A stretch of 64,000 nucleotides of DNA, from contig OX345641.1 of the NCBI GenBank assembly GCA_947044365.1, positions 1,223,960-1,287,959 of the forward strand, given 5' to 3'. Made by a program: the position numbers and the translations under genes. Under the pieces are notes generated by a model that made no database searches, was not told the origin of the DNA, and saw only the letters and a program-made list of their open reading frames with translations. Each line of letters opens with the position of its first letter. Position 1 is the stretch's first letter. Of the stretch, positions 1 through 64,000 are shown piece by piece. This DNA comes from Petrosia ficiformis. Its lineage: Eukaryota > Porifera > Demospongiae > Haplosclerida > Petrosiidae.

Positions 1-334
1 ATTATATATATTCATGTTTTCTTGATGTCAAACAAATTCCATAAGAAACATACATGTACCTGTATTATTTTCATTAACTATGAGTTTCTTAGAGTACATT
101 GTAAGTAATTCGGCTTTCTATTTTAGTAGTTCAGTGTTTGGAACTCAGATATATAATAATTTGGAGTCTCACAAATAGTTAGCCTTTTGCATTAACTCAC
201 AGAAGGACAAGTATTTAAAATAATAAAGTGATTTGAAATTTGGTACAGTAGCAATGTGTAAATTTTATTTTTGAACATTATAGAATAAGTATAACATGAT
301 TATGCATGCTTTCTACGTAACAACTTCATTGCAG
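1..334 (+). other. Intron at left edge (locus A)
   Basis: AT-rich non-coding sequence ending in a splice acceptor (ttcattgcag) just before the first coding exon of locus A. The stretch is clearly similar to 41500-41855, which is the corresponding intron of locus B. The two loci therefore come from a duplication that included intron sequence, and the ankyrin and P-loop exons of locus A probably lie to the left of the window. Confidence 0.7.
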
Positions 335-2037
335 GAGGAACAGGAACCAGACTCTGTGAGTGTTTCACCTCAAATTAGTAGTCATTTACAAGTTTGTAAA
401 TTGATCACGGAGCAAATACCTAAAGTGGATCCATCAAATGACTTATTTAATGACGATTGGATCCATTTGATTGATTCTGGAGGTCAACCACAGTTTCTAG
501 ACGAACTTCCTCTTTTGTTTCGTACCGAATCTCTTCACATAGTAGTTACATGACTTGATCAAGAGCTTGATGATAAACCAGAAGTTCTTTTTCACAGAAA
601 TGGGGGAAATGTGTATCGATTTCCAGATCGTTTGGTACTTACTAATCGACAGTTAATAGAAAGGGCTTGTCAAATGGCCAAAGCACAGGCAATCTCTGGA
701 AAGGTTGTTCCCAAGGTGTTGGTAGTTGGCACACACAAAGATAAGCTTGGGAGCAACAGTGAAGCAAAGATTAAAAAGATCAATAAAGAGCTCCTTGAAA
801 AGTATGATGATATCCTCATTCGTAAGTCCATAGATGAAGTAATCTTCCCTATTAATGCTATGGCTCCAGTTGGAAAGGAACGCCAACAATATACTGAAGA
901 ACTTCAGGAATGTATTCTGAATGTATCAAAGCAAATTGGAGATAAGATTGAAGTACCTTTGAAGTGGCTTGTATTCCAGCTTCATTTAGACAGAATAGGT
1001 CCCATTGTTCATATATCAGAATGCTATAAGACAGGAGAAAAACTTGGAATGGGTGAGAGAGAAGTCAAGGAAGCTCTGAAGTATTTCCACAAAGTTGCAT
1101 TACTTCTTTACTATCCAGATGATGTTCCTGACCTGGTATTGAGTAGAATGGATCCACTCATCGGCAGATTATCCAGGTTAATCACAGCCTCATTTCCTGG
1201 ATGTGTTGTCAAGGCACCATACAACAAATTGAGACAGAAAGGATTGTTTAACAAGTCTTTTTTGCACACTGTCTTTGAAGGTTTTTATAAAAGTGAAGAA
1301 CTCAGCAATAATGATTTTCTAAAGTTATTAGAATGTCTGAAGATTACTGTTCCTGTTGGAAATGACAATTACTTTCTTCCAAGTGCTTTGTCACTTCAGC
1401 CTCCTGTTGATGATACCTCATTTAAGCTAAGCTGTGTTCCTCTTGTATTTACTTGGGGTGAATGCTTCCTACCTCACGGTTTCTTTCTCACTTTTGTTGT
1501 GGAGTTATTGAGCCAACAAGAAGATGAAGACAAACTCTATTTTGAGTTAAGAAAAGGCGTTACCCAGTGTCGTTGTGAGATACAAGTAGTAGTAGCAGAG
1601 AACTATATACCAGGGTTTCTGAAACTAATAGATAGAAAGAGAGGAATTGAAATATGCTATTCCTGTAACACTACAAATTATTATTGCTCAAAGATAAAAG
1701 AGATTACTTATGATGCAGTTGAAAGAGTAGTGAAGAGGTTTGATATGAAATCTCCCGGGATTGGTTTTCATTGTCGTCTCTGTGATACAGATGATCACTA
1801 TTGTGTCCTGACAAAAGACCAAAGCATGGTTCAATGCGACTACGATGATGGACCAGTAATAACTGAGATGTCTTGTTGGATAAAGAGATGTGGTGAGTGA
1901 TATCTATGTAAGTATTAGAAGGTTGTTCATCAGAATGTAAATGTAGGTGTATTTGGTAGCATAATGATAGCCTGACTTGGTAGCATGAACTATATACCAG
2001 CCTGATTTGGTAGCATGATGATAGCCTGACTTGTTAG

Positions 2038-3165
2038 TCAAAGAGCTCATGGATGTATTTCAAAAGTATAATGATGTCCTCATTCGTAAACTCACAGGTG
2101 AAGTAATTTTTGCTATTAATGCTATGGCTCCAGTTGGAAAGGAACGCCAACGATATACTGAAGAACTTCAGAAATGTATTCTGAACGCAGCAAGAGAAAC
2201 CGGAGATAAGATTGAAGTACCTTTGAAGTGGCTTGTATTCCAGCTTCATTTAGACAAAATAGGTCCCATTGTTCATATATCAGAATGCTATAAGACAGGA
2301 GAAAAACTTGGAATGGGTGAGAGAGAAATCAAGGAAGCTCTGAAGTATTTCCACAAAGTTGCATTACTTCTTTACTATCCAGATGATGTTCCTGACCTGA
2401 TATTCACTAGAATAGATCCACTCATTGGTAGATTATCCAGGTTAATCACAGCCTCATTTCCAGGATATTCTGTCAATACACCATACATCGAATTGAGACA
2501 GAAAGGATTATTCCACAAGACATTTTTGAACACTGTCTTTGAAGGTATTTATACAAGTGAAGAACTCAACAATAATGATTTTCTGAAGTTATTAGAGTGT
2601 CTGAAGATTGCTGTTCCTGATGAAAACGACAACTACTTTCTCCCAAGTGCATTATCCCTTAATCCTCCTGTTGATGATTCCCCATTTCCAATCAGCTGTG
2701 CTCCTCTTGTATTCACATGGAATAAACAATTTTTACCTCATGGATTCTTTCTCACCTTTGTTGTCGAGTTATTACAGAAAAGCACAGAAAATCACTACTT
2801 TGAGTTAATAGATGTTACACAGTGTCGTTATGTGTTACAAGTAACGGTAGCAAAGCATAAAATACCAGATGATCTGAAACTAGTAGACAAAGAGAGATGG
2901 ATAGAAATCCGTTACTCCTGCGAAAATGTAGATAGAAAGTTTTGCTCAAAGCTGTGTGAGATTACCAGAGATGCAGTTAAAAGGGTAGTAAAGAGGTTTG
3001 AGCATACAGGTATAGATTTTCCAAAACTTGGTTTTCGTTGTGGTCTTTGTGATAAAGATGATCACCATTGTGTCCTTTCAGACGATCATACCAGGGTCAT
3101 ATGTTCGAGAACAAGACATGGTGGACCGGTAACACCCGAGATGTCATGTTGGATAAATAGTAATG
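2038..3165 (+). repeat. Tandem partial duplicate of the COR exon in locus A
   Basis: This exon repeats the part of exon 335-1892 that begins near position 790, at high nucleotide identity, but starts abruptly inside the old exon. The new 5' edge is preceded by ttgttag, which can serve as a splice acceptor. Using it joins phase 1 to phase 1 and keeps the reading frame (Cys-Val-Lys-Glu-Leu). Upstream lie short copies of a gcctgacttggtagcat-like repeat (about 1970-2030). The donor at 3165 (gttatt) is weaker than the gttagt of locus B. Confidence 0.65.
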
Positions 3166-4379
3166 GTTATTTGATGACTAAAATTAGTTTTGTGTTTAGT
3201 AAACAAAGGCATATGTGAAGGTGTGATGGTAGTTTGTAATTATTATAAGTAATTTCATAATTTATAAACTAATAGTTATTAAATTAAAATTAGTCATAAT
3301 TGCTTACCTCGATGAACTATTAGTAGGAAAAATTAGAACTAAAACAGATTATCTTAATAATTATTATTGTTTTATATTTTCCGTCTAAAGATTCCAATGA
3401 ACCTGAACAAGAAGAATCTGTCAGTGTTTTAAGAGATCACTATGATGAATTGTGTGAAACACTAACTACCAGTGAATCAACTCTACTATCATTGAACAGT
3501 AAATTATATACATGCAGAATTATCAATCAATCTACAATGATTGATGTTCGTCGTAAGAAAGGATTTGAAGGAGCTAGCATTCTTATGGATCATGTAGAAA
3601 TGAAAGTTGGACAAAATCGTGATTGTCTAGACAGAGTGTTGCAGATAATGGAGAAACAGGAATACCTGTGTGATGTTGTAACGACAATGAAGAAGGAAAA
3701 TGAAGGTAACATAACACTACATATTATATTGTGTATACCATAACCTTGTTTATTTTCATTCTTAGAGAATAAACCATTCTTGAAAAAACCAATATATGAT
3801 GGTAGTCACGAGGAATGTAAGTCAGTTTTTCATATATATGTATATGAATGATTGTACATTTATATTTTTCACACAGTATTATTCATTGTTTTTATGATAT
3901 TTCAGGTTTATCACAGAATCTGCCGGCTGCATCTCCACACTCTGATATAACTCATGACACTAAAGGTAATTTCACACAATGCAAACACATAATTTTGGGA
4001 GTGTATATTCTAAGTTTGTATAGTATTTTAAAATCTATTATGGGAAATTGCTTAGCTTATTACATGTTAAAATAGGCTGGAAGTCATTATCGGTTACTAT
4101 AATTTTATTTTGTTCATGTGGGCAGGGGATAAAAAACTAATGATTAACTTGAGTAACAAAGAAAATGGATTTCTTCCCAACTAAACTGATATTAACTCTA
4201 GTACTTGGTAGCTTTATCTGAAGGGTATGGTATATAACTAACAAATAAAATTATTAAAGAAGAACAATTATAGAGATGTGGATGCGGAGTGAAGTAAAAT
4301 GGATTGAATGTTAAACTACATTATGATAATAATTGCACAATAAATATTAGTACTGATTATTCATTATGCATTCTATTAG

Positions 4380-4711
4380 GGGATGTACCTAAACAACCAC
4401 CTCCAAAAAAGTGGAAGGGAGAACAAGAGGAGATAGAAAGGGAGGAGGAAGATGGGGAGGAGGAAGTGGAAGTGAAAAAGAAGGAAGAGAGTAAGAAGAT
4501 AAATAGGAAGAGGACAAACACAGGAGATGCACTTGAGAACATTCATCACTTGGTTTCTAAACAACCTCCTAAAAAAAGGTGGAAAGGAAAACAAGGGGAG
4601 GAGGAAGACAAAGAGGAGGAAGGCGAGGAGGAGGAAGATGAGGAGGAGGAAGTGGAAGATAGTGTAGAGATAAAAACAAAGAATACAGGAAATAGTGAAA
4701 ACAAGAGGTAA
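4380..4711 (+). other. Acidic/basic low-complexity C-terminal exon of locus A
   Basis: This terminal exon encodes two copies of a module, KQPPPKKWKG and KQPPKKRWKG, each followed by a run dominated by Glu with Asp and Lys. The DNA is a GAGGAG-rich purine tract. The KKRWKGK stretch resembles a basic nuclear-localisation signal, but that is only suggestive. Locus B ends in a transmembrane tail instead, so the two paralogues differ in their C-terminal exons. Confidence 0.55.
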
Positions 4712-5157
4712 AAGTGACTAATAGAAATGATTACAATTATATGATAATTACTATCATTCTAATAGAGGGTGTACGTGTAGTTAACCAAAGAGATTAACTG
4801 GAGAATGAAAAGGAGATTAGAAGTTGAAGAGAGAAAGGAGATGGCAAGGAAATGACTGTATCCTCTTAGCTCCTTTATTAGTTTTTATAATAGACTATAG
4901 TAGCTGTACTGTTAAGTTATTCTTTTTGAAATAGAATCATGTATATATATATATAGATAATTGTGATCTCAAATGTAATGTATACACTTATGGATTCAAG
5001 TTTTATGGAATAAAACATGGTAAATTTACATATTATCATTTCAAAAAAACAGGGTAGAGTTTAACCATCAGTATAACAGAACCTTTAAATTACACCAACT
5101 TCACTTCACTTCAATTCACGTCATGTCAATACAACCTGCAACTTAACTGGTGGAGGT
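4712..5157. other. Intergenic, no gene seen
   Basis: AT-rich sequence following locus A. I see no exon-like frame. The stretch runs into the satellite array. Confidence 0.6.
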
Positions 5158-6858
5158 GTGGTAGTTTCATCCCCGGACTGTGATGTCATATTATAATAAT
5201 TAATAATAATTATAGTGGTAGTCTAGTCGCATCCCCAGACCACGATGTCATATATTATAATAATTACTAATAATTATAGTAGTAGTATAGTCTCGTCCCC
5301 AGACTGCGATGTCATATTATAATAATTAATAATAATTATAGTGGTAGTCTAGTCTCATCCCCAGACTGCAATGTCATATATTATAATAATTATAGTGGTA
5401 GTATAGTCTCGTCCCCAGACTGCGATGTCATATTATAATAATTAATAATAATTATAGTGGTAGTCTAGTCTCGTCCCCAGACCACGATGTCATATATTAT
5501 AATAATTACTAATAATTATAGTAGTAGTATAGTCTCGTCCCCAGACTGCGATGTCATATTATAATAATTAATAATAATTATAGTGGTAGTCTAGTCTCAT
5601 CCCCAGACTGCAATGTCATATATTATAATAATTATAGTGGTAGTATAGTCTCGTCCCCAGACTGCGATGTCATATTATAATAATTAATAATAATTATAGT
5701 GGTAGTCTAGTCTCATCCCCAGACCACGATGTCATATATTATAATAATTACTAATAATTATAGTAGTAGTATAGTCTCGTCCCCAGACTGCGATGTCATA
5801 TTATAATAATTAATAATAATTATAGTGGTAGTCTAGTCTCGTCCCCAGACTGCAATGTCATATATTATAATAATTATAGTGGTAGTATAGTCTCGTCCCC
5901 AGACTGCGATGTCATATTATAATAATTAATAATAATTATAGTGGTAGTCTAGTCTCATCCCCAGACCACGATGTCATATATTATAATAATTACTAATAAT
6001 TATAGTAGTAGTATAGTCTCGTCCCCAGACTGCGATGTCATATTATAATAATTAATAATAATTATAGTGGTAGTCTAGTCTCATCCCCAGACCACGATGT
6101 CATATATTATAATAATTACTAATAATTATAGTAGTAGTATAGTCTCGTCCCCAGACTGCGATGTCATATTATAATAATTAATAATAATTATAGTGGTAGT
6201 CTAGTCTCATCCCCAGACCACGATGTCATATATTATAATAATTACTAATAATTATAGTAGTAGTATAGTCTCGTCCCCAGACTGCGATGTCATATTATAA
6301 TAATTAATAATAATTATAGTGGTAGTCTAGTCTCATCCCCAGACTGCAATGTCATATATTATAATAATTATAGTGGTAGTATAGTCTCGTCCCCAGACTG
6401 CGATGTCATATTATAATAATTAATAATAATTATAGTGGTAGTCTAGTCTCATCCCCAGACCACGATGTCATATATTATAATAATTACTAATAATTATAGT
6501 AGTAGTATAGTCTCGTCCCCAGACTGCGATGTCATATTATAATAATTAATAATAATTATAGTGGTAGTCTAGTCTCGTCCCCAGACTGCAATGTCATATA
6601 TTATAATAATTATAGTGGTAGTATAGTCTCGTCCCCAGACTGCAATGTCATATTATAATAATTAATAATAATTATAGTGGTAGTCTAGTCTCATCCCCAG
6701 ACCACGATGTCATATATTATAATAATTACTAATAATTATAGTAGTAGTATAGTCTCGTCCCCAGACTGCGATGTCATATTATAATAATTAATAATAATTA
6801 TAGTGGTAGTCTAGTCTCGTCCCCAGACTGCAATGTCATATATTATAATTATCATAAT
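5158..6858. repeat. Satellite array with alternating 116/126-bp dimers
   Basis: About 28 copies of a roughly 58-bp monomer containing the core gtctCRTCCCCAGAC followed by GATGTCATA and AT-rich DNA. Successive copies of the gactgcgatg core lie 116, 126, 116, 126, 116, 126, 126, 126, 116, 126, 116 and 126 bp apart (5302 to 6764). The monomers are thus organised in dimers of two length classes that mostly alternate. The 10-bp difference is the extra tactaataat-type segment. The array shows no coding potential. Confidence 0.95.
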
Positions 6859-6929
6859 TATTATTGTCAAAGACGTAATCATATTAATTTTCTTATATAG
6901 GTTGTTTCAAGAAAGTTTAGCAAATTATT

Positions 6930-7560
6930 GAGTACTGAATAATGTTAGGACTTGGTCCACCCATATGAAGCTGAAACGTGACTTGACCTTTGTTGTACTG
7001 CCATGTCCTAGCATATTCAATTTGTCTCTGAGTGGGAAAGTGATACTGGAAACCTGAAATAGAGTGATTAGAAGATATACAAAGAAATGATTTGACGAAG
7101 ACGAAAGAAATTGAATAAATAATTACCTTTACCCAGAAAAATAAGTTATCCAACAAATGGTAGCAAGCAAGGCGCTACATTTGCTATCTGTTGAAGTTAC
7201 TGTTCTTTGCCTCACAATGCATACACCAGAAACAACCATACCTGCAATAGAAACAACCAGTTAATTAATTACATTATACTGTATTCATACTGTATGTCAT
7301 AAATTACCTTGGAATAAGATCAGGATAATGAATGCAGTAATGCATCTCGGATGTGACAGTACTGTCTAGATAGAGGCATGTGAACTCCAAAAGAAACAGT
7401 TCTATAAGATGATCCAAGTAGGCCACAATTTCTTCTATACATATAGGAGCAAGGATGTAATCCATGATGTTGAGAAGCCGAATAAAATCTTCATTTTCCG
7501 GCAAAAAATCACCAATGAACAAAGGCAGATAAGAACCTAAGCACATTTCAGATGCTGAAT
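6930..7560 (-). pseudogene. Transposon-derived ORF relic, two exons
   Basis: The minus-strand exon near 7307-7550 encodes SYLPLFIGDFLPENEDF and, at its end, MHYCIHYPDLIPR. A splice donor (ccaaggtaatt) and an acceptor (ctattgcag) connect it to an exon near 7245 that reads YGCFWCMHCEAKNSN before a stop. The combination MHY-HYP followed by WCMRFEAK-like residues recalls uncharacterised transposon-associated proteins that are common in invertebrate genomes. That family memory is not a search result. The stop and the loss of the rest indicate a dead copy. Confidence 0.45.
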
Positions 7561-8140
7561 TTAAATATGAAGAGTTACTAAATAGAGACTATATAATACA
7601 TGTAGTATAGGGCAGTTTTATATGCCACTTAATTGTCATGACTAACATTGTCTGATGTCATTTTTGTGTAGACCATACATTTACATGTATGCTGACTTCA
7701 CAAACATCCTACATGTTCGAATTCGTACACAGTGGAAATAAGGGTGTTTGACACACATCTGATAACTACCAAGTTTTGGAATTCCAATTTATGACAATCA
7801 ATTGGCTTATGTAAACTAGAAGGAGAGTTTCTATAGTTTACCTGACGTCTTTAGTGTCTTATCAATGGAACAGAGGCTAGTTGATGAAATGTAAGTAGGT
7901 CTACTGGACTCAAATGGAAACAAACTGATATGAACATTCAGCTCACTCAGACGCTTCGTAATCTGAACTTAAGTTCATTACGTATGGCAAAACGCCTTCT
8001 AGTACATCACGCATGCAATCTGGTGACAGGCCATTTGCAACATGAAAATACTGAGATGACTTCAGAATTGAATTTCTGGTGATGCCATATGTTATATATA
8101 GAGAAGTTTATTAGGAAGAAACCCTCCTAACGGTGTTATA
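7561..8140. other. Intergenic, no gene seen
   Basis: AT-rich DNA with no convincing exon or RNA gene. Confidence 0.5.
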
Positions 8141-8425
8141 TTAGCGATGAAGTCCACAGAAAGACAGACACTCTCTTTTCAGGAAACAACATGACCACAG
8201 CTGGACTACTGTCTTATATACACACTTGTGTGTATATATGTTGTGGTTTGTCATTCCCATCAAAGTAGTCCCAGTTTGATGGGCACTCTTTTTCTAAGGG
8301 GGGCAGCATGGCTTAGTGGTTGGAGCTTGAGCCTCCTGATTGAAAGGTCGGTGGTTTGAGTCCAGCTGCGGTCATGTTGTTTCCTGAAAAGAGAGTGTCT
8401 GTCTTTCTGTGGACTTCATCGCTAA
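8141..8425. repeat. Inverted repeat made by two opposed SINE fragments
   Basis: The segment 8141-8205 is the reverse complement of 8362-8425 with about one mismatch (ttagcgatgaagtccacaga at the left outer edge). The right arm belongs to the tRNA-derived element starting at 8301. The left arm is therefore a truncated copy in the opposite orientation. Confidence 0.85.
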
Positions 8426-8530
8426 TGCCATATGTTGTTGCTATGTAGTCACACATTGGTCCCTCAAGCCTTGTACAGTATATATCATGGGTCTGTCTGG
8501 TTCTGGGTTGAAATTTACAGGTAACAGAAA
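8301..8530 (+). mobile_element. tRNA-derived SINE with Pol III A and B boxes
   Basis: The A box TGGCTTAGTGG lies at 8309-8319 and a B box GGTTTGAGTCC (one change from GGTTCGAGTCC) at 8353-8363, which is tRNA-like spacing. The D arm can pair (GCTT with GAGC), but a clean anticodon stem and a matching acceptor stem are not evident. A SINE head is therefore more likely than a functional tRNA. The 3' boundary is approximate. Confidence 0.6.
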
Positions 8531-8966
8531 TTATTTCCACTTATAAGGTACATGTAAGCATACCTCTGTCTGCATCGTTTCATATACATTGATGGTACTT
8601 CCTCAGTGCAGCATTGAGGGCCTTGAAACCTCTTTACTCCTGTCTGGCCAAATTGTCAGCTGACAATTGATATATATAATAATAGAGCCATGAATTGTGT
8701 TCTCCATTCCATCAAAAATAAACTCATTCCCTCAACCTAAATAAAAACATTATCAACACACAACAGCTGGATTCCTTGAAAAGTTGAGTGAAACTCTGTC
8801 TTAATGTTCCCTAAAGGGAAGTAGAACTAACCTAATGAAATATATGATTGTTTAAAACCAGCCATATATAAGAACTAGAAGCCCTAATAATTATTATTCA
8901 TTTACAGTGCATGTACACACACATATGCACGTACATAAGCACACACACACTTATGTATGTACACAC

Positions 8967-9510
8967 CAGCCTTGTTGCAATTACAATGAAAATGTAATCA
9001 TTACAATTACAAACTACTTGAACAAAATATTGTAATGATTACAATTTCAATTACTGATTGAAAGTTTTCCAACTTTGTAATTAACAATAATATTTATTAC
9101 TTGAAATAAGATGAGTTAATACACATTTTGTAACAGCAATTAATGACTAACTAAATCAAATCCTGATTAACTTTAAGTAGTACAAGATTTCAAAATGTTT
9201 TGGGAGCAAACGACGCCTGTATGACCTCAAAACTTTGCCAGTTTGGCTAAATACCCGTTCTATAGGAGCTGATGTTTCAGGTATTGCACGAAATGTTTTA
9301 GCCATTTTTCCAAGTGTTGGCAAATTTTTGATGTTAGCTCACCAATAAACATGTGTAAACATTCATGTAATTGTGTGTAATTAACTTCTAATTACATTCG
9401 AGCCAATTACAAATACCATTTTCATGAAGTTAAATTTTCAATTACAAATTACAATTGCGATTACAAGAAATTTATAATTGATTGTACAAATTACAATTAC
9501 AACAAAGCTG
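8967..9510 (-). mobile_element. hAT-family transposon remnant with 8-bp target duplication
   Basis: The element is flanked by GTACACAC on both sides (8959-8966 and 9511-9518). Its ends are inverted repeats (CAGCCTTGTTGCAATTACAA at the left, ATTACAACAAAGCTG at the right). On the minus strand around 9180-9310 it still encodes AIPETSAPIERVFSQTGKV, the signature of the hAT transposase C-terminal dimerisation region. Terminal repeats, 8-bp duplication and residual coding all agree on hAT. It is internally deleted and cannot encode a transposase. Confidence 0.85.
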
Positions 9511-11094
9511 GTACACACACATACATGTTATATATACCTAGTTTGTGCTTTTTAATATTGGAGCCAAGGGGATTTGCATGTCATCATAATACAAGTGAAT
9601 CTGTAACAAAAATGTGAAAAGAGTGAGTGTGCATTGTATTGTGAGACCTGAAGAGGTAGACTGGAAATGCCATCCAAGTACTCTTTCATCTGGTTCCTGA
9701 AATTTAATTGCTAAGATAAAAATTCATACATGTACATGTACTATTCTTACTTTGCCAATAATAATCTATAATGCGTCTGAACTGATGGTTAAATGAATGG
9801 ATAGATAAATTGATAAATGGAAAAATGGATGGATAAATAATTGCTTGTTCAAAAGATGGCACAACAGCTATTTATATATCTAGTGGGAATGATCATTCTT
9901 TTGTTGTCTCTACCCTTCTTATACCTGGTGCGGATCCTAATACGGCAGAAAGTGATGGGTGGACTCCTCTTATGATAGGTAGTCAGGAAGGTCATAATGA
10001 AGTGTTTTGAGATACTACTGAAGGGGAAAGTTAATCTTAATGCTTGTTTAAAGGATACAACAATCTAATTAATCTTACAGTCATAGTATCAGAATTTGGT
10101 TATTGGATTTGATTATTGTTTCTTAATTCTTTAGTTACCACTACTGACTAACTTCTCTTTTGGTGACGCAAATGGTTACCAAACTAAAGGGACTAATCAG
10201 TAAATAAGTATATAGTTTAATGTCATAAGGTTAATACATGATTATACTGTAACTTAAATAATGTATATGTAATATAGTGTATAGTTTAATATCATAGTTT
10301 GTTGAATTTACAAAATCTAAAAAGCAGGTAGCAATTACAATCTCTATATATGCTGCTTATCTACCAATCATGAGTGCAATTTTTTTCCTACTTCAATGGC
10401 AAAACAGAATATTTGTGGAATCGTGACACACCTTAAGGCTGGTGTTGCAGGGTACTTGGTGCCATGAAGCATTTGAACCTTTCAAACATTTCATTTTTGC
10501 TTCTGTACTTTAGCTTCTGTACATATTTCCATTAAATTAATGTATGTAGTGATAATCAATGGCACAGAATGTATTGTTCAAATGTCTTTACTGCTGTACA
10601 ACTACATCTCAATCAAAATAGAACATACAATTATTTCATTGCGAATTGAATTAATGATACAATCACAGAGATGTAGCGAACAGTTCAACTCAGCTACCTC
10701 ACACCTGTGAAGTTATGCAGAGGTTACTCATGTCATTAATGCAGTAACAGGTGTGGAGTTGCTGAGTCAACGTGTTTGTTCTGCATAAGTGACTGCAGTT
10801 ATTATTGCTACAATTCTGTATGAAAACACATGCATGTTCCTGATATAGTACAGTTGAATCATAATTGAGCTAATAACACATTTTGGACTTCATCAATTTG
10901 ACCACTCTTCCTGCAAAATGTATATGGAGCTACATTTCCAAATTTGCTGCACTGGTACCTGATACAATGTACTCTCCATTGATAGTAATTAGTTTGTAGT
11001 TCCATTGCAAAGTTACCTATCAATGGCTATAAATCAAGAAAAGTCTATTATGTGTTTAGACCCCTTTTCTCATCCATATATTATATATATATAT
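9511..11094. other. Gene-poor stretch containing an ankyrin relic
   Basis: Mostly non-coding. At about 9930-10050 the + strand reads GADPNTAESDGWTPLM and then EGHNEV, an ankyrin-repeat pattern. It breaks at an in-frame tga near 10008, and after a shift CFEILLKGKVNLNA follows. This looks like a decayed fragment of an ankyrin gene of the kind seen at 39.7 kb. Another dispersed repeat segment (near 10215-10290) resembles 20585-20650. Confidence 0.5.
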
Positions 11095-11481
11095 CAGGGC
11101 ATAAACAAAGGTGGTAACATTCGAAGGGTCGTTATAATTCCTTACCTTCGAAGATAGAATCCATTCCACAAAGGTTCGCAATTAACACGTGGTTAATTAT
11201 TTGCTGCAATAATTATTTATAACTCTTAATTAATTACTACATTTGTCACGTGGAGATTGATAATAGCTGAGAGTGCAGAGACCATGGACGAGAGTGTGGA
11301 CTTTCAAAACCAGAATGTACTGAATTTCATCTGCCATCTTCTGAATTAAGAGGTCTCCCATTAGATAAACACTTGTATAGTACAAAGTTAACACATTCAT
11401 AGTGTTACACCTTCGTGAACCTTCTTGTTCTAATTGAAACAAACCTTCGAAGGTATAAAAATTACCTTCGTTTATGCCCTG
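11095..11481. mobile_element. Non-autonomous inverted-repeat element in a TA-rich target
   Basis: The left end CAGGGCATAAACAAAGGT and right end ACCTTCGTTTATGCCCTG form imperfect terminal inverted repeats. Further internal CCTTCGAAGG motifs sit on both arms. Both sides are flanked by atatatat, which fits an 8-bp duplication, although the flanks are simple repeat and so not decisive. Length is 387 bp with no transposase. The CAGGG terminus suggests an hAT-type MITE. Confidence 0.7.
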
Positions 11482-11659
11482 ATATATATATATATAAGTA
11501 TAGTAATTGTAATTATACTAGATATGTTAGTAATGAAGAGTAAAGCATGAACAACTATAATAATATTGGAATTCGAATCTAAGTATGTTCATAGCAAGTC
11601 CTATTGGCTTATGATTCCATAGTGCTAATAAATTAATATACTTTACACATTTAGAGTTC

Positions 11660-11875
11660 AAAATAGATGGATAGATTGACAGATAAATGAATGAATGACT
11701 GGATGTGGATGAACAGGTAGGTGGATGAATGGATGAATAACTGACTGGATGTGGGAGGTTGGATGGATGGACAATTAGCTGGACAGGTGAATAAATAGAT
11801 GTGTGAATGGATAGATAGATGGACGGATGGAGAAATGGATGGATTGATGGGTACATACATTTAGATAATAGATGG
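11660..11875. repeat. Degenerate GGAT tetranucleotide repeat
   Basis: Imperfect gatggatgga/gaatgaatg runs that give proline/serine/histidine-rich open frames on the minus strand. These are low complexity, not genes. Confidence 0.85.
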
Positions 11876-12024
11876 ATAGGCAGTATAGCTAATAAAGTAA
11901 AATATTAAGAAACGTGCTAAGCAAGTGAAGAGTAAATTGGAGAGAATGATTGGCATTTGGACCTAAGTATATTCATAACAAGGGAGTAGTCCTGTAGGCT
12001 GATGCTAATAAAATTATACTTAGA

Positions 12025-15000
12025 TATTAATTACAAGTCTAGTACTATACTTACGAAAGTACTAAGCAATAAAATGCATGAACAACCAAGTATGTCCTAA
12101 TAGAGATATGTGCACTCATCATTGTACAGAATGATTGGTATTTTGCACCTGAGTAACTTAACGAGGGAGTCTTCCTGCACAAAGATAATTCTGTAGTAAT
12201 CAGTTTATGACTTTACATACATACAATACTGGGAATGCAGACATGTACTACGAATGAATAAACAACCATATATGTCCTTATATTTGAACTACAGCTCATA
12301 TAGACTATAAACACTAAACACAATGACGAGGCATATATTTTAATTAATAGATCACATGTATCAAGAGTGTAACCACAACACTGAGATGATGAAGCACAAA
12401 TGTCATTCACGTTCACTTTGTCCTCAGAAAAATGTTTAAAACTTTAGTTTGGAAGGACCAACAATACTTTTACCTGCATCATTTACATATAATTATTGTT
12501 CCTGTTCTTTTTTGGTTCCAATTCATTGCTTCATTACTGAGTTACAATATAATTATGTATTAAACTTGTGGCATTAAACTATACATTATATTACATTAAG
12601 AGTACGTTACCAAGGTTTGACTCTTTGAGTTTGTGTTTGTTTTAAACCAGGATAGACAAAATATTATACAGTAGTGAGTTGCTTATATATCTATGAATAT
12701 GTCATAAAACATAAAATAATCATAAAATGTATAAACAAATCTTTTCTGTGATAAAGCAGTTGTTGTATCATAAGCAAGACAGCTTGCATACATATAAGCA
12801 GTCAGGAAAACCCACATCCACACTTGTATTGTACAAAGGGTCTATTTCATAGTGTTCGTTATGAATATAAAATGTAGTGGATTATTTTAACCTTCAGTTA
12901 GTTAGAGGAGTTTCGATGTAATTTTATTTTCATCAATGATAATTTTTTTTTCCTGCTAGGAATATTTACAAGTACTAGTTTCATTAATATTAATTTTGAT
13001 CTTGATCTATATTGACTAATACATAAAGTACATGTGCTTCAGTACGAAACAGTATTAATAATATTTTATAGATACAACCTGTGGAGTATTATTATCATTT
13101 CCATTCTAAAATCTATATAGGAAAACAACATATGTTACATACTTATACCAGAGTAATTAGCATAATTATGTACACAAATTTGTACTTATAATAATAAATA
13201 ACATCTAACGTACACCACAATTATTTGAGAAGTTAGCACTATGTAGTTACTATGGGATTTGCATACTATATGTGTGAAGTATATTGTATCGTTTTTGTTA
13301 CCATTATTATGGCATATACTAGTCAGTATAAGGCAAGATAAATTACTACTTGTCTAGCAAGAAAAGAAATCAGTATTGATTTATATAGTCTATTATTAAC
13401 CCTTAAATGGCTGATGGCAGTTGGGAGTGAGTTCCTAACGTTAGGGATAAGCCCATGAAAATGGCCAAAAAGCAAGTTGATAGAATTAGTACTCTATGTC
13501 GGAAAAGGAGCCAAGTTTGGCATACAGAAGGTGAACGAACAGTGGCAGAGACACCAATGGGAAGGATTTTTAAAAACAAGCTCAGCCCTCTAAAGGTTAA
13601 TATTGTATTGAAACTCGTGCAACCAAATGAGGGCCTATTAATTTCTACATTGTATGTGACTGATTGTTATTATTACTACAACTCTACATAGTAACACTTG
13701 ATTTAACATTCCTCCTGTTGTAGTATAGTTAAACTACAATTAAAGAATTACTTAGTATAAATAAGTATAATACTATATTTAATATATACCAAGTAATTAA
13801 AGTAAATGCATGCATATGTATATGTTCTAATATTGAGTAGTAATATAAGATATTAGATATGTGTACTCATGATTGTAGAGAATGATTGTAGAGAATGATT
13901 GTAGAGAATGATTGTAGAGAATGATTGTAGAGAATGATTGTAGAGAATGATTGGCATTTGGACCTAAGTATATTCATAACAAGGGAGTAGTCCTGTAGGC
14001 TAATGGTTCCACTGCTAATAAAATTATACATTACAAGTCTAGCACTATACTTACGAAAGTACTAAGCAATGAAATGCATGAACAACCAACTATGTCCTAA
14101 TAGAGATATGTGCACTCATCATTGTACAGAATGATTGGTATTTTGCACCTGAGTAAACTTAGCGAGGGAGTCTTCCTGCACAAAGATAATTCTATAGTAA
14201 TCAGTTTATGACTTTACATACATCCAATACTGGGAATGCAGACATGTACTACGAATGAATAAACAACCATATATGTCCTTATATTTGAACTACAGCTCAT
14301 ATAGACTATAAACACAATGACGAGGCATATATTTTAATTAATAGATCACATGTATCGAGAGTGTAATCACAACACTGAGATGACGAAGCACAAATATAAT
14401 TAAAGGTCATTGACGTTCACCTTGTCCTCAGAAAAATGTTTAAAACTTTAGTTTGGAAGGACCAACAATCTTTTTACCTGCACCATTTACATATAATTAT
14501 TGTTCCTGTTCTTTTTTGGTTCCAATTCATTGTTTCATTATTGAGTTACAGTTGTATTAAACTTGTGGCATTAAACTATACATTATATTACATATTATAT
14601 TACATATTATATTACATCTTTTATAAATTCATTTCACACTAATTTTGAGGTCATCATGAATGCAAGCTGATCTTAGTTACATTAACATGAGTGATTTCAA
14701 TGTGCATATTGAAGGAATAAAGTGTAATGTAAGTATTCATATTTCATATCTATTCATTCCTTCATGTTGGACTAGTGGGAGTTATATTTAGATATAAATT
14801 ACAAGTCTAGCACTATACTTGCGAAAGTACTAAGCAATGAAATGCATGAACAACCAAGTATGTCCTAATAGAGATATGTGTACTCATCATTGTACAGAAT
14901 CATTGTTGGCATTTGGACCTAAGTATATTCATAACAAGGGAGTAGTCCTGTAGGCTAATGGTTCCACTGCTATTGTACTGAATGATTGGTATTTTGAACC

Positions 15001-15210
15001 TGAGTAAACTTAGCGAGGGAGTCTTCCCGCACAAAGATAATTCTATAGTAATCAGTTTATGACTTTACATACATCCAATACTGGGAATGCAGACATGTAC
15101 TACGAATGAATAAACAACCATATATGTCCTTATATTTGAACTACAGCTCATATAGACTATAAACACAATGACGAGGCATATATTTCAATGAATAGATCAC
15201 ATGTATCCGA
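12025..15210. repeat. Three dispersed copies of one >400-bp repeat
   Basis: Segments at about 12025-12560, 14020-14560 and 14790-15205 share long runs such as gaaagtactaagcaat, aatgcagacatgtactac and aataaacaaccatatatgtc in the same order and orientation. They differ by indels and substitutions. No coding frame is conserved. Part of the same family (the cttgtcctcagaaaaatgtt portion) recurs in inverted orientation within GCH1 intron 1 at about 20580-20800. Confidence 0.8.
13871..13950. repeat. 13-bp tandem repeat, about six copies
   Basis: The unit gattgtagagaat is repeated perfectly in tandem within the dispersed repeat region. Confidence 0.9.
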
Positions 15211-18200
15211 GAGTGTGGGAGGGGGATGTGCCCCCTTTTCTGCGAAGCACAGAAAATAAAATGCAATGGTCCTAAATGTTGCTCAGAGAGCCTCTGTTTA
15301 TATAATAGACCGCAAGAGAAATGTGTTAACTTAAACTGTTGCACAATGTGCACTGCATGGCCACATTAGTGATAGTGACAATGCATATGGTTACAAACGT
15401 GGGAGAGAGCTCAGCCTCCTTTCACTGTAAAAAAAGTTTGGTTATTTTAACCAATTAAGTCGTTACCTCAGTTGCATGCATGACAATTTTATAACATGCC
15501 TACGCATACATACTGCTGTATTCAAGTATTGGAAGTATTTGTAATTTTGGTGTTAAAATGTTGTTCACAATGACTAAGCGGAGGATGACTGATATGATGA
15601 CAGTTCTTATATAAATTTATAGTGGGGAACTACTGACATGTAAACTGCGAATTATGACTAATTTACTTGTCATTGTGAACAACATTCCCCACATCAAAAT
15701 TTAAGCTAGCCTACTCTTCAACACCTAAATTCAGCAGTTTGGTTATTTCAACTGATTGTTTCAAATAACCAAACTGTTTTTGAAGTGTGTGCCCCCTCTC
15801 CCCATGCATGTCAGTATCTCTGCAACTGGTTACCTTTATGAAGCCACTAGAGTTTGCTAACACAACTTTGGTAACACACTCTCTAGTTATATGCATGAAT
15901 AATATATACTCTTGCTAGTTCAACAGTTGCTTAGATGAGAGAATGAACAAAATCTTGATAATTTATATAATATAAACTTAATATATATTGACCATATTAT
16001 ATACATTGATTGACTATACTGTGTATACAGCCCACATGGACTTAATTATACAAATGCATGGGCCCTATACCTGGCACTGCAAAAGGAATGAATATATTAT
16101 AGATAGGTATACTTACTACACACCTTATTCCTTGTGATAGATGTGGAGTACTTATTTGCTTTGCATGTATGACTGCCAGTTATCGAGAACACATTATTAA
16201 ACATTCCTCCAGGTTACATATTTATTGATAATGAATGAAGCAGTCTAGTAACAACATATATGAGATGAGGGAATGAAACAAGGATATAACAATGTTTAAG
16301 TCACATATGCATATCAAACAGGTTTACTCAACTATTCCATACCAGTCACTAATAATGTCTATTATAATAACAAGCTCTGTAACTGATGTACAATTTTATT
16401 ATACTCATCTATACTAGTTTTGAGCTAACGTTTGGTATGTATGCATCAAGTGATTAACAGTTATTTTAACTATGTATGAGATGCATGTATTTTGTGATTA
16501 CGTCTCTAATATATTGTAAATCTGCTAAGTCACCCTAGTTTATTTTAAGTCAATTACTATGTAAACATTCTTACCAACAAGCATTTTGTATATGATTATG
16601 TATACTGATATGCAAAGTTCAATTATCTATTTTCACTACAAAACTACTAAAGATTATTTTAAGCTACAACTCTGATGATTGCACAAATGCAAGACATTTT
16701 AGTGGATGTACAACAAACAATGTTATTAAAAATATGCTCTTCCAATTAATTATATCACATATATTATACAAGCCTACCAGTTAAGATAGTTATGAGAAAA
16801 CCATAAATTATAAATGTGTGAATATACATTTTATCTATATGAAATTAGATTTTAGATTATGCAATGTTGTAGTTGTCACTACAGATATAGTGGGTTATAT
16901 ACTCTTAACTGTAAATGTAATTATAGTTAGCAATAGCTGCATGCTGCTAAATAAACAAGTGGGCTCAGTAAGAATATGTCTTATGCATGTAGTTAGTTAT
17001 ACCATAGCTGCATTTGACTATGTATATATTATTCCAAAAATAACAATAGTTAGCTAACTCAATTACAACACAAATGTGACAAATTCTGTTGTTGCTATAT
17101 TTGCAGCATCTTATATTTTATTGTACGAGAAATATTTCAAATAGTGTTGTATTAGTTAGCTATAACTATACATGTATAACTAAAAATCCTTTTAGTAAGG
17201 CATTTTGATTTTTAGTTAAGTAAATTAAGTCTATTGCAATAACTCTAACTAACTAAAATGAAAAATGGCCAATAATGGGTTGTTAACTAAAACTAAAACC
17301 CTTTTAGTAATACATTTGTGACAGAAAATTAAGTCAAATAGCACAATTTGAAATATATCACACCTGTATTTGAAATTAGTGCTTGACAATAGCAACCACT
17401 TTTAGTTTGGATATAATTTAATTAACTAAAACAATATTAGGTTTTCTGTAATAACTATTTCTGGGAATAATTATTACAAACTATTTCTGGAATAACTGTG
17501 AATGATTCTTTCCAGGAATAATAATTATTATTACCAAATTGCAATAAATATGAATGACTTTATAGTTATTATATTACTAACTAATCATGCATCTGCAATT
17601 GGTTGCAGTGTTAACAACGTCTATCTTATATACATTGTACACTTACATAAATCTTTGGACTATATATATTATCATTATTATGTAAATACATGCATCGATT
17701 ACATGTTGTCAAGTTTACATGTTATACCATTCCCAATTAATATTGATACTCTGTACACAATGTATATTATTTTCAGTATATACATAATTATGCATACTTG
17801 TAGATTGAAAGAAGCAGATATATACTGTATGCACACAAAATTCATGTCACAAATCAGTTTTCACTTACATACTCTCCATATCTACTCATGTAGTACTCAT
17901 ACGGTATGTCACTTGCTCGGAACAAAACAACATGCTGTAATATTCCTTCCGGATCTTCAAAACAGCTATTTCAACAAAGAGGTCTGTCCATCTGTCAACC
18001 ATACCTTCTCTTAGCTTTCTAAAAATAAAATGAATATGTCATAGATAATGCTCCAAATACTAGTTATAATTGATATCAGAACTAATTACATTACATCATT
18101 ACAAAAAATAAAGTGCATCCTTACCAGGGATTAGTGAATCAGGCTTGACCTTTGCCCTATTATGCAATACTCACAGCTGGAGAATAAATATGGTTTCCCA

Positions 18201-19859
18201 CATTACTGAAGATAACAAATATTGGTGATTTCGAAGTCATTGAAACTGAAATTGAGTATACCACTGAGACTACAGGAATAAACATGCAATGTTTGTTCCA
18301 GAAAGAATCTTTTTATTCAGAAATGTTGCCCTGATATATATAGAATATTCACCGTACTTAGAGGTTCCTATTACGCTCAAGATTATGTCAGCATAATTCG
18401 CCAATGCCTAAGCCTTACCTGTTGCAGTGAGTAGGAGCATAATTAGTTAAATTTATAATAAATGTAGCCAGAAGAGTTGTGTCAGTCAACTATCTTTATA
18501 TTAACAAGAGTGGCCTCTGCAATTTATGTACTAAGGTTAAGAGTGGTACATAAAAAAAATTATTTATCTGACACATTCCAATAATTGTTAATTGAATGGA
18601 CATTCTTCAGCCGTTATAATTACATAACAAATAATACTCTTATACTTTCATAGATACTACATAATTTATATAATTACATTCATACATGTATGATGCATCA
18701 AAGAGGTCAACATTACTATAATTATGATGTTATATATACAATTGTTTAAACACTCACCTTTTAAAAAATGAATCCATCTAAAAGTTGTAGTTAAATTCCA
18801 CATAAGAACGATGCATGCCTGTACACGTCTTAACAATGCATGGATTAATGGACAACAAATGAGTGAATGGATGGATGTTGGATGAGTAAGTGATTAGATG
18901 AATGAAGAATGAATGGGTGAATAGATGGAAACAGGATGAGTTACATGTTTCCGTTTCCAACCTAACTATAATTTTTAACACATTTATGTTCTAATCAATA
19001 GGCTTGAGAAGTTTGAAACCATAATATGCATTCTGTTTCATTTACGATACCAACACAAGCATAATGGTCACGTGACCATAATGCATTATTGCAGCCACAT
19101 GACCAAATTTCATCATTTTTAAACCAAAATGCATGCTAGTACAATCAATGAGAACCAAATGCACGCACATTGCTTCAAACTTTTGATTAGAACGCAGATG
19201 ACAAAACCTCCTTGTAAACCTTAACCCATATTACTATAACTATATTAGCAATATAACAATTAAATATCTTTTATTTTGTGATTTTCATTTATACATAATA
19301 ATACAGGCTCCAGATAATATTAGACCTTGGCTCAAAATTCATAAGGGTATGGTAACTCTAACCCTCTAAATTTGATATGTCTTCCTCGTTCACATTGTAA
19401 TTATTAGTCTCACTTTTGATTTTTATTATTTTCATGACTATGGACTTGATTTGGGAACTTAAACAATGATATAGATAGCTGGCCAAAATGCCAAATTAGT
19501 TTAACACTAGGTCTGTTGAGTATTGTATATAATCTGTATAGTTAGACACAATATTATTCCAGCATCAGTGTGGATTCTAGTGAAATAAGCTTATTGTACC
19601 CTACAAAAATAAATAATTATACAGACAGCCCAACACAGTCTTAGCTGATTATCACATTTGTGATGTTTGATTTTCCCCATGGTTTTTAAAAAAAAAAATT
19701 GTCCTTTAATATTTGTCATGGCTGACAATCAATAGTGAGAAATCACAAATTGCTATGTAGTGATTAAAAAAATCTACAAAAAAAATAAATAAAATGCACA
19801 TTCATACATCCATAATAATTTTACAGATCATGTATATATATAATTAGATATCTACTTAT
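15211..19859. other. Long gene-poor stretch
   Basis: AT-rich DNA. Open frames near 16.8 and 17.5-18.0 kb have hydrophobic, compositionally biased translations with no recognisable domain or splice context. Small inverted repeats occur at 15558-15690 (arms gttgttcacaatgac) and 15734-15775 (arms cagtttggttattt). A palindromic ggtcacgtgacc lies near 19065 and a GGAT-like simple repeat near 18840-18930. No gene is called. Confidence 0.6.
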
Positions 19860-20982
19860 CTAGTTTAGTGTGTGTTGTGATGATAGTGAGAGAAATTCTC
19901 CCCTTGTTTTTGGATTATCTCGAAGCTCTCCTAACATATAGCTGGTTATAGTTTTACTTCCAGGTTTACTCACTCCTCGCATTGTCATGCACATATGACT
20001 ATATATAATTTAGAAAAATGCAATGCATATGGATATAGATAAAATTGATCTGAGCATTTTGCAATGGACATAATTATGCACAATTATAAAGTTCTTACGT
20101 TGCTTCTATAATTACTCCAACTCCTCTTGGATTAACAGCCTCTTGAATAGCTTCAGCAATTTGCCTGGTGAGCCGCTCTTGAAGCTGGAATCTTCTACTG
20201 TACATTTCCACAACCCTGAAATCCCATGCATGCAACATTTAATTATGATATGCATCAAGTGGTAACGTGGACATACCTAGCTATCTTACTCAATCCTATT
20301 ACCTTCCCATGAGGTAAATAGCCAACTGATACTTTTCCATAGAAAGGTAGTAAATGGTGCTCACAAAGGGAATATACATCAATTCCTGAAACCTGTATCA
20401 GCTCATCGTACTCCTCTTGAAATATGCCATCTCCAACTATATCTGTAATCATGTGAAGAAATGATTGAAGACTGGACTGCATTATTAATTAATTATAAAT
20501 GCGAAGGCTGCGAAGGCATTGTAATGAACACGCCCACTAAAGTCTGTTCACATTCACGATGTCCTCAAAATTAGGATGTAATGACATTATATGTAGTACA
20601 GTGTATAGTTTAATGTCATAATGTTAATACATGAATATACTGTAACTCAATAATGAAGCAATGGATTGAGATTTGACATACACAAAAAAGAACGGGAAAG
20701 ATAATTATTTGAAAATGGTGCAGGTAAAAAGATAGCTGGTCATTTCAAACTAAAGTTATGAGCATTTTTCTGAGGACAAGGTGATTATGAATGACCTTTA
20801 ATTTATTGTGTGGAAGGAGTTTCATAAGCAACTTTTGTCAGGTTTATAACTCTGGAAATGTACATGACCGAAGATTCTAACTTGTTTTGCTTGAAGAAAG
20901 AGTTGTTAAGAGACCTTTAATGTAAATATATAAATAAGGCTTGTTATTACACTACAAATAATAATTATAATAATGATAATTA

Positions 20983-21023
<41 letters not shown>

Positions 21024-21758
21024 GTATTTTTGTTTGTTTTCAAGCCTGTAGCACATGCAGAGAGTATGGTTGTACTATCTATGCATTTTATTATTTCAAG
21101 ACGTGTCTGGTTGTCATAGCTCACTGGTGAGAGCACGTATGGCTGAAGTCAGCAGCCCTGGCTGGGTTCAATTTCATACTGAAAGAGGCAACTGTAAAAT
21201 GATTTTTCACATTCCTCTTTCAGCCTTATTATTCAGAATTTATATAACATTTATTTTCTATGTGAAGCAAGATTAGCATAGCATTGGAAATGGGTGTTTT
21301 AGAAAAACTTGATCAAGTAACAGTAACTTCTCTATATCTCTTAGGAATATAATAATAATAATAATATATATTTTATACAGCAGATATTTCTTTATTATGG
21401 AGCTAGCCATTAGATGGCCTTTGTCTTTAGTTGTTTATATAATATTATGGTGTTCATTATATAAAATGGTGATAACAAGCATACAAATAACTGACTCACC
21501 CTGTATATTTTGCTCATAACCTTTAGTTAAGAAGCAAAGCGTTTTAGCAGCTCTCTCAGGAGTATTCTGGAGGCCATCTCTTTTTGAATCTTCGCCTAAG
21601 GCTTCTATTGTTTTGCGAAAGGATTCTGACAACACTTCTAGCTTCTCTTCTGCTAATTTTTTTTCTTCTGTAGATTTCCATTCTTCGTGGTTCTGTGAAT
21701 CTAAATTTGAGAGGGGTAGTCTGCGCTCTGCTGTAAACGTATTCGTCATTCCAATCAC
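19860..21758 (-). CDS. GCH1: GTP cyclohydrolase I
   Basis: Converts GTP to 7,8-dihydroneopterin triphosphate, the first step of tetrahydrobiopterin synthesis, in the cytosol. There are four exons: 21500-21758, 20277-20442, 20099-20215 and 19860-19998; they sum to 681 nt, giving 226 residues. The hallmark block [10 protein letters not shown] supplies the zinc-binding Cys and His of the active site, and HMCMTMRG near the C terminus supplies the second zinc Cys. [16 protein letters not shown] and the RLQVQERLT-like [14 protein letters not shown] segment also match the family. The first 45 or so residues are a divergent charged N terminus, as in animal orthologues. Exon 2 begins at gattacag followed by ATATAG, which restores phase 1. 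The start ATG at 21758 is the first in the exon; a second Met lies three residues on. The upstream neighbour FARSA is co-oriented and 354 bp away. The function suits the adjacent BH4-dependent hydroxylases. Confidence 0.95.
20580..21180. repeat. Repeats inside GCH1 intron 1
   Basis: The 1,057-nt intron holds three elements: an inverted copy of the dispersed repeat (20580-20800), a (TA)n microsatellite near 20985-21020, and a tRNA-like head with A box TAGCTCACTGG (21117-21127) and B-like box GGTTCAATTTC (21165-21175). The last is probably a SINE fragment. Confidence 0.65.
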
Positions 21759-22112
21759 TCACCACAATTAATCGTTTGCAATAACATGTCACCTGACCAC
21801 AATGTTTTTACAGATATATATATACTTCGTTAAGTGTCATTACATATCAACCAATAATAATGTATTATGACATAGACCTCAACCTTGCAGCTGTAGGCAT
21901 GCACGTATGCAGGCAAGATGCATAATAACAGATTTTAACAGTTTTGTAAAAAAAAAAAAATATTAAACTTAATTGTAACTAGCAAAAACACATACATGTA
22001 TACAAACTAATCATATATAAGCTACAAATAATCAGTTACTAAAATTATTCAGAGAAAACAATTAGTGTAATTTGTTTTGTATAAAGTCTAGAACAAAAAT
22101 TGAGCATCTCCA
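21759..22112. other. GCH1-FARSA spacer
   Basis: 354 bp between the stop of FARSA and the start of GCH1. It must hold the FARSA 3' end and the GCH1 promoter. No clear TATA box or initiator can be singled out in the AT-rich sequence. Confidence 0.5.
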
Positions 22113-24826
22113 TCACTTATCCAAACGGCATATTGGGTTTTTGTAAACCATTTCCAGGTTAACTTTGTGTCCTACCAAATCACGAATGTTGTTATACCCA
22201 TACTTGATCATTGTCGGCCTACAAAACAAAATAGATGCTAATAAATACAAAGCAAATCTCACCAATCCACCTTTCCAAAGAAAGTCCCCAAGCAATAACA
22301 GAAACATTTTCTGGTAGGCCCATAGGTAGAAGCATCTCAGGACGAAAAACACCAGAATTACCAACTTCTACCCACTTCTTCAATCCATCGTGGTAACTAA
22401 ACACTTCCATGCTGGGTTCAGTATATGGATTGTATGTGGGCTTGAAACGAAGCCGTTCTATGCCTATCACATTATGACAGCATAAATGGCATTAAATATA
22501 ATATGGAAAGTTAAAGATACCCATTTTGCTGAAGAATGCATGAAGACTCCCCATTAGGTCACCCAGTGTGAGATCATAATCAGCCACTACTCCTTCGATT
22601 TGATGAAACTCTGCCAAATGTGTTGCGTCAAGTGTTTCATTGCGAAATACCCGATCAATAGAAAAATATTTGACTGGCTGGAACTCTTTCTGACAATGAA
22701 GTGGGAATGTATGAATGAGTGAAGCATTGACATAAAAATATACCTGTTGGCCCAATTTATACAACATACGAGCACTAACAGCTGTTGTATGGGTTCTAAG
22801 AATGTTCTTTTGAGCTTCTTCTAACTTCCAGACACAATTATACCTATAATAATGGTAATCATTAATACACAAATTCAATACAATATACCCAGTTGATCCA
22901 TAGCCTCCTGTTTGATGAACCTTCTTTACACGTTCAAGATATTCCATGGGAAATTCATACGAACACTGAGGATCTGTGTAATTATTATTAATAAAATTTT
23001 ATATAGAGACAAGCTCTGTAACCTTTCAGAAAAAAAGTATCGTGAGCATCTCTTGCAGGATGCTGCTGTGGTTGAAAAAGTGCATCAAAATTCCAAAATG
23101 AACTTTCAGTGAAAGTGTTTGTTGGCATTTCCGTAAATCTATTTTAAGTGAAGCTTAAGTAATTAGAATTATCATTATATGCATTTGTGCCAACCCCATT
23201 TCCAAAAATATTTGGCGTATCTCTGTACGAACTTTCATCAGTGGATGCAAATGACCACAGGACAGTGGTGTACCGAAAGCATCAAAATTATATAATTTGA
23301 AGTTCTTTGACTTCCATGAGCCACTACAAAAATGTAAATTATAATAAATCATGTTAGTACAGTACTTAAGGTTGCATGTATGCATGTGCGTTCAGCATGG
23401 TAGTAAGAGTGAGAACATACGTTTGTATCATATCTGCAGTAAGTTCAGATTCCTGTTTTACTATTTCAGTAGAAAACGATTCACCTTGAGTCACTACAAA
23501 GTTTTTCACCACACTACTCATGTATAGAAATATTGCAATTATATTTTAAAATTTAATGGTAAATTATAATATAGTTGCTCACACTTTTGCAATGAGTTTC
23601 CTCTTCTTGTATTCTTTCAGCATGTCTTCAGAATATTCATTAACAGATGAGTGTGAAATCTTTTTAAGTACTTCCTGCACTGTATCAGTTATTGTTGGCA
23701 CCTATAAAAGAAACAAAGTATTTTATGGTGATCAGATAGTGTACACTATCTGTTTATACCTTCCTGAAAACCATAACATTCTTTCCTGTGTTTCCAACAC
23801 TTATCCAGTTAGCAGACATTGCTTTTTTGAATCCTACCTCAGCATTTGACACAACAGACTGAGGAGATAAATATACTTTGCATTTAATATCTGTGAATGC
23901 ATGTTTTAGAAGGGAACAGCTGAAGTAACTGGAACAAGGATATAACTACTCAATTACTACACATGGCAAACACATTTTCACTTAGCTTAAACTGTATCAC
24001 TATAATTATAATTATTATATGCAGGCATATGCAGAATTCAGTGGTACCGTTTTGCTTATTAATTATTCAGAAGTTATTAATTAATGAAGGCAGGTGCACA
24101 CAGGCCACTTTTTACACTATTTGGGGTTTAACGTGGTTAGCTAGAGAGAAAAACATCAAAAAAACATAGATAGTAAAATCGACCTAGAAATATAGCTCAG
24201 AAAAAGGAAGTATTACCCAGGTCTTTAATTATATGCTTATGTATTCAAAACATAGAAATTATCCACACGTAAGTCAGTTTGATACTCTTCGGAAGAAGTG
24301 TTATTGTGATTCCAATACAAATAGTAAATTCCATTGTTATTTCCATGAATGTAATACACAAAATTATATAATGTACATAGCGCAATAGTGCATGTAAATA
24401 GTGAGACTATTAGTGTATAAACACACAAAAAAACAAATGTAGTTACCATGAGCTCTGACTGCAATGTTCCTTTCTCTGGGTTAATGGCATAAAAGACCTG
24501 AGCCTCATGAGAACCATGTTTCACAATATCTTTTCCTTCATCAGTCAACACCCATCTGTCTGACTGCAGCTGCTCTACTTGCACTACCTATATATAAACG
24601 GAAGACAGAATTTGTAAGCATAGCTATACTATAATTATATAATTATTATATATAATATATGAAACAGCACAACTTAGTAATTTACATCTCCTAACGACTG
24701 CAAACTCTTGATTGCACCAACAATCATTTGGTGATCTTGGCCAGTATCGCAGGCATGTTGATAAGAATCCAAAATCTTGTGTTCAGCAAGAAAGTGCAAG
24801 ATCTCCTGCGCTTTGTTTTCTGCCAT
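22113..24826 (-). CDS. FARSA: Cytosolic phenylalanyl-tRNA synthetase alpha subunit
   Basis: Catalytic subunit of the cytosolic (alpha-beta)2 enzyme that ligates Phe to tRNA-Phe. Twelve exons: 24686-24826, 24447-24587, 23760-23858, 23583-23701, 23421-23513, 23195-23323, 23023-23138, 22889-22973, 22744-22843, 22521-22689, 22271-22463 and 22113-22218. They sum to 1,491 nt, or 496 residues (the human subunit is about 508). Residues about 1-150 are the winged-helix DNA/tRNA-binding N terminus. The class II catalytic core follows with motif 2 ([19 protein letters not shown]), the substrate loop [10 protein letters not shown], and motif 3 ([13 protein letters not shown]). The C terminus is CRLDK. 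All catalytic blocks look intact. The start ATG lies 137 bp from the FARSB start on the other strand. Confidence 0.97.
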
Positions 24827-24963
24827 GATGTGTGCAGATCTTCTTCGAAGACTTCAAACTGCAATTATAATATCAGGATGACGTAAGACGATGACGTTTA
24901 ATTATAACTGCTCTGCAAAATTAACAATCTTCTTGCTCTTCTGAGGATAGCAAGTCTGATAAG
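24827..24963. promoter_or_regulatory. Bidirectional FARSA/FARSB promoter region
   Basis: The two start codons (cat at 24824-24826 and atg at 24964-24966) face away from each other across only 137 bp. Both 5' untranslated regions and both promoters must fit here. The sequence is AT-rich with a few gacg motifs (tgacgtaagacgatgacg at about 24881-24897). The first resembles a CRE/ATF half site (TGACGTAA), which is suggestive but unproven. Confidence 0.75.
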
Positions 24964-25168
24964 ATGCCGACATTAGATGTTCGCAAAAAAACTCTTTGTC
25001 AAGCCTTAGGGAAAGACTACAGTAAGTTTTTCAGTAACTATAATACTTTATTATTAATTTTAATAATCATCCTAATGTTTCAGCTGATGAAGAATTTGAG
25101 GAGCTTTGCTTTGACTTCGGTCTTGAGCTGGACGAAATTGTAAGCGCTTATTAAAGCTATATATATAT

Positions 25169-25231
<63 letters not shown>

Positions 25232-28057
25232 TATATATACACATTATTTATATTATAATTATACATAATTATAATATAATAACATGATAATTATGTATAT
25301 ATTATTATTATATAAAAGATAGATATTGAAAAATTTTTGATATAAATTATTACAACAGACGTCAGAGCGACAAATGATAACACGTGAACAAGGAGAAGAA
25401 AAGGCTAAAGATGCATCAGATGATATTATATACAAGATTGATGTTCCAGCCAATAGGTGATTATTTATAACACACAGCATACATATGTGATGCCTTCATT
25501 CTTCAAGGTATGACTTACTCTGTGTTGAGGGATTGACTAGAGCGTTGAAGGTCTATCATCAAAGGTACTGAATTCATCTGATAATTACATTTTCTTGACT
25601 GAATACATTTTTAGTATGAAAATGCCTATTTACAAAGCTATAAAACCAAATCATGTCACCAAACTTGTTATTAAGCCAGAGGTACTTTAATATAAATCAA
25701 CAGTTATTGTGCAATTGAAATGTATTTATTATATTCTATAGACAGCACAGGTGAGACCATTTGCTGTTGCTGCAATTTTGAGGAATGTGACCTTCACTGA
25801 GGTTTGTATAATTTTTTGCAGTAATATTTTCAATTTGCATGAGTATATGAAATCACAATTATAGGCTAACTATAAGAGTTTGATTGACCTGCAAGAAAAA
25901 CTCCATCAGAACATTGGCAGGTACATAATTATTATAATCTCATTTCATTTACGTGCTTATATCCAATTGTGTCAAAACAGAAAACGAACTATAGTAGCCA
26001 TTGGAATTCATGATCTAGACACAATTGAAGGACCTTTCACATTTGATGCAAAACCACCAGAGAGCATAAAGTTTAAACCTCTCAATGAAGTTAGTTCTTT
26101 CGTTAGTTGTAATTAGCTAACTATTATTTAACATTTTATAGGATAAGGAGTACACTGCTGTGGAACTTATGACACTTTATGCCGTAAGTGTAATCAAATA
26201 AAGTGTGCATTACTAAACATTTGCCATTTTTGTATAGAACGATCCAAAGTATAACCATTTGAAACCATATCTATCAATTATCCAAGACAAAACTGTTTAT
26301 CCAGTGATATATGACAAAAATGGAGTGGTTTTGTCACTTCCTCCCATTATTAATGGTATAGCGATTACTTTTTCAGTGAACATACATATTTTATCTGATT
26401 ATCACTATAGGGAATCACACTCGACTTAAACTGACTTCTAAAAATCTGTTTATTGAGGTGACAGCTACTGACCAAGCAAAGGCTACAATTGTTCTAAACA
26501 ATATTGTTGCTATGTTCAGTCAATATTGTGAACAACCATATGTGTGAGCTCAATTTAATCATTTTACATTATTGATGTTATTATAATTATGCAATGTATA
26601 ATTACTATAATATAAACCTGCTATGTTCACACAGGGCAGAGAATGCAGAAGTGGAAACTCCCAACAAATCTACAAAACTATATCCAGTATGATACTGATG
26701 CATGGAGCATATAACATATGATATCTGTATAATGTACACATCTGTTAACAGGAACTGCAGTATCGCACAATGACTGTGGAAATTGATCTTATAAATCGGC
26801 GAGTTGGAATTTCTGAAGAAGGCAAAGCTTTGGCAGTTATGTTAACAAAAATGGGTCTTGAGAGTGAAGTTATTAATGGAGGAAAACACCTCAAGGTGGT
26901 TATACCACCAACGAGAGCAGGTATACACTGTAATTACATATACTAATACAAACTTTATATGTTAAGTTCATTTACAGATATTCTCCATACTTGCGACATT
27001 ATTGAAGATGCTGCTATTGCATATGGTTATAACAACATTTCTATGACCTTTCCAAAGACTAACACTGTTGCTAAACAGGTTAAAAAGATTATATAGCTAA
27101 TCTACCTTCATGACTCATATATAATTATTATTCTTTAACATAGATGCCATTGAACAAGCTCTCTGAACAATTGAGGGTGGAAACTGCACAGACTGGGTTC
27201 ACTGAAGCTCTAACCTTTGCCCTTGCAAGTTATTACATTCTTGTTATTGCTTCAATTTTATATGTGTCTACTTGATTAATAACTATAGTGCTCACAAGCT
27301 GATGTTGCCTCCAAACTCAAGAAAAAAATGGAAGATATTCCAGCTGTGCACATCAGTAACCCCAAAACAATGGAATTTCAAGTAATGATGTCAAATTGAA
27401 CTTAGCTAGCATATAATTATACTTTATTCTCACAAAGGTTGCACGAACTACTCTTCTTCCTGGTCTTCTTAAAACAGTTGCAGCAAACAAAAACTTGCCA
27501 CTACCACTGAAAGTATTTGAAATCTCTGATGTTGTTGTCAAAGATTCTTCCAAAGGTATATAATTATATATTATATATATATATATATATAACAGAATTA
27601 TATGTGACTTCACTATAATTATATAAATGTAATACAGATGTAGGTGCCAGAAATGAACGTAGGCTCTGTGCAGTGTACTACGGAAAAACTCCTGGTTTTG
27701 AGGTATAAAAGCTTTTTAAATAATAATTATTATTATACAATACACTAAAAGATTATTCATGGCCTTTTGGATCGACTAATGGAAGTATTGGGAGTGAAGT
27801 ACACTAAAGAAAGCTCTGATGGTTACTATATTAAGGCTGCAAATGGTTTGTTCTTTCAATTTCATACTTATAGTTACCATCTGATCTTTTTTTTGTTGAT
27901 TTTAGATCCTTCTTTCTTCCATGGAAGTAGCGCTGATGTGTTAGTAGGTGGTAAAGTAGCTGGACAACTTGGAATACTTCATCCTGAAGTTCTTCCATGT
28001 TTTGAGCTTAACATGCCTACTTCTGTGCTTGAAATAAACATTGAACTATTTGTTTGA
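24964..28057 (+). CDS. FARSB: Cytosolic phenylalanyl-tRNA synthetase beta subunit
   Basis: Partner of FARSA; it carries the B3/B4 editing region and the tRNA-recognition domains. Twenty exons: 24964-25021, 25084-25139, 25359-25456, 25508-25564, 25615-25681, 25742-25801, 25865-25920, 25981-26089, 26142-26183, 26238-26355, 26411-26543, 26635-26686, 26752-26920, 26978-27078, 27144-27224, 27289-27381, 27438-27555, 27638-27702, 27752-27845 and 27906-28057. The sum is 1,779 nt, 592 residues, close to human (589). Landmarks are [19 protein letters not shown] at the start, [69 protein letters not shown] and the C-terminal [11 protein letters not shown]. The intron after exon 15 uses a GC donor (CTT|gcaagt). 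Intron 2 carries a long TA microsatellite. Confidence 0.97.
25155..25225. repeat. (TA)n microsatellite in FARSB intron 2
   Basis: A long alternating TA run broken by a few G residues. It accounts for the larger size of this intron compared with its neighbours. Confidence 0.95.
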
Positions 28058-28425
28058 GTTTATTTTTATTATGCTTGTGCATTAATTTTGATTTATAATT
28101 ATTTACAAAATTATTAATGATTTTTAGTAGACTTTACACAATAATTGTTGTCCAAAATTGATCTGAGATTTGGCCACCTGCAGAGTTAAGTTTATAACAC
28201 ACCACTGCTCCAAGTATATAATTACACATGGATGTATATTTACCCTGCATTGGCCTGGCCCAGGCAGACTAACCGCAGTACAAGTGTAAATGCACAGTAT
28301 AATAATTATACATGTATAAAGATGAAATATGTGCATACAATGCAAACCGTCTGTGGGTTAAAAGTGCATGATAACATTTCTGCAGCAATCTGCACCAATA
28401 CTCGGTATACACGTTTGCTTGCAAA
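28058..28425. other. FARSB-PAH1 spacer
   Basis: 368 bp of intergenic DNA holding the FARSB 3' end and the promoter of the first hydroxylase. The sequence just before its start (ctcggtatacacgtttgcttgc) resembles the one before the second hydroxylase (cgatactcagtacgtttgcttgc). The proximal promoter/5' UTR was therefore duplicated with the gene. Confidence 0.6.
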
Positions 28426-30404
28426 ATGGCCAAGAAAGGAGACGGAAAAGATTACCCAACGATGACGCTTCCATCAGGCAAGAAGGGTATGTTACAAACC
28501 AATTCTGTTGCTTTATATAAATTATATATATAATAAATAATCTAGATTATATATATGTATATAAATTAATTATATATAATTTTATATGTCTACAAAATTA
28601 TGATAATAATAATTATATATTATATCTTTTTTTCAAGCACAATTTTGGTTCCCAACTACGATCAGCGATTTGGACGAGAGAGCAAACGAAGTTTTAGAAG
28701 GAGGCAAGGATCTGCAAGCAGATCACCCAGTGAGTTGTTTTTGATTTATAATATTACAATATTATGTGTGTATTATTGTTTCTTACAGGGTTTTCATGAT
28801 GAAACGTATAGGAAAAGAAGGGAATACTTCGAAAACATTGCAACGTCATATCGACAGTGAGAAAACTGTAACGTACACAGCCGCGTGGGCAACGCCCAAC
28901 TTTCATGTTTCTGTAACAATTCTAAGTATAATTATATATAATAGCCATATATATTATTATATATTAGGATATATATATATAATAATAATTATTATATTAT
29001 GTATATAATTATTACTCTAGTGTCATTATATAAACACACTAATATTTCATTCTGCAGTGGTCAACAAATCCCTCGTGCAGAATATACTCCTGAAGAAGTA
29101 GAAACTTGGTGAGGGATTTATTCAAAGACTAAAATAATAATTACTATAAAAATTATACAGGGGTATTGTGTTCGAGAAACTAACAGCACTCTATCCAACT
29201 CATGCATGCAGTGAACACAACAAAGTATTTCCTCTTTTGGAGCAGAACTGTGGTTACAGGTATTATTTTCATAATTGGACAGTACCTCGTAACCTAACTA
29301 GGCATGGACCTGGCAATTACCTATAGGCTATATAGTTTTGCTGTTACTTTTGACATTATTTACTTTACATTTACGAGTGTGATGCCACTTCACTCATTTC
29401 TTTCATGCAGGAAAGATAACATTCCACAGTTGGAAGATATTTCCAGATTTATTAAAGGTTTGAATTACTGACATGCATGCATGGGTTGATCATGTATTGC
29501 TCTACTGCAATTCATATTTTCACTAGGACAAACTGGTTTTCAACTTCGTCCTGTTGCTGGGCTTTTGTCATCTCGTGATTTTCTTGCTGGACTAGCTTTT
29601 CGTGTGTTCCATTCTACACAGTATATTCGACATGGGAAAAATCCACAATACACTCCTGAACCGTGAGAAATTAAAATAACACACTATGTTAACATTTTAA
29701 AAACGTTTAATAACATAGGGATGTTTGTCATGAACTTCTTGGACATGCTCCTTTATTCTGCGATCCCAGCTTTGCAGATTTCTCTCAGGTTTACAATATT
29801 TGTAATAATAATCATAATATAATACTGCTAATTCATTGTATGAGTAATTTTTATCTATAGGAGATTGGACTGATATCTCTTGGTGCTTCTGATGATGACA
29901 TTGAAAAACTTTCCACTGTAAGATATATAATAATATAAAGCATATTCTATCCTGTTAATTTTATTTATTAATTTACAGTTGTACTGGTTTACGATTGAAT
30001 TTGGCATGTGCAAACAAAATGGTGAAGAAAGAGCTTACGGAGCTGGAATATTATCCTCATTTGGGGAGTTGCAAGTGAGATTAACACTGCTTCTGTATGA
30101 CATGTAACTTTGACTACTTATTTTAATGTAAAAGTATTGTCTAACTGGAGCACCAGAGAAACGACCATTTATCCCAGAAGAAACAGCTGTGCAAGAAGTT
30201 CCTATAACAAAATTCCAACCTGTATATTTTGTGGCAGAAAGTTTTGATGATGCTAAGAAAAAGTTGAGGTAAGATAAAAATTATAATGTTATTTTGTATC
30301 TGCTATGGATTGTTTTCTAAAGGGAGTGGACTAAAACAATCAAGAAACCATTTACTCTTCACTATGATGCATCAACTGAAAGTGTGAAAATTGTGGAAAT
30401 TTGA
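28426..30404 (+). CDS. Aromatic amino acid hydroxylase (PAH-like), copy 1
   Basis: BH4- and iron-dependent monooxygenase, best matched by phenylalanine hydroxylase (Phe to Tyr). Twelve exons: 28426-28486, 28638-28729, 28789-28856, 29058-29108, 29161-29259, 29411-29457, 29527-29662, 29719-29788, 29861-29917, 29979-30074, 30135-30268 and 30323-30404. They total 993 nt, or 330 residues. The iron ligands are visible as HELLGH (two His) and the Glu of [25 protein letters not shown] and [14 protein letters not shown] match the pterin/substrate region. The protein begins only about 20 residues before the catalytic domain. The N-terminal ACT regulatory domain of animal PAH (about 110 residues) is absent, and the C terminus stops without the long tetramerisation helix. 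Tyrosine or tryptophan hydroxylase activity cannot be excluded, although several substrate-pocket segments look PAH/TH-like rather than TPH-like. Confidence 0.93.
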
Positions 30405-30863
30405 CTGTTTGCTAACCTTTTTTGACTTGAGTAATTGTGTGTCTCTTTTATTTGCAATATAGCTGAGTGGTATATTCCAGTTTTTAGTTAGTTCGTATAA
30501 TTGTAGTAGTTAGTATAATTTTTTTGTTTCCTTGTAATTATTATTTTTATAATTATTTATAAATATTATATTCAAATTGTGTTAATTGGAAAATGCGTAT
30601 AAACTTGCATAATCTAGTTGGCTTTTGAGCCTTTTCTTGATTTGCAGACATGAAAATTCCAAAGTTAGCTGACACATATATGAAAGTTACACTAAACTAA
30701 ATTCTTTGTACAACATGTGTAACATTTTATTGACGAAATATAATCATCATGTGATCATGACAGGATTTGTGCAGTCATCAGCTGTATAACTATATATAGA
30801 GAAGTGCAAACTTAGCGCTGTATATATCAACGATACTCAGTACGTTTGCTTGCAGTCACTGAA
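30405..30863. other. PAH1-PAH2 spacer
   Basis: 459 bp of AT-rich intergenic DNA. The last 25 bp before the PAH2 start are similar to those before PAH1. No other feature seen. Confidence 0.6.
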
Positions 30864-33800
30864 ATGGCCAAAAAAAGAGACGGAAAAGATTACCCAATGA
30901 TGATGCTTCCATATGGGGAAAAGGGTAAGCTCTGTCGCTTCGTTTAGAGATTAGATATTTATGTTTCTTTTTTTTTTACAATACAAGCAAAAATTTGGTT
31001 CCCAACTAACGCTTATGATTTGGACGAGAGAGCAAATGAAGTCTTAGTGGGAGGCAAAGATATTAAAAACACACACCATCCAGTAAGTTCTTGTCATTCC
31101 ATTACTATCTGTAGCAATTGTTGTCTTATCATTGTTCACATGAAGAGCTTTAACGACAAAGAGTATCTGGAACGAAAGAAACTATTTATAGATATAGCGA
31201 TGTCATATAAACAGTAAGTTAAAGTTTTATAGTTGTGATATATAAGTATATTAGACGTCTATAATCAAATATAATGAAATTATAATAATGACAATAATTT
31301 ATATCCTACGAGTGCTTATTAATGATCCAAGAGCCGTAGCCCCGCGAGTGCGAGATGTAATTAATTAGTCTATACGCGAATTATGTTCGCCTAAGAGTAG
31401 GCGAATTATGTTCTCCTTAAAGTTTCGTTTTGAGTTTGGACCAGGTTAGTTTGTGTTGTTGTGGGTTTTTATAACTAATATTTATCATCTGTTTGCACTG
31501 TGTTGTCAGTTGTGGTTAAAATAGCTCTATAAATTTATATATATGTAATATATATAGGCATGCTAACAGGTCCTATATACAAGATATAGGACCTGAGTTT
31601 TTTGTCCAAGGATGTGATATAGCCCGAGGCTGCAAGGGCTATATCACATCCGAGGACACAAAACGAGGGTCCTATATTTTGTATATAGGACCTGTTAGTA
31701 TAGTATATACAATATAATTATTGTATGATGGTGACATCTCCTGCATAGTGTGCACAAAGGTCTATATACAATATATAGAACTCACCACATCAAAGAAATG
31801 ATGTCACCATCATACTATAGACCTCTGAAACATGATGATGCACAGTTATAATATATAATATAATTTTTATAATGATCGGCTCTGGGAAAAGTCATTATTT
31901 TCATTATTAAATTTGATGTCACATTCCCAAGAGGTTGAAATGCTAGGCTGGTTTTAATTATTATTATATAAATCCATAGAACCGTGGAGGACTTACAAGC
32001 CACCTAATTATCATAAAGCCTGTTATAGTTAGTTTTGGAAATTGCAGAGGGCTTATATTATAAAGTTTTGTGTGATTTAGGTGGAACTCATATAAGTTCT
32101 TTGTACTTTCCATAACTAATTTAGCATTCCATTGAGTCCTACCTATGTCCAACTTTGCCATTGAAATCGCATTGATTTAGATTAGGGTTGTTGTAGTTAG
32201 GGTTGGGGTTAGAGTTCAATCAATATCAAAGTCCATACCCTTTTAATGTTTTACAACCACATGAAGTAACGTCTTTAGTGACAACTTGACTTAATTTTCA
32301 GGTGTTAAAAATAGCCTAATTTTTAGCAACGTTTTGTGTAAGAAATATGTGTCTAAAATCAATCACTTTTCTAATTATAGTACTCAGTGAGTTTTTTAAT
32401 TATGAACGGTCTTGAACCAATTGCACTTTGCTTTATCTTTTTGAAGACGTGGATTGCTTTAATAGTAAAACGTTTCACAAGAACATACATGTCAACTTAA
32501 ACAAGGTTTGATATGGTTATATATATACATACACATCCTTCTGGAGTAACTGCTTCAATAATTTTTATGAAGCACCATGGCAATGCATAATTATCTTGGT
32601 CATACTTTATTATAATGATTTTTGTGTTGTATACAACATTTGCTATACTTTATAACTGAAGGATGTGGATCCATTGGATTGCTTGCCTATCAATCATTTA
32701 ACATCTTTAGTAAAGTTTTAGATAGAGATGAAGGAATAACTTTAGAATGATCATTTGCTACTCTGGCCAGCTGTTTGTAATCATTACAAACAGCCAGAGT
32801 TGCAAAAGATCATCCTCAATGTTTTCTTCCTGTACTGAACTGATCCTGACCTCTGAATATTTCTCACCTGACCTCATTCAATAAAAAAAAGGACTTTGAT
32901 TAACAAGAGTATCACTTTCTCAGAGTTGATCAAATATAGCTAATTATCATTACATTTTCTTTAAAACACTGCAGTGGCCAGCCTATCCCATATGTCGAAT
33001 ACAATTCTGATGAAGTAAATACTTGGTATGAGTTAATTTGTAAATAAGTACCCTATAGTCATACAAATTCAATCTATGTATAGGAATACTGTATTTGAGA
33101 AACTAACTAAACTCTATCCAACTCATGCCTGCAAAGAACATAACAGTGCATTTAGTCTCTTGAAGAAGAAATGTGGTTACAGGTATAATTATTTATGTAT
33201 ATTTATGTTTTTTATAGCCCACGTGCAATTGACCATCCCTATGATTGCTTACCACGGGATTTAATGTATATAATAATTATAATTATATAATTATGCTTGT
33301 GTCACTATGAGTTGTATATGTAATTAAGGAAGTTGCATCATTCTGAGGGGCTTGGTCAATTAATATATTGGATACTGTGTATAATAGAAAGTGCACTGGG
33401 CCATGATTTCTGAATGCTGGGCACCACAATTCTACTAAGGATACTTTTTTCTCCATATATGTATGACCCAACCAGGCTAATTTTAATGTTGCTCTTGAAA
33501 TCATATATTTTACATCTATAATAACTACAGTGTCTAGAGTTCTAGCAATGGGACCAGTATATTCTTGATTATAGCCAAACTACATAGTTAGGGTTCAAAG
33601 TTGCTGTAGTAATCAGTATAGTAGTGCTACTGGGCTCACTTCCTGAGGTTTTTAATGATATTCATTTAAATTATGCTTTGAAGACCCATTCTTGGGACTC
33701 TAATGAATAATATAATTATACTGGTCCTGTTGCTGGAACTCTAGCAGCCTTAATAATTCTTTCACTTCTTTCATGCAGGAAAGGTAACATTCCACAGTTA

Positions 33801-34925
33801 GAAGATGTTTCTAATTTTATTAAAGGTTTGAATTTACCATAAAGCTGATATATATACTACTGATGCTGCAATGTAATATCATGTAATAATTATAATTATA
33901 CACTAGCTCAAACTGGTTTTCAACTACGTCCTGTTGCTGGTCTTTTGCCATCACGTGATTTTCTGGCTGGATTAGCTTTTCGTGTTTTTCATTGTACACA
34001 GTATGTTCGACATCCGAATGATCCAGAATACAATCCAGAACCGTGAGAAATCAAATTAGTATAATCATACAATATATAATTGACTCTCTTTAATAACATA
34101 GGGATCTTTGTCATGAACTTCTTGGACATGTTGCTCTCTTGTGTGACCCTACTTTTGCAGATTTCTGTCAGGTGAATGATTAAGATATTTTATTAAAAAA
34201 GTAATATTGTTGCAAATCATTTACAATTTCTTCCTTTATAGGAGTTTGGACTGATATCTCTTGGGGCTTCTGATGAAGATATTGAAAAACTTGCTGCAGT
34301 AAGCTAAATTTTTTATTTTATATATATATTTGTTTATTTGTATCACTTTCAGTTATACTGGTTTACAATTGAATTTGGTATATGCAAAGAAAATGGTGAG
34401 GAGAAAGCATATGGGTCTGGATTACTATCTTCATATGGGGAGTTGCAGGTGAGAATATTACTCTGTTATATATATGACTTGTGATATTACAATTATAACT
34501 TTACTACAAGGAATGTCTAACTGAAAAGACAAAGAAAAAACAGTTCATTCCAGAAGATGCAGCTATGCAAAAATATGATATTCCAAATAAACAAAAGATA
34601 TATTTTGTAGCGGAAACTTTTGGTGATGCAATCGAAAAGATGATGTAAGGGTAAAAACAAATTTTATAATGGATAGTTGTTATATCTGCTCATGATTTTT
34701 GTCAAGGGAGTGGACTCTCAGGGCAATCAAGAAACCATTTACTCTTCACTATGACAAAACAACTGAGGCTGTGAAAATAGATAGAATAGAGGAACCAGGT
34801 ATAGTTTACATATAACTCTCTCTCTCTCTCTCTTTCGTAAGCACTATAGCTTTTTTTCACTGTATATAACAGGACTAACAAAACTTCACACAATAATTAC
34901 TGTAGAAGCCTGCGCGCTACTATAA
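30864..34925 (+). CDS. Aromatic amino acid hydroxylase (PAH-like), copy 2
   Basis: Tandem paralogue of the preceding gene with the same exon boundaries: 30864-30924, 30988-31082, 31146-31213, 32975-33025, 33084-33182, 33779-33825, 33907-34042, 34102-34171, 34242-34298, 34353-34448, 34511-34644 and 34707-34798. A likely last exon is 34873-34925, giving 352 residues. Reading through the last donor would instead stop at 34815. HELLGH and TIEFG iron ligands are kept. Differences from copy 1 include PSRD for [18 protein letters not shown] for [14 protein letters not shown], one extra codon in exon 2 and an added C-terminal tail. It too lacks the ACT regulatory domain. Intron 3 is 1,761 nt, far longer than in copy 1, and carries large palindromes; intron 5 is also enlarged. 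Intact sites suggest an active enzyme, possibly with altered substrate or expression. Confidence 0.92.
31563..31698. repeat. 136-bp near-perfect palindrome in PAH2 intron 3
   Basis: The arms run from ctaacaggtcctatatac to its reverse complement gtatataggacctgttag. They also contain ggatgtgatatagccc and its complement around a loop of about 10 nt (gaggctgcaa). A second inverted pair (gatggtgacatc / gatgtcaccatc) lies at about 31725-31815. This may be a MITE or a palindromic insertion able to form a hairpin. Confidence 0.85.
32758..32808. repeat. Short perfect hairpin in PAH2 intron 3
   Basis: Arms actctggc...ctgtttgtaat and attacaaacag...ccagagt pair almost completely with practically no loop, forming a second structured element within the same intron. 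Confidence 0.8.
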
Positions 34926-35054
34926 TTATACAGTGTATTTAATTATTGCTTTTAATAAATAAATCAATGGTGATAATTATCAATTACTGTTTGTATAATA
35001 ATCAGTGAACAATTAGAGGAAAAAATGTCTTTCAAGTAAAGTATTGTTAGAATG

Positions 35055-35258
35055 TCAGAGTTTCATGGCTTCAACACAATCATTTTCTTCCTTTGTTGAA
35101 TAAACAAAGTGGGAAGAGTTTTGCAAGATATCCATTAGGGGCTGCATGTAAATGGATAATAGAGAACTTTCAAACACTTGCTTGCGTAGCTGCATGTATT
35201 TCTGCAACAAACAATCATTCTGGTACTTCCGAGTTTCTTGAAAATCTTGTAAAGACAA
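35055..35258 (-). other. Unrecognised minus-strand open frame with exon-like 5' edge
   Basis: The minus strand encodes about 63 residues (FQETRKYQNDCLLQKYMQLR then KQVFESSLLSI), helical and non-repetitive in composition, preceded by ttttgtctttacaag, a good acceptor. It sits between PAH2 and the ZU5 gene, both on the + strand. A possible upstream exon (35277-35320) with a gtaagc donor does not join in frame. It could be the last exon of a small gene or a retrocopied fragment. I do not recognise the family. Confidence 0.25.
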
Positions 35259-35421
35259 AAATACGTATATCTAGAAAGTTGCTTACAAAATCCTGCTCAT
35301 GGCACAGAATTAAAAGAAATTGTTACTAGTCGATCATGTAAATAATTATATTCTTGTCTGTCCCCGCCTTTTTAGTGATATTTTGGTTGCATGAGACTAA
35401 ACCTTAGCCTGTTTTTTAATA

Positions 35422-38400
35422 ATGGGTAAAGTGACCTTCATGAATAATAGATGACACCAAAATGTTTTGGTGCGTAATGATATGATTTTTTTTTATCAAT
35501 AGTGAAATACTACTCACAAGTGTTTTACAAGTGTCAATCTCCTCAAGAATGGGAGATGTTTTTTGTGATATCTAAAGATAATCCTGAAAATAAACAAGTT
35601 AGTTATAGTCAATCATGAAATAGTAAATTTAATTGCGTATGATTTTTAGTTTGTAAAGAAAGTGTATTCTGACTATCTTAAGGATGTTGATCAGATATTA
35701 GAACTGGATGAAAATGTGACACACCTCCAATTAATGAAAGACAGTAGTCCTATATATCCATGGGAAATGAGTGAAATCACAACAGCTGAGGTATTTCATT
35801 AATTATAATGATAATGAATTTGATTGTATTAATGTAATTATTTCCAGATTGATAGAGATGAAATTGATCACTTCATTCCTGAATCCACTCGTGTTCCACA
35901 TTGTCACTTCAAGTTTTTCTGGCAGTCAGAATTATCACCACCAAAACTTTTGAAGACAAAATTTCAGTTGTTAGGAGCTAAAGGACAAAATAACATGTTT
36001 TATGTGGTTTTACCTAGAGACACCTCAACAGGTATTTATTTTACTATAATATTAATAATAATAATTATGCTTCAGGGAATGGCTTTTTTTTCGGGCAAAG
36101 ATTGCTTCAACATTTTGTATGCATATTGTTGACAAATGTTGACAAGCAAATATGGCTGTTATAGTGTTGCTTTACTGTCATAATAACTGCTTACTACTTA
36201 GATTGTGTATAAAAATGTAGCTGTAATTTATAATTATAGTTATAGTTAATCTGAATTTATAGTTTAGAAATTTTAGTTGATGGTAACTAGCTAAGTGAAT
36301 TAAGAGTATACATTTGATTGTGTTCTAATGTGATTTGTTATAATTATATTAATTATTTTTTTAATAGATGCTGTAACTATTATTGATGAATATATGTTCA
36401 CTTTGAATGAGACAGAAGCTACCATCGAATTACCAGTATATAATTTGTGTATACATGTGCCAGAAGCTTGCGTTACTAAGTCAACAAAAATGTTTATAAG
36501 ACCTGTTGCTGCTGGTGATTTTGAACTACCACCCGATTGCATACAAGTGAGTGGTATCTACCAAATAGAATGTTCTGAGAAGCTGGAAAAGGATATCACC
36601 TTACAACTCAGACATTATGCTGTAGTCGATTCACTGAAAGAGAGTGCTAACTTCAGTTTCTATTCCGCCGATGCTTTCCTTGGGCCACCTTATGTGTTTA
36701 AAAAGGTAGAGAGTGATTCATTCGTCATAGACAACATGTCTGCCACTATTAAACTGTGTAAATTCTCATATGTAAGCGTACTTGAGTCTGGAAGTTCAGT
36801 GTTACGATATTGTTCTCAAGTGTTCTACAAAATCTCCTCCGAACCTCCATGCCATATTGATATGCAGATTGTTGTAACTAAAAGTGGACATGACGCAACA
36901 GAGGTAATTGTTAAAAGTGCAATGTAACATATTTCATTACACATTTTTAGTTTGTGAAGGAATCATACAAGGAACGTGGCTATGATGAATATGCTGATCA
37001 GACGATAACTTTCAAGCAAGATAAAGTTTCTCTTAAAGTAGAACCAGAAAATGTAGATTTAGAGACTTGGAAAATGACTGCAAAAGTATATCCTGAGGTA
37101 ATTCATCATGCAGACATAAGCCTTCGTGTATAGCTAATTACATTATAATTATTTTATTATAGATTAAGAAGAATGAGATTGATGATTTCAAGCCACGTGT
37201 TTCTGGCTCTATTCCTCACTGTTGCTATGATTTTCGATGGCCATCAAACTCATCTCCAACTCCTTTATCAGTGAAGTTTAATTTAGTAGATGCTGATGAT
37301 CCACACAACTATTTCAATGTGTATATACATGCAGCAGGTATGAATTTCATTTATACATCTCTCTGGTTTTCATTTTTGTGTTGTTTCACTTTTACTTAAT
37401 GATGCTTTGACGAATACTGTACATTTAAACTCAGGTTTACCACACCATAATACTCGAGAAGATTCTCATGTAACCGTTTCTTCTGTTGAACTCAGTATAT
37501 TTAAAGGCCATCTCTCTGACATGTTAGACCTAATATCTGATCCAGACACAGAGAGACTAGCTAATGATCTCTCAGCAGTTGATCTAATACCATTTTCTGT
37601 CCTAGATAACATCATGACTACAAATCTCTCTCGTTATCAAAAAGCTAGTAAGCTATTACATCAGATTCATAGATCACTCGAAGCCAGACACTCCAATAAA
37701 TCAGAGATTTTAGTGAAGTTCTATGATGTATTGAACAGGCTAGACAATCCAGACCTCTCAAGAATAGCTCAAGATATATTAAATGAATTAGGTAGGGAAT
37801 ATCAATACGATCATATCAAGCATGTAAAGTGTTAGATGCACTGTTGGAGAAAGGACATATATATATCCATGCATTTGTTATAACCAACTCCGCTGATGGA
37901 ACAATGATTGAGCTACTTCTTCTGTTGCTCCCAGGCCCTAAAATAGTGTTAGTAGCATCTCTATGGCTATATAGTTATTACTTCAACAGGGCAAGTTGCT
38001 AACCTTATGCAGACTAGTTGTGTTAATATCCTCTATAGTGTTATAATATACATTGAAGACATTAATATGATTGAGTATATAATTATTAGGGCTGGGACGA
38101 TTAATCAATTAATCGATTAATCAATCGATATTGAAAATTCTTCTGATTATCGATTATAAGTCTGTGATATCAATTGTTCTAATTATTCCATAAGACATAC
38201 TTTTCAAGCATGTGACGGCGAATAATGTACAATATGGAAGTGATAGGAAGTTTTTTTGATCATCAAATGGGAGGAGTTTCTTGTATTAATTGCCTTAATT
38301 GGCCTAATTACTTCTGCTGATTTTAATCGATTATCAATTGACTTGAAGTTAGGGATAATCGATTTCAGAATCTCAGCCGATTCCCAGCCCTAATAATTAT

Positions 38401-39058
38401 ACATACACATGGATGTGGTTTAACCCAAATAAACATTAAACTGGGGGGTCTAGCTGCAATTGCGAGAAATTTCAGTTCCTATTTTCAGTTTTAGACAATT
38501 ACTAGATTTATCACACAATATCCTGCATCACTTGCATCACTGTTTGAATGGATGAATAGTTCAAGAAAATATCACTTGAGTGTTCTATATAATATGATAC
38601 CTCAATAGATCATCTTTGTGTTATGGAATAGGATCAGAAGCTTTAAACGTATATACTTTCATCTTAAAACAATTTTCTAATTATTATGATAAAGGCAGAC
38701 AGTTAGAAATGACATTCACAATTTAAAAATTTCATATTGCAATCCAGGCATAGAAACTAAAAATGTAATCCTAAGAAGCATGCATGTGGCCTGGCCATGC
38801 TTGGTTACAAACATCTCTCCCAAAGATGCCTTTACCCCTTAGGACATCCGTGCCTGTACTGTTATCAGCAGGCAAGGGTCTTATAATAATATTATTATTA
38901 TAACTATTACTTTTTTATTTCTTTTTATAGAACTTTGTCATCAAAGAAGACTACCTGATCATCACCAGCCACAAAACGTAGTTTGCAGTAACTACACAAT
39001 ATTAGTAGCTTTAATTATTCCTATGATTGCTATCCTGCTGTTCTGGTTTATACACTAA
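35422..39058 (+). CDS. UPA-ZU5-UPA-CARD-like protein with C-terminal membrane anchor
   Basis: Exons: a proposed 4-nt start exon ATGG at 35422-35425, then 35503-35597, 35650-35790, 35848-36031, 36368-36903, 36951-37097, 37163-37337, 37435-37791 and 38931-39058. The sum is 588 residues in frame. Residues about 1-140 resemble a UPA-like domain (YYSQVFYKCQ ... VPHCHFKFFW). The long exon encodes a ZU5-like domain (IELPVYNLCIHVPEACV, FELPPDCIQVSG). A second UPA-like unit follows (YCSQVFYKIS ... IPHCCYDFRW). A roughly 95-residue CARD-like helical domain (LSDMLDLISDPDTERLANDL onward) comes next, and the last exon ends in ILVALIIPMIAILLFWFIH, a single hydrophobic helix at the extreme C terminus. ZU5-UPA-death-fold order is known from UNC5, PIDD and ankyrins. 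The tail suggests insertion into a cytosol-facing membrane. The start exon is the least certain part. Confidence 0.75.
37792..38930. other. Large last intron of the ZU5 gene
   Basis: The 1,139-nt intron separates the CARD-like exon from the membrane-tail exon. It contains the inverted-repeat element at 38088-38391. No other exon is evident. Confidence 0.65.
38088..38391. mobile_element. Small hAT-like MITE in an intron
   Basis: The ends AGGGCTGGGACGATTAATC and GATTCCCAGCCCT form terminal inverted repeats, with ATCGATTA-rich subterminal motifs on both sides. Flanks are aattatt and aataatta, so the duplication is ambiguous. The AGGGCTGGG terminus is typical of hAT-derived MITEs. No coding capacity. 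Confidence 0.7.
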
Positions 39059-39747
39059 TTATTATTTAAGAGTACGCTAATTCTTTATAACAAATAAATA
39101 TGTGTACGTTTGTGTAATTATGAAGTATCTTTGGTCAAATATGCACTATGCTAAATACAGGCATACTTGCATGTCTTTTTTTAATCTTATTCTTGTAGCT
39201 AATTGCTCTTTATATGCATATTTATGATTATATATATACACATTTTGAATGTGAGACTTAAAGAATTGTAACACTGTACCACATTTGAACTGCAGAGTGT
39301 TGCTTTCCATGCACAGGAATCTGAAAGTTTTCTGTTCTTAATGCTTGGCTAGCTTGGTCAAATAATGGGTATGGTGCATATATGTGTACACTAAGGAGGT
39401 TAAAGTAATTTGGGACATGCTACTTCCAAGGCACATGTACAGTGAAACTTGGTTTTGTAAATACATAGGTGTCTACATTTGCTAGACTCCAAATATGTAA
39501 AAGTGAGGGTGTTGCAACTACTATAGAGACTGTTTAAAACAGGAAAATGACTGTCTCTACACATACTGTATTAACTTGAATCAGTACTGATCCTTCAATA
39601 ATCTACTTCATGTTCTGATTGCCTTGAATCAAACTATATTAATTATTCTACATGTATTTACTGTACTAACTACTATAGTTTATATACCATGACCTTTCTG
39701 GTGGGTATGTACCAAGTTATTAATTTAACTAAAGCTAACTATTGGCA
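39059..39747. other. Intergenic before locus B
   Basis: AT-rich DNA with no gene seen. It should contain the promoter of the ankyrin/ROCO-like locus B. Confidence 0.5.
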
Positions 39748-40890
39748 ATGAGTTCTTTAGAAAAGCAGTGCTGTGAAGCGTTTTATTCCCTTAGAAAAGA
39801 GGAAGGACTTGAGTTGTTAGAGCAACTAGACGATCCCAAGAGTGTAAGGCACGAAAATGGCTGGACTCTATTACATTTTGCAGCATATCAGGGATGGTTG
39901 GATGTAGTGGAACTACTAACAACTAAATATAAGTGTGATGTGAACGTTACGAGTAGTAATAATTATAAAACTCCAGTGTTCATAGCCAGTCGTGAAGGAC
40001 ATTTGAGTGTTGTGAAATATTTACACACGGTGTGTAAGTGTGATATGACTATCAAGTCTAGAGGTGGTAATGATCCATTGTCTATTGCACATAAAGGAAG
40101 ACGTAATCATATAGTTGAGTACCTCACTAATTTGGAATTGCCTAACACATTAACATGTAAGTGAATTGATATTAGTCTTGTAAAGTCAGCCCCTCCCACA
40201 GAAAGGAGGGTCTCGTTCTGAAAGTCGCCATAAGTACAGTGGTGTTCCAAGTAGATGTTAACTGCTAAAGAGAATTAGTTGTAGGTGGAGCAATGTTTGT
40301 TACTATAACTCTTAAAATTTGCATGACTCCTTTTTGGATATCAAACTATGCAATAACAATTATAACTCAATATTAACAGTAGCACATAATGATTTATAGA
40401 AATTGATAATATTTGTAATCATACTAGTACTTATGTGTAATATCTACAGTAAGTTTTATGTAACTAGTGAGGTCACATGATAATAGTACTCTCTTTTCTG
40501 TAGCACAAGATGAGGATACTAATAATGTAGCTTTTGTAACAGCAATGAAAGAAGGAGGTGGGAAAATGAAACCATGTAATATTACACTTCATGGCCCACC
40601 TGGAGTCGGTAAAACCAGTTTGAAAAGACTTATTTTAGGGCTACCTCCTCTTCTAAAGGAGGAAGAGAATTCTACAAATATTATGGAAAAAGCTGTCCGT
40701 GCAGTAAGTACCAGTCGATGGACAAGAGGTGGAACTAATTTGCTAGCAGAAGTTAACAATGACGAATTTGTCACAATGTTAGCACAGACTGTTGGTGTAG
40801 TCAATGAGAAAATACAGAAGAAAACTCGCTCGGACTCTACCCATGATGATATACATGTGAGTCAATGTATTTATAGGAATACAATAATTA

Positions 40891-41079
40891 CCATATAGCG
40901 GGATATTTGCGTGTTTTTTTGTGATACAGTGCCATTCCACGAATATTTAACTCACAAAAATTTATTGTCATGGGTGGAGTTTGTACAATATCAATCGAAA
41001 AATGAAATTTTGACCCACAAAAGTTGAATATCGATCAAAACATGGAAATTAGACCCCATAAAAATATCCCACTATACGG
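40891..41079. mobile_element. TA-flanked MITE in a locus B intron
   Basis: CCATATAGCGGGATATTT at the left and AAATATCCCACTATACGG at the right are inverted repeats, flanked by TA on both sides. The internal sequence also carries gaccc/gtc-rich complementary segments. The structure fits a Tc1/mariner-type non-autonomous element. Confidence 0.7.
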
Positions 41080-42847
41080 TATACATGTATATATAATTAT
41101 TATATTCCTGACACAGTTGCAAAGAAAAGTGTAGATTTATCATTCAGACTCATTTAGTTGGTTATACATTGATGCCATAACTACTTGAAGCACTATAATT
41201 TAAACAGCTGAAATATGAAATATAAAACATTTTGTGGCCAACAAGCCACATACTATCTGAGGGGAATTGGAAGTGATAGTATTCATTTTGGATTGTAATA
41301 TTAAAATATGGGAGTAAGAGTTTACACAAAGGTGTAGTTTCTTATCTGTATAACAACAACCTGCCAAACACTATACTTGCTACTATGCTAAACATGTTGG
41401 TACAATTTGTTTTTTTACAGGTTTTATAGTTGTATATAATATGCATATCATGGTGACGTTTAATAGTCGTTGCAGTTACATGTACATTGCAGTAGATAAT
41501 TTTGTAATTGGGTTCCAGTTATGTATACAATTCATGTTTTTCTTGATGTGAAACAAATTCCATAAGAAATTTTTACCTGCAATATTTTCATATTCTTTCT
41601 GTAATTGTGAGTTTCATAGAGTACCTTGTAAACAATTAGTTTTATTTGTTTAACAGCTCGTGTTTGGAATTCAGGCAGTAGTTTGGAGTCTCACAATTAG
41701 TTAGCTATTTGCATAAACTCACAGAATGGCGAGTATGTAAAATGACTAACAATTTCTGATAATTTGAACTTTGATACAAAAGCAATGATTTTTGAACATT
41801 ATAAAATTAGTATAACATGCTTATGTATGGTTTCTATGTAACAACTTCATTGCAGGAGGAACAGGAACCAGACTCTGTGAGTGTTTCACCTCAAATCAGT
41901 AGTCATTTAGAAGTTTGTAAATCGATTACAGAGCAAATACCTAAAGTGGATCCATCAAATGATTTATTTGAATCCGATTGGATCCATTTGATTGATTCGG
42001 GAGGTCAACCACAGTTTTTAGACGTACTTCCTCTTTTGTTTCGTACCGAATCTCTTCATACAGTAGTTATACAACTTGATCAAGAGCTTGATCATAAACC
42101 AGAAGTTATTTTCCACAGAAATGGGGAAAATGTGTATCCATTTCCAGATCGTTTGGTACTTAATAATGGACAGTTAATAGAAAGGGCTTGTGAAATGGCC
42201 AAAGCACAGGCAATCTCTGGAAAGGTTGTTCCCAAGGTGTTGGTAGTTGGCACATGCAAAGATAAGCTGGAAGCAACAGTGAAGCAAAGATTAAAAAGAT
42301 CAACAAAGAGCTCATGGAAGTCCTTGAAAAGTATGATGATATCCTCATTTGTAAGTCCATAGATGAAGTAATCTTCCCTATTAATGCTATGGCTCCAGTT
42401 GGAAAGGAACGCCAACAATATACTAAAGAGCTTCAGAAATGTATCCTGAATGTATCAAAGGAAATAGGAGATAAGATTGAAGTACCTTTGAAGTGGCTTG
42501 TATTCCAGCTTCATTTAGACAAAATAGGTCCCATTGTTCATATATCAGAATGCTATAAGACAGGAGCAAAACATGGAATGGGCGAGAGGGAAGTATTTCC
42601 ACAAAGTTGCATTACTTCTTTACTATCCAGATGATGTTCCTGACCTGGTATTCATTAGAATGAATCCACTCATTAGTAGATTATCCCGGTTAATTACAGC
42701 CTCATTTCCTGGATGTTCTGTCGGCACACCATATGACAGATTGAGACAGAAAGGATTGTTTCACAAGAGATTTTTGGACACTGTCTTTGAAGGTATTTAT
42801 AAAAGTGAAGAACTGAGCAATAATGATTTTCTACAGTTATTAGAATG

Positions 42848-42935
42848 GCTTTCCTAATATTAGCCATGTGCTATCGAAAGACCTTTCACTATCAGTGTAA
42901 ACTATTATTAAAAAATAAAAATAAAAATAAAAATG
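42848..42935. mobile_element. Short A-tailed insertion in the COR exon of locus B
   Basis: 88 nt absent from loci A and C, inserted after TTAGAATG. It ends in a degenerate (AAAAT)n tail and a repeated AATG that could be a short target duplication. It brings in stop codons and lacks a splice donor, so it cannot be a new intron. It is probably a retroposed RNA fragment. Confidence 0.6.
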
Positions 42936-44899
42936 TCTGAAGATTACTGTTCCTGTTGGAAATGACAACTACTTTCTTCCGAGTGCTTTGTCACTTCAGC
43001 CTCCTGTTGATGATTCCCCATTTCCAAGGAGCTGTGCTCCTCTTGTATTCACATGGAATAAACAATTTTTGCCTCATGGTTTCTTTCTCACATTTGTTGT
43101 CGAGTTATTACAGAGAAGCACAGAAAATCACTACTTCGAGTTAATAGATGTTACACAGTGTCATTATGTGTTACAAGTAAGGGTAGCAAAGCATAAAATA
43201 CCAGGAGATCTGAAACTAGTAGACAAAGAGAGATGGATAGAAATCCGTTACTCCTGCAGCAATGTAGATAGAATGTTTTGCTCAAAGCTGTGTGAGATTA
43301 CCAGAGATGCAGTTAAAAGGGTAGTAAAGAGGTTTGAGCATACAGGTATAGAGTTTCCAGAACTTGGTTTTCGTTGTGGTCTTTGTGATGATGATCACTA
43401 TTGTGTCCTTTCAGATGATCATACCAGGGTCATATGTTCAGAAACAAGACGTAGTGTACCGGTAACACCTGAGATGTCATGTTGGATAAAAAGTACTGGT
43501 TAGTTGATGACTAAAATTAGTTTTGTGTTTAGTAGACAAAGGCATATGTGAAGGTGTGATGGTAGTTTGTAATTATCAAATATTTTTATAAGTAATTTGT
43601 CATAAATTATGAAGTAATAATTATTAAAATTAATTGCAATTAGTCATAATTGCTTGCCTTGATGAACTATTAGTAGGAAAAAAAACAGAAAAATTGATAA
43701 TATTAATAATTATTATTGTTTTATATTTCCATCCAAAGATTCCAATAAACCTGAACAAGAAGAATCTGTCAGTGTTTTAAGAGATAATCGTGTTGCATTG
43801 TGTAGAACACTGAATACAAGTGAACCAACTCTACTATCATTGAACTGTGAATTATATTCACACAGAATTATCGATCAACCTACCATGCTTGAAGTCAACC
43901 GTGAAAAAGGATTTAAAGGAGCTAACATTCTTATGGATTTTGTAGAAATGAAAGTTGAACAGAATCATGAATATCTACCCAAAGTGTTGCAGATAATGGA
44001 GAAACAGGAGTGCCTTTATGATGTTGTAATGACAATGAAGAAGGAAAATATCTCTACTGTGACATCTTCATTCTGTGAAACTTGGAACTATAAAGGTATT
44101 TCAATACAAGATGAAGCTAATATCTGCCACATTCTATTTTAAATGAATTTATAGTTGTACCTTATACATTATATTATTCATTTCTAGATGATCAAACCTC
44201 GAAACAAAGGTCTCTCAATAATGATCACAAGTCACATCAAACCTCAGCTGATCACAAGTCACATCAAACCTCGAAACAAAGGTCTCCCAATAATGATCAC
44301 AAGTCATGTCAAACCTCGGAACAAATCTCTCCTAATAATAATCACAAGTCACATGATTCAGGTTATATCAAGCTATCAAAGAGTAGAATGCTCATACTTA
44401 CTGTTATCATCATGATATTGGCTTTCATTATTGGCTTTATAGCTAATTATTGTATAACAAATAATTAGTTGTGTATCTACTTATTTCATAGAAAAAGTTA
44501 TAAAAAATTATTAAGTATATACTTCTGACATATACTTTTGCGGAGGAGTGGTGAAAGTGGATAGAGTTTCACTGTTTTCACTTTGTTTCAAGAAAGTAGG
44601 AGCTGTATTATTGTTTAACTAATAAATAGTTGTGTACCTACTTATTTCATATTAATTAATAAAATTAGCCCTAAGTCTTTTGCGGAGGAGGGGTGAAAGT
44701 GGGTAGAGTTTCACTGTTTTCAAGAAAGTAAGAGTTGTGTTGCTGATTGAAGATTGTAGCTAGGAGACTGCTGTGTTTCAGCATGTCTACCTATTGCTCA
44801 CAATAGGCAAATCGCTATAATATTTCATCGAAACTATAGGGAGTAGACAAATCAAAACCAGTGTATGCGAGAGTGTATGTTTCTGAGAAAGAAGCGGAA

Positions 44900-47800
44900 A
44901 TGGCCTTATGTAAGTTTATAACAACATGTTTACTAGTTTCAACATTGTATAATATCCCTTCCTTTTTTAATAGTTACAATAGATCATGTTGGTCTTTTAT
45001 TGCACAAACTAAAAGAGGTGCAATATGAGGCAAAGGACTTTGGAATCAAGCTTGGTTTGAAGAATAGTGACATTGAAGCGATTTATAAACAAAACAAGTC
45101 TCACAAGACTCCTCGTGAATGTCTTCAACAAGTGTTCTCCCTGTGGCTAAAGCAACCTTCTAAACATCGTACTTGGGCAGTGCTGCTCCAAGCTTTGAGA
45201 CGTGACAGTGAACGAGTGATAGCTAATACAATTGAGAGAAGATATACTCTTGATCAGTCAGGTATGATAGACTTATTATCAGTGTACAAGTATATTATTA
45301 GTAGTCTAATTTAGTTTCAGTTCCACTTCATGACCTACTCAGTTTAGTGGAGGGGATTAATACAACTCACTGGCGTAGTCTGGGATTAAATTTAGGTCTG
45401 CCTTTATCTCAGATTAATGAGATTGATGACAGGGGCGGATGGAGCGAGTACATGATGATTGAACTCTTGAGTCTATGGGTGAGAGGAAATGGGAAACCAG
45501 CTACTCTAGACACTCTCGTGACTGCTGTGAGGGAGCTACAAAACTTTGATCTGGCTGAAAGATTAACTGCAGACAGTGATCTCATTATGAAGTTGTCAGG
45601 TAAGAACTATATTTTAATTAAGAACCTTGTTTATACTGTAGACTTAATATAGTACCGTAAATGCTTAAATAGAATGTCTATTGTTTTACAGAGGTTTTCA
45701 AGCAGGCGCTTATTTAAGACAGGCGTTTACTCAAGACCGGCGTTTATTAACCCTTTAGCTAATATGGGCATTCTTGTTTATTAGCCTAAATTTAATTACC
45801 CCAAAAATATGTGTGGGTGGAGCACTTAATATATCATCTCTATAACTCTCATATCTTATAATACTGAAGACTCTAACTTACTTTACTGGAAAGAGGAGTT
45901 CTTAATAATGTTTTGCTATCAGCAGGAAGACAGCAAGGCGAGTGCATGAAAAAAAGTAGTTCCACAGACAACACCCACTAGAAGACACTCTAAGAAAGCC
46001 ATTGATACCAAAAACATGTTTTGTTAGCTGCAGGAAAGCAGCAAGGCGAGTATTTGAAAGTGTAGTAGTATGAATTCACAGAACACATGTTACCTTCTTA
46101 ACCACGCCCAGGCTTCAATTCAAGACCAGCATCTATTGAAGAATCTGGAAGAAACCCCTTGTGTTTAAGACAGGCTTTTATTCAAACGTGGGTTCTATTT
46201 AAGGATTTACGGTATATGTTTATGTTAAATGCCAGACATTCTATGAAAATCAATGGTTAAGGCATTTTTTAACAAGATATATTGAGAAACAATTCATCCA
46301 AGTACATGCATGCAAGTGTGCTTTAAATGATTTATTGCCACTATTTTCTTGGAGCTACAAAGTGTGCAATATGTTATTTTAAAGTGCTATGACATTACTA
46401 ATTTGTAGAGATCTGATTGGCTGTATATAGTTCGCGTAAATTACGTGATGGGCAATAAGTAATAGTTATAACCCACTAACCTCAGTTACCTGGCTTTAGT
46501 TGTGTTCTGAGAGTCTGAGACTGTTAATACATCATCTGAATGCACAATTATAACACATAAAGCCAGGTAAGTATGTTAAGTGATTATTATTGATCATGTG
46601 AACTTCACAGATGCTAACTGCCTACAAAAAGAACCATGGCAAGAGCAGGAGGATTCAACTGATGATGATGACAAAACTAATTCCAATGGTGGTGAGAGTA
46701 ACAAGAGAGAAAGCAATAGTAATGAGGGAGAAAGCAGTAATACTAAGCAGAGGATAGGTGGGTAGAATTATTGCTTTCTAATGTTTTAGCTTCAAGATCT
46801 GTTTTTCTGCATGTATATTAAAACTTGATCTTTTAGCTCTACTATGCCCATGGCCCTTTAGTCCACATAGTACATGTGTAATTACTACATTTTATATGAA
46901 ATCATTATGCACACACATTTTTCAGCTCTGTTTATGAGTTGGAATGACCACCTGTACCATGTATTTATTTCTTTCAATGCATCTGTTATGTGTATGTAAA
47001 ATGTCAATACATTAATTATTTCATTATTGAGTTATAGTACGACTATGTATACATTATACTATACATTATAATTATAGTAAATTCATCACATCCTTTAGTA
47101 TCTAGTACGTTGTATTATGTGGTTTGATAATTATTAATTATTTATGATAAATATTCATCATACTAAACAAAAAATGGTATTATAAATTTTTTTATTTGAT
47201 ATAACACAGACCTTACTCCTCCTGTTGCACCTACGGAACAAAATAATCAAGGAAGATCACTGAAATCTGATGTGATGCCAGAAGTTGACACAAGTGGAGC
47301 AGTGATACCACAGTCATCTATTAGTAATTTAAGATTTATATAATCTGAATGTCGTATTACACACATGGCCAGGAGAATATTATTATCCATGCATGCAACA
47401 CAGTTTAATAGTCAAACTATATAATGGACTTCAGCAACTGAGTTTTGCCACTGCAAAAACAGTTTGGTTATTTCAATTGGTTACCTCAATTGCAATTCAA
47501 TTACTAGTCTTGTTCATATATTATTATAATAGTATTATTATCATTTGTATACAGATTCAGATATAGATAGTGTACTGGAATCTACTGTTATAACAGCAAG
47601 TAACTTTGTACTACATAGCCCATCTGATCTGTGCTCTCTACTACAGAAATACAACCTCTCAAAAGCTAACGTTGAGAAACAATGTGATGATCACTTATTT
47701 CTAACTCTATTACCACAACTCTCAAACTTGGAAGTTACTGCACCATATTTTGAGTTAACTCGGCCAGAAATAGAAGAGATTCGAAATCATAAAACAAGGG

Positions 47801-50800
47801 AAAGATCAAGAAACATTAGCATGTTGTGGAAGTGGAGGAAAAAAAATGGTAGTGATGCTACATATCTTGCTATTGTGCAAGTTTTTTTATGTATGAAAGA
47901 TCAAAACCTTGCTGAAATTGTCCTGCAGCATTTTAAAGCACGTTTTCAACACCAGCCCAAAACAATCAAATCCCGTGTATATCCTGAAAAAGCAGGTTAT
48001 GAGAACTGGGACAGAAAAAGCCCAGCTGAAAGGGAAGTCATAAAGAATCTTCTCTTTAAGCAAAATGAAAATATTCGGGAAAAATTTGCTTATCTCACTG
48101 ACATGATTCTTGATTCTTTTAAGAGTAGAAATGTGGAGTTAAATCGCTTGAAGATGTTTCTATACTCATATGGTATTCCCACTAATATCCCAACACCTAC
48201 AAATGCTACACTTCTTCCACACTTTCAAAATGCTACCAATCTTGAGGAATTGTTTCTAATATTGTGCAGAGACAATGTATCATGGTTCAACATACAATTA
48301 CTTAAAGTCATTGTTAAGAAACACGGAACTAAAGAAGATCAAAAACATATGAAAGCATATGAGGACGATCTTGCTGACTATCTTAAACAATCGATATACA
48401 AAATACCATCAAAGTCTTATGCTCCAGGTCATAAGAATGCATATCTCATTTTTTTGTATCTACTTCTACCTAATAATGTTCTTCCGACAGGAGAAGATGT
48501 TGAAGATATCACACGCAACATTTCTCAGCTGTTAGGTATCTCTGATGGCATTGTTCAGTTCATTGGCTTTAAGAATTGTAGTATACTCTTGAAGTTTGGA
48601 GTACCAAAACAGTTACTGCACGTTAATACACTGCGAAGCTTCATAGAGATGTATTTTAACCCTGAGAAGAAAGGTTACACTTTCATTGGTGATCTCAGTC
48701 TACTTTGGTAAGTTATTATTATTACTATGAATTACTCATGTACTGAAGAATTTTATGTATATATAATATGACATTTCAAGTACATGTGAATTCAACAACT
48801 CTGCACTGTCCAAAAGCTGTAAAAACCTTTTTTGGGATGCAATCTAACATTCTATAAAACCATATATACTAAATATGCATATTTAGAAATACCACATGAT
48901 TTAGACCAGGAACCCTGTTTAGACATTCCAAATTCAAAATTGACGTTAAAATCAGTGAAAATGAACAAATGTTCAAATACCAAAAATCTGTTTATGCCCC
49001 TAATAAATATAAATTATAATTACTTTTACTACGTATTGTGTAGGCCTTTCAGAAATTATGACGATGATTCTGCACTTAAAAGAAGCAAGATTGAAACCAC
49101 TGAAAGTATTGTCACACGTGATATTCCATTGACTTCATCATCAAATATGGACGTTATTCTTGCAGGTGCATTTAATGAAGGAGGTGGCAAATTGAAAACA
49201 TGTAATGTCATGCTACATGGTCCACCTGGAGTCGGTAAATCAAGTTTGAAAAGACTTATTTTAGGATACCCTCCTCTTCAGAGAGAACAACAGAATGCTA
49301 CTGGTATTATTGAAAATGCTGTTCGTGCAGTAAGTACCAATCTATTGGCCGGTGGAAGACAAAGACTAACAGAAGTCAATGATGTGGAACTAGTCAAGAT
49401 GTTAGCAAAGCAAGTCAAATTTCTTCATCTCAGCAGTGATACACTACAGGAAATATATTCCCATGATTCTTCTGACCAACACATACCTGTGAGTGATGTA
49501 AAGCATAACCAAACCCATCCACTGTTTCAAGTGTTTCCATTTCTGTCCCTTTCTCTTTGATACCTGTATAAATTATGCATTAAGTACAATTGTCTGTATG
49601 TAAAAGATTGTGACAGAATGTAGGGCCTTGTAAGTACTATGTTTTGCTCTTTCTTGAAGCCAAAAGAATAAAAGTTAAAGCTTGTGATATCAACATTCTA
49701 ATCTTGAGCTACACGTACATCATAGTCATCAAATTATTTATTTATCTTGTCTTGAAATTCAAGTGATATAGGAAAAAGTATAATTATAGAAATACGTATG
49801 TTCAATCCACAGTGCAAAAAATAAATCGTTAAAATAGCCTTTTTATTGGTTAGTACAGTTGTGAGTCAATTTAGTTTGTCAATTGTCATAGATGATGTTG
49901 TGGCTATATATGGACATAATGTTTACCAAGTATTGAAAGGTATAAATTAAATTATGGGTTCACAAACAGTTTTCATAGGTAGATACAATTACATGTACTT
50001 TAGTATAAATTATACTAAATCTTTGACATGAAATATGAGTAGACAGTGCCCTAAAATTATAGTGATTCAATATAATTAATACAAAACATCTGTGGTATTA
50101 TATGATGTTGTGGCAACATGCATGTATGTTACTAGTACACCAAGTGTTAGAAGGTGTAAATTAAATTATGTGTTTGCAGGTTTACAAATCATTTTGATGG
50201 CCAGATGTACTTTATACTGACTGAAATATGAGCCATTAGACATTAATGTAGGAAAATAACAGTTCAGTATTTCTAGACATAACCAGGACTACTGAGAAAG
50301 CAAATGGTGCCTCTGGTAAACTTTAAATGTGGGCTACCAACCTGAATATATAAAATAATGGCACATGAAGCATCAATCATTGTAATTATGCTGCTTCATT
50401 GAAATCCACACCCTTCTAATGCATATTGTGATTACCACCACAAGAAATGATAGATAACTTCACTCAGTAAATAACCTAACTTGTAGTGAGGGCCCCATGA
50501 GGTTGATGCTGGTTTGACCCCTTAGTCTCACTGGCCCGGGTAGTTCTAAAATGTGGAACGGAATGCAAAACGGAACGGAAACGGAATGATATTTTGGGGC
50601 GTGGCACGTTGTATTGGCATGACATCGACACCAAGTGACAACTCACCACTGTCTAAAAGGACGAAGACAAGCCTATGAGGGGTGAATAGTGCCCAAATTA
50701 GGATATAGGTGACTCCCCAGTGCTGTTCCTGGCAAACTGGGGGGGGGGGGGGGGTATAGGGGGGCAGAGCCCCCCAGTTAAGGCCCTGGGATTGTTAGGG

Positions 50801-53800
50801 ATATCATCCATGTTGTTTCGACTCGATGAATTAGCATGCCATTCGACGACAAAGTTACAAATGTTCGTCCTAACTATACCACTTCTACAGAAACAGGCAA
50901 CGTGCCACGCCCCAAAATATCATTTCGTTTCCGTTCCGTTTTGCATTTTGTTCCGCGTTTTAGAACTACCCCACTGGCCCTGTTTATAGCTTGTTACTAT
51001 AATTATATAATTCTTATATAACATGTATGTTTATTTCAGTATAAATGTATTCATAATTATAATTATGTTATTCTGTGTACTTCTATATTGAGAATTACTA
51101 TTTTTATCACAGGAAACACACGAAAAAATATCTTTTCAACCATTTGACACGAAATCCTCACCTCTACCAAGTACATCTCAGCTTATACGTGTATCTAGTT
51201 CAGCCACTATGACATCTATTAAAGAGCAGCTGGTTGAACAGGTTGAGCATTCGAATGAGATATATGATGATAATTGGATCCACCTGATTGATTCTGGAGG
51301 TTGTCTACAGTTTCTAGATGTCTTTCCTCATCTCTACCATAATGAATCTTTTCACATAGTACTAGTAGTAACACGACTTGATGAAGGGCTTGATGATAAA
51401 CCCAGAGCTCGTTTCTATAAAAAAGGAAATGATGTAAATGTACTTCCAGAGCATTTGATGCTTTCTAATCGAGAGTTTATAGAAAGGGCTTGTCAAAAGG
51501 CAGAAGCACAAGCAACGTCTAGAAAGTTTGTTCCTAAGGTGATGGTAATTGGCACATACAAACACAAACTGGGAATTGATGGTGAAGCAAAGCTGAAAAA
51601 GATCAACAAAGAGTTGACAAAGATACATCAAAAGTACAGTCGTGTCCTCATTCGTAAATCCAAAGATGAATTAATCTTTGCTGTTAATGCTATGGCTCCT
51701 GTTGGAGAAGAACGCCAACTATACACTGAAGAGCTTCAGGAGTGTATTCTGAAGGCTGCACAAGATACAAGATATGAGATCGATGTACCTTTGAAGTGGT
51801 TTGCATTCTACCTTGATTTAAACAAAACAGGAGGTGTTGTTCGAAAAGCAGAATGCTATAACACAGGAGAAATACTCGGAATGAAAAAGACCGATGTTGA
51901 GGAAGCTCTAAAGTATTTCAACAGAGTTGGGTTACTTCTTCAATACGCAGATGATTTCCCTGACCTGATATTCACTAAAATAGATCAACTCACTAGTAGA
52001 ATATCCAGGTTAATCACAGCTTCATTTATTACTCCAGGAAGTAGTACTGTTACTGCACCATATGACAGATTGAGACAGAAAGGATTGTTCAACAAATCGT
52101 TTTTGCCAACCATTTTTGAAGATCTTGACAACAGTGAAAAAGACTTTCATGATGATGATTTCCTGAAGCTATTGGTGTGTCTCAAAATTGCTGTTCATGT
52201 TGGAGATGATGACTACTTTCTTCCAAGTGCATTGTCACTTGAGCCTCCTGTTGATGATTCCCCATTTCCAATGAGCTGTGTTCCTCTTGCGTTCATATGG
52301 GATGAACAGATTCTACCTCATGGTTTCTTTCTCACGTTTGTTGTTGAGTTGTTGCGACTACAGGAAAGTGCAGACAAACTCTACTTTGAGTTAAGAGAAG
52401 ATGTTATCCAGTGTCGTTATGTGATACAAGTAACTGTAGCCAAGAAAAAAATACCAGGTTTTCTGAAACTAGTAGATAGAAAGAGATGGATTGAAATCTG
52501 TTATTCCAGCAGTCGTACAAGTACAAGGCACTGCTCAAAGCTACGAGAGATTACCAGTGATGCAGTCGAAAGAGTAGTAAAGAAGTTTGAACACACAGGT
52601 ATAAAATCTCCTGAAATTGGTTTCCATTGTAGTCTCTGTGATACCAATGATCACTATTGTATCTTGTCACATGATTATAGTACTGTATCATGTTCAAGAA
52701 GTGATGGACTAATAACACCTGACATGTCATGCTGGTTAGAAAGATATGGTTAGTGTTTTTACCAAGTATATAGCACATTTTTTTTTGTTTATGTGACATT
52801 TAATATACTTCACCACAATGACATTCATTACATGTTGTTGATAAATAATATTTATACTACATGCAGGTTCATCACAGTACAGTGTTTCTCATATGAATCT
52901 CACTACAGGTATTAAGACACCTCACCTAATGAAATCACTATTTGTACTAATACACAAGATAATATTATAATATCTTTTGTTTCTAGAGTATTCTCCATTT
53001 AATGTATTCAAGACATACATATCTGAAATGTTGGCTGAGATATCAGACACAGAGAGATTAGCTAATGATCTCTCATCTGCTGATTTAATACCATATTGTG
53101 TCAAAGATGATGTCCTCACTACAAATCTTTCTCGTTATCAAAAAGCCAGTAAACTATTAAATGAGTTCCATAGATTACTCAAAGTCTCAAATAAACCAGA
53201 AACATTAATATCATGGTGTGAGGTATTAAAGAATCAAGTGAACCCAGCTCTGACCAGAATTGTTGAGGATATGTTAATGGACTTAGGTGAGCTGACCATT
53301 GAATTATAAATACTGTCATTCAGGTCATAACCTTGCCTCACAGACTAATTTGATAAACATAATGAGTTCATTACATGTCATGTGTAATACTATTAATTAT
53401 ATTTATACCACAGGTTCATCACAGTACAGTGTTTCTCACACTACAGGTATTACGATACATGTAACTTCATCATCAGACACAACAACATCTACTCAAATCA
53501 CTACACACATGTACATGTAAAACACGATTAAACTAATAATTATAATATTTTTGTTTGATAATTCTAGACAATTCTCCACGTAATATATTCAAGAGACACA
53601 TGTCTGAAATGTTGGATGAGATAACAGACACAGAGAAATTAGCTTGTGATCTCTTAGCTGTTGATTTAATACCATATCATACTAAAAATGATATCATCAC
53701 TACAAATCTCCCTCGTTACCAAAAAGCCAGTATATTACTAAATGAGATCGAGAGATCACTCAGAGTCTTCAATAAACCGGAAATGTTAATATCATGCTGT

Positions 53801-56800
53801 GAGGTATTTAAGAAACAAGAGAACCCAGCTCTGAGAAGAATAGCTGCAGATGTATTAAGGGACCTAAGTGAGTTGATCATTCATTTATAAATACTGTCTG
53901 GTCATTCATAACTTGGCCTCACAAGGCTGATTTGATAAACACAGAGTCATTGACATGGGAGTGGTAGGAATTACAAGGCCCCCAACAAACTACCCAAAAA
54001 AATTGTATACAGTAGATGTCACCTTATTTTTAACGACTAGGTAGCCAGTTTCTATATTTTATATTTATACCACAGGTTCATCACAGTACAGTGTTTCTGA
54101 TAGTACCCTCACTACAGGTATTAAGACACATGTAACTTCATCCTCTCATACAACTTCATTTAGTGAAATCACTGCAAGTACATGTACTAATTATTATTAA
54201 TACATAAGATTAACTAATATCTTTGTTCTAGACTGTTCTCCACATGATATATTCAAGAGACACATGTCTGAAATGTTGGGTGTGATATCAGACACAGAGA
54301 GATTAGCTAATGATCTCTCATCAGCTGATTTAATATCATATCATTTCAAAGATGATGTCATCAATGTAAATGAATCTCGTTATCAAAAAGCCAGTAAACT
54401 ATTAAATAAGATCGTGAGATTACTCAGGGACTTCAATAAACCAGAAATATTAATATCGTGCTGTGAGGTATTAAAGAAACAAATGAACCCAGCTCTGACA
54501 AGAATAGCTGATGATATGTTGAAGGACTTAGGTGAGTTGTCATTGAATTATAATCATAGCCTTCCCTGATTTCATAAACACAAAGTTGTTGACACTTGAC
54601 AGGGGAAGTGGTATATATTACAGGGTCCCCAGAGGCCAAAAGACCAAACAAAATTGTATAGACATCACCTTATTTTTAATAGCTAAGTAGTCAGTTTTTA
54701 AACACCAACTCCAAGTAATACATGCATGTTTCTACCTATACACTATCATTAAAATACATTAAATATCTCAATTAATTGAGCACACCTCTCATGAATAATG
54801 AATTTTCCAAAGTTTCCAAATCTCATATTTACCCTCGCCGCGTAGCGTAGGCGGAAGGGTACGGTAATCGTTTTGTCTGTGTGTCTGTGTGTCTGTTAGC
54901 ACTTTTTCTGGAAAAATAAAACATTGACAATTCAAATGGGGTACTGGTAGACTTGAAATTATACAAGGAAAAAAAATAACGTAGGAATTCTTCTAAAACC
55001 TTTTGGTTCTAAAGTTATGACAATTTTTATAACTCACAGTTACCGTTTCACAACTTTAAGATGAAACGAGGGCGATAACGAGAGTAAATATGGACACACA
55101 AAACACAAGTGATCCTGTTTCATGGCTGTCGCTAGCCAAGAAACACTTCAAACCAAAAACAATCGAGGTAATGGTTGCTACTACACCACCATTGATGCAA
55201 GATAGAAAGCTACCTAGCTCCACCTACAGGTATGTGCATGCGTCATGTACTAAACACGTGGTAGAGGCGATTCAATAGTCAATACGTTTTCACACGGAGA
55301 CTTTAGAGGTAGACTTGAGAACTTCTTCATTGTTTGAGAATTAGATGTAAGATATAATTATATACAAATTATACATTTCATTGATATCCTTATTTTGTCT
55401 TTTAAGATATAATGTTATAACAGTTTTAATTAATGCCCATAAATGTTTTTCTAATTTATATATCTATTCCATGTAACAAAAGTATTGTTTGTTTCATACA
55501 CAAACTTTATTATCTTTTGAAAAACATTGTAGTGCTTTGTATTACTTTGCCATGTAGGCGAGGGTCCCATCCCGACGGCGCTCGTTTACATTGTACTGTG
55601 GGCCCAGTTACCTGTCAATGGACCACATATTCACTACATGTCATGTATTAAGAGAATAATTATTATACCACAGGTTCATCAGAGTACAGTGTTTCTGATA
55701 TAAACTCCACTACAGGTATTGAGACATTTGTAACTTCATCTCATACATCCTCATATACTAAACTAATTAGAATATCCTTTGTTTCATATTTTTAGACTAT
55801 TCTCCATGTATTATATTCATGAGACACATGTCTGAAGGGTTATGTGTGATATCAGACATAGGGAGATTAGCTAGTGATCTCTCATCTGTTGGTTTAATAT
55901 CAGATCAAGTCAAAGATGATATCACCACTAAAAAAGTTCTATTAAATGAGATTATGAAATCACTCAGGGACTTCAATAAACCAGAAGTATTAATATCGTA
56001 CTGTGAGGTATTAAAGAAACCAATGAACCCAGATCTGACAAGAATTGCTGAATATATGTTGAAGGACTTAGGTGAGTTGATCATTGTATTCATTCATAAC
56101 CTTGCCTCACAAGACTAATTTGATAAACATAATGATATTCATTACGTAGTAAGGTTCATCAAAGTACAGTGTTTCTGGTACATGTATAAACCTCACTACA
56201 GGTATTAAAGAGATTTGTAACTTCGTACAAGCTCATGTACAAAAATCAACTAAACTAATAATTATTATAATTATAATATCCTTTGTTTCTAGAGTATTCT
56301 CCATCTAATATATTCAAGAAACACATGTCTGAAATGTTGGATGAGATATCAGACATAGGAAGATTAGCTAATGATTTCTCATCAGCTGATTTAATATCAT
56401 ATTCTGTCAAAGATGATGTCCTCACTGTTACAAATCGCTCTTGTTATCAAAAAGCCAGTAAACTATTAAATGCGATCGAGAGAGTACTCAGGGTCTTCAA
56501 TAAACCAGAAATATTAATATCATGCTGTGAGGTATTAAAAGAACAAGATAACCCAGTTTTGAGAAGAATAGCCAAGGATATATTAAGGGACTTAGGTGAG
56601 CTGATCATTGAATTATAAAAACTGTATGGTCATTTGTAACACAAGAATAATTTGATAAACACAATGATATTCATTACATGTCATGTGAGATAATAGAATA
56701 TTCTTAACTATAATAATAATTATTATTTATACCACAGGTTCATCACAGTACAGTGTTTCTGGTAGTACCCACACTACAGGTATTAAGACACATGTAACTT

Positions 56801-57234
56801 CATCCTCTCATACAACCTCATTTAGTCAAATCACTGCAGGTACATGTATTTATCACAATTATTAATACATAAGATTAACTAATATCTTTGTTCTAGACTG
56901 TTCTCCACATGATATATTCAAGAGACACATGTCTGAAATGTTGGGTGTGATATCAGACACAGAGAGATTAGCTAATGATCTCTCATCAGCTGATTTAATA
57001 CCATATTCTGTCAAAGATGAGGTCATCACTACAAATCTTTCACGTTATCAAAAGGCCAGTAAACTATTACATGAGATCGAGAGATTACTCAGACTCTTCA
57101 ATACACGGGAAAAATTAATATCATACTGTGAGGTATTAAGGAAACAAGATAGCAGATCTCTGGCAAGAATAGCTCAAGCTATGCTAGTGGAATTAGGTGA
57201 GTTGATCATTATTGTATATTCTTTGTTGATATGA
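44900..57234 (+). CDS. Death-domain/ROCO-like GTPase with six CARD-like modules (gene C)
   Basis: Exons: 44900-44909, 44974-45261, 45321-45599, 46611-46757, 47210-47323, 47555-48707, 49044-49488, 51113-52748, then six linker/domain pairs, ending at 57234 by reading into the last donor. They sum to 6,138 nt, 2,045 residues, with no stop. The domain order is: two Death-like domains (residues about 5-190), a Ser/Asn/Glu-rich linker, a third Death-like domain and a larger helical module (one 1.15-kb exon), a P-loop (GPPGVGKSS), a Roc-like part, a COR region, and six CARD-like repeats. The Roc motifs are altered: G3 is DSGGCLQF and G4 reads GTYKHK instead of GTHKDK. Cytosolic signalling of cell-death or immune type is inferred from domains only. 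An alternative is that two adjacent genes split near 49 kb, but the phases join cleanly. Confidence 0.75.
45655..46212. mobile_element. TA-flanked inverted-repeat element in gene C intron 3
   Basis: CCGTAAATGCTTAAATAGAA at the left and TTCTATTTAAGGATTTACGG at the right are inverted repeats flanked by TA. Length is about 558 bp with no transposase. It explains most of this long intron. Confidence 0.75.
47555..48707 (+). CDS. Central Death-like/helical exon of gene C
   Basis: A single 1,153-nt exon. Residues about 60-140 look like a Death domain (PEIEEIRNHKTRERSRNISM, MLWKWRKKNGSDATYLAIV). Residues about 180-350 form a second helical unit with NLEELFLILCRDNVSWFNIQ and KKHGTKEDQKHMKAYEDDL. This pattern recurs in uncharacterised death-fold proteins of sponges and cnidarians as far as I remember it. 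The exon is preceded by a clean acceptor and followed by a phase 2 donor that joins the P-loop exon. Confidence 0.7.
50538..50971. mobile_element. MITE with long inverted repeats and 9-bp target duplication
   Basis: Flanked by CACTGGCCC at 50529-50537 and 50972-50980. The termini GGGTAGTTCTAAAA and TTTTAGAACTACCC begin inverted arms of about 75 bp (ggaacggaatgcaaaacgga and complement, ggggcgtggcacgttg and complement). The interior carries a run of about 16 G. A 9-bp duplication with long arms fits Mutator-like (MULE) elements. It sits in the 1.6-kb intron between the P-loop and COR exons of gene C. Confidence 0.85.
51113..52748 (+). CDS. Roc/COR exon of gene C
   Basis: One exon of 545 residues homologous to the main exons of loci A and B, and fully open. 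It shows WIHLIDSGGCLQFLDVFPH, GTYKHKLGID, the COR start VPLKWFAFYLDLNK and the terminal HCSLCDTNDHYC metal-binding-like motif. The altered G3 and G4 residues suggest weakened nucleotide hydrolysis or base recognition. Confidence 0.75.
52867..57196 (+). repeat. Six tandem two-exon CARD-like modules of gene C
   Basis: Each module is a 33-48-nt linker exon (SSQYSVS...TT) followed by a roughly 300-nt exon encoding a helical domain (FKRHMSEMLDEISDTERLAN, YQKASKLLNEI, CCEVLKKQ). Linkers: 52867-52908, 53414-53446, 54076-54117, 55674-55715, 56154-56201, 56738-56779. Domains: 52987-53286, 53568-53867, 54232-54531, 55796-56071, 56293-56595, 56897-57196. Every exon is phase 1-1, so modules can be added or lost without changing the frame. 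Domain 4 is 24 nt short in the TTNLSRYQKASK region. The introns too are similar. Confidence 0.85.
54832..55565. mobile_element. Probable insertion between CARD modules 3 and 4
   Basis: The module spacing is about 500-650 bp elsewhere, but here an extra block of about 730 bp intervenes. It begins accctcgccgcgtagcgtaggc, runs through a tgtctgtgtgtctg stretch, and ends gtaggcgagggt, so the ends are inverted. A short open frame (55090-55278) has no recognisable domain. Target duplication is not clear. Confidence 0.5.
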
Positions 57235-58413
57235 CGATGTTTGAAGTAAATGGGTGCGTTTGGTGATGTGATTATAATGCATATTCCCTACTTCAAATTT
57301 CATTATAACTAATTAATTTTAAAGATTGACCCACACAGTCACATTTAGTGTCACCTTCGACAATTATTATTGTTATTATTATTGTAATTGTATAGATTGA
57401 TTGGTTACATCAATGAAACAAAACTGTTGAAAGTAATCTTGCTGATGTACACATCGGATTTTCATTTTATGTCTCGTTTTCAATTTTTTAATTAAATTTA
57501 GAACTTTTATGTCTATACTTATTATATGTACATTATTTTCATGCAAATTATGGTCCTTTGTTTACATGGTACTCTGATTCCAGTATCCAGTCAACAGGTA
57601 TCCACTCCGGCCATTTCTCAGTATCTAGTCAGTGGGTATCCACTCTGGCCATTCCTCAGTATCCCCTCAGTGGGTATCCACTCCGCCCGTTTCTCAGTAC
57701 CTAGTCAGTGGGTATCCACTCCGGCATTTCTCAGTATCCAGTCAGTGGGTATCCACATCCGGCCATTCCTCTGTATCCAGTTAATGGGTATCCACTCTGG
57801 CCATTCCTCAGTATCCAGTCAGTGGGTATCCACTCCGGCCATTCCTCAGTATCCAGTTCGCGGGTATCCACTCCGGCCATTCCTCTGTCATTATCTACCT
57901 AGTCCATCATTATCCACTAACAGACACATAATGCTGATAGATCTAGTAAATTTGAAATAGTATATATATATATAAAGTATGTGGAGAGTAGGACAAGAGT
58001 AGTGAAAATAGGTCAAAATGTTTGTCAGTCAACTGCTCACACTGGACTCTTGTTCACTTGGATAATAATTGTTTTTATGGAAGAAAAATAAATTAATAAT
58101 AACAAATATCACAATGCACACATAACAGAAATTAAATATTAATTATTGAAAAAGAAATTAATCCAGACATTTTTACATACATTATTGATAAGAAACCACA
58201 AAAATGATTTTACTAATGAGATGTTCAGCTTTTAATAGTGGGACACTATTTCATTTTACATACGTACAAATAGACTCTCGTCTAATAAATACATACATAC
58301 ATTAGTATGTATGTCATGCTCATTATAGCAAGTTGTGATTGTTTTATATTTACAATTGAAATAGTTTGTGTATACAGACAAACAGACATACATTCGGCTA
58401 ATATTAATATTCT
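57235..58413. repeat. Intergenic with a 38-bp minisatellite
   Basis: Between gene C and the kinesin 3' end. About eight copies of a 38-bp unit (ggtatccactccggccattc with a ctcagtatccagtcagt part) occupy 57575-57880, with spacings of 38, 38, 37 and 39 bp. The open frame through it is a by-product of repetition. The rest is AT-rich with no gene. Confidence 0.85.
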
Positions 58414-61400
58414 CTAGTTTCTCAAACCCCCAGGTTTATTTAATTTTACTCCTGATGGGTTTGAGCGTCGTCGTGACGATGAAGATGGGGAGGAAGGAGA
58501 GAGTGGTTTTGTACGAGATTTCATTCCAGGAGTATTTGACGGAGAAGGTGATAAAGAAGATGGTTCATGAATGATCTTATCTCTTCTGACAAATATACCG
58601 TGTTTTTCTTTACATTTGAAATAAGTTACTCCTTTAAATGTGCCATTGTGTTTACCTGTATGAAGAGGAGGAGGAAGAGGAGAAAGGATAAAGGAATAAG
58701 ATAAAGAGGAGAACGGATGCAATGAGAGGAAGCAGAGAAGAGGAGGAGGAGGAAGATGGAAGCATCGAGATGAAGGAAGTGGAGGAGATGAAGGGGTAGG
58801 GAGGAGGAAGGCAGGGGACAGGGAGGGACGAGGCTGAATATTTCAAAAACACAGCACATGATAGTTACTAATCTTACCAAATGGTCTGTCTAATGCCACA
58901 CCTATCAATTCACCAGATGCAAACTCTGTCTCACCAACAAACTTGACCACACCCATTTTAAATCCACTAGAAACTTCAATCATCACCTGAGTAATAGTAG
59001 TACATGCATATGTAGTAATGGATGATTAGATAAATAGGGATGGATAAATAGATGGTGCATAGATGAATCGATGCATGCATTCATGAATGATGGACTGCTA
59101 TCCATCCATCCACCCACCCATTCATCCATACATCCATCCGTCCCTCCATCCAACCATTCAACCAACCACCCACCCATCCATCCATCCAACCATCCATCCA
59201 TCCATCAATCCATCTATCCATCCAACCACCCACCCATCCATCTATCCATCCATCCAACCAACCACCCATCCATCCATTCATCCCTTCATCCAACCATTCA
59301 ACCATCCATCCCTCCATCTATCTATCCATCCATCCATCCATCCATCCATCCATCCATCCATCCATCAATTTGCCCAAGAAAATGGTTGATAGATGAACTA
59401 ACTTTCTCTCCAATTTTACAATCAGGAGCAGTAGATTTAATATGTTCACTGCTCTCTGATGAACTACTAGGAGTTGGAGAGGGTTCCCTAATAGTGAAAA
59501 CAAGTTTTAATAACTAGTTTGACAGGTGTTTCTGTGAACAAACCTCTTTACTTCAAGAATAGGTGACGTGGTCATTATTTCAGGCGAAGGGGTAAGTTTT
59601 GATTTCACTTCTGTGGGTGTTGAAGGTCTATCAAGTTTAGATTCATCATTTTCTACTGAAGTTTTTGGTACAACAATTGTTGTCTGTTCTTCAGACGGAG
59701 GTGTATTGGATACGGGTTGTACCTCTCCTACTGAAGAATCAAATGATTTCTCTTTTTCTAAAGGAATTGAAGAATTTTCTATACTACTCGAGTTTGGGTC
59801 TGAGTCTTTTTGTTCGGGTATATTCGATTCCTTTACAATATCTTTCTCGTTCTCATTCACTACTTCAACCTCCTGCTTCACTTCTTCTTCCTCTTCCTCT
59901 ACCACTTTCTGAGTCTCAATCTCTTCTGGTTTCTGCTCTTCTGATTTCTCCATATTTTCCGGTAGTTTTTCATCTTTCTTCTCATTCCCTTCTTCCGACT
60001 CCTCCTTCGTTTCATTCTTCTCTTCCACCTCCTGTCCTTCTGGAACCACATTCACTCCATTTCCTGTTTCCAAATCTATGTTCGTAACTACATCATTACT
60101 AGTCTGCTGTGATGATGTCACTGTTTCTAAGACACGTGATTGGTCATCTGGAGGTGTGATCACAAACTTAACTTGTTCTGTAGGAGGTACAGTTGAGATG
60201 TGTTGATGTGTTATCGTTTCCTGAAGAATGCCAATTAAAAGAACATAAATCATATGAAATTATGTATTCCAATTATGATACTATATTTAATGGGAAATGA
60301 ATTAATTGTCATGGTAACACACCTCAGGATCAGGTGTTTCTGTTCTACTATTTACTATTCCAGAATCAGCTCTACTTAATGACTGAGGCTGGATAAAAGG
60401 GAAAATGGATGGATGGATAGATGGATGGATGGATGGATGAATGGATGGATGATTGGATGGATGATTGGATGGATGGATGGATGGATGGATGATTCGATGA
60501 TCTGGTGGATAAATGGATAGATGATGAAAGGATGAATGGATGGATGGATGGATGGATGGATAGATGGATGATCTGGGATAAATGGATGGATGGATGAATG
60601 GATGGATGGATGTATATAAGTAGATATTCTTACAGTCACAGTGTCAGGATCTGGTGATGGTGTTGGATTTGTTAGATTGTATCTCTTCCTCAATGCTTTA
60701 CCACTACTTGCTAACTTCTCTTTCAACGCCACCTCCTAGAATGTGAAGGAATTAAATATTCATGTACATGTACATATAACATGTACATGTACATACAACA
60801 TCAACATGTACATGTACATACAGTAGTGGTCAATAAGAAATGACTAAACAGTAACACTAGTGTACTGTTGATAACACTGTTGTAGTATACTGATAAAGTA
60901 CAGTACAGTTAGCACAGTATATACATGTACATTGTAGCTATAGGTACATAATTATACACACAACACATGTGTGAGCTCTGTACTATGTACTGTACTGTAG
61001 TGTGAGTACATACATGTACAATGTACATGTACAGTAGAATAACAGATAAAATAGACAGACTGATAAACAAGTTCACTAAACCTGTTTAAGACGATCAAGA
61101 GCCAGTGCATTAGCAATAGAAGCCATTCCTCTCTTAAATTTATCAACAGCATTTTCATCTTCCTCTAGTTCTACAAATGAAGGGTTCGCTGGTATCTTAG
61201 GGGGAGGTTCCATTCCTTCACTTTTAGGAATTCCACTGACTACTTCAAACATTACACCACAACTGGTACGATAATCCTAAAAGATAGAATGAATTTGTCC
61301 ATAAGTGTACATGTATATACATGTATTTGAATGTACGTATACATTGTGTACATTAATGAACATTCACTACATACATGTACATGTACGTATACATTGTGTA

Positions 61401-63335
61401 CATTAATGAACATTCACTACATACATGTACATGTACGTATACATTGTGTACATTAATGAACATTCACTACATACATGTACATGTATGTATACATTGTGTA
61501 CATTAATGAACATTCACTACATACATGTACATGTACGTATACATTGTGTACATTAATGAACATTCACTACATACATGTACATGTATGTATACATTGTGTA
61601 CATTAATGAACATTCACTACATACATGTACATGTACGTATACATTGTGTACATTAATGAACATTCACTACATACATGTACATGTACGTATACATTGTGTA
61701 CATTAATGTACATTTACTACATACATGTACATGTACATGTAAGTCAGGTTACATGTACATGTACCTCTTATTTCTAATACATTTATTTATTAATCTATCT
61801 ATCTGTCTGTTCGTCTGTCTGTCTACTTACTCTGGTAAAAGCTTTCAACAGAGCAGCACCAAATCCCATTCTTTTATATACTCTCAAAGAAATTCTTTTT
61901 CTCAACATTATCTCAACACCAGGAGGGTTTTTCAGAAGAATTCCGACTCGTAAGATTGCATATACTCTATCATTAGCTCCTGTTACTTTATTAAGACTAC
62001 TAGTATCATGAACTGTAGAATCCCATGATGCTACTGCTATAGGCTGTGAAGAAAAGTTAAAAGTGAATTCAAGGATCAAGTATCATTCTATTCATCTATC
62101 CATCCATAAATCCATCTATCTATTCAACCACCCAACCATTCATCCATCCATCCATCCATCCATCCATCCATCCACTCACTTGATGTTCTTCTTTTTTTAT
62201 TATCGGTAAAGGGATCATATTTTCGGGTTTCTCTCCTAATAGTTCTCCAGTCATTACTAGACCAGTAGTAGGACCTTCCTCCTCCTCCTCATCGCCACTA
62301 TAAGAAATAATTTCATAATCCTCTTAAATAAACCAAATATGGTATGTCAAACTGTTCACTTAATAAGAGTTAGAGGACTAAACTGATACATACTGTAGAT
62401 GTAACTAGAGGTAGTACACTGTTGCTTTTTAATACCATATATATCCTTATTAAGCAAAAATAATTATTTCTTTACCTGGCAAGATCAAGAAAGATTACTG
62501 GAACTCGTGATTCCATTCCAGGAGGTATTTGCCAATTTGTTGGTGCACCAGGAACTCCAGAACCAGCTTTAGGCTGTACAACAGCCATTCTTTCCCACTA
62601 AAATAAGAAACATTATAATTAGCAACTGTTTATGTACATGTACATGCACATGTCCTATATGTACATGTACATGTACATAGCACTCTAATGGAATGTTTGT
62701 TATAACTACATGTACATGTATGTACATTGTACCACTATATTATTTGTCCATTGTACCAATACATGTACTGTAGATTTCTTGTGATTATATGTGTACATAC
62801 ATACGTGTACAATGTACATGTACATTGCACATGTACTATACAAGAGTACAGTACGAGTACTTGTATTATTATCTAATTGTACACAGTATATGTACCATTC
62901 ATTATACACGTAGCACTACATGTACATGTAGCACTACATGTACATGTACCATTATACATGTACATGTAGCACTACATGTACATGTACCATTATGCATGTA
63001 CATGTACCATTTTACATGTACATGTACCATTACATGTACATGTAGTACTACATGTACATGTACCATTATATATGTACATGTAGCACTACATGTACATGTA
63101 CCATTATACGTGTACATGTAGCACTACATGTACATGTACCATTATACATGTACATGTACCATTAAACCTATACAATATACCTGTAACATGGTCCATTGGT
63201 CTATGAGTTCATTTTGTTTTATAGAGTCAGCATCTGTTTGACATCCTTTGTCCATTATCTTCCTCACCTCAGCATCAAGAAACTCTCTTCTATTGCTAAG
63301 AGCTTCACTCCATTTGTAACGAAGTCTAAAAGAGA

Positions 63336-63381
<46 letters not shown>

Positions 63382-63930
63382 GGATAAATACATAGATGTA
63401 GTGATATACAAATAAATAGGATACAGTTTAGACAAACAGATGAACATACATGCACACATGACTGTATAATTATGTACATGTACATACAGTATTATGTACA
63501 CGTATAAAGTTCATAAACACACACTCACAGCAATAGAAACAAACACACAGGCTCAGACAGACACAAGGACACAGACACAGACACAAGGACAGACACAGAC
63601 ACAAGGACACAGGCACAAGAACACAGACACAGACACAGACACAAGGACAGACACAGACACAGGGACACAGACACAAGGACACAGACACAAGGACACAGAC
63701 ACAGACACAAGGACACAGACACAAGGACACAGACACAAGGACACAGACACCTGTACATACACAATGTACCTCTCAAGATCTGATTCCTGATAAGAGTCCA
63801 ATGGATCGTCATATCTACTTCTCATATACACACTCCCTATTGATACACTAGTTATACTATCACATACAAGAGGTTCATTATCAGAACTAGTTACAGGAAC
63901 AACCTTTACAAGAACACGACGAGACTGTCC
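58414..63930 (-). CDS. KIF13-type kinesin-3 tail with CAP-Gly domain (5' part off window)
   Basis: Plus-end microtubule motor of the KIF13/Khc-73 type; only the C-terminal half lies here. Exons, in transcript order: 63770-63930, 63181-63325, 62476-62597, 62180-62297, 61831-62043, 61082-61276, 60634-60735, 60323-60388, 59544-60220, 59403-59487, 58878-58986 and 58414-58655; together they give 744 residues. Family signatures: [52 protein letters not shown] and [15 protein letters not shown] 225-residue Glu-rich segment follows. The CAP-Gly domain is split by an intron ([46 protein letters not shown]); the usual GKNDG appears as GKHNG. A Ser/Pro/Arg-rich tail follows. The CAP-Gly links it to KIF13B/Khc-73. 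Motor, FHA and stalk should lie beyond position 64000. Confidence 0.92.
58660..58835. repeat. Purine-rich GAGGAR tract in a kinesin intron
   Basis: About 170 nt of almost pure G/A on the + strand between the two CAP-Gly exons. Proline/serine-rich open frames on the other strand are artefacts of composition. Mirror-symmetric purine tracts of this kind can form triplex DNA. Confidence 0.85.
59095..59370. repeat. (CATC)n-type tetranucleotide repeat
   Basis: A long imperfect ccatccatc run in the intron before the first CAP-Gly exon. The complementary motif ggatggat recurs at 60403-60612 in another intron of the same gene, and atccatcc again at about 62095-62175. Confidence 0.95.
60403..60612. 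repeat. (GGAT)n tetranucleotide repeat
   Basis: Imperfect ggatggatggat run within the intron between exons 60634-60735 and 60323-60388. Confidence 0.95.
61300..61740. repeat. 50-bp minisatellite, eight copies
   Basis: The motif acattgtgta recurs at 61341, 61391, 61441, 61491, 61541, 61591, 61641 and 61691, exactly 50 bp apart. Copies are nearly identical, differing mainly by tacgtat/tatgtat. The unit contains acatgtacatgtac, a self-complementary core. It lies in a kinesin intron. Confidence 0.97.
62630..63175. repeat. Palindromic ACATGTACATGT repeat field
   Basis: Dozens of self-complementary tacatgtaca units alternate with short spacers (ccatta, gcacta, gtacta). Because the core is its own reverse complement, both strands read alike. 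It lies in the intron between exons 63181-63325 and 62476-62597. Confidence 0.95.
63330..63382. repeat. (GATA)n microsatellite
   Basis: About twelve tandem gata units just upstream (transcript sense) of kinesin exon 63181-63325. Confidence 0.95.
63545..63752. repeat. ACACAGGACACAG-type minisatellite
   Basis: Tandem mixtures of acacaagg and acacagac hexamers/dodecamers over about 200 bp. All long open frames here (Thr/Gln-rich or Cys/Val/Leu-rich) result from the repeat. Confidence 0.95.
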
Positions 63931-64000
63931 CTAAATAAAGACAAATTGTATCCAGTAAAGTACTGTACATGTACTACTAGTGTATCACTCTACATCTACA

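What the first reader, a model, noticed from the sequence alone, without database searches (positions are those of the whole stretch)
19860..34925. Five adjacent genes for phenylalanine use and its BH4 cofactor: GCH1, FARSA, FARSB and two hydroxylases
Seen: five intact genes with no other gene between them, in the order GCH1(-) FARSA(-) FARSB(+) PAH-like 1(+) PAH-like 2(+), with spacers of 354, 137, 368 and 459 bp. Known: GCH1 starts BH4 synthesis, BH4 is the cofactor of PAH, and PheRS and PAH compete for phenylalanine. Inference: this is a functional neighbourhood, an animal metabolic gene cluster that could share chromatin or regulatory control and balance Phe between protein synthesis and hydroxylation. 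Chance adjacency in a compact genome is the alternative.
Basis: partly seen in the sequence, partly recalled or inferred. Interest (0 to 1): 0.9.

Follow-up and report, generated by a model that had tools for sequence, protein, structure and literature searches.

The report
Triplicated sponge phenylalanine gene cluster
A sponge carries, beside its normal scattered copies, a compact cluster of extra copies of genes that use phenylalanine or make the helper molecule for its conversion, and the cluster occurs three times, which suggests a dedicated metabolic module rather than chance neighbours.

Summary
In detail: five multi-exon genes, GCH1(-) FARSA(-) FARSB(+) PAH1(+) PAH2(+), lie side by side. 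(1) These are not the sponge's ordinary genes. Searches found one unlinked copy of each family: GCH1 on contig C4, FARSA on C12, FARSB on C18, and a full PAH with ACT domain on C16. The cluster proteins are 63-74% identical to these. (2) The cassette occurs three times on contig C6, about 65 and 70 kb apart, with one further lone PAH2. The window copy is the only one with all five genes whole. Between it and copy c, four of five genes show purifying selection (dN/dS 0.14-0.21 at dS 0.26-0.54). Apparent transcripts of PAH1 (99%) and FARSA (96%) are in a protein database. The cluster PAHs lack the regulatory ACT domain and the C-terminal helix but keep the iron ligands. Chance adjacency is very unlikely. 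Most likely this is an animal metabolic gene bundle: GCH1 makes BH4, PAH1 turns phenylalanine into tyrosine without feedback, and a second PheRS keeps tRNA-Phe correctly charged. The PheRS role and end product are inferred. Synteny in other sponges and co-expression could not be tested.

The parts
19863..21749 (-). GCH1 paralogue (GTP cyclohydrolase I), 4 coding exons, 223 aa; stop codon follows, ending at 19860
   Evidence: PF01227, 240.7 bits; singleton paralogue on C4 65% identical
22116..24826 (-). FARSA paralogue (PheRS alpha), 12 coding exons, 496 aa
   Evidence: singleton on C12 74% identical, also modelled with 12 exons; apparent transcript P0241 96%
24827..24963 (.). 137-bp divergent spacer between the FARSA and FARSB start codons, presumed bidirectional promoter (95 bp in copies a and c)
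24964..28054 (+). FARSB paralogue (PheRS beta), 20 coding exons, 592 aa, with B1, B3/4 editing, B5 and catalytic-like domains
   Evidence: singleton on C18 64% identical
28411..28423 (+). 13-base block ACGTTTGCTTGCA just before the PAH1 start codon, also before PAH2 of b, c and the lone copy, and with 1 difference before PAH1 of copy c
28426..30401 (+). PAH1: aromatic amino acid hydroxylase, 12 exons, 330 aa, no ACT domain and no C-terminal tetramerisation helix
   Evidence: apparent transcript P0121 99% identical on a 1322-base contig, its Pfam match; catalytic residues
30842..30854 (+). the same 13-base block before the PAH2 start codon
30864..34815 (+). PAH2: second hydroxylase, 12 exons, about 336-340 aa (or to 34925 with one more splice); weak constraint, T278N in the pocket
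35000..37797 (+). downstream stretch with a multi-exon gene (no Pfam match for the two ORFs tested) that is copied next to cassette c (97%) and next to the lone PAH2 (90%)

Best explanation
It is an animal metabolic gene bundle made of second copies of primary-metabolism genes brought together at one place. GCH1 makes the first intermediate of BH4. PAH1 (perhaps with PAH2) uses BH4 to hydroxylate phenylalanine, most likely to tyrosine, and having no ACT domain and no C-terminal helix it runs without the usual phenylalanine gating. The second PheRS, made in balanced amounts from a divergent alpha/beta promoter, keeps tRNA-Phe charged and free of tyrosine in the cells where phenylalanine is drained and tyrosine rises. 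Shown: gene identities, second-copy status, triplication, coding constraint, absence of the two PAH domains, apparent transcripts for two of the five genes. Inferred: joint expression in one cell type, reaction product, and the protective role of PheRS. My estimate is about 0.85 that the cluster is functional and not chance, and about 0.45 for this particular role of PheRS.
For: Whole-genome family searches found one unlinked copy of each family plus the C6 copies (a FARS2-like C7 frame set apart). The cassette recurs at C6 1179-1197k, 1244-1259k and 1314-1329k in the same order and orientation. dN/dS between window copy b and copy c is 0.19 GCH1, 0.15 FARSA, 0.14 FARSB, 0.21 PAH1. Apparent transcripts are P0121 (PAH1) and P0241 (FARSA). 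ACT domain and C-terminal helix are present in the C16 singleton but absent from the cluster PAHs. Iron ligands H285, H290, E330 are kept in 6 of 6 cluster rows examined (PAH1 of copy a, which lost that part, was not among them), and in PAH1 of b and c all listed BH4 and substrate contacts; the meta-hydroxylase pair is absent. PheRS pocket N410, Y412, F438 and beta N238 match human (alignments; residues from PMC3275996 passages). Yeast cytosolic PheRS discriminates Phe from Tyr only 120-fold, and its editing protects against high Tyr (PMC4066437 passages). Sponge oro bundle precedent (PMC12833800, parts 1-2 of 5 and passages).
Against: No co-expression, chromatin or chemistry data. No other sponge genome could be searched for the arrangement, and none of the 120 listed hits to the cluster FARSB exceeds 64%. 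Copies a and c lack the conserved last 29 residues of GCH1; copy a also lost the FARSB start codon, 8 bases in FARSB exon 17 and a 306-base stretch of PAH1, so only one complete copy exists. PAH2 is weakly constrained (dN/dS 0.80, few changes). Other BH4 genes were found elsewhere: PTPS C10, PCD C2, GFRP C4, and the decarboxylase family gave no match on C6. The cassette sits in a stretch of repeatedly copied sequence, which by itself could explain triplication. The cluster PheRS differs from ordinary PheRS about as much as ordinary rows differ from each other at conserved columns, so apart from alpha A408T nothing points to altered specificity.
Confidence: 0.5

Rival explanations
1. Biosynthetic cluster with a self-resistance gene: GCH1 and the hydroxylases make a hydroxylated phenylalanine product (or a further derivative) that poisons or is mischarged by ordinary PheRS, and the cluster PheRS is the insensitive second copy.
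For: Duplicated target enzyme, both subunits, inside a cluster of precursor enzymes. Yeast cytosolic PheRS charges meta-tyrosine, and human cytosolic PheRS does not hydrolyse meta-Tyr-tRNA-Phe (PMC4066437 and PMC3275996 passages). In the fumonisin cluster of a fungus a cluster-borne ceramide synthase (FUM18) gave high resistance when expressed in yeast (PMC11209526 abstract). Alpha A408T beside the phenylalanine pocket is in 4 of 4 cluster rows and 0 of 8 other rows.
Against: PAH1 and PAH2 keep the residues read here as para-hydroxylase positions (mapping to F331/G346 is my inference). Pocket and editing residues named in the papers are unchanged. No tailoring enzyme was seen in the cassette, and no compound is known. 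In the fumonisin case deleting the cluster copies left resistance nearly unchanged (same abstract). A library search for phenylalanyl-tRNA synthetase with self-resistance and biosynthetic gene cluster found 0 papers, so no direct precedent was seen.
Confidence: 0.2
2. The genes came together by chance in a compact genome and the group was then copied passively within an unstable stretch of chromosome.
For: A. queenslandica has a median spacer of 587 bp, and 11,379 of 40,122 genes are head-to-head within 1 kb (PMC4773876 passages), so tight spacing alone means little. The cassette lies among repeatedly copied sequence. Two of three copies are damaged. Spacers are poorly conserved.
Against: Four families whose other copies lie on four other contigs, two of them subunits of one enzyme, would have had to land together; naive probability near 5e-13. 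Coding constraint persisted between copies.
Confidence: 0.12
3. The cluster PheRS does not serve translation but supplies an activated amino acid or Phe-tRNA to a biosynthetic step.
For: Aminoacyl-tRNA synthetase copies do occur in biosynthetic clusters of bacteria (recalled, no call). The catalytic core is kept.
Against: The tRNA-binding and editing domains are retained, and no acceptor enzyme was seen in the cassette.
Confidence: 0.08
4. A dosage or stage-specific second set for a tissue with heavy demand for tyrosine and protein, without any protective role of PheRS.
For: Same named catalytic residues as the normal enzymes; PheRS divergence at conserved columns within the range of ordinary rows; apparent transcripts.
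Against: The stem of the cluster FARSB is about twice that of the singleton (0.45 against 0.23), and the PAHs have no regulatory domain, which a pure dosage copy would not need to lose.
Confidence: 0.1

Closest known systems
oro biosynthetic gene bundle of oroidin sponges (PMC12833800; parts 1-2 of 5 of the text and passages read)
   Same: A sponge chromosome region in which relatives of primary-metabolism genes were collected and repurposed.
   Different: oro genes are spread out among unrelated genes and five proteins were assayed; here the genes are directly adjacent, the unit is triplicated, it contains a second copy of a translation enzyme, and nothing has been assayed.
Animal phenylalanine 4-hydroxylase (PAH)
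   Same: Catalytic domain 63% identical to the sponge singleton, up to 69% to other PAHs listed; iron ligands and the listed BH4 and substrate contacts kept in PAH1.
   Different: No ACT domain and no C-terminal helix; PAH2 has T278N and, in some copies, proline at 250 or 251.
Eukaryotic cytosolic PheRS (FARSA/FARSB)
   Same: The expected domain set (one small alpha domain just under its cut-off) and the named pocket and editing residues.
   Different: A second set, encoded divergently 137 bp apart, while the singleton alpha and beta genes lie on separate contigs.
Bacterial phenylalanine 3-hydroxylase (PMC7027792, part 1 of 3 and passages read)
   Same: Same enzyme superfamily in a biosynthetic cluster, acting on phenylalanine.
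   Different: The cluster PAHs keep the Phe and Gly that this family replaces by Cys and Thr (positions mapped by inference).
Cluster-borne copies of a target enzyme (fumonisin ceramide synthases, PMC11209526 abstract)
   Same: A copy of a housekeeping enzyme sits in a metabolic cluster.
   Different: Insensitivity of the sponge copy to any compound is untested, and even in the fungus deletion of the cluster copies changed resistance little.

Membership tests
Biosynthetic gene cluster or bundle (oro type) | Non-homologous genes of related function physically together | tested here: met
Biosynthetic gene cluster or bundle (oro type) | Members are second copies of primary-metabolism genes that exist elsewhere | tested here: met
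   one unlinked copy of each family found: (six-frame searches, counts are lower bounds)
Biosynthetic gene cluster or bundle (oro type) | Kept in producing species, absent from non-producers | not testable with these tools
   no other sponge genome held; protein hits only
Biosynthetic gene cluster or bundle (oro type) | Enzymes shown to make a defined product | not testable with these tools
   needs assays
Phenylalanine 4-hydroxylase (animal, tetrameric) | Biopterin_H domain with 2-His-1-Glu iron site | tested here: met
   H285, H290, E330 in 6 of 6 cluster rows examined (PAH1 of copy a left out); PF00351 531.6 bits for P0121 and 466.4 for PAH2
Phenylalanine 4-hydroxylase (animal, tetrameric) | N-terminal ACT domain | tested here: not met
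   absent in PAH1, PAH2 and transcript P0121; present in C16; search of the cluster's own strand no better than 8 shuffles
Phenylalanine 4-hydroxylase (animal, tetrameric) | C-terminal tetramerisation helix; NCBIfam equivalog cut-off | tested here: not met
   sequence ends at rat position about 426 of 453; TIGR01268 539.9 against cut-off 704.8 for P0121
Eukaryotic cytosolic PheRS | alpha core with DBD domains; beta with B1, B3/4, B5, CLM | tested here: met
   alpha DBD2 at 25.0 bits is just under its cut-off of 25.9, the others are above
Eukaryotic cytosolic PheRS | Phenylalanine pocket N410, Y412, F438 and editing N238 | tested here: met
   alignments to human 3l4g; residue roles
Bacterial-type phenylalanine 3-hydroxylase | Cys and Thr in place of Phe and Gly of 4-hydroxylases | tested here: not met
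   Phe at 331 kept in 6 of 6 cluster rows; Gly at 346 not among the changed columns; positions mapped by inference
GTP cyclohydrolase I | Full family domain above cut-off | tested here: met
   PF01227 240.7 bits, folE TIGR00063 242.3 against 181.6; end of the domain missing in copies a and c
Self-resistance target copy | Second copy insensitive to the cluster's product | not testable with these tools
   no product known

The most novel reading that the evidence does not exclude
The first animal biosynthetic gene cluster that carries its own copy of a two-subunit housekeeping aminoacyl-tRNA synthetase as self-protection: deregulated hydroxylases with a private BH4 supply make a hydroxylated phenylalanine compound, and the private PheRS keeps the producing cell's translation accurate.
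Probability: 0.25. Interest if true: 0.92.

Novelty: new variant of a known kind. Interest (0 to 1): 0.75.

Why it matters
Gene clusters of primary-metabolism copies are only now being recognised in animals. This one is unusually compact, occurs three times in one genome, and includes both subunits of a translation enzyme. It gives a concrete, testable case of how an animal assembles unlinked genes into a metabolic module, and of whether animals, like microbes, protect their translation from their own chemistry. Searches of the held open-access library for Amphimedon with GTP cyclohydrolase, with phenylalanyl-tRNA synthetase, and for Amphimedon queenslandica with phenylalanine hydroxylase returned 1, 2 and 4 papers. 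I saw passages of two of these seven (PMC4558845, PMC10244343) and only the listing of the other five; none of what I saw describes this cluster. Subscription papers and preprints are not held, so it may still be in print.

Tried and rejected
Editing-dead PheRS: the cluster FARSB has N where human has D after IING. Rejected, because Halichondria and hamster also have N.

Meta-tyrosine synthesis by a bacterial-type signature: not supported.

Replacement of the mitochondrial enzyme: rejected as unneeded. A FARS2-like frame is on C7 ([quoted passage not shown] The cluster proteins begin at the normal cytosolic start.

Retrocopies: rejected, introns kept.

Bacterial contamination: rejected, spliced genes with animal-type sequences.

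ACT domain hidden near the cluster PAHs: on the cluster's strand (window 19001-36000) the C16 ACT part scores 41.0 against 37-56 for 8 shuffles; on the whole minus strand of the window 69.0 against 50-63.5, slightly above, on the strand that carries no PAH, and I take it as noise.

A tRNA gene beside the cluster: none found in the window or in 11 loci scanned (ARAGORN, bacterial setting).

Tyrosyl-tRNA synthetase copy nearby: the family search gave no match on C6.

Conserved control elements: only the short PAH block.

Origin by phylogeny: FARSB cluster plus C18 as one clade is not rejected (p 0.40); FARSA cluster plus C12 is in the best tree with weak support 77/75; AAAH cluster plus C16 is rejected at p 0.028, with long branches present. 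So age and source of the AAAH pair are open.

The DNA search with the whole cassette listed copy a and the lone PAH2 but not copy c, since only 38 of 7707 candidates were scored; copy c rests. The first dN/dS script stopped with an error after its first line and was rerun corrected.
Full report
WHAT IS THERE. Reading the window and splicing it with a protein-to-genome aligner gives five complete multi-exon genes: GCH1(-) 4 exons, FARSA(-) 12, FARSB(+) 20, PAH1(+) 12, PAH2(+) 12. Every intron is GT-AG but one, a GC-AG in FARSB. Pfam places all five (PAH1 through its 99% identical transcript P0121).

SECOND COPIES, NOT THE ORDINARY GENES. The window lies at C6:1223960-1287959 of a 191-Mb, 29-contig assembly. 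Six-frame family searches of the whole assembly place one unlinked copy of each family elsewhere: GCH1 on C4, FARSA on C12, FARSB on C18, AAAH on C16. These counts are lower bounds by the tool's own note, and a search with the B3/4 domain found nothing at all, not even the window's FARSB. A further PheRS-like frame without stops on C7 looks like the mitochondrial enzyme FARS2 (name by inference). Modelled with the same aligner, the singletons are 65% (142 of 219 residues), 74% (364 of 489), 64% (375 of 586) and 63% (194 of 306) identical to the window proteins. FARSA has 12 coding exons in both, so the copies arose as DNA, not from RNA. No call names the species. In trees rooted on a single vertebrate the FARSA genes fall with demosponge rows (96/94); Amphimedon is my guess only.

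THREE CASSETTES. All families recur together on C6 at about 1179-1197k (copy a), 1244-1259k (window, b) and 1314-1329k (c), with one lone PAH2 at 1106-1109k. Order and orientation are the same, with the FARSA and FARSB start positions 137, 95 and 95 bp apart in b, c and a. Copies a and c are almost identical in GCH1, FARSA and FARSB (dS 0, 0.007, 0.008); b is older (dS 0.43-0.54 to c in these genes, 0.26 in PAH1). PAH2 is an exception: b and c differ by dS 0.035, and the adjoining downstream stretch is 97% identical, so this end was copied or converted recently. Copy a has ATT for the FARSB start codon, an 8-base deletion in FARSB exon 17, an inverted duplicate in its last exon, and a 306-base deletion that takes the end of exon 7, exon 8 and nearly all of exon 9 of PAH1; copies a and c lack the conserved last 29 residues of GCH1. 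Only the window copy has all five genes whole.

CONSTRAINT AND EXPRESSION. Between b and c, dN/dS is 0.19 (GCH1, 199 codons), 0.15 (FARSA, 487), 0.14 (FARSB, 592), 0.21 (PAH1, 330) and 0.80 (PAH2, 335; 22 nonsynonymous and 7 synonymous changes) (Nei-Gojobori). Four of five genes were thus kept by selection for long after the copying. In the protein database, 1 of 120 listed hits to PAH1 is 99% identical (the rest 69% or less), 330 aa on a 1322-base contig; since the gene has 12 exons this is read as a transcript, and it confirms the short protein. For FARSA 1 of 120 listed is 96% identical (the rest 71% or less), 493 aa on a 3633-base contig, also read as a transcript, from a close relative or a divergent individual. 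For FARSB 0 of 120 listed exceed 64%, although a 98% match to the C18 singleton is there (P0002). So expression is supported for two of five genes. The FARSB result counts against the reading or reflects sampling.

WHAT THE PROTEINS LOOK LIKE. The C16 hydroxylase is a full PAH with ACT domain and C-terminal helix (its first small exons are unsure). The cluster PAHs have neither, and no convincing ACT-like stretch was found beside them. Iron ligands H285, H290, E330 are kept in 6 of 6 rows examined; PAH2 has T278N in 4 of 4 rows and proline at 250 or 251 in some (residue roles recalled). Of 149 columns invariant in six other PAHs, 50 differ in at least one of six cluster rows, some only as gaps in the partial copy a row. 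The Cys/Thr pair of phenylalanine 3-hydroxylases (PMC7027792, part 1 of 3 and passages) is absent. For PheRS, 27 of 238 invariant beta columns and 11 of 234 invariant alpha columns differ in at least one cluster row. For copy b alone the rates are 17 of 238 (7.1%) and 7 of 234 (3.0%), for copy c 8.8% and 4.3%, against leave-one-out rates of 2.5-9.8% and 1.3-4.5% for the eight ordinary rows. So the cluster PheRS is not unusually divergent at conserved columns. The named pocket and editing residues are kept. Alpha A408T, two residues from N410, is in 4 of 4 cluster rows and 0 of 8 others.

PHYLOGENY. Cluster FARSB, FARSA and AAAH copies each form one clade, 100/100. The stem of the cluster FARSB is 0.45 against 0.23 for the singleton. 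The FARSA cluster falls with C12 and one unnamed protein (92/92). The AAAH cluster does not group with C16 (AU p 0.028) and is not firmly excluded from the sponge PAHs (p 0.09); branches are long. No GCH1 tree was built.

SURROUNDINGS. Sequence of window 35-46 kb recurs many times on C6 1.11-1.35 Mb and elsewhere; the four long open frames tested there have no Pfam match. Other long frames of the window give weak COR matches under the cut-off and one Death domain above it (10 frames tested). Triplication could therefore be passive; assembly of the cassette from families housed on four other contigs hardly could. Other BH4 and amine genes were found elsewhere: GFRP C4, PCD C2 (three matches within 45 kb), PTPS C10, decarboxylases C4 and C13.

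HOW IT MOST LIKELY WORKS. GCH1 feeds BH4, deregulated PAH1 drains phenylalanine into tyrosine, and the private PheRS keeps tRNA-Phe charged with the right amino acid under low Phe and high Tyr. Yeast cytosolic PheRS prefers Phe over Tyr only 120-fold, and loss of its editing makes cells sensitive to high Tyr (PMC4066437 passages). The link to this cluster is inference. Self-resistance to a hydroxylated product is the bolder reading.

KNOWN OR NEW. The nearest precedent is the oro bundle of sponges, relatives of primary-metabolism genes gathered and repurposed (PMC12833800, parts 1-2 of 5 and passages; 'Amphimedon', 'phenylalanine' and 'tRNA' have 0 occurrences in its main text). A paper on monoamines removed a single unstable A. 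queenslandica sequence from the TH/TPH clade (PMC10244343 passages); whether it is one of these PAHs is unknown. I file this as a new variant of a known kind.

Noticed in passing
window 20536-20800 and 31528-31819: Two high-copy dispersed repeats (about 86-94% identical copies on many contigs) lie in the GCH1 intron and in PAH2 intron 3.
   Followed up: no
window 35000-46000 and C6 1.11-1.35 Mb: A stretch that recurs many times around the cassettes and on C16, C1, C3, C13 and C6 7.8-7.9 Mb; four long frames in it have no Pfam match.
   Followed up: partly
window 554-3215, 47533-49557, 51092-52750: Long frames with weak COR-A matches under the cut-off, one Death domain above it and a weak AAA match.
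   Followed up: no
G000 C2:12570857-12615916: Three matches to pterin-4a-carbinolamine dehydratase within 45 kb, possibly a tandem expansion of the BH4 recycling enzyme.
   Followed up: no
C6:1186700-1186960 (copy a): The last FARSB exon of copy a contains a 178-base inverted duplicate of its own sequence, 98%.
   Followed up: partly
G000 C4:3441917-3448799: Two neighbouring decarboxylase-family matches in long uninterrupted frames (616 and 580 aa), in a genome whose other genes seen here are intron-rich.
   Followed up: no
P0241: The contig that encodes the FARSA relative is 3633 bases, about 2 kb longer than the coding sequence; a read-through into GCH1, which follows FARSA on the same strand, is conceivable but could not be checked.
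   Followed up: no
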